From Branchiostoma floridae (lineage: Eukaryota > Chordata > Leptocardii > Amphioxiformes > Branchiostomatidae), in assembly GCF_000003815.2 (NCBI RefSeq), contig NC_049989.1:20932024-20996023 (forward strand): 64,000 nucleotides of DNA. The letters run 5' to 3'. Shown here piece after piece: positions 1 to 64,000 of this stretch. The notes below the pieces were generated by a model. The model did no database searches and had not been told where the DNA came from. It saw nothing but the letters and a program-made list of their open reading frames with translations. Made by a program: the position numbers and the translations under genes. The stretch's first letter is position 1. Each line of letters begins with the position of its first letter.

Positions 1-210
1 ACAGAAGACGGCTGCTTTTCTCTAGACAGAACTGGCTCACAAACCTAGTTGTACATGGCTTTTATCATTCCCTCCTAACTGTTGCTTTAAATATTATGTA
101 ACAAGTAAAGTAGCATGCCTTAACTAAGTGTCCAATTCAGCTGCCATGTATTTTAGAGTTTAACAATCGAATCAAACAAGGAGGTTAAAATATTCATAAC
201 ATTATGTTTA

Positions 211-556
211 GCATAACGGGCCACTGCACTGTAATTTGTGACCACCACGCAAAATGAGGACCACTACGCTAATTTTCAACATTTACTTGTTGAACGATGC
301 AAATCAAATATGAAAAATGATGATATGCCACTCCAAACTGACAAAGAAATCCTTCAAATTACATGTGATGTTAACAGAGTTAACTTAAGTCACCTCATAG
401 GTACTAGTAGTAGTACCCTTACATTAATGCCAACTTTTTAAGTACATTTTCAAAATCTCACAGTGGAAGGGTCAAGATCCTCCACCACACCGCCCCTCAG
501 ATTGGTCGCTTTGCCCTTACAATTATGCTAAAATAAAATCCTGGCCAGAACCTTGG
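211..556. mobile_element. MITE of the CCACTACGCTAAAAT word family (copy A)
   Basis: Contains GACCACCACGCAAAATGAGG and CCACTACGCTAATTTTCAAC and ends TCCTGGCCAGAACC. The internal stretch (AAATGATGATATGCCACTCC onward) recurs at 26757 and, inverted, near 20280. Left end approximate. Confidence 0.6.
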
Positions 557-574
557 AAGTAACCCATTACAGTG

Positions 575-975
575 CCCGAAATACTTTTTTTAGCCAGGTT
601 GTCCCAGTGGCAACCTGAGTCAAAAGCCAGGTTGCGCCATCAACATTTCAGGTTGCCCCGCTTTCAAGTTGTTACTTTCAAATCAGCAACTTATCCATTA
701 TCTTTCTTCCAGTTATATGTAACTATGTAATATGTTTTATGTTATCGAAAAATATTAAAAAATACAATAGGCGATACGTCCAACCTCTGCAAGACAGGGA
801 ACAACGGACGCTAAACTGGACAGTTCAAGTGAGTGAGTGTGCTTATGCACGTAGGTGGGGGAAAAGCAGTGTTCCAACTGCAAAATTTAAGGTTGCGCAG
901 TGTGCAACCTGGGTTTAAAATTAAGTTGCGCCAAGCAAATTGTGGTTGCATTTTCAAGTGGGTATTTCCAGCACT
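575..975. mobile_element. MITE-like repeat with CAGGTTGC words
   Basis: CCAGGTTGTCCCAGTGGCAACCTG and several GGTTGCGC / GCAACCTG words occur in both orientations across this stretch. The architecture is the same as the other word-repeat MITEs. Ends are uncertain and no target duplication was found. Confidence 0.4.
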
Positions 976-1010
976 GCATTATCATAACATGACCATTGAT
1001 GGCAACTCAC

Positions 1011-1179
1011 CCCGTTCATCCGCGATGACTTCCTTCCCCTGTACGGAGTTTCTGCAGTTGGTGTCGGTCTTGTTGGCGAGATTCCGCGCCTGGAACCTCG
1101 GCTTCCAGCTGATCTTCCTCCGGAAGTCGAACTCGGGAGGCTTGTAGTCTCCGGTGTCCTTCACAACAGACTGCTCCGA
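1011..1179 (-). CDS. SPRING1: SPRING1 coding exon 2 (residues 32-87)
   Basis: Acceptor TTATCCACCAG immediately precedes base 1179 on the minus strand; the donor GTGAGT follows base 1011. The exon is 169 nt, 56 codons plus one base (phase 1), so the last Gly codon is completed in the next exon. It encodes the conserved CRNSVQGK motif and an NKT sequon. The conserved YVC that normally follows would be in the missing third exon. Confidence 0.9.
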
Positions 1180-2810
1180 CTGGTGGATAAAGATGGAAAA
1201 ATGTTTCATTAGATTTTCATCAGGCTTTTAGCTAGGACTTTATAATTAATAGGGAGTCCAAACTTATTTGTGAGTCGTGGTAAGTGACTATTGTACTAGG
1301 GGGGTCTGGGGGAGTTTTTGATGATTTTAAGTTAAAACAGTGCATTCTAAGGTATCCAAAGAGGCAAAAATACTGTTACAGATGTCACAGTAGAAGACTG
1401 TGACCACAGATGACCTGGTAGCATCCCTGGTCAATCATAATTTCATGCTTGTCAGAGGATTTTCTCCCCAGTATAGGGCGTCCAGGGGCATCAAATTTCT
1501 TGTTATTCTAAGAGAAGTGCGTCTAGATGACGCAATGACGCATGCCTTGCTAAAAGCCTGATTTTCATTGTGTATTTATTTTCCCGAAACAATCATTTTA
1601 AGTTTTATGGAATAGAACTGTCTGGCGAGAGATAGAAAAATGTTTCATTAGTTTCATTTTCTGAACAATCTTTTAAAGTTGATCTGTGACGGTAGTCAAC
1701 AATCCTTTATAGTTTTATAGAATAGAACTGAACAAGAAAGCAATACTGGCAGGGGGGTACAGTATCAATTAGGGGGAGATTTGGACACAAAATGCTTAAA
1801 ATTTATGCCGTTTATGAATTAATAAATCTATGGAGTAGTGAACAAAGCCTAATGCCCTGGGAATAATAACGCTATCAATTTCTTTTTTAATTATGACTCA
1901 ACTACATCATTACAGATCCCTGGAGTTACTGTCTGAACTTTTCAGGTAAGTGAATTCTGTCAATGACCAATGACGAACAATATTTATCCATTTATTGATT
2001 ATTCATCTCAAAACGGGTGGGTAGCCCCTACAACTTTCTACGCTGATTATCATTTATGACAGCGTATTTTCACTACCTCTGGCTTTGCTCAAGGAGGTTA
2101 TATTATATATAGAGAGATATCACCTTCTTACTCTTCTCCATGTGGCTACAATGTAATTATTTTTGATAAGAATCATCAAAAAGCAGACAAGCATCTTTTA
2201 AAATAGATGCAATAGACTAGAAATGGCAAATGTTCTCTACAACATAAACCTGTACATACTTAACAATCTGGTGAAAGTTATTACAAAATCACGAATATGA
2301 TCTTGATATTGTAATAACCATTGTGACCCACTGTATCATTATCATGCATGACATCACAGGACGGGTAGCAACGTTTGTATAATTTGTCCCATGAATACAT
2401 CTCTTATCTTAACATCCTAATTATCCATTGGAACTACTTCAAAAGTTATTCTAGTCGTCACAGGAACAAAGACGAATTAACATAACATAAAACATACCTC
2501 ACTAGTGCTTACATAGTACAATATAGCAACAATTCACGTCTATATTGTTGTGTTTTGATGTAATACTCAACACTTCTCACCACATAACACAACCAAAACA
2601 CAACAACAGAGGTGTCGTCACACAAGCATGCGTAACATCTTTTGTCCAAAGCTGTGTTTTTACGGACAAGCAAGCGACTTTTAATGACATAACTACGATC
2701 TTGAGTGTTTTCTGTACCTGTTTGAAGACAGAGACGAGGAAATAGAGAAGAGAAGCGCCCAAAACCAGAGCCAGGAACCAGCGCCTTCGGAAAATCCGCC
2801 GTGAAATCAT
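1011..2810 (-). CDS. SPRING1: SPRING1 (C12orf49) homologue, 5' part of gene; coding exons 1-2, continues off the left edge
   Basis: SREBF-pathway regulator of the Golgi: a single-pass membrane protein that, in mammals, supports maturation of the site-1 protease and so cholesterol-dependent SREBP signalling (family knowledge). The sequence shows 87 residues in two exons joined in phase 0 across 1180-2717. Exon 1 gives a basic stretch (RRIFRRRW) followed by a hydrophobic signal anchor (about residues 11-28) ending VFKQ. Exon 2 gives the luminal start with ISWKPRFQ, an NKT glycosylation sequon and the family motif CRNSVQGK followed by ADERG. These align in order with human C12orf49. The Cys-rich remainder must lie left of base 1; I saw no further exon in 1-1010. 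The gene is divergent from RNFT, about 285 bp from the RNFT leader ATG. Confidence 0.9.
2718..2810 (-). CDS. SPRING1: SPRING1 coding exon 1 (residues 1-31)
   Basis: ATG at 2810 (minus strand) opens 31 codons ending in CAG, followed by the donor GTACAG at 2717. Arg-rich N-terminus and hydrophobic segment LALVLGASLLYFLV make a type II signal anchor. The start matches the family, whose N-terminus has the same basic-then-hydrophobic layout. A longer overlapping minus ORF (2509-2850) is in another frame and has no homology. Phase 0 at the donor. Confidence 0.9.
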
Positions 2811-3095
2811 GGGAATATGGTGGGAGTATAATCTGTGTGGACTGCTCCAAATTTTACAGGGGTCAATATTAACTTTATTATGTTAAAATATGATAGTTTT
2901 TCATAATACTTCACAATTGTTCTAAATCCATCATTAAATTCTATTTTTCAGACGTTTGTGTGTTTATACTCCTTTTTAATCTCAATTATGCGATATGTTA
3001 TAAAAATTAATGAACATATTTTCCCCTCTAACAGAATAGACTGTTCCGAAACGCCGGTCTGTGATTGGCGCAGACGCTCTGACTTCACTTTCAAG
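2811..3095. promoter_or_regulatory. shared head-to-head promoter of SPRING1 and RNFT
   Basis: About 285 bp separate the SPRING1 ATG from the first RNFT leader ATG. The left part is AT-rich, the right part is GC-richer and carries an inverted CCAAT box (GTGATTGGCG, 3061-3070). A YY1-like CAAGATGGCG lies at the leader start (3092-3101). No TATA box is obvious on either side. Promoter function is inferred from position. Confidence 0.55.
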
Positions 3096-3109
3096 ATGGC
3101 GGGTTTCAG
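3055..3109 (+). other. RNFT2: RNFT 5' leader exon 1 (non-coding, uORF-bearing); start approximate
   Basis: AAGATGGCGGGTTTCAG is followed by a strong donor GTAAGT at 3110. The matching acceptor is CACCATTCCAG ending at 3421. Splicing 3109 to 3422 closes the reading frame opened by ATG 3096 after five residues (AGT then TGA), so this exon is leader, not N-terminal coding. The transcription start is not visible; the left bound is a guess. Confidence 0.5.
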
Positions 3110-3421
3110 GTAAGTCCACACCCTTTTTTATCCGGAAAATTGGCACATATGGCAAAGATTAACCCCCTTTCATGGAACTTGACGTCTAATTTTGTGGAAG
3201 CACGTTTTAGAGCACATCTTCAGGGATCTTTTGATGCCGGTGAAGGGAAATGTTACCCTCGTTTTGAGGAGAATTCAAGTTGTAAACAAAAGGGAAAGTT
3301 TCGCAATACGTGTCCTGACACGGGGTGTCCTTTCACTGCGCATTTTCCCAGAAATTATCGTCTGAAATGTCCTGTATCCTACCCCTCTTCCTCGCTAACA
3401 TGTTAACCTCCACCATTCCAG

Positions 3422-3930
3422 TTGATGAGGAGGCACGGACGATACTTGAACGCTACAAATCCTATGCACGATGGCAGAGAGCCGATCTAGGCGTGGCTCA
3501 GCCAGCAATAACAATGGTGCTACTACAGCAAGGGGCCGGCTAGGCGCACTCTCTCCTAATGTCTTAAGCCAGGCCGTGGACACCTTAAGGACCGACCCGT
3601 CTCTAAGGAACGAGGTGGCTTCCCTCCTGAGAGAGATAGCGCCCCAGATTTCCCAACGCGCGGGTCAGAGCGGTACAGTGAGGGCCCCGCTAGCTGGGTT
3701 TACAGATGGAGATATAGACCACAGGACAGGTGATGCGGCCACGCCCTATGAAGAGGAGACCGTGACACTGGATATGCCTGAAGGAACACCTCGGAGGGAT
3801 GCTGAGGAACCTCAGGAGCAACAAGAAGAAGCCGCAGGCCCGCCTATAAGGAGATGGCTGGGCTGGATGGAGAAAAGTGTGCCTTTTGTAGCCCTCTTGC
3901 TGGTCAAGATCCTCTATGCACATAGATTAG
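3422..3930 (+). CDS. RNFT2: RNFT exon 2: leader 3422-3470 and coding 3471-3930
   Basis: Acceptor CACCATTCCAG ends at 3421. ATG 3471 opens MAESRSRR and the frame runs to the donor GTAGGC at 3931, splitting a Gly codon (phase 1). The protein part is polar and low complexity (Ser/Arg, then Glu/Gln-rich near residue 110) and ends in the first hydrophobic segment (SVPFVALLLVKILYAHRLG). A second upstream ATG at 3425 opens a 21-residue uORF that overlaps the true start by 20 nt. Confidence 0.92.
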
Positions 3931-6900
3931 GTAGGCAGTTTTCTTCTTGCACCGTCTGTCGTAAAATGCCTAACTGAACATTGCTTAACTCCGCAGGTTT
4001 TTATATATTCATGTGTAGGAGGATGCCATTGGATGGTGCGGCCAGCGTGACGAGAATAACAAAATCATCTTCTCCGGGTTGTTTTCGGATTGTGGCATGC
4101 AGGTTATGCATATTCAGTGCGCATGCTTCTTAAAAAATGATGCATGGGGGAACGGGCTACATGTTGGAAAAATCAATTGGATTTACTGAGTTTCTGGTCG
4201 TTTTAATTGATGGAATATGTGGGCAGCTATGGATGGAGTCATCAATTAAAGTGGACATATCTCGGAATAAATCACATCAATTCAGGACAAGCTGTATTGA
4301 ATTTGAAACGGAATCATGCATTTGAAAAAAATTAGCAATGGAGACATAGAGAGGTGGCCATTTATCAACTGGCATATGATTCTATGAATCCATAAAACAG
4401 AATATATAGACTCAGAAAAACATCTGCCATTTTTCCCACACTGTTCTTACATACGTGTCACACCGGTATATGTTTGCATTTCAATTCTTTGAATTCGTCC
4501 TGCTAGTTGATTTTTGGAACAGCAAGATTGCTTAAAGGCTGGCATTCAAATTCTTGATTTAATTATATAAGATACAATGTATACATACAGTACAATGTGT
4601 GTCATACATAGGCAAAATTGCTTTGGCTTAGAAGTTAGAATATCAATAGATATAGCTTACAAACATACAATTTGTAGCATAGAGTAGAGTTTAATACACA
4701 TAATACCATTTTTATAACACCAGTATAGACTGTCTTAATAGTTAAGCAATCCACATAACATCTTTGTAAAGGGCATTTCCTAATGTTTATCTCACTAACA
4801 TGGCATTTAAAAATCATTTTGGAATCTATATTAGCAAACATGAAGCTTACTAACCATTTGACTGGAGCGTTATTCATGTCATGAAAGGTAATAAATGAGG
4901 GAAGAGAAATACGTATCATTCGTACAGGTTGGATGTTTCAACTCAGTTCCTTTTTTCTATTCCAGGTATTTGTATCCTCTTGGGTCTGTTTGGAACCTTT
5001 ATACACACTAATGCAACCATCAAGAGCCAAGTAGCACTGAAGGTAAAGATCATAATTTTTTTTTTACATGTTCATGTATATAAGATGTTTCCTAATTGAC
5101 AGTTTTGTTGATATCTACTTAATGAATATCAAATTCTATTGTTGACATCTCTACAAATATCACATCACTATCAGGCAAGGCAAGGCATCATCTAAAAGAA
5201 ATAATGAATTGTGAATTTTGATAATGTTCATAATGTTTTAGAGGTTGTCCTACTATCATGGTTTGCTGTACTACTATGTTTTGTTTTCATGTCTATTGCA
5301 CATTTTAATTTGCAATTCATAAATACAAAAAAGCATCTGAAAAATTAGGTCATTGACCTTCACAGACATTTATTTTTTTTAAATGATAAGACGAGAGGAC
5401 AGGGAAGAAAAGGTGGACACTGTCCAGGGCTCAAAATTCATTTTTTGGATTAGGTGCACTGGTGCACCCAGCTTAAAAAATTGGGTGCACCAAAAAATTT
5501 TGGGGTGCACCACTTAAATTTCAGTAATACCGGCGCGGTAACCTAATAATAAAACTCAGTTACAAGCTATCAAATTATCAAACAAGTACCATGACAGACA
5601 TTTTTATTATCTTTCTAACACTTAGATGTCAAGAATATGATGTATACTACAGGGTAGTATACTTTGATATCTTTACAAACATAAAGCTAAGAAAATATTT
5701 GGGTGCATAACTTCAATTTTGGGTGCACATGCACCCAGTATTTCGAGCCCTGCTATCTATCCAGCCCCTTACATTGTGTACCAACTAATGGTTCAGACTT
5801 TCTCTTGATCACTCTGTTCACATGTGGATCTCCCTCTGTGTTTTTTAGAGAATCAACTACAGATAGAATTGGTGCGGCTTTGAATGACAAATGAATTGTC
5901 AAAGTGCAATTTAAACTGTCTTATACAATATATATACTATATTACTAAGTTATGATAATAATAATTATTTCTTGCAGGAGAGAAGATCAGTGAAGATGCT
6001 GCTATGGCTGGTCTTGTTCCTGACAGCCAACATTGTTCTCATCTACTATGTGTTTGAAGAGGAGAAACTCCAGAACAGGTGAGAAACAGAACAGTTCTTT
6101 ACAGTAGTATATATACAGGGCTCGTGACTGCGACTAGATTTGGTCGCAATGCGACCGTAATTTTAATAATGCGCCTATTCTTTAAATGCTGGTCGCACGG
6201 CGCGCCAACAAAAAAATGAGCAACGCCCTTATTTTCCCCCGAAAACTTCGCTCAAAGTTCAAAATTCGCCGATTTCGGCCTTCACCGAGCCGCCATTTTG
6301 ATTCTAACTCAAGTCTCGCGCAAGTCTCGCAGTAACTCACATCTCGCGAATCGCGAGAGTCGCACCCCATTGGCCATTTCGGCGTGACGTAGCTCGCCCG
6401 GCCGCCATTATTGGTGGAATATCTGATATCCCCGCTGTGATCGCGGGAAAAATCACGCAGGAGAGCTTCAAAAGCGTGTAACTTTGACGAAAACTCATCG
6501 AATGCCTAAAGTCCTTGGTGATAAGTACATGTATAGAATTCTTTTGGAGGTTTTTTCTGCTTGTTTGTCGGTGGAATGCGGGAAAAACAACAGCTAATGC
6601 GACGATGACAAACTGGGGAGGGGGGCTGTGTCGGCACTGAAGTCGTAGAAAATGTTGAACGGAGGTCGCGATTTTTTCACGGTTCCTTCAGATATTACTT
6701 TTGTTGCAGTCTTTATTTTCAAAAGACCGATAAATAGATGTTGTTTGTTGGGAAAAGTTCGATTGATTTGCCCTTCGAACACATCTTTTCTGCTACATTT
6801 TTTCAACTGAAAATATGAATTGTTTGTACACAGATTTTTCTATATAAGTTAACACTGATGTTACAGGCTACAAGTAAAACCTCTAATTTTCCAGTGCATC

Positions 6901-9900
6901 TATTTTCAGCTATGTTCTTAACAAAGTAGAAGAGATACAAAAGAAATACAAGATGTACCTGACAGTCCTGGCTACACTTTCTCCTCTGTTGGTTTGCAGA
7001 TTTTCTTGCAGACTTCTTTAGTTTGTTGTTGTTGTATATGTAACAGTCAAGTTTCACCTTTAGCAGTAAGGTTAATTTACTCTTCCTGATTGTGTGTATT
7101 AACTTATGAAACATTATAAAAATCATATATTGTAAGGAATCAGTGTTGTATTACTTGAAAGTGATCTCATTTATTCTCTTGTTTCTTGTTTGGTTACTGG
7201 GTAACTATATATAATATATAACACCCCTAATTAATTCTTTAAGCCATACCCACCTCTAGTCAAAAACATTGATTACCGGTATTGGAGTAATATTTTGTAT
7301 GGCTTGAGACGTTTGCTTGTGCTCCCAACCTTTCATAGTGGTGCTCCTAACTTTTTGCTGGCGCTCCTAAGTTTTAGGAGTTAGGAGCGCCATGCTCCTA
7401 GGTCAAAAAGTTAGTCTGGAGCCCTGATATATAGTAGTAGTAGATTCATTCCTCAAGCTACCAACATCTTGCACACTGCAGTCTTCCCTCAGAAAGACAT
7501 CTGGAGCCGCATAGTTCAAGTTTTGAACTTTTATTCAGCCTGTCGGTTCTGTACAGTAGTGTAAAAGTCCCCAAATGCCACCTACATTTGCAGGTAAAGT
7601 AGCCTGACTAAAATCGCGCTCCTAGCGGCCGGCCTTTCACTGTTGCCACCCTAGGAGGGGGTCATTAACCCCAGCCAGCGAGAGATCTGTGTAAACACAG
7701 GCTACAAATAAAGCTGCGATTTTGCAGGTGAAATTACAATATTCTCAATATTGTGCATGTGAAAGTGCAGTTGTGCAGGTGAAATTGTAGCTGTGCTTCC
7801 TCAAATGAATGTGACAAAAAATTGCATATTTAGGGTGTGAGTGGTGTTCAGCACCAGGGACAGGCATGTTTGACTGTTTCTGGGTGGTGTTCAGCACCAG
7901 GGACAGGCATGTTTGTGTGTGGATGGTGTTCAGCACCAAGGACAGGTGTGTTTGTGTGTGGATGGTGTTCAGCACCAAGGACAGGTGCGTTTGTGTGTGG
8001 ATGGTGTTCAGCACCAAGGACTGGTGTGTTTGTGTGTGGATGGTGTTCAGCACCAAGGACAGGTGCGTTTGTGTGTGGATGGTGTTCAGCACCAAGGACA
8101 GGTCTGTATGGGTGTTGTTCAGCTTTAGTGACAGTAGTGTTTACCTGTGTTTGGACAGGTGTGTGGATGGTGTTCAGCATCTGCGCAAGGTGCTTTTACA
8201 GAAATTGACATTGGAAAGATGTCTTATTCAACTCGATAAGTGTGTTGGACTCTTCTATATGCAAAAGGCTTGTCCCGTGGTCCTATGATAAAACTAGCCC
8301 ATGACACATGCCACTAGTTACCCCAAATACATTTTAGTGTACATTTGTACCTTGCTACACGCACAGTTTTAGGCAGTTTTTTGTATCTGTATCTATATAG
8401 CCAATATAAGAGCTCTTCAGTGAAACACACATCATGATTTCATCATGGCCTCTTGCTGAGTCTTTTGCTGAGGACCAAGAAAATGCGTTGATGTGGCATC
8501 GCTTGTACCAACGCTCATGTGGTATTCTCTACTTCTTAATGTTAGCCCAACTCATCAGGGAATCTCTCCGACCAGCCATTTGGCTCGTTAGCAAACCAAG
8601 GAAAACCCTATGGGGACTTGGATGAGTCATTCGGGGCGACCTCTGACCTCCTGTCTGGTCGGTTTCCATCAATTATTCAGTGATTGGCCAGCAGCCAACC
8701 AATCGGAAAGGAGATTTTGCCAATACAACTGTCACTTGACGCTAGCTGTTACATACACGTCTGTCTCCCCTCATACAATAACAACAGCGACCTGTCAGCT
8801 AAGCAAAGAGTTATGGCCTTCAAGTCAGATATCTTCTGCCAGGCTACTATACGAATTATAGTCGAAATAATGTCAATTTTTCTAAAATGTAGAGATATCC
8901 GGAAATATTGATGTATATGATTATCATTTGAAATTGATTCAAACTGAAAGTATCGCACAAAACATACTGCAATATGCTTGTTTATGCAAAGGGTTATGAG
9001 CTTCAAATTAGATATCTTCTGCCAGGCTACTTTCCAAACCATACCTGAAATAATGTCCATTTGGCTAAATGTAGGAATATCTGGAAATATTGATATATAT
9101 GTCGATGTAGGTTAGACATCCAGGTAATACCTAAACCTTACCTAGTAACATCCTCATCCAGGTAATAAGATATGCCAAAAAGCAGTCACTCAAGCAACTG
9201 GATATTGTTTTGGAAACGGTCAAGACGTTTCACCTAACATCCACTAGATTTCGTCAGTGACATACACGTATATGATTATCATTTGAAATTGATTCAAACT
9301 GAAAGCGGTATGCTAAACATTTTGCAATATGTTGATGCAAAGAATTATGAGCTTCAAATCAGATATATTCTGCCAGGCTACTATATGAACTAGTCTATAG
9401 TTGAAATAATGTCAATTTGACTAAATGTAGGGATATCTGGAAATATTGATGTTTATATGATTATCATGTGAAATTGATTCACACTGAAAGCGGCGCACTA
9501 AACATGCCGCAATATGTTGATTGTGACCTGAAGGGCCATGTTATTGCTGTTATATTTGTGCCAGGGGTGCCGTCCGGGGCAGTGTATAATCAGGTTAACA
9601 GCAAGTGGATTCATACGAAACCTGCCAATGCCAGTGACAAATCAACTGTTTAGCCGTGATTTGGGTCATAATTTCCACGGAGGTGCAGTAAGAAAGACCG
9701 ATAGTCATTCTCGGTTAGGGCAGAATTGATAATATTGCAGTTAATATGAGAAGCGCGATTGTGCCGGACACAAAACATTTCAAACCCTCGGGGATAGCTT
9801 TCAGACGATCTATCAGGAGATTTGATAACATCATTTGGAAAAATGTGCAGACTTCTGCCGCTACTGTCACTTCTAATTTGCTTTAAGAACATGTACATGG

Positions 9901-12900
9901 AGGATAGAAGCATTCTGTCTGTCATGCTATTTGTAAATACTATTATCGATGGAAATTGTTATTCTCTTGGTTTTATTTTCTTGTTTTGCTAGAATCATAA
10001 TATTATGATTCATAACATTATGATTCTAGCAAAACAAGAAAATAAAACATTTATGATGATAAGAAATGAGATCTAAATCCAGACGCATTTCCTATCTTCT
10101 ATGTACAAAATACAATTATTGATCGTTATGATTCAGTCTTGTACAATGTAAACACTGTAAATGTTAGTTATTTTTATTGTGCCAGACAATGGAATCGCAT
10201 GATATAAGTAAAAACAAATTAACAAGAATTACAAAAGATTAATACCTCTGTCTAAAAGTTAACCATAACAGAATTTTTAGTTTTCATTTCTAGCAGTTTC
10301 AATTTGGCCTAATTCTAAACACTAAAAAATGATTTGGAACAGGAAATAGATATTTTGTGAATTTGAAAGATTGGGTACATATTGCCCTTTTGTGCTCCCA
10401 AAATTGGAGCTATGCACCTTAATTTCGCCATGGTTTCTCCGGTACACCTAGATATCTATGTTTGTTTGTTTTATTTGGGTCTCCATTAGTGATATGTAGG
10501 GTTACGTAAGTATATCTATCTACAGTTTGTATCAAGGTGTGATTTTTGAAAGCTAAGAATTGGTTTTACTAAAAATCGACTTGATTTTATGCTGTGCACC
10601 TCTGTGCAGATTTCTAGGTCATAGGTGAACCAGACCTATTCCCCAAAGTGAAAGTGAAGCCCTGGTGATTGAGGGAACTAGTGAAAGTGATACCAGTAAA
10701 GCCTGGCCATTAAACATTGGCCAATGTTGATGATGCAGAGATTCTGGTGCAGGCAGACCAGGGCTCAAAATCCCACCTGCATATGGAGGTTAGTGCAGGT
10801 AGAATTGGAGCTGTGCAGGTATTTCTGGTGTCTACCTGCACCTAACCTGCACTGATCCATGTACTGGGTTTTATACATAAATGTCCTATGAATGATGTAC
10901 AGATGCAGGTGTATGTGTTATTAGCTGCAATGACTGTTACCACATATAAAGTGTAAAAGAAAAAAATAGCAATGGTTCCCGAACAATTTTAGATCAATCC
11001 ATACTTCATAAATTCATAGCAGTGCAGGTAAAATTTGTCTGGTGCAGGTAATGTTACCTGCACCAGTACATGTATGCAGAAAACGTATTTCGAGCCCTGC
11101 AGACATTAACGGACTGTTTTCCCGGCACTAATCCGGATTGAGAAGTATTTAGCTGAAGGTGACTTATCGTTCCCCAGTCCCAGTTTGAGGTCAATCCCAG
11201 CTAGAGCTGTTCAGGCTGATAATTCTGAAGCTTCTGTGGCACATGGACATTTTCAGTAGCAAAATTTGTTGTTTAGAGACGATTCAGTACGTCTTAAACC
11301 ATCTTTTTACAGTTAGTTTCTGTGGTTCATGGACATTTTTAAGAAACAGTGTGGCAAAAATTCTTATTTACATCTTAAATTGTAATTTTACAGACGTGTT
11401 TTAAAAAAAACGTTTTTTTTTACAGTTGATGTACTTGTATTGAATTGTTCTGCCAGTTCATTCTAGTAACACTGATGGGTGTCTTTCAAAATATCCGGAA
11501 GTAAATCTCCGATTTTTATCCAGTAAGTACAGATTCAATTGCCAAAAATGAAGTAATAAATTGAAAAATGAATGAAATTCTTAAGGATACAAATGTACAT
11601 AAATGTGTTTTTTTTAATATTTTTCTATGCTTTTGCTCAGACTAAAATATCATATGGCAGGAACATGAGCTCTGGATAACTGTTTGTGTTGATAATATGG
11701 CTCACTCACACACAGTCAAACTTCCTTAGCTTAATACACCTGTTTATATACTATGACTGTACTTCTCCATTTATGTCTATGATAGCTACATGCAACTCTG
11801 TTGGTTATAAATCTGTAGATCTACAACTAGGAATCCACCTCAAGCTACATGTACAAATGTATATCTACCATTAGTTTAAGTTACAGAGATTTGCAGAGTC
11901 CTTTCCTAATTCATTTATTCTATTCCCTACCCATACGAGCGACCGGATCATAATTGCCTGGACTATGATGCGATCTGTGTGACACTGTGTGTTTAAAGCT
12001 GTAAGCTGTTGTATATTTCTCATTGTCCACCCAAACTAAGCTTCAATTACACAGTGTCATTACATACCTGATGACAGGGTGTCAGCCAAAGGTGATGTAA
12101 CAGGGCTCAAAACACTTCTTTCTACATACCTGCTCAGGTGCAGGTAACATTGGAAATTACCTGTACCAGTCAGAATCTAGGAAGTATTGATCATACTAGA
12201 ATCTGTTCAGAAACCAGTGCTATTTTTTCTTTTGTGCTTCATAGGTGGTAACAGTCAATGCAGCTTGTAAAAATACACATCGTTCAAACATGTATATACA
12301 AACCCAGTACATGGACCAGTGCAGGTTAAGGTACAAGTAGACATCGAAAATACCTGCACAGCTCCAATTTTACCTGCACTAACCTGCATATGCAGGTGGT
12401 ATTTTGAGCCCTGTGTAATGTCCCCATGTAATATCTCTGTGTGTGGCGATTATTTTTTATCTGTTTGTTCGGAGATTGCCTGGGCCTCGCTCATAATATA
12501 ATGATGCTCTGGTAATAATGCCTTGATCGAGTATTATCAACAGAAAGGTAACACAGTTCAGGGCTTCAATTTCATTATTGGAAATATGTGCATATGGGAA
12601 CGGTAAAACTTCAGGTGCATAGAAAAATATTTAGGTGTACTAAGAAAGAATGCAAAAAAGGAATCTGCTATCTTTTCTAGCATGAAAATCAAGAATGCTG
12701 TGTGCTAGTGGGAAATAGTACCTAAATGCATATTATGTATCCATGCACAAATGTCTACGTACATCCACAGTTAGAAACACGTACATGCACAGCTCCAATT
12801 TTGGGTCTACAAAAAGGCATATGCATCCAGTATTGTTGACTTAGCTACGACAGTTTGGTTTTGTACATTACAAAAATGTACGTATAGTATATATACAGTT

Positions 12901-15900
12901 GAAGTATGATTCAGTACCAGTCTGCAGTTTTAATGTTTCTCATCGTGCCAAAATAGCCAAAATGTGAAGGGGGGTGAATAATTTTGCATGCAACTGTATA
13001 TTATACAGACTGTGTGTGTCGAACAAATTTATCTCAAGTAGCTATTTCAGAATGAGATAACGATGTATACACGAAAAGTTGGTTCAAGCATCAGTGACAG
13101 CCGATGCTAGACTATGTGTTAATAGCATATCCTCCAATATTCATTTTCAGTGTGTATATAGGAAGATCTGGATATTTGCAGTACTTTTACAGAGGGTCAG
13201 AGTCAGTATGTGGGTCACGTATCCCTTTTGTGTGACTAACGCTGCAGTAGTGAATCATACCCGAGGCTTATGTTAAACACAGCCATGTTCGCTTGCTGGT
13301 CTATTTGAACCTGAATCATACCTAGTGGGGTATTGTATTTAACAGACGTGCATGTACACGTAATGTATGGTACTGACACCTGTTAATCTGGTGTTAATTG
13401 CTGTTTCTGACATCATCCAAAAGATTCTTATATGAGCAGATGTTATGATACAAAATTTATGTATTGAATATTTGTCATTTTTCTTGTGTAGATGGTGATT
13501 GTAACATATCACGTATTGGAAAAACACATATCATAAGTTTGGAAAATAGAATAAGCTTTTCTATTTTAACCTGTTGCTGTGTGGTAATGTACAACGTACT
13601 GTACCATTTCTACATATCAATCAGTGCAAAATGCTGTTCTTGTCAATGACATGAGCAATTTACTAGTGCTGAAATTTCATGAAAACATCTTTCTGTTGCT
13701 GCACTTATCAAGCAAAAACAGGAAATTGAGTCTTTGATTCATTTCTGTTGGAAGCAGGTCTGGCTAAATGCCATGATTGTAAATCCATCAGCAGAGCTAG
13801 TATGGGGAGTATGTGTAGGGAATTAAGTCATAACTTACACCCAAACAATTTCTGTTCTCTGGAGTGATGTTGCTGTAAAATTAGATAGATTTTCTGAATG
13901 CCAAGTGTCATTCAAAATCCCAAACAAACAGTGTATTTTATACTTTGTTGCTAAACAATTAATTTTCTTGGTTGTCAGAAATTTTAGAATAAAACTTACA
14001 CAAAGGGACAAGTTTAACTTACAGGTCACGTAAAGTACCCTTACATGATCAGTCGCATGACAGGATTTCAACCCAGGGTTTGGAGAAAAACACCCCGCAG
14101 TTACTCTACACAAAGCCATACTAATTTGATGTAGTAGTAGTAGTAGTAATAGTATCCATTTTTGATTACTGCTGCTTGGGTCCCTGACACAGGGGTAGGC
14201 AGCAGTCAGCTAGTCTTCACACCACGCTTTCATACGGCTCTGTCCAGTGGGTCCACCCATTAGGCCGCACACCTTGATGTCTCTCCTAACACACTCCATC
14301 CAAGTTTCTCTATGTAGGCCTAACGTTATCCCACATTTGTGTGTTCCAGTCTGATCCTGATGCAGCCCAACTTTGACTGGGTGGACTTCTGGACGCTGCT
14401 GTGGGTGGTGGGCATGACGGACTTCGTGATCAAGTTCATGAGCATGGCTGTCAAGTGCCTTATAGTGCTGCTGCCCAGGGGGATCATGCACTTCAAGAGA
14501 AGGGTGAGCTTTCTTTCCGAGTGTTTTTCTTTTCTTTTTCAGTCATTGTGGCGAATCATCATCTTTGTGTGAAGATTTGCATATTGTAATTGAAAAGAGG
14601 CTTCACATTTTTTCGTAACTATCAAGAGCTAAATTGTCAAAATTGCCATCTTTCAAAAGTTTGAGATGAAAAGGGCTTAAAATGTCCAATTTAGGACTGC
14701 AGCTCTTTCTAGTAGCATATTCAGTGATGTCCTGTATTACAAGTGGTGAATTTAATACATAGACTGCATCACACATAAACCCTACAGACATATATGTATG
14801 TCCAGCACAAAGTGCAAATTTTAAGATGAAATTCGATGATGAATAACAGAGATTCATTCAACTGGATGTGTTCATAAATATAGAATACAACACGGTGTAT
14901 TCCGTATCACCCGAGGTATCAGCCTGACCGCGGGTCGGATCGCCCGACGGCCGAAGGCCGGAGGGTGATCCGACCTGCGGGAGGTCTGAGACCGAGGGTG
15001 ATGCGGAATACACCGTGTTGTATTTTATTTATGTCATACCCACCTGAGAAAACCCATGTTTTGATGCAAAATGCACCAGAAGTTGAACAAATTTGGTGCC
15101 CTTGAACCAAAAGTGTTGCAACAGCAATGTTCCAACGTCCGAATCAGGTATTCGAACTTTCGATGGCGCCGTACTCGGCCCACTCGAAACAGTTTGATTT
15201 ACTCAAATGGAGCCTGTGTGATAAGCCCGGGCCGTATGGAAATTTATCAGCCGGTCCGGGACACCCATATCGAACGTTTTCGCGTCACAGGTATGACATA
15301 AATGGTCATACGCTTCAGGAACCACCCAAACCTCTCCTCATTGACTGAGGAAAGGCTCACAGTAGATGCTACATGTACTGCAGTCTCTGATGAAAGGTAT
15401 TGGATGTTGGGTAAAACATCTGACTGTTTCCAAGATCCATCCAGTTGCTTTAGTGAATCGTCTTGCATCATCTTGTAATCTTACCTAGATGTCCAACTTG
15501 GATGTGTCTTATGATCATGAATCTAATACTGATACTAACACTGTTCTCATCTCCTACAGGGTAAATACTACATGTTTGTGGAGCATCTAGCCCAGTCCTA
15601 CCCAGTCTCACCCCCATGTTGTACTAACAGTGTTCTCTCTCCCTAACCCTGTAGGGTAAATACTACATGTTTGTGGAGCATCTAGCCCAGTCCTACCACA
15701 GTCTCACCCCCATGTTGTACTAACAGTGTTCTCTCTCTCTCTCTCCCTAACCCTATAGGGTAAATACTACATGTTTGTGGAGCATCTAGCCCAGTCCTAC
15801 CGCAGTCTCACCCCCATGTTGTACTAACAGTGTTCTCTCTCTCTCTCTCCCTAACCCTGTAGGGTAAATACTACATGTTTGTGGAGCATCTAGCCCAGTA

Positions 15901-18900
15901 CTACCGCAGCCTCACCCCCATGTTGTACTAACAGTGTTCTCTCTCTCTCTCTCTCCCTAACCCTGTAGGGTAAATACTACATGTTTGTGGAGCATCTAGC
16001 CCAGTCCTACCGCAGTCTCACCCCCATGTTGTACTAACAGTGTTCTCTCTCTCTCTCTCTCTCTCTAACCCTGTAGGGTAAGTACTACATGTTTGTGGAG
16101 CATCTAGCCCAGTCCTACCGCAGTCTCACCCCCATGTTGTACTAACAGTGTTCTCTCTCTCTCTCTCTCTCTCTAACCCTGTAGGGTAAGTACTACATGT
16201 TTGTGGAGCATCTAGCCCAGTCCTACCGCAGTCTCACCCCCATGTTGTACTAACAGTGTTCTCTCTCTCTCTCTCTCCCTAACCCTGTAGGGTAAGTACT
16301 ACATGTTTGTGGAGCATCTAGCCCAGTCCTACCCAGTCTCACCCCCATGTTGTACTAACCGTGTTCTCTCTCTCTCTCTCCCAAACCCTATAGGGTAAAT
16401 ACTACATGTTTGTGGAGCATCTACATGTAGCCCAGTCCTACCCAGTCTCACCCCCATGTTGTACTAACAGTGTTCTCTCTCTCTCTCTCTCCCTAACCCT
16501 GCAGGGTAAGTACTACATGTTTGTGGAGCATCTAGCGCAGTCCTACCGCAGTCTCACCCCGATGCCGGTCTGGTACAAGTTTCTCTCCGACAGCGACCAC
16601 TCGGGAGGACCTGTCCTTGCCTTCCTCCTCACAGCAAGCTACTTTGTACTCAAGGTATGTCATTGTAGTAGTAGTAGTATTCATTATTTGATTAAACTGC
16701 CGATGGGATCCCTGACACAGGGGTAGGCAGTAGTCGGCTAGTCCTCACACTGCTCTTTCATGTGGCTCTGCCCTGCGGGTTCACCCCTGTTAGACCGCAC
16801 ACCTTGATGTTCCTCCTAACACATTCCATCTGGACAGGATTTTCTTGGCCTACCTGATCCCTGTTGCCTGACAATTTCAATTTGGTAATGGTGTTGATGC
16901 AGTCACTAAGATCTTTTAACATGTCCGAAATCAAGTTGTTGATAAGAGAATTTCAAAATAAACTATACTCAACTGCAAGTTCAAGGTGAAAACAGTCTGA
17001 GGGAAAGAATGTACCTTGGTACACATAGTTTTTGGGAGTGGATGAAGTCAGATTCGAGTCTTCCCCCAGCGGTCTGTTTTCATCGCGCTCGATGCTATCC
17101 AAGCAGAGTTGGCAGAATCTTTACTTAAGATGTCTCCTAAACAAAAAAAATGAATGGTTTGGCCTTATCAATTAGGCATCATTTCAAAATGAATCATTAC
17201 CAATAGAGAAATGATGGGGGTTACGGTCAATGAATCAGACCCTTCCTCTTCTATTCCCATCTAGATATCTTTTCCCAGATTTTCTATTCTAGAGTTGAGT
17301 ATATAGTGTGTTTCACTATTGAATATGAGACAAATAGTTCAGATTTTCAGTGTCATCAGCGATAAACATGATTTTCTTTGTAAGTAGGCCAAAACTGTTT
17401 CTCAAACCATGCCAGAACCAGAGAATGTGCTAGAGTGGCCCGAGTTTCTCCCGCTAGCTCTGATTGATTTAGCCTTCCTAATTCATCAAGATCGTCGTGT
17501 AAGACATCTCTGTACATCTCTGAACCAACAAAATGCATTGGACTGGCCTTAACATTTAGGCATCTTTCAAAATGAATCATTACCAATTGAGAAAAGATAT
17601 CAATGAATAAGAACTTTTGCCTTTCTTTCCTTTCACAAATTTTCTGCTCCAGAATTTGATTTCAATGCATAATGTGTATGTTGAGTATGAGACAAATATT
17701 TCAGATTGTTAGTGTCAGCGATAAACATGATTTTCTTAATACTGAGCCCAAAACAGGTTTTTAAACCATGCGAGAACCATAGAACTCGACTAGAGTGGCC
17801 CAAGGTTTCCCCGCTAGCTCCGATTGATTTAGCCTTCCTAATTCATCAAGATTGTCGCGTAAGACATCTCTGAACTAACAAAATTCATTGGACTGGCCTT
17901 AACAATTAGGCATTGTTTCAAAATGAATCATTACCAATTGAGAAAAGATATCAATGAATAAGAACTTTGATTTGTCTTTCTTTCCTTTCACAGATTTTCT
18001 GCTCTAAAATTCAATTTCAATGCATAATGTGTTCCAATGTTTAATATGAGACAAATATTTCAGATTGTTAGTGTTAGCGATAAACATAAAATTTTGCTTA
18101 ATAACCCCAAGCTGTTTCTCAAACAGAGAATGTGCTTGAGTGGCCCAAGTTTTCCCCGCTAGCTCGGATTGATTTAGCCTTCCTAATTCATCAAGATCGT
18201 CGTGTAAGACATCTCTGTACAGCTCTGAACCAACAAAATGCATTGGACTGGCCTTATTCATTAGGCATTGTTTCAAGATGAATCATTACCAAGAGACAAA
18301 AGATGTCAATGAATTAGAACTTTTGCCTTTCTTTCCTTTCACAGATTTTCTGTTCTGAATTCGATTTCAATGCATGTTCCGTGTTCCAAATTTCCAATTT
18401 TGAATATGAGACAAAATAATATTTCAGATTTTTAGTGTCAGCGATAAACATGATTTTCTTAATAATGAGACCAAAACAGGTTTTTAAACCATGCGAGAAC
18501 CATAGAACTCGACTAGAGTGGCCCAAGTTTTCCTCGCTAGCTCGGATTGATTTAGCCTTCCTAATTCATCAAGATGATGGTGTAAGATCCGTGGGCCGTG
18601 GCTATGAATATATAATGGGATGAGCCGACATGCTTGTACCAGATAAAGAATTAATTGGTGCATGTGTTTGGGTCGACTTGATGGGCTGAATCAACTGTGG
18701 AACGATGGTTTAGTTCCTGAATTATCCATAATGCAGGGAGCATGGAGGATGTAGGAAAGACATCTTTTATGTGTGTTGGTTCTTTTTTGGTTTCTGCAAA
18801 ATTGATAATAAAATGTGTGGAAAAATGAGAAAGTTTCAGCTTCTAGATTATTTGTGGAATGACAAACATAAATGGTGGTAGTCTTTCTTACTTTCTTTTG

Positions 18901-21900
18901 CATTGGTTCTGTTCTGTTTTGCTAAAGGTGATTGAAAAGATATTGAAAATCAATGAAATGAATTAATTTTAGATGAACAATGATTATTAGCATTTGAAGT
19001 ATGGTTCTCATATGAATGACATTAGTTGAATATAAGATAAAAACTAGGTTATAGGTAGTCTGTTCTTTTGGACATTTGGACATTTACCTGTTTTGCTGAA
19101 AAAAATAAGAAAGAAAATTGAGAAAGACGTTTCAAGAAAGAATGATGTTACATTAAAACAACCCATTCACACATCATAACAAGTGGGAATCCATTTGTAA
19201 AGCACACTAGTCAGTATGATCAGATAACAGATAAGTATGTCATGCATGTCTATGAAGGTTAGACATCCAGGCACAAAATGTACTGCAGTACGTAATACAA
19301 TTTGAATCAAGTAACTGCAGATGAATTTTCTGAAGATTTGACCGTTTTAGAGACCACTCACTGCCTTACAGTGGTGACTTAGAATGAAAAAGCATTCATT
19401 CTGAACCAGTTAAGACAAGATATACACATGTTAGTATAGGATATAGGAGAATTCTTTTTCACAACCAGTAGCTGCTTATGATTCGATGTCTCTGTGAAGC
19501 TCTGAGGAAGGTGTCTGAGAGACATTGAAACGTACATTTGTAAGCCAAGTAAGTACCTACTGGTTGAGAATTATTCTATATCCTATATTATACCAACCTG
19601 ATGAAATTATTTTCGGAAGATGTATGTATGTTGATGGAAACAGAAGTGACAATGTTAGATGTTACAGCACTTACATGCAGAACTGCAGGCTCATGTGATA
19701 CAGCAGAGCTATGAAATGTTGGTTATTACCATGAAATTATCTTCTGGCATGTCAGAAATCATTTTGTGGCTAAAAGGAGCTCTAGTATTTGTGCTATGAC
19801 TGCTATTTAGAATGTGTTTGATAATAGCTTTGTCAAGGTAATTTTGCTCATGATTATCATGTAATGAAAAATTAGTAGCCTGCTTTTCACATTTTCCTTG
19901 TTGCATTGTCTTATAAAAGATTGCTGCATTTCTATGGTACAAAATGAATTTACTGGTAAAGATTTGACAAGGCCACATGACTAAATGTCAATTATATGTC
20001 CATCAGATACAGAACTCTGTGTAATAACCAATTATCTTACTTGTACAGTATATAGTGAGACACATTTTCAAAATTGGATAGAGCAACCTGGTAGATTGTT
20101 AATCTTATCAGGGTTCTAGCCAGGATTTTATTTGAGCGTAGTGGGAATGGCATGGTAGCGAAGCAACTATTCAGGAGATTGGTGTGGAAGGGGGGTCTTG
20201 GTCCTTCCATGGTGAGATTTGAAGCTGTAGAGTTAAAAGTTAGGATTTTGGGGTCAGTTTTGAGTGGCATATCATCTTTTTTCATTGTTCAGACATTGAT
20301 TAGTCATTGTTGAACAAGCAAATGACAGCAAAGCACCACTACACTAGTTAAAAATTAGCGCAGTGGCCCTTATTTTAGCATAGGGGTCACAAATATATGC
20401 GCAGTGGCCCACTATGCTAAAATGCACTAGCTAGAACCCTGACTTTAAGTTATGTAACACAAAATACAACAAAATGTAGGTCAACGAACTACATACATTT
20501 TCTAAAGAGTTGGATGTTTCAGATCGTTTATTATATTATTGCACTAGATTCCCTTTGATCTATTATTGTAAAAAAAAGAATTGCGGAGATCTTAAAATCA
20601 GTTTGACCTAATGGCAATAAGATTTTTAAAAATCTCCATACAAAATGATAAATCATCTTACACATTTTTGGAAAAGTAGGGCATTTTTTGATGTTCCATA
20701 TTTTATTTTGTTACTTCTGGGAAGGAGTATTGTGGTTGGTCATGTGTGTACATTTGTAGCTATAAATTAGTATAATCATGGTTATAGTCAAAATCCCTTT
20801 TCTGTATTTTGGCCGGTCGGTCTCTATTTACATGTGTAAGATGACACATGACGTTGTCATTTTTTACACCTTAGCTGTTTGATATTGGTAATTTAATATT
20901 TCAGAAAATACATGTTGTACCCTTTTCTTCATGGCATTGTGGAACAGGTACATGTAGTTGTTACTGTTGACTTTTGTGGGTCAAGCAGATGTTGGGTTCT
21001 GTGTTGTCTAATGTTTTGTTTTGTTTGCAGACGTTGGGGCTGTGGAACAAAGCGAAGCAGGTCCGACAAGCGTGGCTGAAGGTGGTGCGAGACACGGTGA
21101 GAGTTTTGTTTCCCTGCTTATTCATTATTCATGCCACACGTCTCGCCTCACGCCACTGTGCTACTGTAAATGCAGAAATGTTCGTGGTGGTCTTATGTTT
21201 GCAGTTTTTGTGTTGTCGTAAACTTAAAACCACCGCAAACATTTTCTGTGGCAGTAAGAGACTACGGTGAATGGTGCTACCGCAAAACTTATGTAAAACC
21301 ACCGCGAACAGTTCTTTTTTCCGCTACCGCGAAATTAAATCCCCGCAAACTTAAATGCATTTACAGTAGCCTCAGGCATGATGAAGCTCGACTCACGCCA
21401 CTGTGCTACTGTAAACGGAGAAATTTTCCCGTTGTTTCACTTTGCAAATTTACTGCAAACTTAAAATCACCGCAAGCATTTTTTGTATGGCCATAAGAGA
21501 TGTATACAGTGCATGGTGCTACCACGAACATAATACCACTGCGAACAGTCCTTTTTCCTGCTGTTGCGAAATTAAATCCCTGCATTTAAAAATGCATTTA
21601 CAGTAGTCTCAGTCATAATGGAGCTGCCTCTATCCGCTAGACACATGGGGGATACTGGTTGTCAGGTACATGGAACAAGGAGTATCATTTCGTAAAACTA
21701 TTATGTTCCACCTACATGTATATCTACAGTCGATTTTATCAGCTCCTTCGGCGGTCTTTTTGGGACAGTTTTGACTAATATTTTTTTGGCTGAACCAACA
21801 ACAGAGCATCAGAGCCCTTTTCTTATTCTGGAGATAAAGTCGCGCTGTTTGTTTTCAGATTGAGAATGATAGACTAAGTGTGTAATTGGAAGATGAAGAC

Positions 21901-24900
21901 AGAGCCTGAGGGGAATTCTGTACCTTATTGGTACACACAGTTTCGGGAGTGGACAGAGCCATGTAGGTATTCTTACCAGCAGTTTTTATCTTGATTAACC
22001 TCTTGCTAAATTTTGTTTACTAAAGTCTAAAGATAACGTGGAAACATTCAGTGACACACATCCTTTGTTGACCAGAATGAATACAGATAATGCAGCAATT
22101 ACTGAGTATTGGTTTCTTTTCTAAAAAAAAAAACATTAAAAGGCTCTTTTAGTCAATCATCTGTGTATGACTGAGTGTCAAAAATCACTGTTTGAATGGT
22201 TGAGACCAAACTGCTGACTTCCTGAGTAAACCCGGGTCACGACTACCAGGACTGTGTGGGTGGAGGTGGATTCAGCTCCATCTGTGGGATGGATGTCAAA
22301 TATCTCCCTCTCCTTTCTGTTTGCACTTTAAAGGATGAGACTGCATGGAAAGTATGAAGCTCACTCACATGCAATGTTTGATTATACTGCTGCTGGGATC
22401 CCTGACGCAGGGGTAGGCAGCAGTCGGCTAGTCTTCACAACCGATCCCCAAAACACATTCTGTTCAAGCCACCAGTCATTCTGACTTCATTCACTTTTTA
22501 GTTTCAGAAAAAATAACATGCTAAGTCTGAGGAGAAAGTCTAAAAACTTGAATCTGACTACCTCCACTCACTGAAACTGTGTATTAAGGTCCAGACTTTT
22601 CCTTTAGACACTGTTTTGACAGTTGTATGTATTTCAATCAGATTCCAGTTTAGTATCAGTTGTTGTCTTGAACCAAAAAATCAAATTGATATGGCCTATA
22701 CTACTACAACTATTAAACATGATAAAGATGTCATCATCGAAACTAAGCTTATAAGCAAAAAGCAACATCAATCCTGTTCATTAGAAAATGCTGAAGAATT
22801 GTTGTGAGTTATTGAAAATTGAATATTATATTTCACTGCAATATCAGGCCCAAATTCTAATTGCAAATGAAGTAAAACAGTGGTAAAAGACAAATGTAAT
22901 ACAGAGTTGTATAGGTAACAAAGAAGTAAAATTAAATATACATTGTATACTATATGAATTAAAAGGGAAAGGATATCAGCTCTAAGCTATTGGATTACTT
23001 CTTCAACTTTCTGATGAAATTTTACTTCAAAATTGTGGGAGAAGCCAGGATATACTGTAAATGCACCTAAGTTTGCAGGTATTTAATTATGCGATAGCGG
23101 GAAAAAGGACTGTTCGCGGTGGTTAAACTTTTAAGTTCGCGGTAGCACCATGCACTGTAGTCAATTATTGCCATGGAAAATTGTTCGCGATGGTTTTAAG
23201 TTCGCAGTTTATTTGGCAACGCGAAAATCGCGAATATAAAACCACTGCAAAATTTTCTGCATTTACAGTAAATGTATGTGGCCAGAGTAACCTGCCTGTA
23301 AACCCCGTAACCTGCACACGGTGCAGTTTTGGCTCATTAATTCCAGGCCCTTGGAGAAGGCTTTATTGACTGAGCATGACCAACAAACAAAATGAATATA
23401 TTATCCATTAAAATTTTCAGAAGAGGAATTGTTAAAAGAAGTCTTAGAATAGCAATAACTTTATTGCAAGATACACACATGTATAACCAAAGGCTTAAAC
23501 AAAGCAAAACAGTGGTATACTTCACAAAGAAGGAAAACAAAATATCATAATAATATATATACATGTAGATAGATTAAGGGGGAAATGACATCTACTCTAA
23601 TTTGTCTATTTCATCAGTAGCTGAAATTATTTGAATGCCTGAGAAGCCAGGATTCAAATCAACATGGTCTTGTAAAACCCCCTAACCTGCACACGGTGCA
23701 GTTTTGGCTCATTAATTCCAGCCCCTTGGAGAAGGCTTTATTGACTGCACCACAGCTAGCTGTTATATGCAGATTCAGGAGCGCTGCTACAGTTATCTCC
23801 CCGTCACAGGAGTCGCGTGCGGCACGCTTCGCCGTTGTTTTTCTCTCGTGCACATCTCACAACAATTTCCCCGGTGGATTGGCACGGCAGACTCAGGGCA
23901 GTTCTCTGGTCACCGTCATACTAAAAAGTGTCGTAAAAATCTGTCCTTTTTTTATGTAATCTCACATCATGGAGCCAGTATATCTTTATTGAAAATTTGG
24001 CGTGAAAATTGTCTGAAGGCCTAAGTCATAATTATGTTTTGGTTCCAGTAACATACTGTGAACTGGGGAAAACAACAGCAAAGCATGATACAACATGATA
24101 CAAATACAGTTAAAGAGTTAGAAGTATTTTGTTGCTTTTGTTACTTCTGTAAAGGAAAATTTTTCGAATTTTGAACCCTCTCTCTGCTGCTTAACCCCAT
24201 AACCAAAAGAGATTTGATAACAAGTGGCTTCCTTAGCAGACTGCAGGTTAAACATGTATTTTATCCCTTTATTACTCAATAGATATACTTACACTAACCC
24301 TCAAGGGGAGTCACAAACATTACCGTAAAATGACAGAGAATATCCTATTTCAGATGGATTTAAATATTATAACATGTACAATGTGCTCCTACAAAATGAT
24401 ATTACAGCATATCATTCTAAAGTTTATAATCATCTGTTTTATTCTTATTTGTCAAATTACCTTACTTGAATGTAATCCTACAAAGCATAAAAAGGTGTCA
24501 AGACGTTATGTATAATTAAGAATCATGGCTTTCTCTTAAGACAGGCTTAAGGAGTTGTTGGCACAGAAGGAAACCTGCTTTCCCTCCTTAAGATGATTTT
24601 GTAGTCGTTCCGGGCATATCAAGTTTCACCACCACCTTGAGGATAGTAAAAGCGTACTCAGGTCTGCAGAGGATCATGTTTCATGGCTCGTCCGACGGTT
24701 TCTATTTCGTACCGTCCATAAAAGAAAATGTGGTTCCCGCGGGGAGCGGAGAGAATTCTCAGATGGGTTATTGGAAATCTCATTATTCTCCACAGATAGT
24801 ACAAGTGGGCCGTGCCAATTCTGTTGGTTGCGTCTAGGTTCAAAATGAAAAAAAAATGTTAAGCTATAGACGAATATAATGATAATATTTGCAGGGATAA

Positions 24901-27900
24901 ACAAGTCCACTAGCCCTATTGTCCAGGGCAAGTGAAAGTGCTGTTCGGGCAAGTGCATGTCCTACCCCACTTGTCCGATCGGGCAAGTAAGATTTTTCCA
25001 TTGATTTTAGTGCAATTTTGATACTTGTTACTTTTTACAGTCATGACATCAAGCAATTGTCTACAGAGAATTCCATTGCTAGAAGTGAAAATGCATATAC
25101 TAGTAACAGTGACATTTGAATTTTGGGCAAGTGAAAAATTGGTTCGGGCAAGTACATTTTTTATGTGCTTGCCCAATAGGACAAGTGGATTTTAGAAAAC
25201 TTGTTCAACCCTGCATGTGTTTTGTATACTTCACAAAGAGGGAAAATAAAATATTAGATAAATCAAAGGGAAATGAATCTATTCTAATATTAGTCTACTT
25301 TAAATATTTGAAGGGTTTGATTTCTTTTCCGTATGCAATGGGAGATGAATTTGAGCTTTATTGTTCTCTGTTCAAAAGAAAAATGCTTAGCTTTAAAGAT
25401 TTGATTTTGTATTTGAACATTTTTTTACCTGGATGTCTAACCTTCATAAACATGCGTTTCTGGAATGAATACAGTCAAAGTCAAGTTTCTCTCCCAGCTC
25501 ACTGTTTTCCTCCTGACCTGTAATTACTGTACCGGTTCTATTTTTTGCTGTGAACCAAAACGACGGCTTGGTGTAGCCTGAAATAAACGTAGTGCCTTTA
25601 TGGAGCCGAACGTGTGCTTCAAAGCACTAGGGATGATTCCTGCCCATCTGTAGAGGTTAGGAAGATAAGAAACACAAGACTTCAAACCCAGGAAATCAAG
25701 ACTTAAGTGAGGAGTATTGATTACAGGGGATGGGCTCAAAATACCTAATTTTCTTCCACCTGAAAATAATTTGCTTGAACCACTGTGGCAGGGCTCAACA
25801 CATCTTTTGTTCTCCTACCTGAAATTATGCCAAAATTTTTATCAACAGTTACTACTCCAAAAATTATTATCTATGAAACCTAGCTTGCAATGTCCCAAGA
25901 TGATAATGCTTAGAACAAAAAGAAATATTTTAAAATTGAAAATTTGCAGCTACGTATATATATTGATATCCATATAGGAATTATAAGCTGTGCTGACAGC
26001 AATTTTGACTAGAATGTAAATGGGTAGTTGAGAACATCAGTCCTTGGATTTTTCAATGAGCAGTTTATACAATCTGATCTGAGTAAATAATGTAGGGAAT
26101 GGACCATGGCTTGGATGTTTGCAACTTTGGGTTATTTCAAATTACAAATTATTGAATCGACAACAATGTCATGTAGTATAAAGTATCACAGGCAACAGAA
26201 ACAGGCATTTGTATCCCTGGTATTTATTCCCTTATTGGGTCACATATGCGAGTATTGGTAAAGGTTTCCACCTGAATCCTGCAATCGTTTGCGTTGCTTT
26301 CATTTGCGGTGGTTTTTAAGTTCGCGGTGAAGTGGCCACCGCAAAAACCGCAAACATAAAACTGCTGCAAACGTTTCTGCATTTTACAGTATTTAGTCCC
26401 CTAATGGGTCACATATGCGAGTATTGGTAAAGGTTTCCATGTGAATCCCACGATCGTGTATCTCCGAGGGGAATCGAGATTTATGTGTTTAATGTTCTCT
26501 CATGGCACATCTCCGCATCAGGCTGGATTCTTCAGCTCTATTGATTTTTCTCTGGACTTATTCATTCGGCACTTGAGATGGCTCAACCTGGTGGATTCTT
26601 CTGCTGCAGGTTCTAGCCAGTGCATTTTAGCATAGTGGCCCACTACGCTATGATTTGCAACCACTACACTAAAATGAGGACCACCATGCTAATTTTCAAC
26701 TAGCGTAGTGGTACTTTGCTATCATTTACTTGCTGAAAAATGTCTAATTACATATGAAAAATGATGATATGCCACTCCAAACTGACCAAAAAGTCCTTCA
26801 AATTACATGTGATGTTAACAGGTTTACAGTAAGTCCCCTTACAGGTACATGTACCCTTATCATGCCAACGTTTTACTCTACATTTTCAAAATCTCACCAT
26901 GGAAGGGCCAAGACCCCCCTTCCCACCATCCCCCTAATTTGTTGTTCACTACCTTGCCATTACCACAGTACTACAGTAACGCTAAAATAAAGTCCTGGCT
27001 AGAACCCAGTTCTTTATTGATTTTTCTCTGGACTTATTCATTCTGCACTTGAGATGACTCAACAGGTGCCGTAAATTTCCCCCTCCCCCGCGTTCGGGAG
27101 CGCCGATTCGCACGTCGGCGATGACTTTGGAAGGGAGAAATACGTCCGGACAAATGGAAATGGACAGGCGGAGATGCGTGGTACATTTGCAGTCCCAGAT
27201 TTGCAGGCTGTCACGATGACTGCCGAGATAGAGGACAGAATTTATGTGGATGTTTTTTTCTGAAGTACAAGTACGAACCAGCTGCATACAAATGAGGAAG
27301 AAAATATCAGTCTGAGTAGATATTACATGTACCTCTTAATTAATGATTTTAAGGATTTAAAGGAAAGATTTGGTTGGTTACTTGATTAATTGCTTGCTTT
27401 TTTATTTATCTTGTTCTTTGTTTCTTTCGGAACAATTTATGGTTCATTAGTTGATAGTATACTCGGTTTCGATATTTACTTTCTATTATAAACTATATTT
27501 TTGTGAAATATGGTATTTTCATATATTAATCAAATACTGGATACTGCTAACTTTTTGCATATTATGTAATTTCAAACATGTATGATTGTAAGTGAAATAT
27601 ATTTTAGCCTCAAGGCTTTCAGGTTGCAAGCAAATAAACCATTCATTCATTCAACCAGTGTTTCTAGTGTATTGAATTGTTCTGCCAGTTCATTCTGAAG
27701 AAAAGTGATGGATGTCAATTGAAACGTCCAGAAGTAAATCTACAGCTTTTTTTCCACTTGTAGAGATTGATTTGTACTTGAATATTGACTACCTGGATGT
27801 CTAACCTTCATAAACGCATTCATCCATTCACTCATTCATTCAATCGTTCCCTCCTTCCCAGAACTACGGCCAGCCGGCGTCTCAGGATCAGGTGGTGGCA

Positions 27901-30900
27901 GCAGGGAACGTGTGCGCCATCTGCCAGGAGGACTTCAAGGGACCCATCTCACTACAGTGCAAGGTGAGGGCAACGTCTTAAGACAAAAGTGAAAGTGAAA
28001 CAAAAGTGAAAGTGATGTCGGGCCCATCTCACTACAGTGTAAGGTGAGGGACAACTTCTTAAGACAAAAGTGAAAGTAAAGCGAAAGCGATGTCAGGGCC
28101 CATTTCACTACAGTGTAAGACAGGGTTGTAGCCAGCATCCGTCCTTCAGTCCTTTGAAGGAATTTTGCAGCTGGGGACAGAAAAAAATTTTGCCCATTCC
28201 GTCCTCGGTAATGGACAAAAACTATGTAAAGTCAATAAAGATATAAAAAAATGTCTTCTTGTGTAATTTTTCACCAAAACAGATGAACAGCTTAGTCTAC
28301 CAGCAAACTTGACACCTCAAAATGCAGGACATTGGGTTTCAGGGGGTCTAGATTTCAAAATTTTTCAGGGGAGTATGACCCCGGATCCCCTTAGGAACGT
28401 TATGCCTTCGGCTCGACGTCTCGTTCTTTCTGATTCAAAATCGAGGGGACTGAAAATGATTTCAGGCTGGCTACAACCCTGGTGTAAGATGAGAAACATG
28501 TTCTTAAGACGTAGGTGAAAGCAAAACAAAAGTGAAAGTGAACAGTTGGGACCTATCTCACTACAGTGCAAGGTGAGGGCAACGTCTTAAGACAAAAGTG
28601 AAAGTGAAAGAAAAGTGAAAGTAATGTTGAGACCCATCTCACTACAGTGCAAGATGAGGGACATGTTCTTAAGATGAAAGTGAAAGTGAAAGCGGACAGT
28701 TGGACCCATCTCACTACAGTGCAAAGTGAGGAACAACTTCTTAAGACGAAAGTGAAAGTGAAGCAAAAGTGAAAGTGATGTCAAATCAGTTTTAACTGAA
28801 ATGAACTCTATCAGTTGAGGAACTCTTCCACTGATCATGACAGAGAAGACAGACTCTAAGTGCATGTAATATGTACAGGACCTGGTACATTGTCCCATAT
28901 TTTCTAATAGATGATAGATTGATTTGATGATCTCAGTTAGGAAGAGTATCTTTTGTGGGCTTTTTTTAACAATGAAAAGCCAATGGTGTGATTTCAGACA
29001 CTCTTTCAAATAGTCTGTGTCTTTCACCATAGAATCTGAGACATTTACAAATATCCTCTCCATCCGCCACTACCAATGGCTGCCTCTTTGCAGTGCAATC
29101 CTCTATTCCCCTCCCCATCCATCCGCTTTATAAAAGCCTTTGTTTGATGACCCTTGTCCTTCGACCTGGCTGGGAAATAAATTGTGCCTGCTTAGTGTCG
29201 CTGGCAATCCGAGCGTTACGGCCGTAAGTGGTTAAATATGCCGCACTAATGGTACAAAATATCAATAAGGCTGGCTGGGCTAGCAGGGCAAGGTGCAGCG
29301 TTCCCTCGGGGGTTCCAACCTGGTTATGTGTGCTACTGGAAATTGTGAAATTTTCGTGGGAGTTTTATTTGCTCGTTTGCTCTGACCTCATACCATGAAA
29401 TTATGTCACGAAATACGTGTTTTTTTTTATCATTACTGATAGTAATCAATTTGTTTCAAATGCAAATTGAAAACATGGCAAGCTGTTGCTGCAAAATGCA
29501 TCAGCTGCAAAAGTAAATGTAGTTACAATGGCTGAAACACAGGGGTTAGGGAAGCTCTTACGGTATCAGTGTCGGGCATGTCCAAATCATTTCCTGGCTT
29601 CTCAGAATTTTAAAGAAAATTGTCAGAAGAAGGCACCATGAAAACACAGTGCATGGGGAAATTTTTTGGGGGAAACATTCTAGATAAAAACGGAGGTTAA
29701 GGCACAATTTACATTGTACGGAGTGCAAATGTAGGTATAATGTGGGTAAATAAGAATTTAGCAAGGAATGGAGGTAAAATCAGAGACCTCAGAGGAAAAC
29801 ATAAATCTGACTATATTCACCCCAAGAAACCAACCAACCAATTTAAGGTACACACTTTTCCCTCAGACTCTGTATTCATGTGGATCTTCCAGGTCAGCAT
29901 TAGTGTGTATTGTCAAGATATTTTTATCTTAAATTTTATGATATAGCTTACAGGCTGTGGGAGGAAAGCTTGAATCTGACTATATTCATCCCTGTATTAA
30001 TACCCTAAAACTGTGTGTACCGAGGTACAGACTTCCCCTCAGACTCGTTTTATGCAATTCTTCCTGTTCAGCTTCTTTGGCCTTTTTTTAATGCCGAGAA
30101 CCAACAAATAGAGTTGGAGAGGCCTAATCATGGGGTTACAGTCTGTGTTGTGCGATATTGACCAAAAATGGTCAGATTGAGATTGTCAATTGATTAATTT
30201 ATTGGTGGATGCCAACTCCTTGTGACATGGTTGTCTAAATTATTCATTCTATATGCTCATAATTATACATATAGATCTGGGTTCTCCCATTCCAGTGCCT
30301 TGGATTTCAGTTTGCAAATTCTGTGTAATGTTTACAAGGAAAATATTCATGTACTTAGAACAAAAATGTCGGATCCCAATATCAAAAGAAGTCAGGATCA
30401 GTTAGAGCTACCTTCTAAATTTTTGCTGCTAAAAAAAATTAGAAGTTACCTTTTGTTTTTATTAATGAAAAAAGGAATATTATATAGATCAATTTGTAAT
30501 TTTACACAATCTACATTTTTTGTACACTGTATGTAACTGTGAGTTGTTTTTCCTACCAATATGTTCATATCCCAGTAAATGCATGTAGGATCCCAATATC
30601 AATGAACAAGTCAGCAAGAGCTGTCTTTTAAATTTGTGCTTGTAAGAAAATTAGTCTTTTGTTTTCATTAATAAATGAAAAAAAGGAATATACTGTACAG
30701 ACCAACTTGTAATTTTACATTTTTGTGTTACAAATCTACATTTTCTGTTACAAATTTTGTACACCGTATTTATCTGTAACAAGTTGTTTTTCCTACCCAT
30801 ATGTTCATATCCCAGTAAATACATTTCCAACGAGCCCCATTAGTACTACTCTATGCAGGGCCATGAGGACATATTTCATTACGAGCCCCAATTGTGCAGA

Positions 30901-33900
30901 ACAGGAGCGTTTCATGGTTAATTTAGTCTGGCCGAAGGAGAAGGATCAGATCTGTATTGATTATGCCATGTAGGGCCACATGTAGTACGGGCAGGGAGAA
31001 TATGTACATGTTACAGTACATTCGTATGCTACAGCCTTGATTTTGCAGAACTAATAATGTGACATTTTGAACATTAATTGCTTGGAAACTGTTACAGTAG
31101 TAGTCATGCATGTTGCAGGCATGTGTACATCATTCAGGACATTGTACTATGAAATTGTAGTCTAATGTTAGAGTTATACATTTGCAAACCTGTATAAACA
31201 TAACATGATATCCATAATGTTCCATGCATGTGAATATCATTCAGTGCTTTGTAGTCAAATGAGGTATACATTTGCAAACATAAGTCATGTACTTTACTCC
31301 TGATGGTGAATATAAATCCATTCTTTTCTCTTTGTCATACCTTTATTATGTATAATGTCATCACCCTTCCAAGCACTTGTAGCTGATAAATGCATATCAA
31401 TCGATGTCACTGACAAAAGAAAACAGATCCTATCTGAAATGTCTGACCATTTCCAAAATCATATCCAGTTGCTTCAACTTGAGTAACTGCTTTTTGGCGT
31501 ATCTTATTACCTACATGTCTAATTATAACCTTCATCGACGTGTATCAATCGTTCTCAGTAAATGTATTCAGTACATTTCAGTGTGATGTGATGTGTAGTG
31601 ACATTATGCAGAAGTTCCCCACAGTGTGTGTGCTGTTTATATACAGCTGCTGCCATTTAAAGCGATTGCCTGGATGTAATAGCCTCTTGAGGTTTACAGC
31701 TTTGGGCCTCTCTAAATCAATTCTTTGTTTTGTTTATATTTTTGATGAGGAAAGCATGAAAGTGCATTAGCTATGATGTATGAAAAGGAAGAAAAAATGG
31801 CTACCATGTTCAAGTCAACAGTAAATGCACAATGGGTGCTCAATTGACTGTTATTTCTCAATTGTTGCTTTTCTTAAATTTATCTTATATTTTCTACACT
31901 TGTATTTAGATTAGCATTAGACAAGTGTAGTTAGGTGCAAGAGAGCTTAATTGTACAAGCCATGCAGGTTTCTCCCTTCCTCCAGCACTTTACTTTATTG
32001 TTATTGTTTTATGTGCAAAATAAACAAACAAATAAACAAAACAGAGTCTAGAGGGGAAAGTCTTGGTGCACAAAATTTATTTATTTATTTACTGTAATTC
32101 CTGATTTTTTCAATGTACTGTTATATATGTTCACGGTTTTCACGGTGACGACTGTAACGTGAACTTATCATTACTGATAACAAATAATTCACAGCCTTCT
32201 TTTATGTGCACTTGCTTTGACAGTGAACATTTAGTTCTGAGAACAAGTTAAATTTTCTCAGACCGTGAAAGTTTGGTACCGAGAAGACAAAGTGAATTAC
32301 AGTATTTGGTGCATACAGTTTCAGGTTCGCTCCCACAGGCAAATCTCAGCATTGATATGTGCTCCACAGAGTCCCATGTTCCACCCCTACCGTATATTCT
32401 CGAATAAAGTACGCACCCCAATTAAAGTACGCACCCCTGATTTTGGACAAGTCTTAGACAGATCTTTGGGACTGAAAGGTAAAATTGAAAAACTCAAATA
32501 AAGTACGCACCCCTTCTCCACCAATTTTCAACAGACCTTTAACTGGATATATTCAAATTTATGATGTTTTCCCCCGGTTATTTTGTATAAGATAACCTGG
32601 AGAATTGCCTACTGCAATTATAAAAATCACTGTGAACTGGTATTAGAAATCAGGAAAAACCAGTTGTACAAGTCAAAGTCACTAACTCAAAAGGATTGTA
32701 TGCGAATGCCAATCTTATGTAAATCATGTTTAGACAATTTCTTTGTTTCATGTTTAGACAACTACAAGACAACAACAATGTGCATGTTTTGAAAAATTAC
32801 TAGAAGTGTAGCTCCACCTTGCTTTATTTTAGGCTTTTTTTACCATTTCTCTGTGCAGTGACCTCAAATAAAGTACGCACCCCAACTTTGGCAACAACTT
32901 GTAGCACCTTTTCAATTTTGAAAAGTTAAAAAAGTGCGTACTTTATTCGAGAATTGTGCGAAATAAAGAAACAATTAAACAAACAAACAAACAGTCTGGG
33001 GAAAAGTCTGCAACTTGGTGCACAGTTTCAGGCAGGTTCCCACAGGGAAATCTCAGCATTAATACGTGCCCCACAGAGTCCCATGTTCCATCCTTATGTG
33101 CGAAATAAACAAATAAACAAACAAACAGAGTCTAGGGGAAAGTCTGCATCTTGGTGCACAGTTTCAAGTTCGCTCCTACAGGCAAATCTCAGCATTAATA
33201 TGGATGAATGAATGAATTTATTGCACAACAATCGCGCAGAGTACAATGTATTATCAACCAACAACAACTAATAGCTATACTGACAATAGTACTAAGAGAC
33301 TACATACAAAACAACAACAGAACATTATCGATACAGTACAGTTATCTATGAGACTCAGTAATCTGGTCTCGCATTTGAATACATATGTGCCCCACAGAGT
33401 CGCATGTTCCACCTAACGTGGTTAGTTACGGGGGACCATCTTTCACTGTCCACTACCCCTGCCCCCCCCCCTTCTCGCGCCTGATGGCACAAAGGGCGGT
33501 GCCCATCTCTGTTTCCTTAGCCCTGGGCCACACAACGCAATCACTACAGCAGGGGGCTACTACCCCTGCACAGGGTAACAAGTTCTCCCACATGTGGCAC
33601 AGTTTTACCTACTCTCACTGCAGTGTTGACAGTCGTTTGTTTTGAATTGAGAGGCTTAAAGGTTATAGTGTGATAAAAGTATAGACTGCAATTATGATCA
33701 TTTTTAGGTTTCAAAAACATAGTTGTTTGGAACATGTGTTATAGTTGTTTTATGTCTCTGTAGAATTATATGGCAACAAATGTAGAAACAACAGTGATTT
33801 TCAACATCAGTGATATTAGTATTAGTATAGCTAAACAATGGCATGACTTGTTAATCTGTATCTAGGTATGCAAATGTTTTGACAAGTAGGAAAAATACTA

Positions 33901-34302
33901 TTGATTGTATTATGTGAAACAGACGCCATTACTGCCCCATTTTGCTTTAATTCAAGTCCACAGATTTTTTGTCTTTCTTCCTTTTCAACAAATGGTCTGT
34001 GAGGGTTTCTCTACAAAAGCTGTGTCCAGGTCTAAATTGAGATGTTGTCTATTTGTTTGTTGCTTTTCAGCATGTGTTCTGCGAGGACTGTGTGCTGGTA
34101 TGGTTCAACTGTGAGAAGACCTGCTCGATGTTCGATGTTGTTATTTACTTGTTTGTTTGTTGTTTTTCAGCACGTGTTCTGTGAGGACTGTGTTCTGGTA
34201 TGGTTTGACCGTGAGAAGACCTGCCCGATGTGCCGTGCGGAGATCGCAGACGACCCGTTGTGGCGAGACGGCGCCACCAGTGCCTTCGTACAGCTCTACT
34301 GA
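3471..34302 (+). CDS. RNFT2: RNFT1/RNFT2-type RING finger and transmembrane E3 ubiquitin ligase, 8 coding exons, 413 aa
   Basis: Membrane-embedded RING E3 ligase; vertebrate RNFT1 acts in ER-associated protein turnover and RNFT2 in receptor turnover (family knowledge). Coding exons: 3471-3930, 4966-5042, 5978-6078, 14350-14503, 16505-16654, 21031-21096, 27862-27963, 34171-34302. All have GT-AG borders and compatible phases (1,0,2,0,0,0,0), giving 413 aa against about 435-445 in human. Layout: polar N-terminus (1-135), several hydrophobic segments (about 138-310), a linker helix, then a C-terminal C3HC4 RING: C354, C357, C369, H371, C374, C377, C388, C391. It ends GATSAFVQLY, like the vertebrate tail. 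In-frame stops at 3423 and 3447 precede ATG 3471, so the N-terminus is complete. It is probably the single pre-duplication counterpart of RNFT1 and RNFT2; the SPRING1 neighbour favours the RNFT2 label. Confidence 0.95.
4966..5042 (+). CDS. RNFT2: RNFT coding exon 3
   Basis: Pyrimidine-rich acceptor TTTTTTCTATTCCAG; donor GTAAAG at 5043. It encodes a hydrophobic stretch (ICILLGLFGTFI) and the family sequence SQVALK. Phase 1 in, phase 0 out. Confidence 0.93.
5425..5752. mobile_element. MITE, CAGGGCTCAAAAT terminus with GGTGCACC words
   Basis: Starts CAGGGCTCAAAATTCATT and ends TATTTCGAGCCCTG, inverted ends. The inside repeats GGTGCAC/GTGCACC at both margins. Flanking pentamers CTGTC and CTATC could be a decayed 5-bp target duplication. 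In RNFT intron 3. Confidence 0.7.
5978..6078 (+). CDS. RNFT2: RNFT coding exon 4
   Basis: Acceptor TTATTTCTTGCAG; donor GTGAGA at 6079. ERRSVKMLLWLVLFLTAN and the following ILIYY-type stretch form one membrane span ending FEEEKLQN. It leaves the frame in phase 2, which matches exon 5 (AG plus T gives Ser). Confidence 0.93.
6116..6230. mobile_element. partial MITE, CAGGGCTCGTGAC end with GGTCGCA words
   Basis: CAGGGCTCGTGACTGCGAC followed by GGTCGCAATGCGACC. Only the left end is clear; a right terminus was not found. Confidence 0.4.
7310..7425. mobile_element. partial MITE with GCTCCTAA words, GGAGCCCTG end
   Basis: GTGCTCCCAACC, GGTGCTCCTAAC and GCGCTCCTAAG occur in a row, then inverted as TTAGGAGTTAGGAGCGCC; it closes with CTGGAGCCCTG. 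The left terminus is missing. Confidence 0.45.
7834..8180. repeat. 39-bp minisatellite in RNFT intron 4
   Basis: About eight copies of a unit built on GGTGTTCAGCACCAAGGACA and GGTGTGTTTGTGTGTGGAT. The unit is 39 bp, divisible by three, so it leaves long open frames on both strands that are not genes. Confidence 0.92.
8805..9500. repeat. three diverged copies of an about 190-bp repeat
   Basis: TCAGATATCTTCTGCCAGGC followed by a conserved AT-rich segment (GGAAATATTGATGTATATGA) recurs from about 8811, 8993 and 9347. The second and third copies are separated by an inserted segment with GTTAGACATCCAGGTA (9108-9260). Confidence 0.7.
9971..10047. repeat. perfect 31-bp inverted repeat (hairpin)
   Basis: Arms 9971-10001 and 10017-10047 are exact reverse complements (starting TTTTATTTTCTTGTTTTGCT) around a 15-nt spacer. 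AT-rich; could be the end of a foldback element or a cruciform. No gene association beyond lying in RNFT intron 4. Confidence 0.85.
10759..11099. mobile_element. MITE, CAGGGCTCAAAAT terminus with GTGCAGGT words
   Basis: Inverted ends CAGGGCTCAAAATCCC and TATTTCGAGCCCTG. GTGCAGGT/ACCTGCAC words occur at both margins. Flanked by CAGAC on both sides, a likely 5-bp target duplication. Confidence 0.75.
12101..12413. mobile_element. MITE, same GTGCAGGT family, opposite orientation, 5-bp target duplication
   Basis: Inverted ends CAGGGCTCAAAACAC and GTATTTTGAGCCCTG, flanked by TGTAA on both sides. It shares interior sequence with 10759-11099 and 34340-34570. Confidence 0.8.
12558..12835. mobile_element. 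degenerate MITE with GGTGCATA words
   Basis: Starts CAGGGCTTCAATTTCATTAT; CAGGTGCATAG, TATGCACC-like and ATGCATCCAGTATT words near the far end resemble 5425-5752. The right terminus has decayed. Confidence 0.4.
14122..14310 (-). mobile_element. dispersed repeat, probable non-LTR 3' end with trinucleotide tail
   Basis: A run of GTA triplets, then CTGCTGCTTGGGTCCCTGAC and GGGGTAGGCAGCAGTC. The same order recurs at 16664-16835 and 22380-22470. The simple-repeat end suggests a retroposon in minus orientation. Confidence 0.55.
14350..14503 (+). CDS. RNFT2: RNFT coding exon 5
   Basis: Acceptor TTTGTGTGTTCCAG; donor GTGAGC at 14504. It encodes a MQPNFDWVDFWTLLWVVG segment, then a hydrophobic span (MTDFVIKFMSMAVKCLIVLL). 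Both align with vertebrate RNFT (DLLWVVGIADFVLKY region). Confidence 0.93.
14876..15032. repeat. foldback element, arms about 70 bp
   Basis: GAATACAACACGGTGTATTC at the left is mirrored by GGAATACACCGTGTTGTATT at the right; the GC-rich centre (GACGGCCGAAGGCCGG) is itself palindromic. Arms have diverged by several substitutions. Sequence to about 15310 may belong to the same element. Confidence 0.75.
15560..16504 (+). repeat. array of nine truncated exon 6 acceptor copies upstream of the true exon 6
   Basis: Acceptor-exon junctions at 15560, 15655, 15759, 15863, 15969, 16077, 16185, 16291 and 16394, then the real one at 16505 (period 95-111 bp). Each unit has a CT-rich tract, CTAACCCTGTAG or a variant, the first about 65 exon bases (TACTACATGTTTGTGGAG), then CATGTTGTACTAACAGTG. 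The TAA in TACTAA is in frame in most copies and lies in a perfect UACUAAC branch-point sequence serving the next unit. Copies at 15560, 16291 and 16394 carry a 2-nt loss that shifts frame. Confidence 0.97.
16505..16654 (+). CDS. RNFT2: RNFT coding exon 6 (true copy at the end of the acceptor array)
   Basis: The last of ten tandem copies of the acceptor edge and the only one that continues past ACCCCGATG into PVWYKFLSDSD, finishing TASYFVLK before the donor GTATGT at 16655. 150 nt, phase 0 in and out. It starts GKYYMFVEHL, matching the GKFYLVIEEL region of vertebrate RNFT. The first bases, G then GTAAGT, place a donor-like sequence one base after the acceptor. Confidence 0.94.
16664..16835 (-). 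mobile_element. second copy of the GTA-tailed dispersed repeat
   Basis: GTAGTAGTAGTAGTATTCAT then GATGGGATCCCTGACACAGG and GGCTAGTCCTCACACTG, closely matching 14122-14310. Begins 10 bp after the exon 6 donor. Confidence 0.55.
17140..18600. repeat. about 360-bp tandem repeat, roughly four copies, RNFT intron 6
   Basis: The marker CAGCGATAAACATGATTTTC recurs near 17355, 17717, 18076 and 18443, each followed by GATTGATTTAGCCTTCCTAA and GAATCATTACCAATTGAG. A partial copy begins at about 17140. Confidence 0.9.
20109..20441. mobile_element. MITE, CAGGGTTCTAGCCAGG termini, CCACTACGCTAAAAT word family (copy B)
   Basis: Inverted ends CAGGGTTCTAGCCAGG and CTAGCTAGAACCCTG. Interior GCGTAGTGG and CCACTATGCTAAAAT words; inverted relative to copies A and C. 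No target duplication recognised. Confidence 0.75.
21031..21096 (+). CDS. RNFT2: RNFT coding exon 7
   Basis: Acceptor TTTTGTTTGCAG; donor GTGAGA at 21097. 22 codons (TLGLWNKAKQ ... KVVRDT) form a basic amphipathic linker between the last membrane span and the RING. Phase 0 in and out. Confidence 0.88.
21141..21607. mobile_element. two tandem copies of the TACTGTAAATGC / TTCGCGGT MITE
   Basis: Each copy runs from CACTGTGCTACTGTAAA to ATGCATTTACAGTAG (about 21158-21370 and 21405-21607), with CCGCGAA / TTCGCGG-like words. The flank CTCACGCCACTGTGCTACTG is duplicated too, so element plus flank were duplicated together. Confidence 0.75.
22380..22470 (-). mobile_element. third, shorter copy of the same dispersed repeat
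   Basis: CTGCTGCTGGGATCCCTGAC and GGGGTAGGCAGCAGTCGG as in the other two copies, but lacking the triplet tail. Confidence 0.5.
23054..23272. mobile_element. TACTGTAAATGC MITE copy
   Basis: TATACTGTAAATGCACC at the left and TGCATTTACAGTAAATG at the right form inverted ends; GTTCGCGGTGGTT and AAGTTCGCGGTAGCACC lie inside. Related copies occur at 26290-26395 (partial) and 43697-43977. Confidence 0.75.
24892..25213. mobile_element. MITE with CGGGCAAGT words
   Basis: CAGGGATAAACAAGTCCACT at the left is mirrored by AAACTTGTTCAACCCTG at the right. GGGCAAGTGAAAGTG, CACTTGTCCGATCGGGC and GGGCAAGTACATT occur inside. A second, shorter copy lies at 46902-47040. Confidence 0.7.
26607..27008. mobile_element. 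MITE of the CCACTACGCTAAAAT family (copy C), flanked by a 50-bp direct duplication
   Basis: Ends CAGGTTCTAGCCAG and CTGGCTAGAACCC. Sequence TTGATTTTTCTCTGGACTTA continuing through GAGATGGCTCAAC lies on the left (26539-26587) and again on the right (27016-27064) with two differences. That is much longer than a normal target duplication. Confidence 0.7.
27400..27655 (+). mobile_element. LINE-type 3' end with CATTCATTC tail
   Basis: AT-rich sequence ending CAAGGCTTTCAGGTTGCAAG, AAATAAACC and (ATTC)n is typical of CR1/L2-like 3' termini. No reverse transcriptase segment is present, so it is heavily 5'-truncated. Confidence 0.5.
27862..27963 (+). CDS. RNFT2: RNFT coding exon 8 (RING first half)
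   Basis: Acceptor CTCCTTCCCAG; donor GTGAGG at 27964. It encodes NYGQPAS and then the RING start CAIC, with the third Cys in SLQCK. The last about 18 coding bases, the donor and about 60 intron bases are repeated five more times downstream. Confidence 0.95.
27945..28783 (+). repeat. array of exon 8 donor-edge copies (six units, one interrupted by a MITE)
   Basis: The unit is CCCATCTCACTACAGTGCAA, then GTGAGGG, TTCTTAAGAC and AAAGTGAAAGTGAA runs, about 75-80 bp. Units begin near 27949 (true exon end), 28021, 28098, 28550, 28632 and 28704. The donor stays intact at 28021 and 28550 (AAGGTGAGG), is altered at 28704 (AAAGTGAGG) and is lost at 28632 (AAGATGAGG). Confidence 0.95.
28121..28481. mobile_element. 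hAT-like MITE with 8-bp target duplication inside the exon 8 array
   Basis: Inverted ends CAGGGTTGTAGCCAGC and GGCTGGCTACAACCCTG, flanked by GTGTAAGA on both sides (28113-28120, 28482-28489). GTCCTT/CGTCCTC words are inside. The target was the exon 8 copy sequence CAGTGTAAGA, so insertion came after array expansion. Confidence 0.9.
31855..32050 (+). mobile_element. probable LINE 3' UTR tail
   Basis: Ends TTTTATGTGCAAAATAAACAAACAAATAAAC after an unremarkable AT-rich stretch. The simple A-rich end is the main evidence. Confidence 0.35.
32396..32954. mobile_element. MITE with ATTCTCGAATAAAGTACGCAC inverted ends
   Basis: The left end ATTCTCGAATAAAGTACGCA is mirrored by TGCGTACTTTATTCGAGAAT. The word AAAGTACGCACCCC is present four times inside. 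It is inserted between CCACCCCTAC and TGTGCGAAATA; the neighbouring unit shows CCATCCTTATGTGCGAAATA uninterrupted, the empty site. Confidence 0.85.
33201..33383 (-). mobile_element. 5'-truncated LINE 3' end, minus orientation
   Basis: On the minus strand it ends GTTGTGCAATAAATTCATTC, a CR1/L2-like tail. Flanked by ATATG on both sides, splitting a unit of the 135-bp repeat whose uninterrupted form is seen next to it. Confidence 0.65.
34041..34230 (+). repeat. 100-bp tandem duplication of the exon 9 acceptor edge
   Basis: Acceptors TTGCTTTTCAG|CATGTGTTCTG (34071) and TTGTTTTTCAG|CACGTGTTCTG (34171) are exactly 100 bp apart. The upstream copy holds about 70 exon bases, reads HVFCEDC then WFNCEKTC and stops matching before the last RING cysteine. 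If used, it would end at TGA 34182-34184. Confidence 0.95.
34171..34302 (+). CDS. RNFT2: RNFT coding exon 9 (RING second half and stop)
   Basis: Acceptor TTTGTTGTTTTTCAG. It encodes HVFCEDC, VWFDREKTCPMC and the C-terminal GATSAFVQLY, stop TGA 34300-34302. An incomplete copy of its first about 70 bases with its own acceptor lies exactly 100 bp upstream at 34071. Confidence 0.96.
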   Translation, partial: HVFCEDCVLVWFDREKTCPMCRAEIADDPLWRDGATSAFVQLY

Positions 34303-36010
34303 AACTACTTCATCAGACAGACTGTTACTTGACGAGTTACAGGGCTTGAAATCCTTTTTTCTGCATACCTACACTGGTGCAGGTAACATTGGAAATTACC
34401 TGCACCAGACAATTTGTACCTGCACCACTCAAAACTTTGGAAGTATTGTTCATATTAAATTTGTTCAGAAACCATTGCCATCTTGTATAATTTATGGTAA
34501 CAGTCCATGCAGCTAGTGGTCACTGTTCATCAAAACTTTGCCAAAGCAATAAAAGTCTAGTGTTCAAAAGTCTATCAAGATGTAGATTTTTCCTTTTACT
34601 TAATGTTAGGACACTATGCATTTGCATGTACTTGTCCAAATGTTCTTTTTCCAATGTGATAATGATAACATACATATGTTGCAGTCAGGAAGACAAAAGA
34701 CTATGCAATTTCAAGAAACCTGACTTCTAGTTTTCCTGAGGTTCTGTACCAGTTTGATTAACCTTCAGACTGCTGAGGTATCCATTTGGCACCAAATTTG
34801 TAATGGTTATACAGTTAAGGGGTAAGGGGGGGGGGGCTAAACTTTTAGGTTCACACCTCAGACTGACATTGTGCATGGTTAATATGACCTATAAAAAAGA
34901 CACTGTCTGATTGCCTGCTACATTGAAAAGGTTTTGGGTAAAGTCTTTCAAAAGGGAAACGTCTTCAAATTGACAATACTTCCCTGTGCCATCAAAGCTG
35001 TACACCTTTTAGTGTTGCCCAATCAGCCATGACAGTGAAATTCCTTGTTTCTGGCATAAGACATGTAGAAATGACAAGTATTGAAATCTGGTTTGACAGA
35101 GATTTTACTTATGGAAGATACAACAACCAAAGAATAGAATTATTCTGGCCAGTACCGCATGTGAAATTATAAACCTTCCACAAACTTACAGTGTAATTTT
35201 TCCTCCTTTTACTGTGGTACCTGTTACCTAGTCAATTGTGTTACAAAGGGGTTGATTTATTATCAGCAAAGGCATATCTATTTTGTGAAGTGTGGAAAGT
35301 TAGACTCGAAAAATGAAAACAATAAGCGATGATGATAGCAAATAACATTAGGTGAAAAGTTGTAAGAAGGCCATGCAATCTTGGTTTGTCATTTATTGTC
35401 AGTTTAGTAATCAGAGAAAGCAATCTTGCCCATACCCACTAGTGTGTAAACAGATGAGTAGAAAGTACAAAAATGCCATTTTATCCCAACTGGGAAAATT
35501 TTGATACAGGAATTGTACTATTGCATATCCTGTCATGAAACAAGCTGGATAAGCTTATTTTCCAAGCACAAAGGATTTTTGTCTCAAGAGTGTGAATGTT
35601 TTTCATCCCAAAGTCAGGATTGTATGGCCTTCTTTGGTGCACATGTTCAGCAAAATGCCTCTGCAAGTTGAGTTGTAAATGAGAAACACATCAAACATGG
35701 GAATTATTTTTGCAGATCATAGAGGAACTACTTTTATTGGTTCCAAACTATTTTAGTAAAAGATGATTTACAATATGTCATATGATGTGTACAGAGAGAG
35801 AGTTTATTGAAATATGATGTAAAGTTATGTCGGGAGACAAAGTGCTATGTTTTGTTGTGCTTACTTTGGAGAATATATATGGTTTATGGAGGTATAAGGA
35901 TGCATTCAGCAAACTACTTTGCAGTCAAAATCTAGTGTTAAGACTGTTACCAAAGAGGATGTGAAGCCAATTAAATATGTTCTGTTCCGTCTCAGAGTCG
36001 GTAGTCTTGT
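34303..36010 (+). other. RNFT 3' UTR and downstream sequence, no other gene seen
   Basis: A MITE piece follows the stop at 34340. AATAAA at 34548 is the first polyadenylation signal; a later ATTAAA at 35970 is followed by T/G-rich sequence. The stretch 34750-35960 is repeat-poor and could be a long 3' UTR ending near 36000. No convincing coding exon on either strand. Confidence 0.4.
34340..34570. mobile_element. partial GTGCAGGT-family MITE in the RNFT 3' UTR
   Basis: CAGGGCTTGAAATCC at 34340, then ACTGGTGCAGGTAACATTGG and AATTACCTGCACCAG as in 12101-12413. The right terminus is absent. It contributes the first AATAAA. Confidence 0.6.
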
Positions 36011-36454
36011 GTTCGGTAATCGGGGATCGTAGAATTCGAAAAAAAGAATTGACCAGGGGGGCGCTGCCGGTCCTGGCAAGTTATTCTCCCTATAATGGCC
36101 AGCGTAGCCAGTCTGGTAGAGACTAAGGCAAAAGCATGGTGCTACGTTCCCTCGGGGTAAAGTACTGAAATCAATTTCTACAGAGTTTGAGGAAATTTTC
36201 CTGTCCTGTCAAACATCTCCACACGCTTGTTTTAACGGCCTGCCACGATGATATTACCTGCCCTGTCTGTGCAGATGCCACGGGGATGGTCCAGCTGACT
36301 TTCACCACTTCCCTCACCTCCAAACTGGAACGGAAACGCTCCATCCCCGTTGTACACATAGACACATGTGATTCACACAGTCTGAAACAACAATGTCCCT
36401 TTCCCCAACCACAGTGATATACCCCCAGCTCATGCCTGTCGCTTACCCGGCGGC

Positions 36455-36870
36455 AGGTACCGATAGTGGCTATTTCACGCTCATTAACAATCATCTGTCT
36501 GCCATTTCTTTGGGGTGAAATGTGTCATCTTTCATTGCCTTATTTTATACTGACTGTACAACATAAAAAATGGCAACACTGATAATGTACTGCAATGCTG
36601 CATGGTGTATATTGTAACAATGGGCAGCGTACGGATAGTGGTTATTACACGCTCATTAAGAATCATCTGTCTGTCATTTCTATAGGGTAAAATGTGCCAT
36701 CTCTCATTGCCTTGTTTTATACTGACTGCACAACATACAAAATGGCAACACTGATAATGTATTGTAATGCTGCATCGTGTATATTGTAACAAGGTGGCAG
36801 TGATAGTGGCTATTTCACGGTCATTAAGAATCATCGGCCTGTCATTTCTATTCCATTTGGACGTGGCGTC
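36455..36870. repeat. about 180-bp tandem repeat, 2.3 copies
   Basis: GATAGTGGCTATTTCACGCT recurs at about 36463, 36636 (variant) and 36801; AATGGCAACACTGATAATGT occurs twice, 180 bp apart. Open frames here are repeat artefacts. Confidence 0.85.
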
Positions 36871-36879
36871 CACACAGTG

Positions 36880-39800
36880 ACTTCCGTGTCAACTACCGAC
36901 ACCTTTGACATGTTGATAAACGGCGAAGGCCATACTACTGTAATTCGCTGGTTCTCAAATTATAACAAGGTATAACTGAGAAAACAGCATGAAAACGTAG
37001 TCTAAGGGGAAATTTCACTTCGATGATCATGGCTGTAGCGCCATGTATCTAAAAATTTAGATCTGTCCTTGGTTCTGAAAATCAGCTGTTGTAAAAGACA
37101 TCGATAAATTATTTGTTGTGTTTTCTATTTCTAATATACATTCATAAGAATTGTGATCATTTCGTACCAGCCTTCAAGGCCCACGTCCAATTTTGACCTT
37201 CGAATATGGATCTTTCAAGGCGAAATAGCGGCACAAACTGTCAAACAAAACAAACCACTTATGTTGAGCATCCGGACTATGGCTCTACATCCGTACCTTG
37301 ATGTACACAACTATTATATAACTACATGAACAAAGTTGTTTTCATTGCATTTCACAAAAGTAATGCACAAGAGAAACGATATGTAGCACAAAAACTGGTT
37401 CAAACAAAAACCAGTTATCCAAGGGTGAGTCAGAAAGGTCGACAAAGTTGTTTGTTTTGAAAAGGGCTCTCCATTGCTAACTATTGTAGTCATTTTGGAT
37501 CAGTCTCAAGGCTCCAACTTCGACCTTCGAAAATGGAGATTTCAAGGCAAAATCAAGACACACACACACAAACAAACCATGGTGTTGTGTCACAAACTCA
37601 TGGCTCTTTCTCCGTACTTACAGATGCAACTTTTTAACGCCGAAGTGGCGTATCTGTCCTTGGTTCTGAAATACAGCTGTTGTTACAGTAGCAACAGCAG
37701 CAAATTTATGTTTTCCTCGTTTCGAACATGCCGTATTCATGTAAGTCTTCGCAATTCTCTCCACTGTTGATCTTCAAAAATGGAGCTCTCCAAGCCTGGT
37801 AGCCTTACCATCGGGAGGTTCCCAGCTTCACTACGGTGTTGGAAGTGTTGCTCGCCCGCCCAGATCAGTTAGCGCACGCCGGGAAGTTGTAAGGTGTAAT
37901 TGGTTTCAACTACGCAAAATTGTAGTTGGTCAAGCAACTTGATATGATTTTGGAAACTTACAGACGCTTCAGGTAGTCAGTGACACTTAGCAGATCTGTT
38001 GGAGAGCGGGTTTTCTACCCTAACTTGGAATTGTTTGGCAAATGAGGTGAAGACAAATTTCAGACTCTGTCGGTGCGACATTGTTAAAAATGTAATCTAT
38101 CTAAAAACAAAACAATACCTAGTAAACTGGGGCGGGTAAATCACCCATAGGTGGGTTCGTAGAGAGTGGTTACCCGACTATAAACAAGGAGACCACCATA
38201 TATAGACTGGTTGCCAGGCTACAACACTCTTACAAACAGACCGCCATGTTGTTCTCCGGGCTGCATCTCCGGTATGCCTCAGATATCAGGACACTTTGAT
38301 TGCCGACCTTTCAGAAGTTCGCTTTGAAGACAGGATCTATTAAGCCCCGATTACTCAACTCCGCCGGGACGGTGTGTGTGTTTGTTCATTCATGCCAGAT
38401 CAAAGGGACTGAAATAGACGTTTGGCAAAACACTGAGTAGAGAGGGATACGGTCGAACAAAACACTAAGTAGAGAGAGAGATATGGGAGAACAAAAACAC
38501 TTGTTGCAGCATGAAGTGTTTTAGATAGCCTGGATGTCAGCCTTTGTAGCTTGTTTTAGATAGCCTGGATGTCAGCCTTTGTAGCTCTAGTACTCGGTGT
38601 TCCAAGAGTGTACTGCAGCTATGTTTTGGAAGAGGCTATGTTAATATTACCTTGGAGTGTTTTGTGGGTAAGACAACAGCAAGTTTCAAATTGAAAAATG
38701 ATATCAAACGATGCATCAGTCCAGTTATCACCAATGAAGAAAAAACGATTCAGAGAAATTTAGACACACAGAAACATACAATTGGTCTGAGGTGAGGAAA
38801 ACTTTAGACTAAATATAATCCGTACGAAGATCTAGAGTATGTTTTGACCCGCGAGATAACCAGCGGAACCACTTTCACTTTGAAACAGCGCCTGTTGATC
38901 TAAATCTGTTCTGTTCACCTTCTGTACGACAGACCTTGGAAGTACTTGTGTAACACACCAGCTGGTTACATTATATCAAACGACCTGTCGCACCAAACCT
39001 TTACACACCTAACTCTAGCCGTTGTTTAAAGCTATCCGGTGAGCATGCCCATACGGTGCCCGGTGACGATGAGTTCCAGTCTCCCGACGTCCATGAGGGA
39101 CAAGTCTGTCCCCTCTGCTTAACCCGCACACCGTGCGTATCCAGGAAACAACTTCGGGCTAATCGAAAATGAGAAACGCCGCAGGCAAACCTACTCATGA
39201 AAGCACCACAGACGGGCGGGTGAGAGCTAATTTCCGCTGGTGTATGTATAAATGGCTTCTCCTAATGAAATAGGCACCTTTTCTCGTTTTGCTTTCTTTC
39301 AAGCTGCTAGAGGTTTCAGTTTCTGACAAGACGTTAAAACGTACAGACAAATACGCCGTGTGTGTGCCAATTGCGTTATGATTTGATATAGCGGTAAAAG
39401 GAAGGGAATTTCGTTGTGTATATAAACGTTGTTACAGTTTTCTTCTTGAACAGGAGTTCGTCTCCTGATTTATTTTCTGTCAAAACGGAAGCGTGCGCGG
39501 ACACCACCTTGATGTAATTTGTTTGTGTAACGTTATAGTCTTTCATATACCACTACGCTTTGATGTGCTGGACTTGTTTGACGAACCATTTAAGTACAAA
39601 GGGGTCTGCAACCCGATATGGTATTTCAATGAACAGCTGATTTTGCGTTTGATATCGCAAGTCAACAACTTAATTGACTCTTCAGTGCTTCCTGTGTTAC
39701 TTTCTCAATATTGACGCTTTTTCGGCTAGAGGAAATCTTTTTTATGAACTTGGTGACTTTCATTTTTTTAAACTAATTCTGTCAGTAATCTGGAAGTTTT

Positions 39801-39950
39801 AAAGTGCAAATATAACTTTCTCAAGGATTTCATAAACATCTGAACACGAATTAGAATCAATATTTTAAGTCTGGTTAAAAGTTTGTGTCTCTAAGGGACT
39901 GGGGGGGGGGGCGATTGCTATCTCAGTTGTTCCGTCTTCCTCTGACAGCT
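36880..39950. other. gene-free stretch with a local duplication
   Basis: 37166-37290 and 37497-37625 are diverged copies (TTTTGACCTTCGAATATGGA against CTTCGACCTTCGAAAATGGA, then TCAAGGC and ATGGCTCT). 38518-38588 is a 35-bp segment (GTTTTAGATAGCCTGGATGT) repeated exactly twice. I see no exon or RNA gene; short frames lack homology and splice context. Confidence 0.5.
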
Positions 39951-40509
39951 CGCTATCAACCGGAGTCATTTCTCATTAACGGGAGGCCATTTCTCATTAC
40001 CGGGACCCCCTACAGGAAACAATGTGACAGCACTCCCGCCATTTTGATAGAACACTGCAGTTAAGTACTCTTCCGGCTTTAGAGGAGGGGGAGCTTTGTT
40101 CTGCTCTTTATTTGGGTCAAACCAAAAAATTGACAATTGTACCTGCTGCTTTCTGTGCTTAGCACTCAGCATTTCTGAAAGAGTAGAGTCAATTCCAAGA
40201 CACCGTGTGGATGTTTGTCGCAATTGTTTAGAATTGATTTTAAAGCTTTGTAATTATATGTACATGTCTAGGACCATTGATACTTCAGAAATATTTTCAG
40301 TGCTGTTTCAACTTCATAAATATTTCCCCAGTTCTGTAAAACTTTGGAGATATTAATGATGTGGAATTGGATGCTTCTAATGGTTTGTAAATAATAATAA
40401 CAGCATTCTACCATTGTTTACCATTTTCTACCACTTTTTTGTAACATTTTTTAGAAAAAAAACTCACTTATTGTGGCTTAGATATTCTTGCATTCAAAAT
40501 AATTCAAAC

Positions 40510-40645
40510 TTATTACAAATATCACCCACCTAAAAACCATCATGGTGTCTTGGAATGGACTCTATGGGGCGGGAGTTGAACACACGCCCATCACTACCAT
40601 GGCATTGTGCTAGCCTCCTATACACCGAAAAGGCGTGAATTGTTT
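40510..40645 (-). mobile_element. possible tRNA-derived SINE fragment
   Basis: On the minus strand GTATAGGAGGCTAGCACAAT, then GTGTTCAACTCCCGCCCC, resemble polymerase III A and B boxes at tRNA spacing. It resembles, but is not identical to, the heads at 48508 and 51292. Confidence 0.35.
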
Positions 40646-41039
40646 CACATTTGTTTAAAGATGATTAAACAGGAAGCAGACAGCCAATCCATTACGTCAT
40701 CGATGTGTTTTCCTCTGCTCGAGCGCTGGCAAGTCTCTGTAGAGGGGGGGGGCATAATGCGATGAAATGTATCACATTGTACTAGTGTCTAATTTTCCCA
40801 TCATGCTTTACTTAGAAGCATAAGATAATTGCAAACATTAAATGTAACTTTAACTTTACTCAGATCGTAACAAGACACTAGGCAACTGATGACAAGCTTA
40901 TATCGTGGCTACATACATACAACATACACAATACAAAAATGTAAAAATCATAAATGCAATCAACTAATAATGACGGTGATTAGCATTAAATATTAGGTAC
41001 AATACAATAATATTCTGAAGCACATGTAAACAGGTCCTG

Positions 41040-41340
41040 GAGTAAACAACGTGCTAAGTTAATAAGTTATGTCAATATTCAAACAATGTACATTAGGTTC
41101 AGACAATTACAGTAAACTGAATAAATAATGCTAATCTCCACCTGTTTGCCACACCCTGTAACTGCGCAGCTTCAGAGGCTTGTATTGTACAAGCACAGCA
41201 ACAGCAAAAGGACCAAAATCCATCATAATTTCCTCAGCCAGTGCCAACCAAAGACGTTCGTGACCAGGCTGAAAGACACTTTTGGACAAACTTCGAAACT
41301 AAAGGTATGTCGGACTCCGTTATGCGGTTAAAGTGAAATA
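41040..41340 (+). pseudogene. exon-like segment, first copy of a duplicated pair
   Basis: GCCACACCCTGTAACTGCGC, then CAG and an open stretch reading LYKHSNSKRTK ... KLK before GTATGT at 41305. It shares order and wording with 42100-42561. Function and true frame are unknown; it may be a decayed terminal exon of an unrecognised gene. Confidence 0.25.
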
Positions 41341-42099
41341 GCTTGGAGTTTGCGCCGTGAATCCTCTACAATCTTAGTAACAAGATAAACCATACCATGG
41401 ATTAAGGAAGGCCCAGGCTAAAAAAAAAAGTAAAAGACTAAAGCTGAATACTCAACTACTGGGAGTGAAAACTTAAACCTACAAAATGCAGAAAATTCGT
41501 CACATATGCAGGTATTTCTGATAATTTTGTACCTGTCCAGCACTATGGTCAACGTTAGAGTATCAGTTAGACACTTGAAGACAAAGAAACCAAACGGTGC
41601 ACTAATATGTCTGATCTGTTGGGTAATTTTGAAAGTGCTACATGTATGCCTTTTGTCAGTTTTGAGCCTTGCAATTGGTAACAATTTCACTTTAATGATT
41701 TAGTTATATATAAAGACAATGTCTGAAGCAGCAGACCTATCTTTAGCTTATGATATCATTCCATCTGTATGTAAGGTGCCTGAGATATGGGAGGTCATTC
41801 CAGAATAAAACTGATACTGGAGGGTGCATGTTAAGGAGTAAAAAAAAAACAAGTTACTGTATTAAATTGAATATTCAAGCATCTGGATTCAGACAATTAA
41901 GGTAAAGCCATATAACTAACATTTATATAAAACACTGTTACTGCATGCTCAGATGCTGAATCTGCCAAAGCTTTCATTCGCGGAAACATTCTGATTTAAA
42001 AGAAAACATAATTAAAGCTTGATATGGGATCTTCGCAAAATTTCCAACTTATCTCCCCACATTAAAGGTTGAAAACGTATTTACTACTGAGGTAACACA

Positions 42100-42561
42100 G
42101 GTCCGGGAGTAAACAACACACTTAAGTATGAATATCAAAATGAATCCAACTTCATACAATTGAGGTGTCGACCATATTATTCAAAATTGTTTGCCGCACC
42201 CTGTGACTGCTCAACTGCAGGCGCACGTAGACTCCGTTGCAGTCTCCGGTTTTACCCCGTCCCGACGCTATCACGGCAAAATCGCTATCACGGCAAACTC
42301 CCTTTCACAGCATACTCCCTTCCTCGGCAAACTCCCTGTCCCGGCACAAGAGAACCCAGCCAACGTTGAAAATCGCGAACCAACGCCCCCCCCCCCCATA
42401 AAAACCAGCCCCGTTCGAAGACTGCAACGGAGTCTAAGGTGCACGTACCCTACAAGTACAGCAGCAATGAGAGGACCAGAAATCCTTCACGACTTCCTCT
42501 CACAGAAAGTGACAACGAAAAGCTTCCCGAGTACAGTAGCCTGAAGGAGAAGTTTGAATAA
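42100..42561 (+). pseudogene. second copy of the exon-like segment, acceptor split by a MITE
   Basis: GCCGCACCCTGTGACTGCTC and CTGCAG match the first copy. After the inserted element the frame reads PYKYSSNERTR ... EYSSLKEKFE and stops at TAA 42559-42561. The insertion sits at the predicted 3' splice site. No family recognised. Confidence 0.25.
42230..42436. mobile_element. MITE with 16-bp inverted ends and 11-bp target duplication
   Basis: GACTCCGTTGCAGTCT and AGACTGCAACGGAGTC are exact inverted ends. Flanks AGGCGCACGTA (42219-42229) and AGGTGCACGTA (42437-42447) differ at one base. A 9-11-bp duplication suggests a Mutator-like element. The inside has CACGGCAAA words and a C12 run. Confidence 0.8.
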
Positions 42562-43696
42562 ACTTGAAAGGTAATGCTCTTTTGTAGACAGCAAAGGCAG
42601 ATGTATATTATTACTCATTCTGACTAGTGTAAACCGTACTTGAGCTGTCTGGACAATAGAATATGGAGTTGGAGCATAGAATGCTCAGGTGGTAAATTAT
42701 GAATAAGATATATAGACGGGGTCATGTTTATTCTGAGGGTATGTTCATTTGTTCATTTATTTGTTCATCTATTTCTTCATTTATTTGTTCTTTCATATTA
42801 TTATCAAAGACAGAGCAGACTCTTAGGTTTTTGAAAATATTATGCAGGCTGACATATACTTTAAGGAGGGAAATGTTTATAATATATACTAAGTATAAAG
42901 CTATTCTACCATTTTGTGGTGTTGAATTTGACATTTCAAACTATTGACACCTTATGTTCCATTAACATTTGCCAACTTGAAATACAATTTACGCCCAACT
43001 GTCCCCTTGGCTAAACAACATTATTCTTCTTTTGTGACTTGCTTAATTTTTTGTGTCTTACTATGTATCCTGCTTCATCCCTGGGGTGGCACAACGCCAT
43101 AGCATTTATAAGTTTCCAGATTCAAATCAGAGGGGTGGAATTGGGAGGAAAACTCACTCCCTCAAACTACAGTCACCTCTTCAAGCCAGCCACCAGGCCA
43201 TTACAGCTACCTTTTCTTGGTCCTGAAAATTTTCTCCAAAGACAGGAGCATTAACCTTTCCAAGAGGGCGACCTGTCCAACGTGGCCACGGCCACATTGA
43301 ATGCGGACCCGACAGGGTCCCAATTCTTGATGATGACGGCCACCTAATTCAATGGGCCCACATTGATGCTTTCTATCGAGAAATCTAAAATTTGTAAAAT
43401 TGGCCACCTTGCTGTAGATTGTGACAGCAAAACCAGTTGGCTTCATGTTATTTCATTTGTTTTGGTTTGGGGCAGTCTACTGTAATATGGGTGGAGACAT
43501 TGCCCCCGAGTGATAGCAGATTTGTTCTCTACATTTAGCTGCAACAGAATGTAAGTCAAATATTGCACACAGAGATGCTCTTTAGACACTCCTGAAATTT
43601 AAGTTCCACATTTTGTTGTTTCAACCCAATAGAACCTACAAATCAAACTGGTGTGGCTAAATGAGAGATTTAGTGTTTGTTATGGATGTAGGAGGA

Positions 43697-43977
43697 GGCT
43701 ACTGTAAATGCATTTAAGTTCGCGGGGATTTAATTTCGCGGTAGCGGGAAAAGGGACTTTTCGCGGTGGTTTTAAGTTCGCGGTAACACCATAGGCTGCA
43801 GTCTTATACTATAATGGAAAAATGTTCGCGGTGGTTTTAAGTTCGCGGTAACACCATAGGCTGCAGTCTTATACTATAATGGAAAAATGTTCGCGGTGGT
43901 TTTAAGTTCGCGGTAAAGTGGTCACCGCGAAAACCGCGAACATTAATCCACCGCGAACATTTCAGTATTTATTATAG
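43697..43977. mobile_element. TACTGTAAATGC MITE with internal 66-bp duplication
   Basis: CTACTGTAAATGCATTTAAG begins the copy. The segment AAGTTCGCGGTAACACCATA through AATGTTCGCGGTGGTTTT is present twice in tandem. It ends 6 bp before an open frame and about 115 bp before the LRR exon acceptor. Confidence 0.75.
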
Positions 43978-44102
43978 TTTCTTTGAAAAGTTGTTGCCAT
44001 AAATGCTTTACAGAATTTCAAAGGCAGCACGAATTGGATAGAAGTTTCAAACTCATTCTAGGCCCTAATACTTTCATACTTTATTTTTGCAGGGAGGACA
44101 AT

Positions 44103-46064
44103 ATGGGAAAAAAGCTGTGGCACATGCTGATTTTCCTTCTCATCATTCTTGAGCTCAAGGATACCAGAAGCTGGCTCATTAAGAAACCAAAAGATGACTG
44201 CAGCAGTAGGTGTAAATCCTCATATCACTGCTCATGCAACAACATGGAACTCAGACGAATCCCCAAGTGGCTGCCACCATCTGTCACTAACTTGGATTTG
44301 GCAAGAAATAAGATTTCATCTTTAAGTGTGTCAAGGCTCACAAAGTATAAGAACCTGAAGATATTGGCCCTACACGGCAACCAAATAACTAACATTGAGA
44401 TAATTCCAAATCTACCAAAGCTCACATTCTTAACCCTATCGGATAATCAAATAACTAACATTCAACCTGGCGCATTTTCAAATCTACCAAAGCTTGCAAA
44501 TTTGTACCTATCCAACAACAGATTAACTAATATCCAAACTGGTGTATTCTCAAACCTACTGAATATGAAAAAGTTGAGGCTAAGGTCTAACCAGATAACT
44601 GACATTCAGCCTGGTGCATTATCAAACCTACAAAGGCTTGAAACGTTGCAGTTGAAATCCAACCAGATAACTATGATTCACCTTAAAACCTTCTCAAAGC
44701 TACCCCACCTGAAATATCTATTCCTGGATTCCAACAACATAACTGAGATTCACGGAGGGACATTCTCAAATCTGCCACAGCTCCAAATTCTGACCCTGCA
44801 GTCAAACCATATATCTGTCCTTCCTCTGTCAGCATATAGCATGTTGGCATCTATTCCTGATGTGCAGATTTTCAACAACCCCTGGCAGTGTGACTGTAGG
44901 ATGGTTCCCGTCTGGTTAAAAGTAAATAGGTCACCAGACCCTCCTTCATTTGTAAATCAAATCGTATGCTCCCAGCCTGTCATGTTCTCTGGACAGAAGA
45001 TCAAAGATATCAACCCCGTGGGCAAGATCTGCAAAGTGGCACTACCAACCACACTGCCTGTCAATCAGATCAAAATATCAACCGTGTCTGTTCATAGCAG
45101 GGAAAATGCTGGCTTAACAGCACGTCCTGTACACACCACATTCACCACACTGTCTGTCCATCCGAGCAAAATATCAACTGTGCATGTTGATGGCATGGTG
45201 AACTCTGGCTCAACAGCACGCCATGTACACACCACACTGCCTGTCAATCTGAGCAAAATATCAACTGTGTCAATTGATGGCCAGTTGGGCAGTAATAATA
45301 GCTCCTGCAATTGCACCACTAGCCACACTTCTAACTACCAGTGGTGCTTTAAACAGTGCTCAGCAGCACGTCCTGTAGGCCCCACATTCACCCCACTGGC
45401 TGCCGATCCAAGTAAACCAGAGAACAACAGTTCCCATGAACCAGGTCCCAGTTTTCCCCTACCTGTTGTCATTGCCTCTGTCTGTGGACCAGTAGCTGGC
45501 ATTGTCCTGACTAGTGCTCTCATTCTCACAATCTGGTGCAAGAGGAGGGCCAAGAATCCTCCTTCGCCCCCAAATTCCAACATTGCTTTGCGTAACACTA
45601 ACAGGAAAGCTAATGTAATGCCTTTCGGCCATGATCAGACAGGGCAGGGCCAGTCGCAGGCTATCACTGAGCCCAAGACACACGCCACAGCTGTCTCGCA
45701 GTCTCATTACTATGTAGATGCAGACTCATTCCCAAACCCTCCCAAACCTGGTGCAGGTCCAGGATTACCTCCTAAAGCAAAGTCCCCTGTTCCACCCAGA
45801 AAAAGTACACTTCCTGCCCCTAGCACCCTCACCAGCCTACATGATGATGATGGTGATTGTGTGTATGTGGAGCCAGACGGTGCCATGTATATGCAGCCAG
45901 AAAATGTCCTGTATGAGATGCCGGCAGATTCAGATCCAAGACAGCCTACTGAAGAACCGTCCAAAGCACCACCCAAAAGAAATCACTTCTTAAAGACAAG
46001 CCTAACTCCCCTCCCCGTGGTGAGGATGATGTTTATGTGCAGCCAGATGGTGCCCTCTACATGA
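44103..46064 (+). CDS. leucine-rich-repeat single-pass transmembrane receptor, 653 aa as read, C-terminus frameshifted
   Basis: A cell-surface LRR protein of a kind expanded in amphioxus. It starts MGKKLW with a signal peptide (about 1-23). Then come an LRR N-cap (C33, C37, C43, C45), about eight 24-residue LRRs (NxITxIxPGxFSNLPxL, about 58-250) and an LRR C-cap with NPWQCDC (C263, C265, C289, C310). A Thr/Ser stalk follows with three degenerate units around KISTV, then one transmembrane span (about 452-477, VVIASVCGPVAGIVL then ALILTIW), WCKRR and a proline-rich tail with YVEP, YMQP and YEMP tyrosine motifs. The acceptor TTTTTGCAG ends at 44092; upstream in-frame sequence is intronic, so ATG 44103 is chosen. 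Ligand and signalling partners are not deducible. The last 31 residues look out of frame. Confidence 0.85.
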   Translation: MGKKLWHMLIFLLIILELKDTRSWLIKKPKDDCSSRCKSSYHCSCNNMELRRIPKWLPPSVTNLDLARNKISSLSVSRLTKYKNLKILALHGNQITNIEIIPNLPKLTFLTLSDNQITNIQPGAFSNLPKLANLYLSNNRLTNIQTGVFSNLLNMKKLRLRSNQITDIQPGALSNLQRLETLQLKSNQITMIHLKTFSKLPHLKYLFLDSNNITEIHGGTFSNLPQLQILTLQSNHISVLPLSAYSMLASIPDVQIFNNPWQCDCRMVPVWLKVNRSPDPPSFVNQIVCSQPVMFSGQKIKDINPVGKICKVALPTTLPVNQIKISTVSVHSRENAGLTARPVHTTFTTLSVHPSKISTVHVDGMVNSGSTARHVHTTLPVNLSKISTVSIDGQLGSNNSSCNCTTSHTSNYQWCFKQCSAARPVGPTFTPLAADPSKPENNSSHEPGPSFPLPVVIASVCGPVAGIVLTSALILTIWCKRRAKNPPSPPNSNIALRNTNRKANVMPFGHDQTGQGQSQAITEPKTHATAVSQSHYYVDADSFPNPPKPGAGPGLPPKAKSPVPPRKSTLPAPSTLTSLHDDDGDCVYVEPDGAMYMQPENVLYEMPADSDPRQPTEEPSKAPPKRNHFLKTSLTPLPVVRMMFMCSQMVPST

Positions 46065-46108
46065 CACCAGAAGATGTCTTGTGTGAGATGCCAGCAAATA
46101 GTGATTGA
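45970..46108 (+). pseudogene. shifted 3' end of the LRR receptor coding region
   Basis: From about 45973 (CCCAAAAGAAATC) the frame used upstream ends at 46064 without further similarity. The frame one base back reads DDVYVQPDGALYM and CEMPANSD to TGA 46106-46108, a second copy of the tail unit VYVEPDGAMYM. One base lost in the A-run, or an assembly error, would explain it. Confidence 0.7.
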
Positions 46109-46149
46109 AAGAAGCCAGTAGATGCCCATGAAAGCAAAGACCACAAAGT

Positions 46150-46860
46150 TACCCACTTGTTTTCAAAAATCTTTTTTACCGCACTCAACTCAGTTATGGA
46201 ACACTCTTGATTCTAGTGTTCGTTTGTTGAGCGCTGCTCGTTTTAAAAGGTATTTGGTCAAATCTGTTCGCCCTGTTGCTGTACCATATTTTAATTTTGG
46301 ACCGAGATACACCTGCGCTTTACTCACACGTCTTCGCATCGGCACCTGCAGCTTAAACCACAGTCTGTTCATTCGTAACTTAGTTGCGAGTCCTGCTTGC
46401 AGCTGCGGGTGCCGATACGAAAGTATTCCTCATTATCTGCTTCACTGTCCTAATTATGTTCAACAACGTACACTCCTCTTAGACAAACTTGAAAACCTGA
46501 ATATTCCTATGTTAAATTTAAATTCGTTATCTGATAGTTCTTTTGTTTATCTGCTACTTAAAGGATCGGCTTTACTGACATCTGATATAAATTCCCAAAT
46601 TCTCTCCATAACTCAATCATACTTATCCGAAACAAAACGATTTTAATTATTGCTTTTTGACTATCCTTATCATTTACTATTGGTGACATAAGTTTATCCG
46701 TCCGTTTCTTTACAGAATTAGGCGTTCCCGTACCCGTTTCATCTTTTTTGTCCTATGCTGTGTGGTTATTTTGTCTAGTGGTGTCTTTAATATAAGCCTG
46801 TGTGCTTGAGTAGTGGCACCACTATGTTTTTGTATTGTATTAATGTTGCAATAAAAGTTA
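46150..46860 (+). mobile_element. 5'-truncated non-LTR retrotransposon: reverse transcriptase C-terminal region and 3' UTR
   Basis: An open frame to TAA 46644-46646 reads WNTLDSSVR, FKRYL, LLTRLRIGTCSLNH and a Cys/His knuckle (CSCGC with HYLLHCPNY), the usual segment after the polymerase domain in LINE proteins. No polymerase catalytic motif is present. About 200 bp of 3' UTR end in GCAATAAAAG near 46855. It lies about 40 bp after the LRR receptor's likely ancestral stop and may supply its polyadenylation signal. Confidence 0.7.
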
Positions 46861-46901
46861 CCCACTCATGATGATGGCTACATGAAAATACCTCAAAGTC
46901 C

Positions 46902-47040
46902 CAGGGTTGGACAAGTCCACTAGCCTCGTTCTCTCGGGCAAGTGAAAGTGCATGTACTGCCCCACTTGTCCGATCGGGCAAGTAAGATTTGTCCATGAGT
47001 GACATTTTAATACACTTGTTGCTTGATACACTGCTTGTCG
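46902..47040. mobile_element. partial MITE of the CGGGCAAGT family
   Basis: CAGGGTTGGACAAGTCCACT, TCGGGCAAGTGAAAGTGCAT and CACTTGTCCGATCGGGCAAG match 24892-25213 in the same order. The right terminus is missing. Confidence 0.6.
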
Positions 47041-47255
47041 AGGTGTTTTCCTCTTACACATAAACGAACATAAGGGCACACATACAAGGCTACTAACACT
47101 AAATAACAAAGTCAAAAGATAATGATAACGACATGAAAATAAACAAGGAATCAAATAACGTAATGACGTGCAACTGGTATACAAACTTAGGAATAATCAA
47201 ATAAGGCTATAATCAACTAAAACTAAAAACTGTCTGTATCTTATAGGACATCACT

Positions 47256-47930
47256 AACAGGAGCTAGGTACTCATTTCCACCTGAGTGGAGTGAAGAAAT
47301 GGGTACAAAGTGGCTTTCCGAAGGCCAAGGTTACAACATGGGGTCTGCGTTCTTACTCTAAGTCGCTAAAACTTTGAATTTAAGGATATATAAGAGATTG
47401 CTTCACACAAAAGGAAATTACCCGCCAACGGTTCCGTAATCCCCTGTCACCCTCCTCAGGGCAGGACTGACTGCAGCAGGTGATTGTTTCGGTTGCGTGA
47501 AAAGAATGTGTAGCTCACAGCATAGGATATGTTTGCTTATTCTACGCCACAACTTTGAATGTAAGGATATATAAGAGATCATTTCTCACAAAGGAAAATT
47601 ATAAGTGTAGTTGGGTTTTGAGCGTGTTTGAAGTGTGGCTGTCCTCAATAATGTGGCTGTCTCTAATCAAAGTTAGGTTCTCATTTCCACCTGAGTGGAG
47701 TGAAGAAATAGGTCCAAAGTGGCTTTCCCAATGCCAAGGTCACAACATTGGGGTCTGCTTACTTAATCGAAGTCACAACAACTTTGAATATAAGGATATA
47801 TAAGAGATTATCTCTCACAAAAGGAAATTACCCGCCAACGTTTCTATAATCCACTGCCACCTTCCTCAGGGCAGGACTGACTTCAGCAGGTAATTATTTC
47901 GGTTGTGTGAAAAGAATTCTGTTATCCACT
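47256..47930. repeat. about 420-bp duplicated block with sub-repeats
   Basis: TCATTTCCACCTGAGTGGAG (47272, 47681), AAGGATATATAAGAGAT (three times) and CTCAGGGCAGGACTGACT (twice) occur in the same order. No gene. Confidence 0.8.
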
Positions 47931-48239
47931 CATTTAACAGCCTGATGAACCCTTTGACAAAATCGAAACAAATTTATCCTTTTTAACGGGTTTGTTTGAA
48001 TGAAAGGCAATTTGAATAGGCAATGAGCAGAGTTGATGGATAATGGGATTTATTTTGCTAGATGAACACTAGTTTTGAAAGCTTGAAGACTATGTGATGG
48101 AGGGAAACAGTTGTCATCAAGATGGCTCTCTAGTCAAGCAGTCCGAGAAAAGAATCTGTTGCTGCAGACAGGCTGTTCTTCTTCTTTCTCTTGAGGCCAC
48201 CACATAAAGACTTCTGTAGCCTATACACCGACTGTAAGG

Positions 48240-48515
48240 TTTGCACGATCGCACATTGGGGCATGTTCCTACTCTTTTTCAAAAGGTGTGGTGGGTTCTT
48301 TAACGTGCGTGGGCTGTGGCTCCCCAAACCAGGGACCTCCATTAAACCAGGGACCTCCATGTAACGTCCTAGCCCAGGGAAAGTACTCATTTTCACCTGA
48401 GTGAAGTATAAAAGCCATGTAAAATGCCTTGCCAAGGGCACAAGATTGGTGACACGGCAAGACTCGAACTCTGGACCACTTGGTCCTGAGCCAAACACGC
48501 TGTACCACACGATCC
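48240..48515 (-). mobile_element. tRNA-derived SINE
   Basis: Read on the minus strand it starts GGATCGTGTGGTACAGCGTG (A-box-like) and has CCAGAGTTCGAGTCTTGCC (B box) about 35 nt on. Then come CTTGGCAAGGCATTTTACAT, CTTCACTCAGGTGAAAATGA and GCCCACGCACGTTAAAGAAC. The tRNA spacing and extended body fit a SINE, not a functional tRNA (no acceptor stem pairing seen). Confidence 0.65.
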
Positions 48516-48699
48516 CACAGTTGAACAGTAAAACGTTTACGTGCTACACTAGGAGGCTCCGGGCGGGATTTTCATATTGCTTTATTTTTGCTCATTATAC
48601 AATTTATCTTTACTGTCGCGGCCGATTGCTTCATTGTCTCGTCTGTACATTAATACTTTAATGCCAGATTTCGGGAGATGTTGTAAAAGGACAGTAAAC

Positions 48700-48900
48700 A
48701 CGAAAATAAAACATCATCAGCAAAAAAATATTACATCAAAAGGGTCGCCAAAGTTATGGAGAAAAGGGGGCAAACATGATGAAAAAATGAGGGATAGAAG
48801 CAAAGGAATGAGAAAAAGGAAAACAAAGGGAAGAAAAGAAACAATGAACAGAAAAGCGAGGCCACAAAGAAAGAAGAAATGAAAAAAAAAGCAAAAAGCG
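48700..48900 (+). repeat. purine-rich low-complexity tract
   Basis: Almost only A and G with GAAAAGG/AAGAAA words. It leaves open frames on both strands that I do not regard as coding. Confidence 0.7.
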
Positions 48901-49239
48901 GAACGAATAGATGAACGTCCACACTCCTTACCATCTCCAAGGAAGAAAAATGTTTTTCTTATGACGTTTGTACATTTCTTCTTCACCGTCCAAGCGTCAA
49001 GTTGAAAAGAACATACCTCACAGAAAACAAGTTTCAAAACGACGCTTAAGCTAGAAACATTCGAACCCGTGCAAGGAGATGTTAACCAACACATGAGGCC
49101 AAACTTTTTACCTGTTTTGAGGAGTTACGAGATTAGAATCCTACTAAGCCCAGGTCAGGAAGGGTCGTGCTAATAACCTGAACCCGCGGGAGTAGGATCA
49201 GCCCAGAGATCAACTACCGTAATTAAAAACTGCGGGACA

Positions 49240-49612
49240 GGCCCCATAGGCATGATGTCTGCAGAGATGGACACTATCACTGTCCGCGGAGTTCGGGAGA
49301 GTAGGTCCTACAGACATGACGTCTGCGGAGATGGGCAGACGTCACAGTTAAGTTAGGCAGTGAGAGGGCACAAAATGAAAACGATTATAGTTTCACCTAA
49401 AATCTTTGAAAACTATCTTTTTCCTTGAAAATTTGACCCAACCCGGACAATTTGGGGTCATAGAAGCAATTGCAACAGTCCATGGTGTACCGGAAAGTAG
49501 GTCCCACAGGCATGGCCTCTGCGGAGCTGACCGCTATCGACTCCGCGGAGACCGGACTCGTCTGTCCTGGGCGCTATCTGGTCCGCACAGAGGTGTGCGG
49601 AGTGACAGGTGA
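49240..49612 (+). other. possible coding exon with two degenerate copies upstream
   Basis: ATGGCCTCTGCGGAGCTGAC opens MASAELTAIDSAETGLVCPG and runs to a donor-like GTGAGG after GTGACAG (49608). Related wording (CATGATGTCTGCAGAGATGG; CATGACGTCTGCGGAGATGG) occurs at 49252 and 49316. No family recognised; could equally be a tandem repeat. Confidence 0.2.
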
Positions 49613-49689
49613 GGTCAGAGGTGATGGAAGGTCACGTCAGCCCTGTCTCGTGTCCCGCCCTCGGTGTTGGGTCGGTAATTGTGGCTTCT

Positions 49690-51000
49690 GGCGGCGTTAA
49701 TAGAACTACAAAGCCTCTTCTGTAATCTGATGCAGTAATGGTCAACTGATGAAACAACTTATCTAGTTTAGCTCACTGAAGACCTACTTCTCCATTGGTC
49801 GTGTCAGAAAAGACGGAAGGTGGCCTTTCAGGCGTTAATAGAACTACAAAAGTACCAACTTTCGCTGTAATCTCATTTTGGACAGGTCAACTGATGAAAC
49901 AATCGGATCTCCAACCACTTAACCTCACCTAGTTTTCCACTGTCAGTGACAGAGAAGACAGGTAGTGGCCTTTAAAGCGTTAATAATAGAACTACAAAGC
50001 CTCTGCTGCAATCTGATTCTGTACTGGTCAACGGATAAAACAAGTCATCTCGTTTAGCTCATGCCACTGAAGGCCCGCGTTTCCAATGGTCGTGTCAGAA
50101 AAGACAGAAGGTGGCCTTTCAGGCATTAAAAGGACTACAAATCTTTTACTAAAATCTGATTCTGTACTGGTCAACTGATACAATTTGTGATCTCCAAACA
50201 CTTTGCCTCACCTACTTTTCCGCTTGCGTTAATAGAACTACAAAGCCTCTTCTGTGATCTGATTGTGGACTGGTCAACTGATGAAAGAAGCTCACCGAAG
50301 ACTCACTTTTGCAATCGCCATGAAAGAAAAGACGGGCGATGGCCTTTGCGCGCGTTAATAGAACTACAAACGTAACAACCTCCGCTATAATCTCATTCTG
50401 GACTGGTCAACTGATAAAACAAGTGATCTCCAACCACTTAACCTCACCTAGTTTCCCACTGTCACTGACAGAGAAGACAGGCGGTTGTCTTTCAAGCGTT
50501 AATAGAACTACAAAGCCTCTACTAAAATCTGATTCTGGACTGGTTAATTGATGAAACAACTTTTTAAAATATCTCGTTTAGCTTTACTGAAGGCCAACTT
50601 TTCCAATGGTCGTGTCAGAAAAGACAGAAGGTGGCCTTTCAGGCGTGAATAGAATTACAAATCTTTTACAAAAATCTGATTCTGTACTGGTCAACTGATA
50701 AAAAATAAATGATTTACAACCATTTTCCTTACCTACTTTTTCACTAGCAGTGACAGAGCGAAGAGGGGCGGTGGCCATTCGGGCGTTAATAGAACTACAA
50801 AGCCTCTACTAAAATTCTTTACTGGTTTAACCAATAAGAAACAAGTGACCTTAATCAAGATAAGCTCAATGAAGAGCTACTTTTCCACTGGTCGTGACAG
50901 AGAGAAGATAGACGATGGCGTTAATAGAACTACAAGGCCACTACTAATATCTGATTGTATATACTAGTACCAGTCAACCGGTGATAAATAAGTGATCTCG
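49690..51000. repeat. about 135-bp tandem repeat, about ten diverged copies
   Basis: GCGTTAATAGAACTACAAAG recurs near 49694, 49832, 49978, 50121, 50227, 50355, 50498, 50645, 50784 and 50920. Each is followed by AATCTGATT, CTGGTCAACTGATGAAACAA and GTGACAGAGAAGACAG-like wording. Two half-unit variants seem to alternate. Confidence 0.9.
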
Positions 51001-51089
51001 ATCAAGTTCAGTTCAGTGACATGATAATTTACTAGTAGCCGTGACAGAGAAGACAGACGCTATGTACAGTATTTACAGGTTCAGTGTAG

Positions 51090-51295
51090 TGGGGGAAAAT
51101 CCCCTAGCTCTCTTTTGCACGTACAATGAACAGTGGACCACGGCTTGACATCCCATCCTAAGGACTGCATGCAACCCTTTCCAGTAGCGTGCATGTCGGG
51201 TGAGCGACAAAAGCCGGAATTCGAACTCACACCTTCTTAATCAAGAGGCAGGGTTCCCTAACCACCGGACTACACAAGCCATGGGACATAAAGAT
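51090..51295 (-). mobile_element. tRNA-derived SINE
   Basis: On the minus strand GGCTTGTGTAGTCCGGTGGTTAGGG (A box) and GTGTGAGTTCGAATTCCGGC (B box) start it. The body continues through GCATGCACGCTACTGG-like sequence. Head sequence differs from the SINE at 48515. Confidence 0.6.
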
Positions 51296-51825
51296 ATCCT
51301 GTGTTAGGAGAAGATGAGAGACCACTTAAAGAGGGCTATGCGTCCAACACTTAGACAAATCTATGGTGCCACTGATCCCTTCTGATCGCCCAGCGATTGC
51401 CCAACGGTTTCCGCCTTTTGGAAATCGTGCCTAACGTTGAAGGCGGCGGCCCTTCTATCTAAAGCCGGCAGCCCCTTGTTGGAGGACTTTTAATCTCTCT
51501 ACCAACTTTACCAACCCTCTACTAACCTCTCTACCTTCCCTGTCTGCCTACCATTGTCTTCCGAGACAGATGGATGCCAACAAACTAACTTTTGTTAGAG
51601 TAAAGTATGTTCCCAGTGAGACCAGCCAACACTCTGACCATATCTCGGCCACCATAAAACGCCAAGGGAGGTCCTCCCGTATTGACCGAACCCTTTCCCA
51701 TCTCCCCTGCCAGCCCTAGGCGTTACTTCCCGGCTTAGTGGATCAGCTGGTTATTAGATAAACACTGAGCAGTGAGTCCGTCTCTGATACCTGTCTGCAG
51801 ATTTCATGGCAGGGTGCGACTTGAG

Positions 51826-52470
51826 CAATTTGGCGGTTTATCTGGCAGTAAACGTAGCCCGAGGGTTGGACACTCCGATTCGACCTGGTAATAGTTTGTC
51901 GTGTCTCGGGAGAGGGAAAATGTTTAAAAGTTTACAGCCTTGCTGATCCCAAACTGATGTAAGGAACAAATATATGTTTGCTAAAGCAATTTGGCGGTTT
52001 ATCTGGTGGTAAACGTAGCCCGAGGGTTGGACACTCCGATTCAAGCTTCGTCTGGACTTGTTTGACCTGGTAATAGTGTGTTAGGTCTCAAGAGAGGAAA
52101 ATGTTAAAAACTTAAGAACCTTGCTGATCCTAAACTGATGTGAGAAGCGGGTATATGTTTGCTGAAGCAATTTGGTGGTTTATCTGGTGGTTAATGTAGC
52201 CCGAGGGTTGGACACTCCGATTCGAGCTTGTGTGACCTGGTAATAGTTTGTCGTGTCCCGGGAGACGAAAAAAATGTTTAAAAGTTTAGAAGCTTGCTGA
52301 TCCTAAACTGATGTGAGAAACAGATATATCTGGCGGTAAACGTAGCCCGAGGGTTGGACACTCCGATTCAAGCTTCGGCTGGACTTGTCTGACCTGGTAA
52401 TAGTTTGTCTGGTCCCGGGAGAGGAAAGAGGTCCCAAACTTTGGACGCTAGCTGATCCTGAACTGATGTC
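51826..52470. repeat. about 160-180-bp tandem repeat, four copies
   Basis: GTAGCCCGAGGGTTGGACAC recurs at 51856, 52015, 52196 and 52344, with CTTGCTGATCC and AAACTGATGT in each unit. Confidence 0.92.
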
Positions 52471-52548
52471 CGATATGGAAGTGTGTCGACCCAGTTTCGG
52501 CTTACAGATAGGGACACTCCCACCAGCCGAAGCAAGAATAATAGCGAC

Positions 52549-53006
52549 TAGGGCTGGGTACCGGTACAGAAACTTTAGGTCCAGGTCCGGTTCAGGTCCA
52601 GAGGATCAGGTCCGGACCTGAACCTGGACCTGATTCAGTATGTGAAAACTTGTGAATGGACAAAATTCAAAACAATGGTCCATTTCACTAGGAAGAAATC
52701 TGTTTGTGGAGTATTCGACTCCAACTGGCGTTTTAAACCCTACAAGGCTAACTGCGTCTGTACGATTAGCTGTAAACCTTGGTAGAAACGACTACAGTTT
52801 TGTATAGACTCAACGCTACTTCGCTCTTGTTATTTTCTTCGACCGGTAAGCCCAAAACAGTGTGAATGCCCCGATCATATAATCTATTCATTTTCCAATA
52901 GGTCCAACATCCGGTTCTCCAAATTTTTTCAGGTCCGGTTTTTCTGGACCGGTCCAATGAGAAAAACCGGTTTTGTACCGGTACACCGTACCGATACCCA
53001 GCCCTA
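52549..53006. mobile_element. hAT-type MITE with perfect 8-bp target duplication
   Basis: Ends TAGGGCTGGGTACCGGTAC and GTACCGATACCCAGCCCTA are inverted. ATAGCGAC flanks both sides (52541-52548, 53007-53014). The inside repeats GGTCCAGGTCCGG/CCGGACCTG words. No transposase frame. Confidence 0.92.
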
Positions 53007-53489
53007 ATAGCGACTCTACAGCTTCTAAGCATCGGTGGCGTAAAAGTGATCTTGAACCATATAGTAAGGTTCTTTAGGCACAACCAAAGTAGTACTCACT
53101 TCCAACGTTTCCGTGTCTGTCAGATACCATCATCAGGGTAACGTTGGAAGTAAGTACTCCCTGGCTATGACTGAAGAACCTTACTGTATGAATAATTGCC
53201 AACCTAATGAAGTTATTTACGGATGATCTTGAACCAGTTTAATTCAATGAACAGTTAAGCTAATCCAGTTGAGTCCACGAGAAAAGATATACACTATGAG
53301 CAGTATCTAAAGGTTCATTGTACCGGGAAAATATACCCAGAGGTTTCAACATTTATATACAAGCCTAGCAATTTGGAGGTTATGGTCAGACAAAACATGA
53401 CAAAGAAAAACCATACAGATTCAAAAAGTTCTTACATCTGATCTGGCGCAGGGAGGTTTTGCTGTTGTTTCACTCCGATTGGTAATATA

Positions 53490-53503
53490 TATATATATAT
53501 GTA

Positions 53504-53549
<46 letters not shown>
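53490..53549. repeat. AT dinucleotide microsatellite
   Basis: An almost pure (AT)n run with short GT interruptions. The frame through it (53479-53829) is an artefact. Confidence 0.95.
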
Positions 53550-53550
<1 letters not shown>

Positions 53551-53751
53551 GACACCGGCTTGCGGCACATAGATGTAGGAATATGGATACAACGCTGCAT
53601 CGAAAGTGGGTTATGTGGTGCTGTCCTTGGTACTGACGTCACTCTCACTCTCCCAAAAGTCCGGAAGTATTTCTCCGATTTGTATCCAGTTATAGGAAGT
53701 TGTGATGGTCCATCTTCTATGGGGTACTATCTACAACTTGGTATGCAGCCT

Positions 53752-54412
53752 ATCTACCGTGGATTGGTCGGGCTTTCTTCGGTACAGGAGAAGCTTTCCT
53801 CCGCCGGGGTGATCTTTAGCACCCGGTAGAAGTCTTGCGCGGAAGGAGTTTGATCAACCTCGTGATTTGGCAAAAACACGTACTACGTAAGACTCCTACC
53901 TTGGACTTATAAACGACTTGGTCCTCTTTTCATCCACGGTAAGTCCAGTGGTCTGAAAATGGACTTACTCAGGGAGGACTGAAGATGGACTTACTGCCTA
54001 AATTGGTGTAAAGGCCTTACTCTGGATAATAATCCACCAAAACTAACACCAACAGTTCTCAAACATGGCGAAATGGGATGGACTTACTCTGGCACTATCT
54101 CCCCATCCGACGCAAGTAGGTCCACATCCTCTTTTAGTGTGTATAGACCTCTGACCTAACTCTTGATTCTAGACTATGTATTCGTGTGTAAGTCTGGCCT
54201 GTTTTGAGTTGATGTTATTGTATCTGTTTATGTATTTGTCTATATTGTATGCCTTCTGATTTGTATGAGCCCTGAAAGATTAGCTCAATCTGAGCTAAAG
54301 GATATCTCAATGAACTCAATAAACTCACTCATTTTATGTCCAAAGTTTACGTGGATTACTCCGGCGGAGGAAAGCTTCTCATACCCCGGGAAAAGCCCGA
54401 CTAGTCCACGGT
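53752..54412. mobile_element. foldback pair of about 60-bp arms around a 540-bp core
   Basis: The left arm 53752-53813 (TCTACCGTGGATTGGTCGGG, AGAAGCTTTCCTCCGCCGG) is mirrored at 54351-54412. The core ends with ATGAACTCAATAAACTCACTC, a LINE-like tail, so a retroposon end sits inside the foldback. Confidence 0.7.
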
Positions 54413-54847
54413 AGGCTGGAGGGCGGGTTATGCTATCTATAGAAATGTACGACGAAGGCAGCCGTCTGAGTCACTCACATTAGCTTTTATTACAATTGCA
54501 CAATTTTACAGGTCTGCGAGGAATTCATGAACATCAAACTTCTCAAGAACGTCGCTCAAAAAACCTCGCAAACTTCTAACTTTCCACGTACAGCAGCGTC
54601 AAGCTGTCGTCATACAATAAATACTTAACGTCACATTTTATAATATCAATAATATCCTAAACATCGCGTTCTGTATCATACTGTAACAAAGGTAGAAAAT
54701 GTTCTCTCACATACAGGCACAATAGTAGATATACGTACTTACAAACAATATACATGGCTGTCATATCACATATGGCGCTGGGTCGGACCGCTTTTCAAAC
54801 GGGTCGTCATGGAAACCTTCGAATGTCAGACGACATCACGCGCACGT

Positions 54848-54993
54848 CTTCTCCAAGCAGATGTAAGGGGAGGGGAGATTGTGGGTTGTTCTCACTGCCC
54901 CACTTTTTTCCGGACTCGTTAGTTTATGTCAGAAAAAAACGTTGCAGTCAATAAAGGTTACAATCTTCCCTCCCAGCATCTGCTTGGAGATTG
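54848..54993. mobile_element. short MITE with TCTCCAAGCAGATG inverted ends
   Basis: TCTCCAAGCAGATGTAAGG and CAGCATCTGCTTGGAGA face each other over 146 bp. A related element lies at 56297-56410 with GCTCCAAGCAGATGGG and GACATCTGCTTGGAT. Confidence 0.7.
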
Positions 54994-55429
54994 AACGTGT
55001 TACGTCACGACGGTCCAAACGAATAACTTAGGTCACGTGGTGAGATCTCGTCCCCAGGGCTCCGAGAAAGCGGAGTAAAAATAAGTGGATTGAAAATATC
55101 CACAACTTTGCTGCTCAAATTTTTGCTGTCGACAAAAGGTTTTTGCTGTATGAAGGAAAAGAGCCCCGGAGACGAGATCTTGTCTTTTTTTGTTTTTACA
55201 AACTTTGCGGTGTAATAAACAACTTTATAGGGTACAAAACGCCACCTATGCGGTTTGATATGTCGTGGCGGACATATAGTAAAGGTACATGACATTTATG
55301 TGGTGACTTTGTCTTGTGTTTTCGCTACCACTTTTCAGGGACAACATTCCAACATCGAGTCGTTAATTAATACCCCACCAAACAACGTGCACTAAGCCAC
55401 GGTACTACACTCACATCGCCTCAACACAC

Positions 55430-55910
55430 ACTGCGTGCCGTGCGCGTGCGCGGGACGGGACAATTTTCCCGCCATTTCCGCAGAACACTTCCACATAGAC
55501 CGCCCTAACATGCAATCTCTCGACAATTCTACTGTATTTTCTTCCACACATTTCTTACAAAGTCTATGCGGAAATGTTCTACGGGAATTTCAGTGATAAA
55601 ACTCTGACAATCCTTCTCTATATATAAGTTCTATAAATCTCTGTCATGAGTTTACATTTGGTCAAGAGATAATATTCTCTTTTGTACATTCTCAAGGTCA
55701 TGCTTCAACAAGGGCACCGGATCGTATTTCTGTGTCGGGTTGTTTGTATGTTTGTTTGCTTGTTTGTTTGCTGTAGTGATTGTTCTAGTTCTTTCGGTTT
55801 TAAGCCCTTTTTGCTGTGATATGTTTGCAAAACACATTGTCGAAATGAATTTTCGTGCTGAGTGCAGTGACGTCATCTGTCAATCATAAAATCGGGAAAA
55901 TGGCGGGAAC
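55430..55910. promoter_or_regulatory. promoter-like GC-rich stretch, gene unassigned
   Basis: It contains GTGCGCGTGCGCGGG (NRF1-like, about 55440), TTTTCCCGCCATTTCC (E2F-like) and a perfect CRE palindrome TGACGTCA (55868-55875), followed by AAAATGGCGGGAAC at 55896. A 55-aa frame opens at the ATG there without known homology or a clear donor. Promoter activity is inferred. Confidence 0.35.
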
Positions 55911-56296
55911 GCCTTCTGTCCTTAAAAAAAACCTATACGTAACTAAAGGTCTTTCCAAGATCTATGAACGATTCGCACCAAATTTCACAGTCATATTTAA
56001 GTCACGTGCAACCCAAAACTTTCAAAATAAAAACAGCGGTCTACAATCTTACAAAACTTCCTACTAGAAACGCCTCCGCTCCTGAGGCGTCGCCAAAAAA
56101 CACCCGTCACAGAAATGCGACCAGAGGTCCTCCCAAAACCCAGTCTACATGAATGGCAATACTCTATATTTACTGGCCTGTATTTTTGCTGTATATCAAT
56201 AGAAGCTTTGCTGTATGAAGACATCAAACCCCGCCGCCATAGAGCTGTAGTGAAAGGCATCACGGGAAAAACCTTCCAGACTTCTACATTTAGTCA

Positions 56297-56410
56297 GCTC
56301 CAAGCAGATGGGATGAGGGAAATCGTGACGTTTTCTTCGACGGTTGCACGCAAACAATGAGAGCAATCTGGAAACGTGCACGCCCCTCCCCCTGACATCT
56401 GCTTGGATAT
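56297..56410. mobile_element. second TCCAAGCAGATG MITE
   Basis: The inverted ends match those at 54848-54993 while the interior differs (GTGACGTTTTCTTCGACGG). Confidence 0.6.
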
Positions 56411-56572
56411 TATACATTTAGGAATGCAAACCCCTCAGTTTCATACATTATACACACAATTCTTCTTAAATTATTTTTCATCTTCCTCAACCATGTATCA
56501 TTCGCGGGGTGTCTTTTATAAAGAACACCAGTCAAATGTAATGTGACGTGAAAATGTCAGGTATTTACAAAG

Positions 56573-56806
56573 ACCATGGACGGTTGGGTTCCACGGCCGT
56601 GGAAATCGCCATTTTTAGCGGTTAGGGTCATTCACCGAGGTAGTCCACGATCGTGAACAGTGATGATAACGTTCAAGACCATTTAGTGGGTAAATTCTGC
56701 GGCTTTAGCTCAGTAACTTACTAAGCCAAAGCCGCAGAATTCACCCCTAACAGTGGTGAATTTGAATTCCACGGCCGTGAAACTGACGAATCCACGGTCT
56801 TCGGAA
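56573..56806. mobile_element. nested palindromic foldback element
   Basis: Outer arms pair AGACCATGGAC and TTCCACGGCCGTGGAA with AATTCCACGGCCGTGAAA and CCACGGTC. The centre is a hairpin of AATTCTGCGGCTTTAGCT against AAGCCGCAGAATT. No coding frame. Confidence 0.7.
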
Positions 56807-57204
56807 ATAGCTAAGCTTCTGTGATTTTCATGTTCCTAAATTGAAACAGTCCCCTGTGTTTCTTCCCTAGCTATGTCCCCCTACGGAGCGAGCGGTAAAT
56901 GTTAACATTCATAGCATTGCGAGCCATCTGAATCCACTGTAGTCCCTCAAAACCCATCATGTGAGTACAGAAACGTCAATGCAGTGGAACGCCAGCTTGC
57001 ATTTTTTGTATACATTTTCTTTGAAGCGAGCGGGTGAAGCGAAGGGCTTTCGGGTGAGGAACGGGGATGAAATGAACGAGATGATGTTTGCGATAAGAAC
57101 GCTTGAAACGAAACAGGCGCGCGGGAAACCTACACAGACGGCACCGTTAAACTGCAAACCCGCGTTAGAACACCTGGCGCTTCCATGCTGATGATTTTTG
57201 TACA

Positions 57205-57460
57205 GTCATTCAAGAAAACGTGGCTGCTTGATTCCCGGGAAAGCAGCTAGCTAATTCCCGGAAAGCGGCAGCCTGATTCCCGGCAATGCAGCTTCCTCAT
57301 CATCAATGCAGCTTCCTGATTCCCGGGAATGCGGTTGCCTGATTCTCGAGAAAACGATTGTTGAATTCCCGGAAAAGCGGCAGCCTTATTTCTGATTCCA
57401 GGGTACGCGGCTGCATAATTCCCGGCAAAGCGGCAGCCCTAATTCCCGGACATCGCGAAC
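57205..57460. repeat. degenerate about 22-bp tandem repeat
   Basis: GATTCCCGGGAAAGCGGCAG-like units occur about nine times with TTCCCGG cores. Confidence 0.75.
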
Positions 57461-57612
57461 GAACCCGCACTCATCCGGACATGTATCTGCCAATTTCAAG
57501 CTGCAGTGATGGCCCTGATGGACAGCTGACCGCGGGAGCGCACAGATAAGCCGAACTTCATTTTCCCGCGGGCCATAAAAAAACGCCGGCAGCATCGCAA
57601 TCAGGTTTGGAG

Positions 57613-57817
57613 ATAGCCTCCATAGCAGGCTCTCTGGGGGCCTTTATTTTGGCTCATAATACACGTTTGCTAGCCATTTCTTTTTGTACTGGATCGCTGA
57701 TTGCCAGCCGTCGTGGATTTCTTGGCCCCTCTGCAATCAGCGATCAACAAATGGCCAGCAAAAGTGTATTATGAGCCCAATAAAGGCCCCCACCAGAGAG
57801 CCTGCTATGGAGGCTAT
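57613..57817. repeat. inverted repeat, arms about 87 bp, loop about 30 bp
   Basis: ATAGCCTCCATAGCAGGCTC at the left is matched by GAGCCTGCTATGGAGGCTAT at the right. The arms also share TAATACAC and GATCGCTGATTGC. Arms are over 85 percent identical by eye. Confidence 0.85.
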
Positions 57818-58644
57818 AGTTTGGAGAATCGTCGGGAGAAATCAGAGCTCTGCGCGGGTCTCAGCTGCAGCGGCCCTGGCGGCTGAATGAGCTGATTGCG
57901 GGTTCGCACGCGAGCCTGCAGCCCGGCGGCTCCCACAGCGCCTGGTAGGGGCCAAAACAGATCAGCTTCATGGATGACACTCGTTGATATTTTTTGGTTG
58001 AATAAAAATCATGTAAAGTTGAGCCAAAACTGTACAAAGTGGACACAAACGGAGAGGTCGTGAAATAGAAAGGAATTTGAAATGGTTCTGATCTGTAATT
58101 TTGTCGCCTTTTCTGTTGGTCGATGCGTCATTCTCGTTTCTTGATTTCTTACTGTTCAACTTATTTTCATCATCAACATATTTCCTGGCTTTTTCTTTTT
58201 GGGATATTATGTTGCCTCCTCTTGTTACCTTCATCAAATTTAGGGGTTCCACTGGAGGATGTCATCCATAAAATCAACATGCCGTGGCCTCTACGTTCGA
58301 AATGTAGAATCGTGATTCAAGTCTCGCTAAAATGCCGTGAATTGTGTGTGCTGATCTCATCAATCGTGAATTTCCCAGTTTTCATGTTCTTCGTCTTTAC
58401 TGAATGAAGTGTCGTTCGATTTGTACGCTTAATAAGTGCAGCTCCAAAACTAAAGTTACTATGAAAAACCATGTTAATGCTCTGTGTTCTCTGTGAAATT
58501 TGGATGATTCCGATAGACTGGATCGAGTCAAAATAGCGATTTTCGTGACATGAAACAGGAAACAGACTTGCTATGGCCTGTTATGTCCAAAGGCGCCTGC
58601 GCATCGGGACTAATAAAATGTGTTTGTGTGTGTGTGGGGGGGGG

Positions 58645-58744
58645 NNNNNNNNNNNNNNNNNNNNNNNNNNNNNNNNNNNNNNNNNNNNNNNNNNNNNNNN
58701 NNNNNNNNNNNNNNNNNNNNNNNNNNNNNNNNNNNNNNNNNNNN
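58645..58744. other. assembly gap (100 N)
   Basis: Exactly 100 N, the convention for unknown size. It is bordered by TGTGTGTGTGGGGGGGGG on the left and G16 with GGGGGTAGGGGGTG words on the right. Frames crossing it are meaningless. Confidence 1.
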
Positions 58745-59072
58745 GGGGGGGGGGGGGGGTGGTGAGGGGGTAGGGGGTGTTGGTAGGGGGTAGGGGGTGC
58801 GGGTTGCGTGAATTCATCCCACGGCGTTCAACCGTGACCACGTTTCAAAACTTCCATCTATCACTATCATATATCATGTTTGTTTGCAACAATATTCACA
58901 TAAATCATATCTTACACTGTCTTATTTCGCATCTTAAGACGCTACCTTAAGGCTCAATGACTTAAAGGCTGAAGACTATCTTACACAAGACACGTAAAGA
59001 GTTCCTTTGCAACACAACAGTCGTTTCACGAGCCTGCGTCTGGGGCCGGTGAACTTGTGCGACGATCCCGTT

Positions 59073-59085
59073 GTTGCCTGGCAAC
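59073..59085. promoter_or_regulatory. RFX X-box-like palindrome
   Basis: GTTGCCTGGCAAC, an inverted repeat with a 1-nt spacer fitting the RFX X-box consensus seen at ciliary promoters. No adjacent gene is identified, so function is open. Confidence 0.4.
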
Positions 59086-59119
59086 AGGAGTTTTTTAAAG
59101 CTTTCTACAGGTGGGAAGT

Positions 59120-60130
59120 TTTTGTTTTTCTTAGAGATTGTTCTCAAGAAACTACGGTACTTAAAGTGTCTTTGGACCTGTCCATCCAGTCTCGGTGGTT
59201 TTGCGCAAGGAAAGCCTTGTCGTGTCCGGGTTGGTGTGTGCTGAGCTACTCCTCAAGTCTCTCCTCCGTCCCGTCTGACGGAGACGTCAATCATCTCGGA
59301 GCCTTGACAACCTGCTCCCGTGGCGGGAAATGTGGGTGCATACGTCATCAACATGGCGGACGTTCGTACAGGCACGTAGCACGGCTAGCACCAGTCGATT
59401 GTCTGTAGAACACGGGAAATAATAAATCAATAAAAAAAAATGTTTTACACTAAATAAAACATCGTCTGTATTTCCTACTCATTATTTACTACGCATTATA
59501 TTAATAAACTGAATGCATGTTACGTGCAGTATGGCGCAAACAATAAGAATATAGGGCAATCACAATCAGAGATGGCAGATTTCACCCATCAATGTAGCAC
59601 TGCATTGTAGTAAGAATAGAACCAAATTTTACATGAATGGCACCACAGACAAAAATAGCAGCATTGGGGATATGCGCTGTATTGTGTATACTGGTAACCG
59701 TGCACAACACACACGCAAGTAGACAAGCCAAAAACAATGTTTCAGTCCCCTGGGGTGAGGTAACTACAACAGAAACATAAAACCAAAAACAACACTATCG
59801 GCGTCTATAGCTATAAAACTAAAATAATAGACACTTTATAAGTTTACAGATCACTGCCTCATTCGATCACACCACGGGTTAAGGCTATTCAATGGTAATT
59901 CCTAAATTGAAATCAAAAATAAGCAAGATCGCACATAACATAAAACATATGATTCACGTATGGCTATTTTACACAAGAAAGAGCGATCCACTCTATGCGT
60001 GTTCAGGAGTGTTATAGTCCTTGGAAAAAAATTGATTAAAGTAGCTGAAAAACAAATACGTAATATCAGATGACGGGTCAGGTTTCACCGATTGCACATG
60101 TCGTCGCGATCGCGTGCGCAAATATTAGAT
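59120..60130. other. gene-free stretch
   Basis: A frame at 59007-59408 is followed by AATAAATCAATAAAAAAAAA but lacks homology and conserved composition. The remaining AT-rich sequence to 60130 shows no repeat pair or exon I can support. Confidence 0.4.
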
Positions 60131-60136
60131 ATAATC

Positions 60137-60588
60137 TAGCCTGGAGACCAGACTGTTTCCAGGGCTAGCGCCCTTAAATGCTATTTTCTCGGCTACAGGA
60201 CGAATATGTTACCTAGGCAATTTTGTCACAGCTTCTGAGTTAGACTTGAACAATTACTTTCCAATGTGTTTTAGGCGTTTTTGTAGGGCTTTCTATTTGT
60301 ACTTTTGTCTGTTTGTACTTGTCGGATTTCCTTCATGTCCGCCGGCCAAACGAAGAAACAGTACAAAACAGATCTAGAAAGTCCGCCTAAAAAATAGAAC
60401 AAAAACAGAAAACAGGACAAAACAGAAAGTCCGCCGAAAAAAAAACGCCTAAAAAGCCTCTGCTTGGAAAGTGCTGAACAACAAGGCTTCAGGATCTAAA
60501 AGGAGTCAAGATTTCCTCGGGGTAGACTGGCCCTGGAATCGAGGGGCCGACCTGTGTAGGCCCTTGAAGCAGTCTGGCACCCAGGCTA
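60137..60588. mobile_element. MITE with TAGCCTGG(N)CCAGACTG inverted ends
   Basis: TAGCCTGGAGACCAGACTG and CAGTCTGGCACCCAGGCTA are inverted ends with three differences. The interior has AAAACAG and GTCCGCC words. No target duplication is clear. Confidence 0.75.
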
Positions 60589-60643
60589 TATCATAACGTT
60601 AGATATTGCATCATTAAACGCAACAGTGTGTTATGATCGCGCC

Positions 60644-60703
60644 ATGGAATCTGATGTTTTTCTCGCGGCAAAACGCGTCACGTCAGACATGCTAATTCTC
60701 AAG
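60644..60703 (+). CDS. possible short first coding exon
   Basis: A strong start context GCGCCATGG opens 20 codons (MESDVFLAAKRVTSDMLILK) ending exactly at AAG|GTAAGG. A GC box (GGGGCGGGGCGGG) follows in the presumed intron. No downstream exon or homologue was recognised, so this could be chance. Confidence 0.2.
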
Positions 60704-61249
60704 GTAAGGGGGCGGGGCGGGATGGATGATGCTTGGATGGTTAATATGGCTTACTGAATACGGAAAAAACGTAATATCAACACAGGGTGAATGGATGCTG
60801 TACAATTACTAGACACGACTGTTGAAAATAGAAATAGCGCAATGTACCAACTTCCAGACAAGCGAATTTTCGACGGTGAGAAACAAGGTCAGCTGCAGGA
60901 TTTAAGTATTTTTTTCTGCAAGTAAATTTCAAGCAGCGAATGTACACGTATTGATGTAATTTTAGGGCTTATTTTGAAAATGAAAACTGGGCAAAACACG
61001 ACGCGCACGGTCTGTTCTGGAGGATGAAAAAAGAGGCTGATAAAAAAACCTAAACAACAAGAATATTTCAGAACCACTAGTGCTATCAAGAGAAGAAGAA
61101 AAAGGATACTGACAACCGTATCAAATGAAAAAAAACAGTGGCTTTGGTTAACCTCTTTCAAGAAATCGTTTGCCTCCCCCCCCCCCCCCCAAGCACAACC
61201 CCCAACCCCCAACCCCTCCCAAAACCCTCAAACAAAACCCACCTTTAAC

Positions 61250-61349
61250 NNNNNNNNNNNNNNNNNNNNNNNNNNNNNNNNNNNNNNNNNNNNNNNNNNN
61301 NNNNNNNNNNNNNNNNNNNNNNNNNNNNNNNNNNNNNNNNNNNNNNNNN
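61250..61349. other. assembly gap (100 N)
   Basis: Exactly 100 N. The left border is a C14 run followed by AACCCCCAACCCCCAACCCC, which would form G-quadruplexes on the minus strand. Confidence 1.
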
Positions 61350-63275
61350 CACGAAATATATATTACCCCCCTGCCTAATCGTCCCATCGTAGGATTTTCA
61401 CGCGGTAGGACTATTGCCCAGAGGGAGAGAGCTGCACTGGCCCCGTAGAGAGCCTGCACTTACTACGGTAGGCCGTGCCACAAGGAGTCTGGATTCCAGG
61501 TTAGCGAACGCGCCGCGCCGGTAAAATACGCCATTATTGATTCTAAACGACGTGTCGTCCGTGACACGGTTTCTTAACGATGTGATGCGGTCGACACGGA
61601 CACTTAAACTTAAAAGATGTCTTAGAAGACAAGACGCTCTCCTCAGAATTTAAAGACACTTCATCAACCTTAAGCTTAATGGCCAGTAGGGCGGCTACAA
61701 AAAAATACATTTTCTCTTGAGTTGAGCTAGCGCTTGCCGCAGCTCAATAGAGAAGGGCCCTATGCAGGAAAATATGCGGGCGCCTTGATAATACGATCTA
61801 TGCACGATTCCCTGCGTGAAAAATCTACCTCAGCACCAGGAAAAAAATTGAGAAAAAAAGATGAAAAACATGCGTCTAGAATATACCTGAAATTTAGTAG
61901 ACGATACGTATACGGTAGATACGTATCTTAATAGAAAGATGTAGAGATGCTACATACACTTGATTAAAATGGCGGAAAAATGGGGGTCAATATCTGTATG
62001 CCGGCGGTCTAGGAAAGGATGGCATATTCCTGCCATGAAAATGATACCTAATTTTGAGATTCATCGAATAACCAGGAAAATGGCAAATATGTGAAAAATA
62101 TAAATAAAGGCGTCTCAAAGCACAGAATTTCTGTAAACAACAACAACAACAACTACGTCATGATTATGGAAGGTCGGAGAAGCGTTCTTGTTGACGAGAG
62201 AAAAATGGCGGGAAAATTAGGCTGCGCGCACGCATGGCGGTGGTGCGGGAAAAGGGGGCGGTACCACACTGGCAGGGCAGCGCGTTGTCAGTCAGTAGGG
62301 CTATCGAACTTTCCTCTTCACACGATTTCGGCTGATTCTGACTCGTGTTGTAGCTAAAACATCATGAGGGCAATGATAGAAGGGGCTAGTCTCTCCCAGA
62401 CTGACTACGCTGGCTGTTACAGGGAGAATAATTTGCCAGGGGAGTTTTGCTACCAGAGGATCTGGTCGGAGCTGAGGGGAAATATGAATCTCAGCGTGGA
62501 CTGTCTCCCCTGGCCAATTTCCTTTTTTTGCCGAATTGTACGATCCCCGCATCCCCGAAGTAAGGCCTGGTGGAGGATAGAAGGAACTATCAGATATTCT
62601 AGGTTGCTGGATTGATAAATAGATTAAGAGAATTGACTAGATAGGCTGAATTTGCAGACGAGCTCGACGGTCATAAAATGACACATTATAGCTAAAATGC
62701 CTTAGACGCTTAGTCCAAATCATTCGCTCTATCTGGCCAATTTAGGCCATTTTTCTCGCTCGGCATCCAAAGTCAAAGTCTACCTGCAGGGATGAGCCAT
62801 TTTTTCCCTGCGGTTTTATGATGTTTCAGCCCCTATGCGTCACCATTCCGTCTGTTTCACAGCCAGGGAAAATGCGAAGGAATTTTTCCTGCACGATTTC
62901 TGAACCCGCCTGGGAATTTTCAGCGTAAGGGTCGCCATTTTTCCCCCTGATGTTTTGTTTTTATTTCTGATTAGTGTCCAATGGAAGTTGTTTTGCATAC
63001 ATGTAATTCCAACACATCATCGGGTTTTTTATGAGTAAAAAATTGGGTTTGAAGCCGCAAAATCGTTTGACTGAGAAAAAAAATCCCGATTACGGATCAG
63101 TTTAAAAATAGTCATTCGTCATCGGCCCTGTGTGGGTGTTATCTGGGTCTTAGTCACTCACACCATCGCTGGTCGCGTGCCAGCCGAACTTCGGCCGCTC
63201 TTGTTCAAACCCACACGCGCGATTGTTCCACAATGTCACTACAAAACCCCTGCAATTTTCCCGCACGCGACGTAC
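61350..63275. other. gene-free right flank
   Basis: Short frames (for example 62091-62357 around AAAATGGCGGGAAAATTAGG) have no homology. Composition alternates GC-rich and AT-rich and I see no exon, RNA gene or clear element until 63279. Confidence 0.4.
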
Positions 63276-63278
63276 GTA

Positions 63279-63480
63279 TAGCCTGGGTACCCTCCGGAAA
63301 GTAGTTCGCTCCGGCGTTTATTATACGCTACCGGTACAGTCGATTCTCGCTCTGACATTTATCATACACTACTAGTATATACAGTCGCTTCTCTGCTGTT
63401 TTAGAAGAAGCAGAAGTAGATGTAGCAGAAGTGAACATATGAGCGAACTCACTGTGACTACCCGGATAGCACCCAGGCTA
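63279..63480. mobile_element. MITE with TAGCCTGGGT inverted ends and 5-bp target duplication
   Basis: TAGCCTGGGTACCCTCCGG and CCGGATAGCACCCAGGCTA face each other; ACGTA flanks both sides (63274-63278, 63481-63485). Termini resemble those of 60137-60588, so probably the same superfamily. Confidence 0.8.
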
Positions 63481-64000
63481 ACGTATACATATACACGTAC
63501 GTAGCGCCGCCAAGATTGAAAACAACAACCGCGACGGCTCTCTATACAACCGTCGTTATAATCGCAATTAACCCTTTGATTAGGTTAATTTCTTAAGAAA
63601 GGCAGAACTTAAGTCTTCCTAACCGCAGTGTTGCAGAGGTTATGGTCTTCGCGGTGCGAGTTAAGTCTTGATCGCCATAAAAAACAACAATCCATTGGAA
63701 GGTATTAAGAGAGTCGGCCAATGGCCAACGGTATGCACTCAAGCGATGATGTCATTCTGACCGGGTCTGCACCCCTGCACAGCTCAGTGCGTCAGGGAGC
63801 TCGCGTCTTACAGTCTTTTCATTTTCTTGCAAGACTCAGCGGTTTTTCTGCGACCTTGGTGCAATGCCAAGACAAACCGTGTTGCATTGCAAGACGCCGA
63901 AAAGACTTCGGACCGAGCTCGCGATGCGGAACCGGCTTGCATAATGAGCTGGCGTCACTTTCCCGCGCTTTGCTAGCTGTCAGACGACCGGACCTGGCTA

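Follow-up and report, generated by a model that had tools for sequence, protein, structure and literature searches.

Truncated tandem copies of splice-site edges at three exons of an amphioxus RNFT-like gene, probably mirage minisatellites

Three coding exons of an RNFT-like gene of Branchiostoma floridae, which lies in the window that we analysed (a single stretch of DNA of 64,000 nucleotides), are accompanied by truncated copies of their own splice-site edges, so that 15 decoy splice borders stand beside the three real ones. The original prediction that three exons of this gene carry such tandem copies was borne out by TRF, BLAST and the gene model. The particulars held as well: nine acceptor-edge copies were found before coding exon 5, five donor-edge copies after coding exon 7 and one acceptor-edge copy before coding exon 8 (referred to below as arrays A, B and C; these exons had been numbered 6, 8 and 9, and are 5, 7 and 8 in the present model), and all copies are direct and cut off inside the exon, with units of 72-111 bp where a period of about 75-110 bp had been given. 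The best explanation, to which we assign a probability of roughly 0.8, is that these are three separate mirage minisatellites, produced by ordinary local tandem duplication, then altered by unequal exchange, and tolerated as by-products.

The exons of the gene (Table 1) were placed with an approximate human RNFT1 query, and we take the gene to be an RNFT on the basis of that query and of the layout of the protein, the Pfam matches being to RING families only (RING domains at residues 352-396). When the eight coding exons are joined, the frame extends over 1242 nt and encodes 413 aa with no stop inside it. The seven introns all have GT-AG ends, giving 14 splice sites, and a frame that stays intact when the real exons are joined agrees with regular splicing. 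Elsewhere in the window we noted a 39-bp palindrome, nearly perfect, whose arms are 97% complementary and separated by a single base (9970-10048), as well as an open frame of 705 codons that resembles a leucine-rich-repeat receptor (43947-46061; Pfam LRR, with LRR proteins as the closest solved chains) and includes a 96-bp tandem repeat (45048-45236). Another frame of 174 codons (46122-46643), for which there was no Pfam match, looks by eye like the terminal part of a polyprotein from a non-LTR retrotransposon.

Table 1. Positions in the window of the RNFT-like gene, its splice-edge arrays and the element inserted in array B.
Feature	Position	Strand	Remarks
RNFT-like gene, 8 coding exons, 413 aa	3471..34302	+	Open frame through all junctions; GT-AG introns; Pfam RING
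Coding exons 1-4	3471-3930, 4966-5042, 5978-6078, 14350-14503	+	
Coding exons 5-8	16505-16654, 21031-21096, 27862-27963, 34171-34302	+	
Array A, nine truncated acceptor-edge copies of exon 5	15530..16504	+	
Array A, exon-like starts of copies 1-9	15560, 15655, 15759, 15863, 15969, 16077, 16185, 16291, 16394	+	
Real coding exon 5	16505..16654	+	Last copy of array A; sole copy continuous with the full exon and the donor
Only open decoy, acceptor 9 to real donor	16394..16654	+	261 nt, in frame, +37 residues
Real coding exon 7	27862..27963	+	Exon end serves as copy 1 of array B
Array B, five donor-edge copies of exon 7	28011..28782	+	
Array B, copies	28023, 28099 (split), 28552, 28633, 28705	+	
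Presumed hAT-like miniature element, 361 bp	28121..28481	.	Inside the array B copy at 28099
Array C, one acceptor-edge copy of exon 8	34052..34151	+	
Real last coding exon 8	34171..34302	+	Second RING half; stop

TRF reported array A at 15553-16564 with a period of 108, array C at 34052-34231 with a period of 100, and part of array B at 28626-28762 with a period of 72. In BLAST searches with 60 bp on either side of each junction (E up to 0.01), junction-crossing direct copies were recovered at exactly 3 of the 14 splice sites, where the unit of a tandem direct repeat extends across the exon-intron border, and the other 11 sites yielded no such copies. The functional copy is terminal in every array, last for the acceptors and first for the donor, because of the geometry of half-exon duplication.

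Array A presents ten AG/GGTAARTACTACATG sites at a spacing of 95-111 bp, and its unit consists of an ACTAAC branch-like motif, a CT-rich tract, the AG and about 57-60 bp of exon, at which point copies 1-9 end within the 150-bp exon 5 and only the tenth goes on. The copies are 87-100% identical and therefore share more than chance similarity, with copy 1 the most diverged (87-90%) and the remaining ones mostly at 93-100%. A 6-base insertion lengthens copy 9, copies 1, 8 and 9 have each suffered a 1-base deletion, and single copies also carry replacements; units 6 and 7 are identical, leaving eight distinct sequences among the nine decoy units. Similarity drops with distance along the array (Mantel r 0.47, P 0.0012, 10 copies), also when copy 1 is omitted (r 0.38, P 0.03). 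Compared to the majority of the copies, the real exon 5 differs at 3 of 57 sites, and all three differences are synonymous (P 0.01). The exon-like part of array C begins at 34071, 100 bp upstream of the real one at 34171, and differs from real exon 8 by three replacements and four silent changes in 60 bp: it encodes N, C and S at the positions of residues D, R and P, is devoid of the RING proline, and loses the following cysteine at its cut-off. Judged by these substitutions, constraint appears to act on the real exons but not on their copies.

Two donors of array B, those after 28043 and 28572, are intact, and 3/5 are damaged: the GT is lost in the split copy and in the one after 28653, and the G at -1 is lost after 28725 (donor scores were based on primate base frequencies and are a rough yardstick only). 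This damage does not exceed the general divergence of the array, either over all columns (3/15 core cells versus 69/371 elsewhere, P 0.55) or without the unreliable leading columns (3/15 versus 29/311, P 0.17), and there is therefore no clear selection against the decoys. Within the array B copies, divergence is somewhat lower in exonic than in intronic sequence (5/105 versus 27/221, P 0.045), a difference that drift alone does not predict and that counts against a plain-drift view. When the alignment is inspected by eye, copy 4 resembles copy 1, copy 5 resembles copy 3 and copy 6 resembles copy 2, a pattern that suggests turnover in blocks.

The insert that splits the copy at 28099 has perfect terminal inverted repeats of 16 bp and is flanked on both sides by GTGTAAGA (8 bp); that copy of array B therefore predates the insertion. 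We take the insert to be hAT-like from the lengths of its terminal repeats and target duplication. Related terminal repeats are located at 20109-20123 (+), 20427-20441 (-) and 26995-27009 (-), which suggests that a family of such elements resides in the RNFT introns. The insert and its target duplication, confined to one copy, together with the distinctness of eight of the nine array A decoy units, also argue against an assembly artefact in which collapsed or expanded haplotypes created the arrays or their copy number. Two gaps of 100 N are present in the window (58645-58744 and 61250-61349), and the mirage BflGb6 was reported in the consulted sections of the globin paper to be aberrantly assembled in a draft genome (PMC3087553), but in light of the individual character of the RNFT copies we consider an artefact very improbable.

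On the basis of these patterns, we propose that at each of the three exons a short stretch chancing to span the exon-intron border would have been duplicated in tandem, probably through slippage or microhomology repair, routes suggested by short matches between intron and exon partners at the breakpoints (GATGT in array C and GAnnTCAA in array B, seen by eye and without statistics; by eye, the match in array A is weak). Two of the three arrays would then have grown through unequal exchange between copies, since the similarity of neighbours in array A and the likenesses within array B are the usual mark of such exchange in minisatellites. The whole exon is continuous with the terminal copy alone, which would explain why the resulting arrays were tolerated; from these by-products new isoforms or introns could arise.

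How would the splicing machinery deal with the decoys? All nine decoys of array A retain the ACTAAC motif and the AG, and pyrimidines occupy 13-14 of 17 positions at all ten acceptors (14 at the real site); the real exon 5 acceptor is CAG, as is that of copy 1, versus TAG in 8/9 decoys. As far as can be judged from sequence, local signals would hardly separate the real acceptor from the decoys. When each acceptor decoy is extended as far as the genuine donor of exon 5, a stop is encountered in 8/9; the one exception is copy 9, whose open frame predicts a hypothetical isoform with 37 additional residues from the acceptor at 16394. Because the acceptor signals are kept and a donor-like AGG/GTAAGT occurs in four of the ten copies (real exon included), the copies could conceivably form decoy exons 96-112 nt long, a point against the view that they are simply ignored. 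Such pseudo-exons, extending from acceptor k to the GTAARTA of copy k+1, contain an in-frame stop in 7/9 cases and shift the frame in the remaining two. Read in this manner, the decoys look inert or harmful. The likeliest reason that RNFT works would be exon definition, a decoy being half an exon without a partner splice site: the machinery should pass over the decoys and pick the terminal copy that is joined to the full exon and to the opposite site.

The same features could be read as selected splicing control, in which the decoys compete with the real sites, act as poison exons or supply the +37-residue isoform and thereby tune RNFT output: signals are kept by all acceptor decoys, every pseudo-exon either has a stop or changes the frame, and acceptor 9 is open to the real donor. 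Yet kept motifs say little in copies that, apart from copy 1, are mostly 93-100% alike, and the damage to three of the five donor decoys and the decay of the exon 8 copy speak against a maintained function. Moreover, published mirages are apparently spliced regularly despite their repeats, as suggested by Adh3 data and globin RT-PCR in the consulted sections of PMC3087553, and we regard selected control as quite improbable. The copies of array A might also act as ratchet points for recursive splicing of the intron before exon 5, the acceptor AG abutting a donor-like GGTAARTAC in each copy, but this intron measures only 2.0 kb (14504-16504) and we give the idea next to no credence. A ratchet point needs AG/GT, and the AG/G/GTAAGT found here is one base off, with an extra G per step that breaks the frame; the copies were thus rejected as recursive splice sites.

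The original prediction had further held that three arrays in one gene point to a shared mechanism acting at the borders or to selection on splicing control. The copies are real, but neither inference follows from placement tests, which reveal weak enrichment at best. Local direct repeats cover 6.3, 7.6, 8.5, 8.8 and 13.8% of the gene span when the paired repeats are at most 150, 250, 400, 600 and 1500 bp apart, respectively. With the splice sites shifted round the gene, at least three hits are obtained with P 0.059, 0.109, 0.140, 0.154 and 0.309 at these distances. Random placement of the merged arrays, of which 3/6, 3/9, 3/9, 3/9 and 3/10 cross a splice site, gives P 0.013, 0.042, 0.069, 0.102 and 0.226. 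When flanking bases are demanded on the 1500-bp set, P is 0.33 for 10 bases, and for 20 bases only 2/14 sites count (P 0.54); shifting the sites round the whole window gives P 0.16-0.18 for at least three hits. A test with five arrays, four of them delimited by TRF and array B widened by hand to 27931-28782, yielded P 0.031, with four TRF rows of periods below 30 in the gene span left out (7751, 9995, 27983 and 30716). TRF also revealed two RNFT arrays that are wholly intronic, at 7835-8115 (39-bp period) and 17419-18587 (355-bp period), and tandem arrays are therefore not restricted to splice borders. Neither the placement tests nor the globin comparison below are clean, because the RNFT case was chosen for its striking look. 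An enrichment of local repeats at splice sites is possible and weak at best, the range of P following the definition of a repeat.

A different picture emerges from comparison with a rough rate for amphioxus globins, two duplicated borders in 15 genes that each have at least two introns according to the sections of the globin paper used here, against which 3/14 has a P of about 0.003-0.01. Three per gene is unusual by this measure, and clustering at the level of the gene is therefore possible. This excess is one reason to contemplate border-directed mutation, in which transcription, R-loops or co-transcriptional repair render the borders prone to duplication such that several are hit per gene; the five-array P of 0.031, the P of 0.013 at the tightest distance cut and the occurrence of the same kind of repeat in further amphioxus genes (consulted parts of PMC3087553 and PMC3902484) point in the same direction. 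Looser definitions (P 0.06-0.33 in the site tests, up to 0.23 in the array tests) do not, and neither do the two fully intronic arrays of the same gene or the selection of the case for its look; overall, we hold border-directed mutation to be unlikely. Equally doubtful to us is the bolder proposition that tandem duplication in this genome has its hotspots at exon-intron borders, such that individual genes accumulate several splice-edge minisatellites, and that RNFT bears a ladder of nine splice-competent acceptors, with 16394 giving an in-frame +37-residue isoform, as the birth of an isoform or intron in progress.

The placement tests make the coincidence of three arrays in one gene less telling than it appears. 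New in RNFT are the 15 decoys at three borders of one gene, a transposon by which one copy of array B can be dated in relative terms, and a single open decoy that predicts an isoform. At this locus nature has set up a test of spliceosomal choice among near-identical local signals, and the question whether introns or isoforms originate from splice-edge repeats can be addressed there too. A census of lancelet mirages appears worthwhile, as the loci in the consulted parts of the literature amount to a handful, each met while single genes or families were being annotated.

Our literature search, which covered few subscription journals, returned no paper on RNFT1 and amphioxus, and only two relevant lancelet papers on mirages (PMC3087553 and PMC3902484); border repeats are absent from the examined parts of PMC5802833 and PMC2206037. 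As far as the consulted sections of these two papers go, the term mirage was coined on amphioxus Adh3 for intron-exon borders duplicated in tandem, which also occur in the globins BflGb6 and BflGb9 and at other loci (PMC3087553), to which TnC was added by the authors of the PGBD5 study (PMC3902484). In lancelet PGBD5 itself, two border repeats are described, of 60 bp at exon 3 and 108 bp at exon 4, whose copy numbers depend on the assembly (2 or 7, and 3 or 6; PMC3902484, in part). Related models concern intron gain by tandem genomic duplication, with the potato RdRp case (PMC4974935) and the Rogers model, the latter as related by the globin paper (PMC3087553), again as given in the parts consulted.

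With the intron-gain model, to the extent that the consulted text describes it, RNFT shares tandem duplication with splice signals inside a gene, but no new intron or exon is evident and the RNFT copies stay within existing introns. Tandem exon duplication likewise places copies of coding sequence beside an exon; the RNFT copies, however, carry one border rather than both and are cut inside the exon, and this class was rejected. PGBD5, as far as the consulted sections describe it, resembles RNFT in having several border repeats per gene, with a 108-bp unit similar to that of array A, although it has two arrays versus three in RNFT. The match with mirages as described in the same sections is close: direct tandem border repeats on the acceptor or donor side, minisatellite units, concerted evolution, and AG or GT kept in many copies. 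Published mirage units measure 10-72 bp in Adh3 and 150-160 bp in the globins (PMC3087553, in part), and the RNFT units of 72-111 bp fall between these values. Concerted evolution of the mirage type, edge copies excluded, is seen in array A and suggested by eye in array B, array C being a single copy. RNFT departs from the mirages in these sections in that three borders of a single gene are affected, with as many as nine decoys at one of them. It is thus a further, unusually rich case of the known amphioxus mirages, not a new kind.
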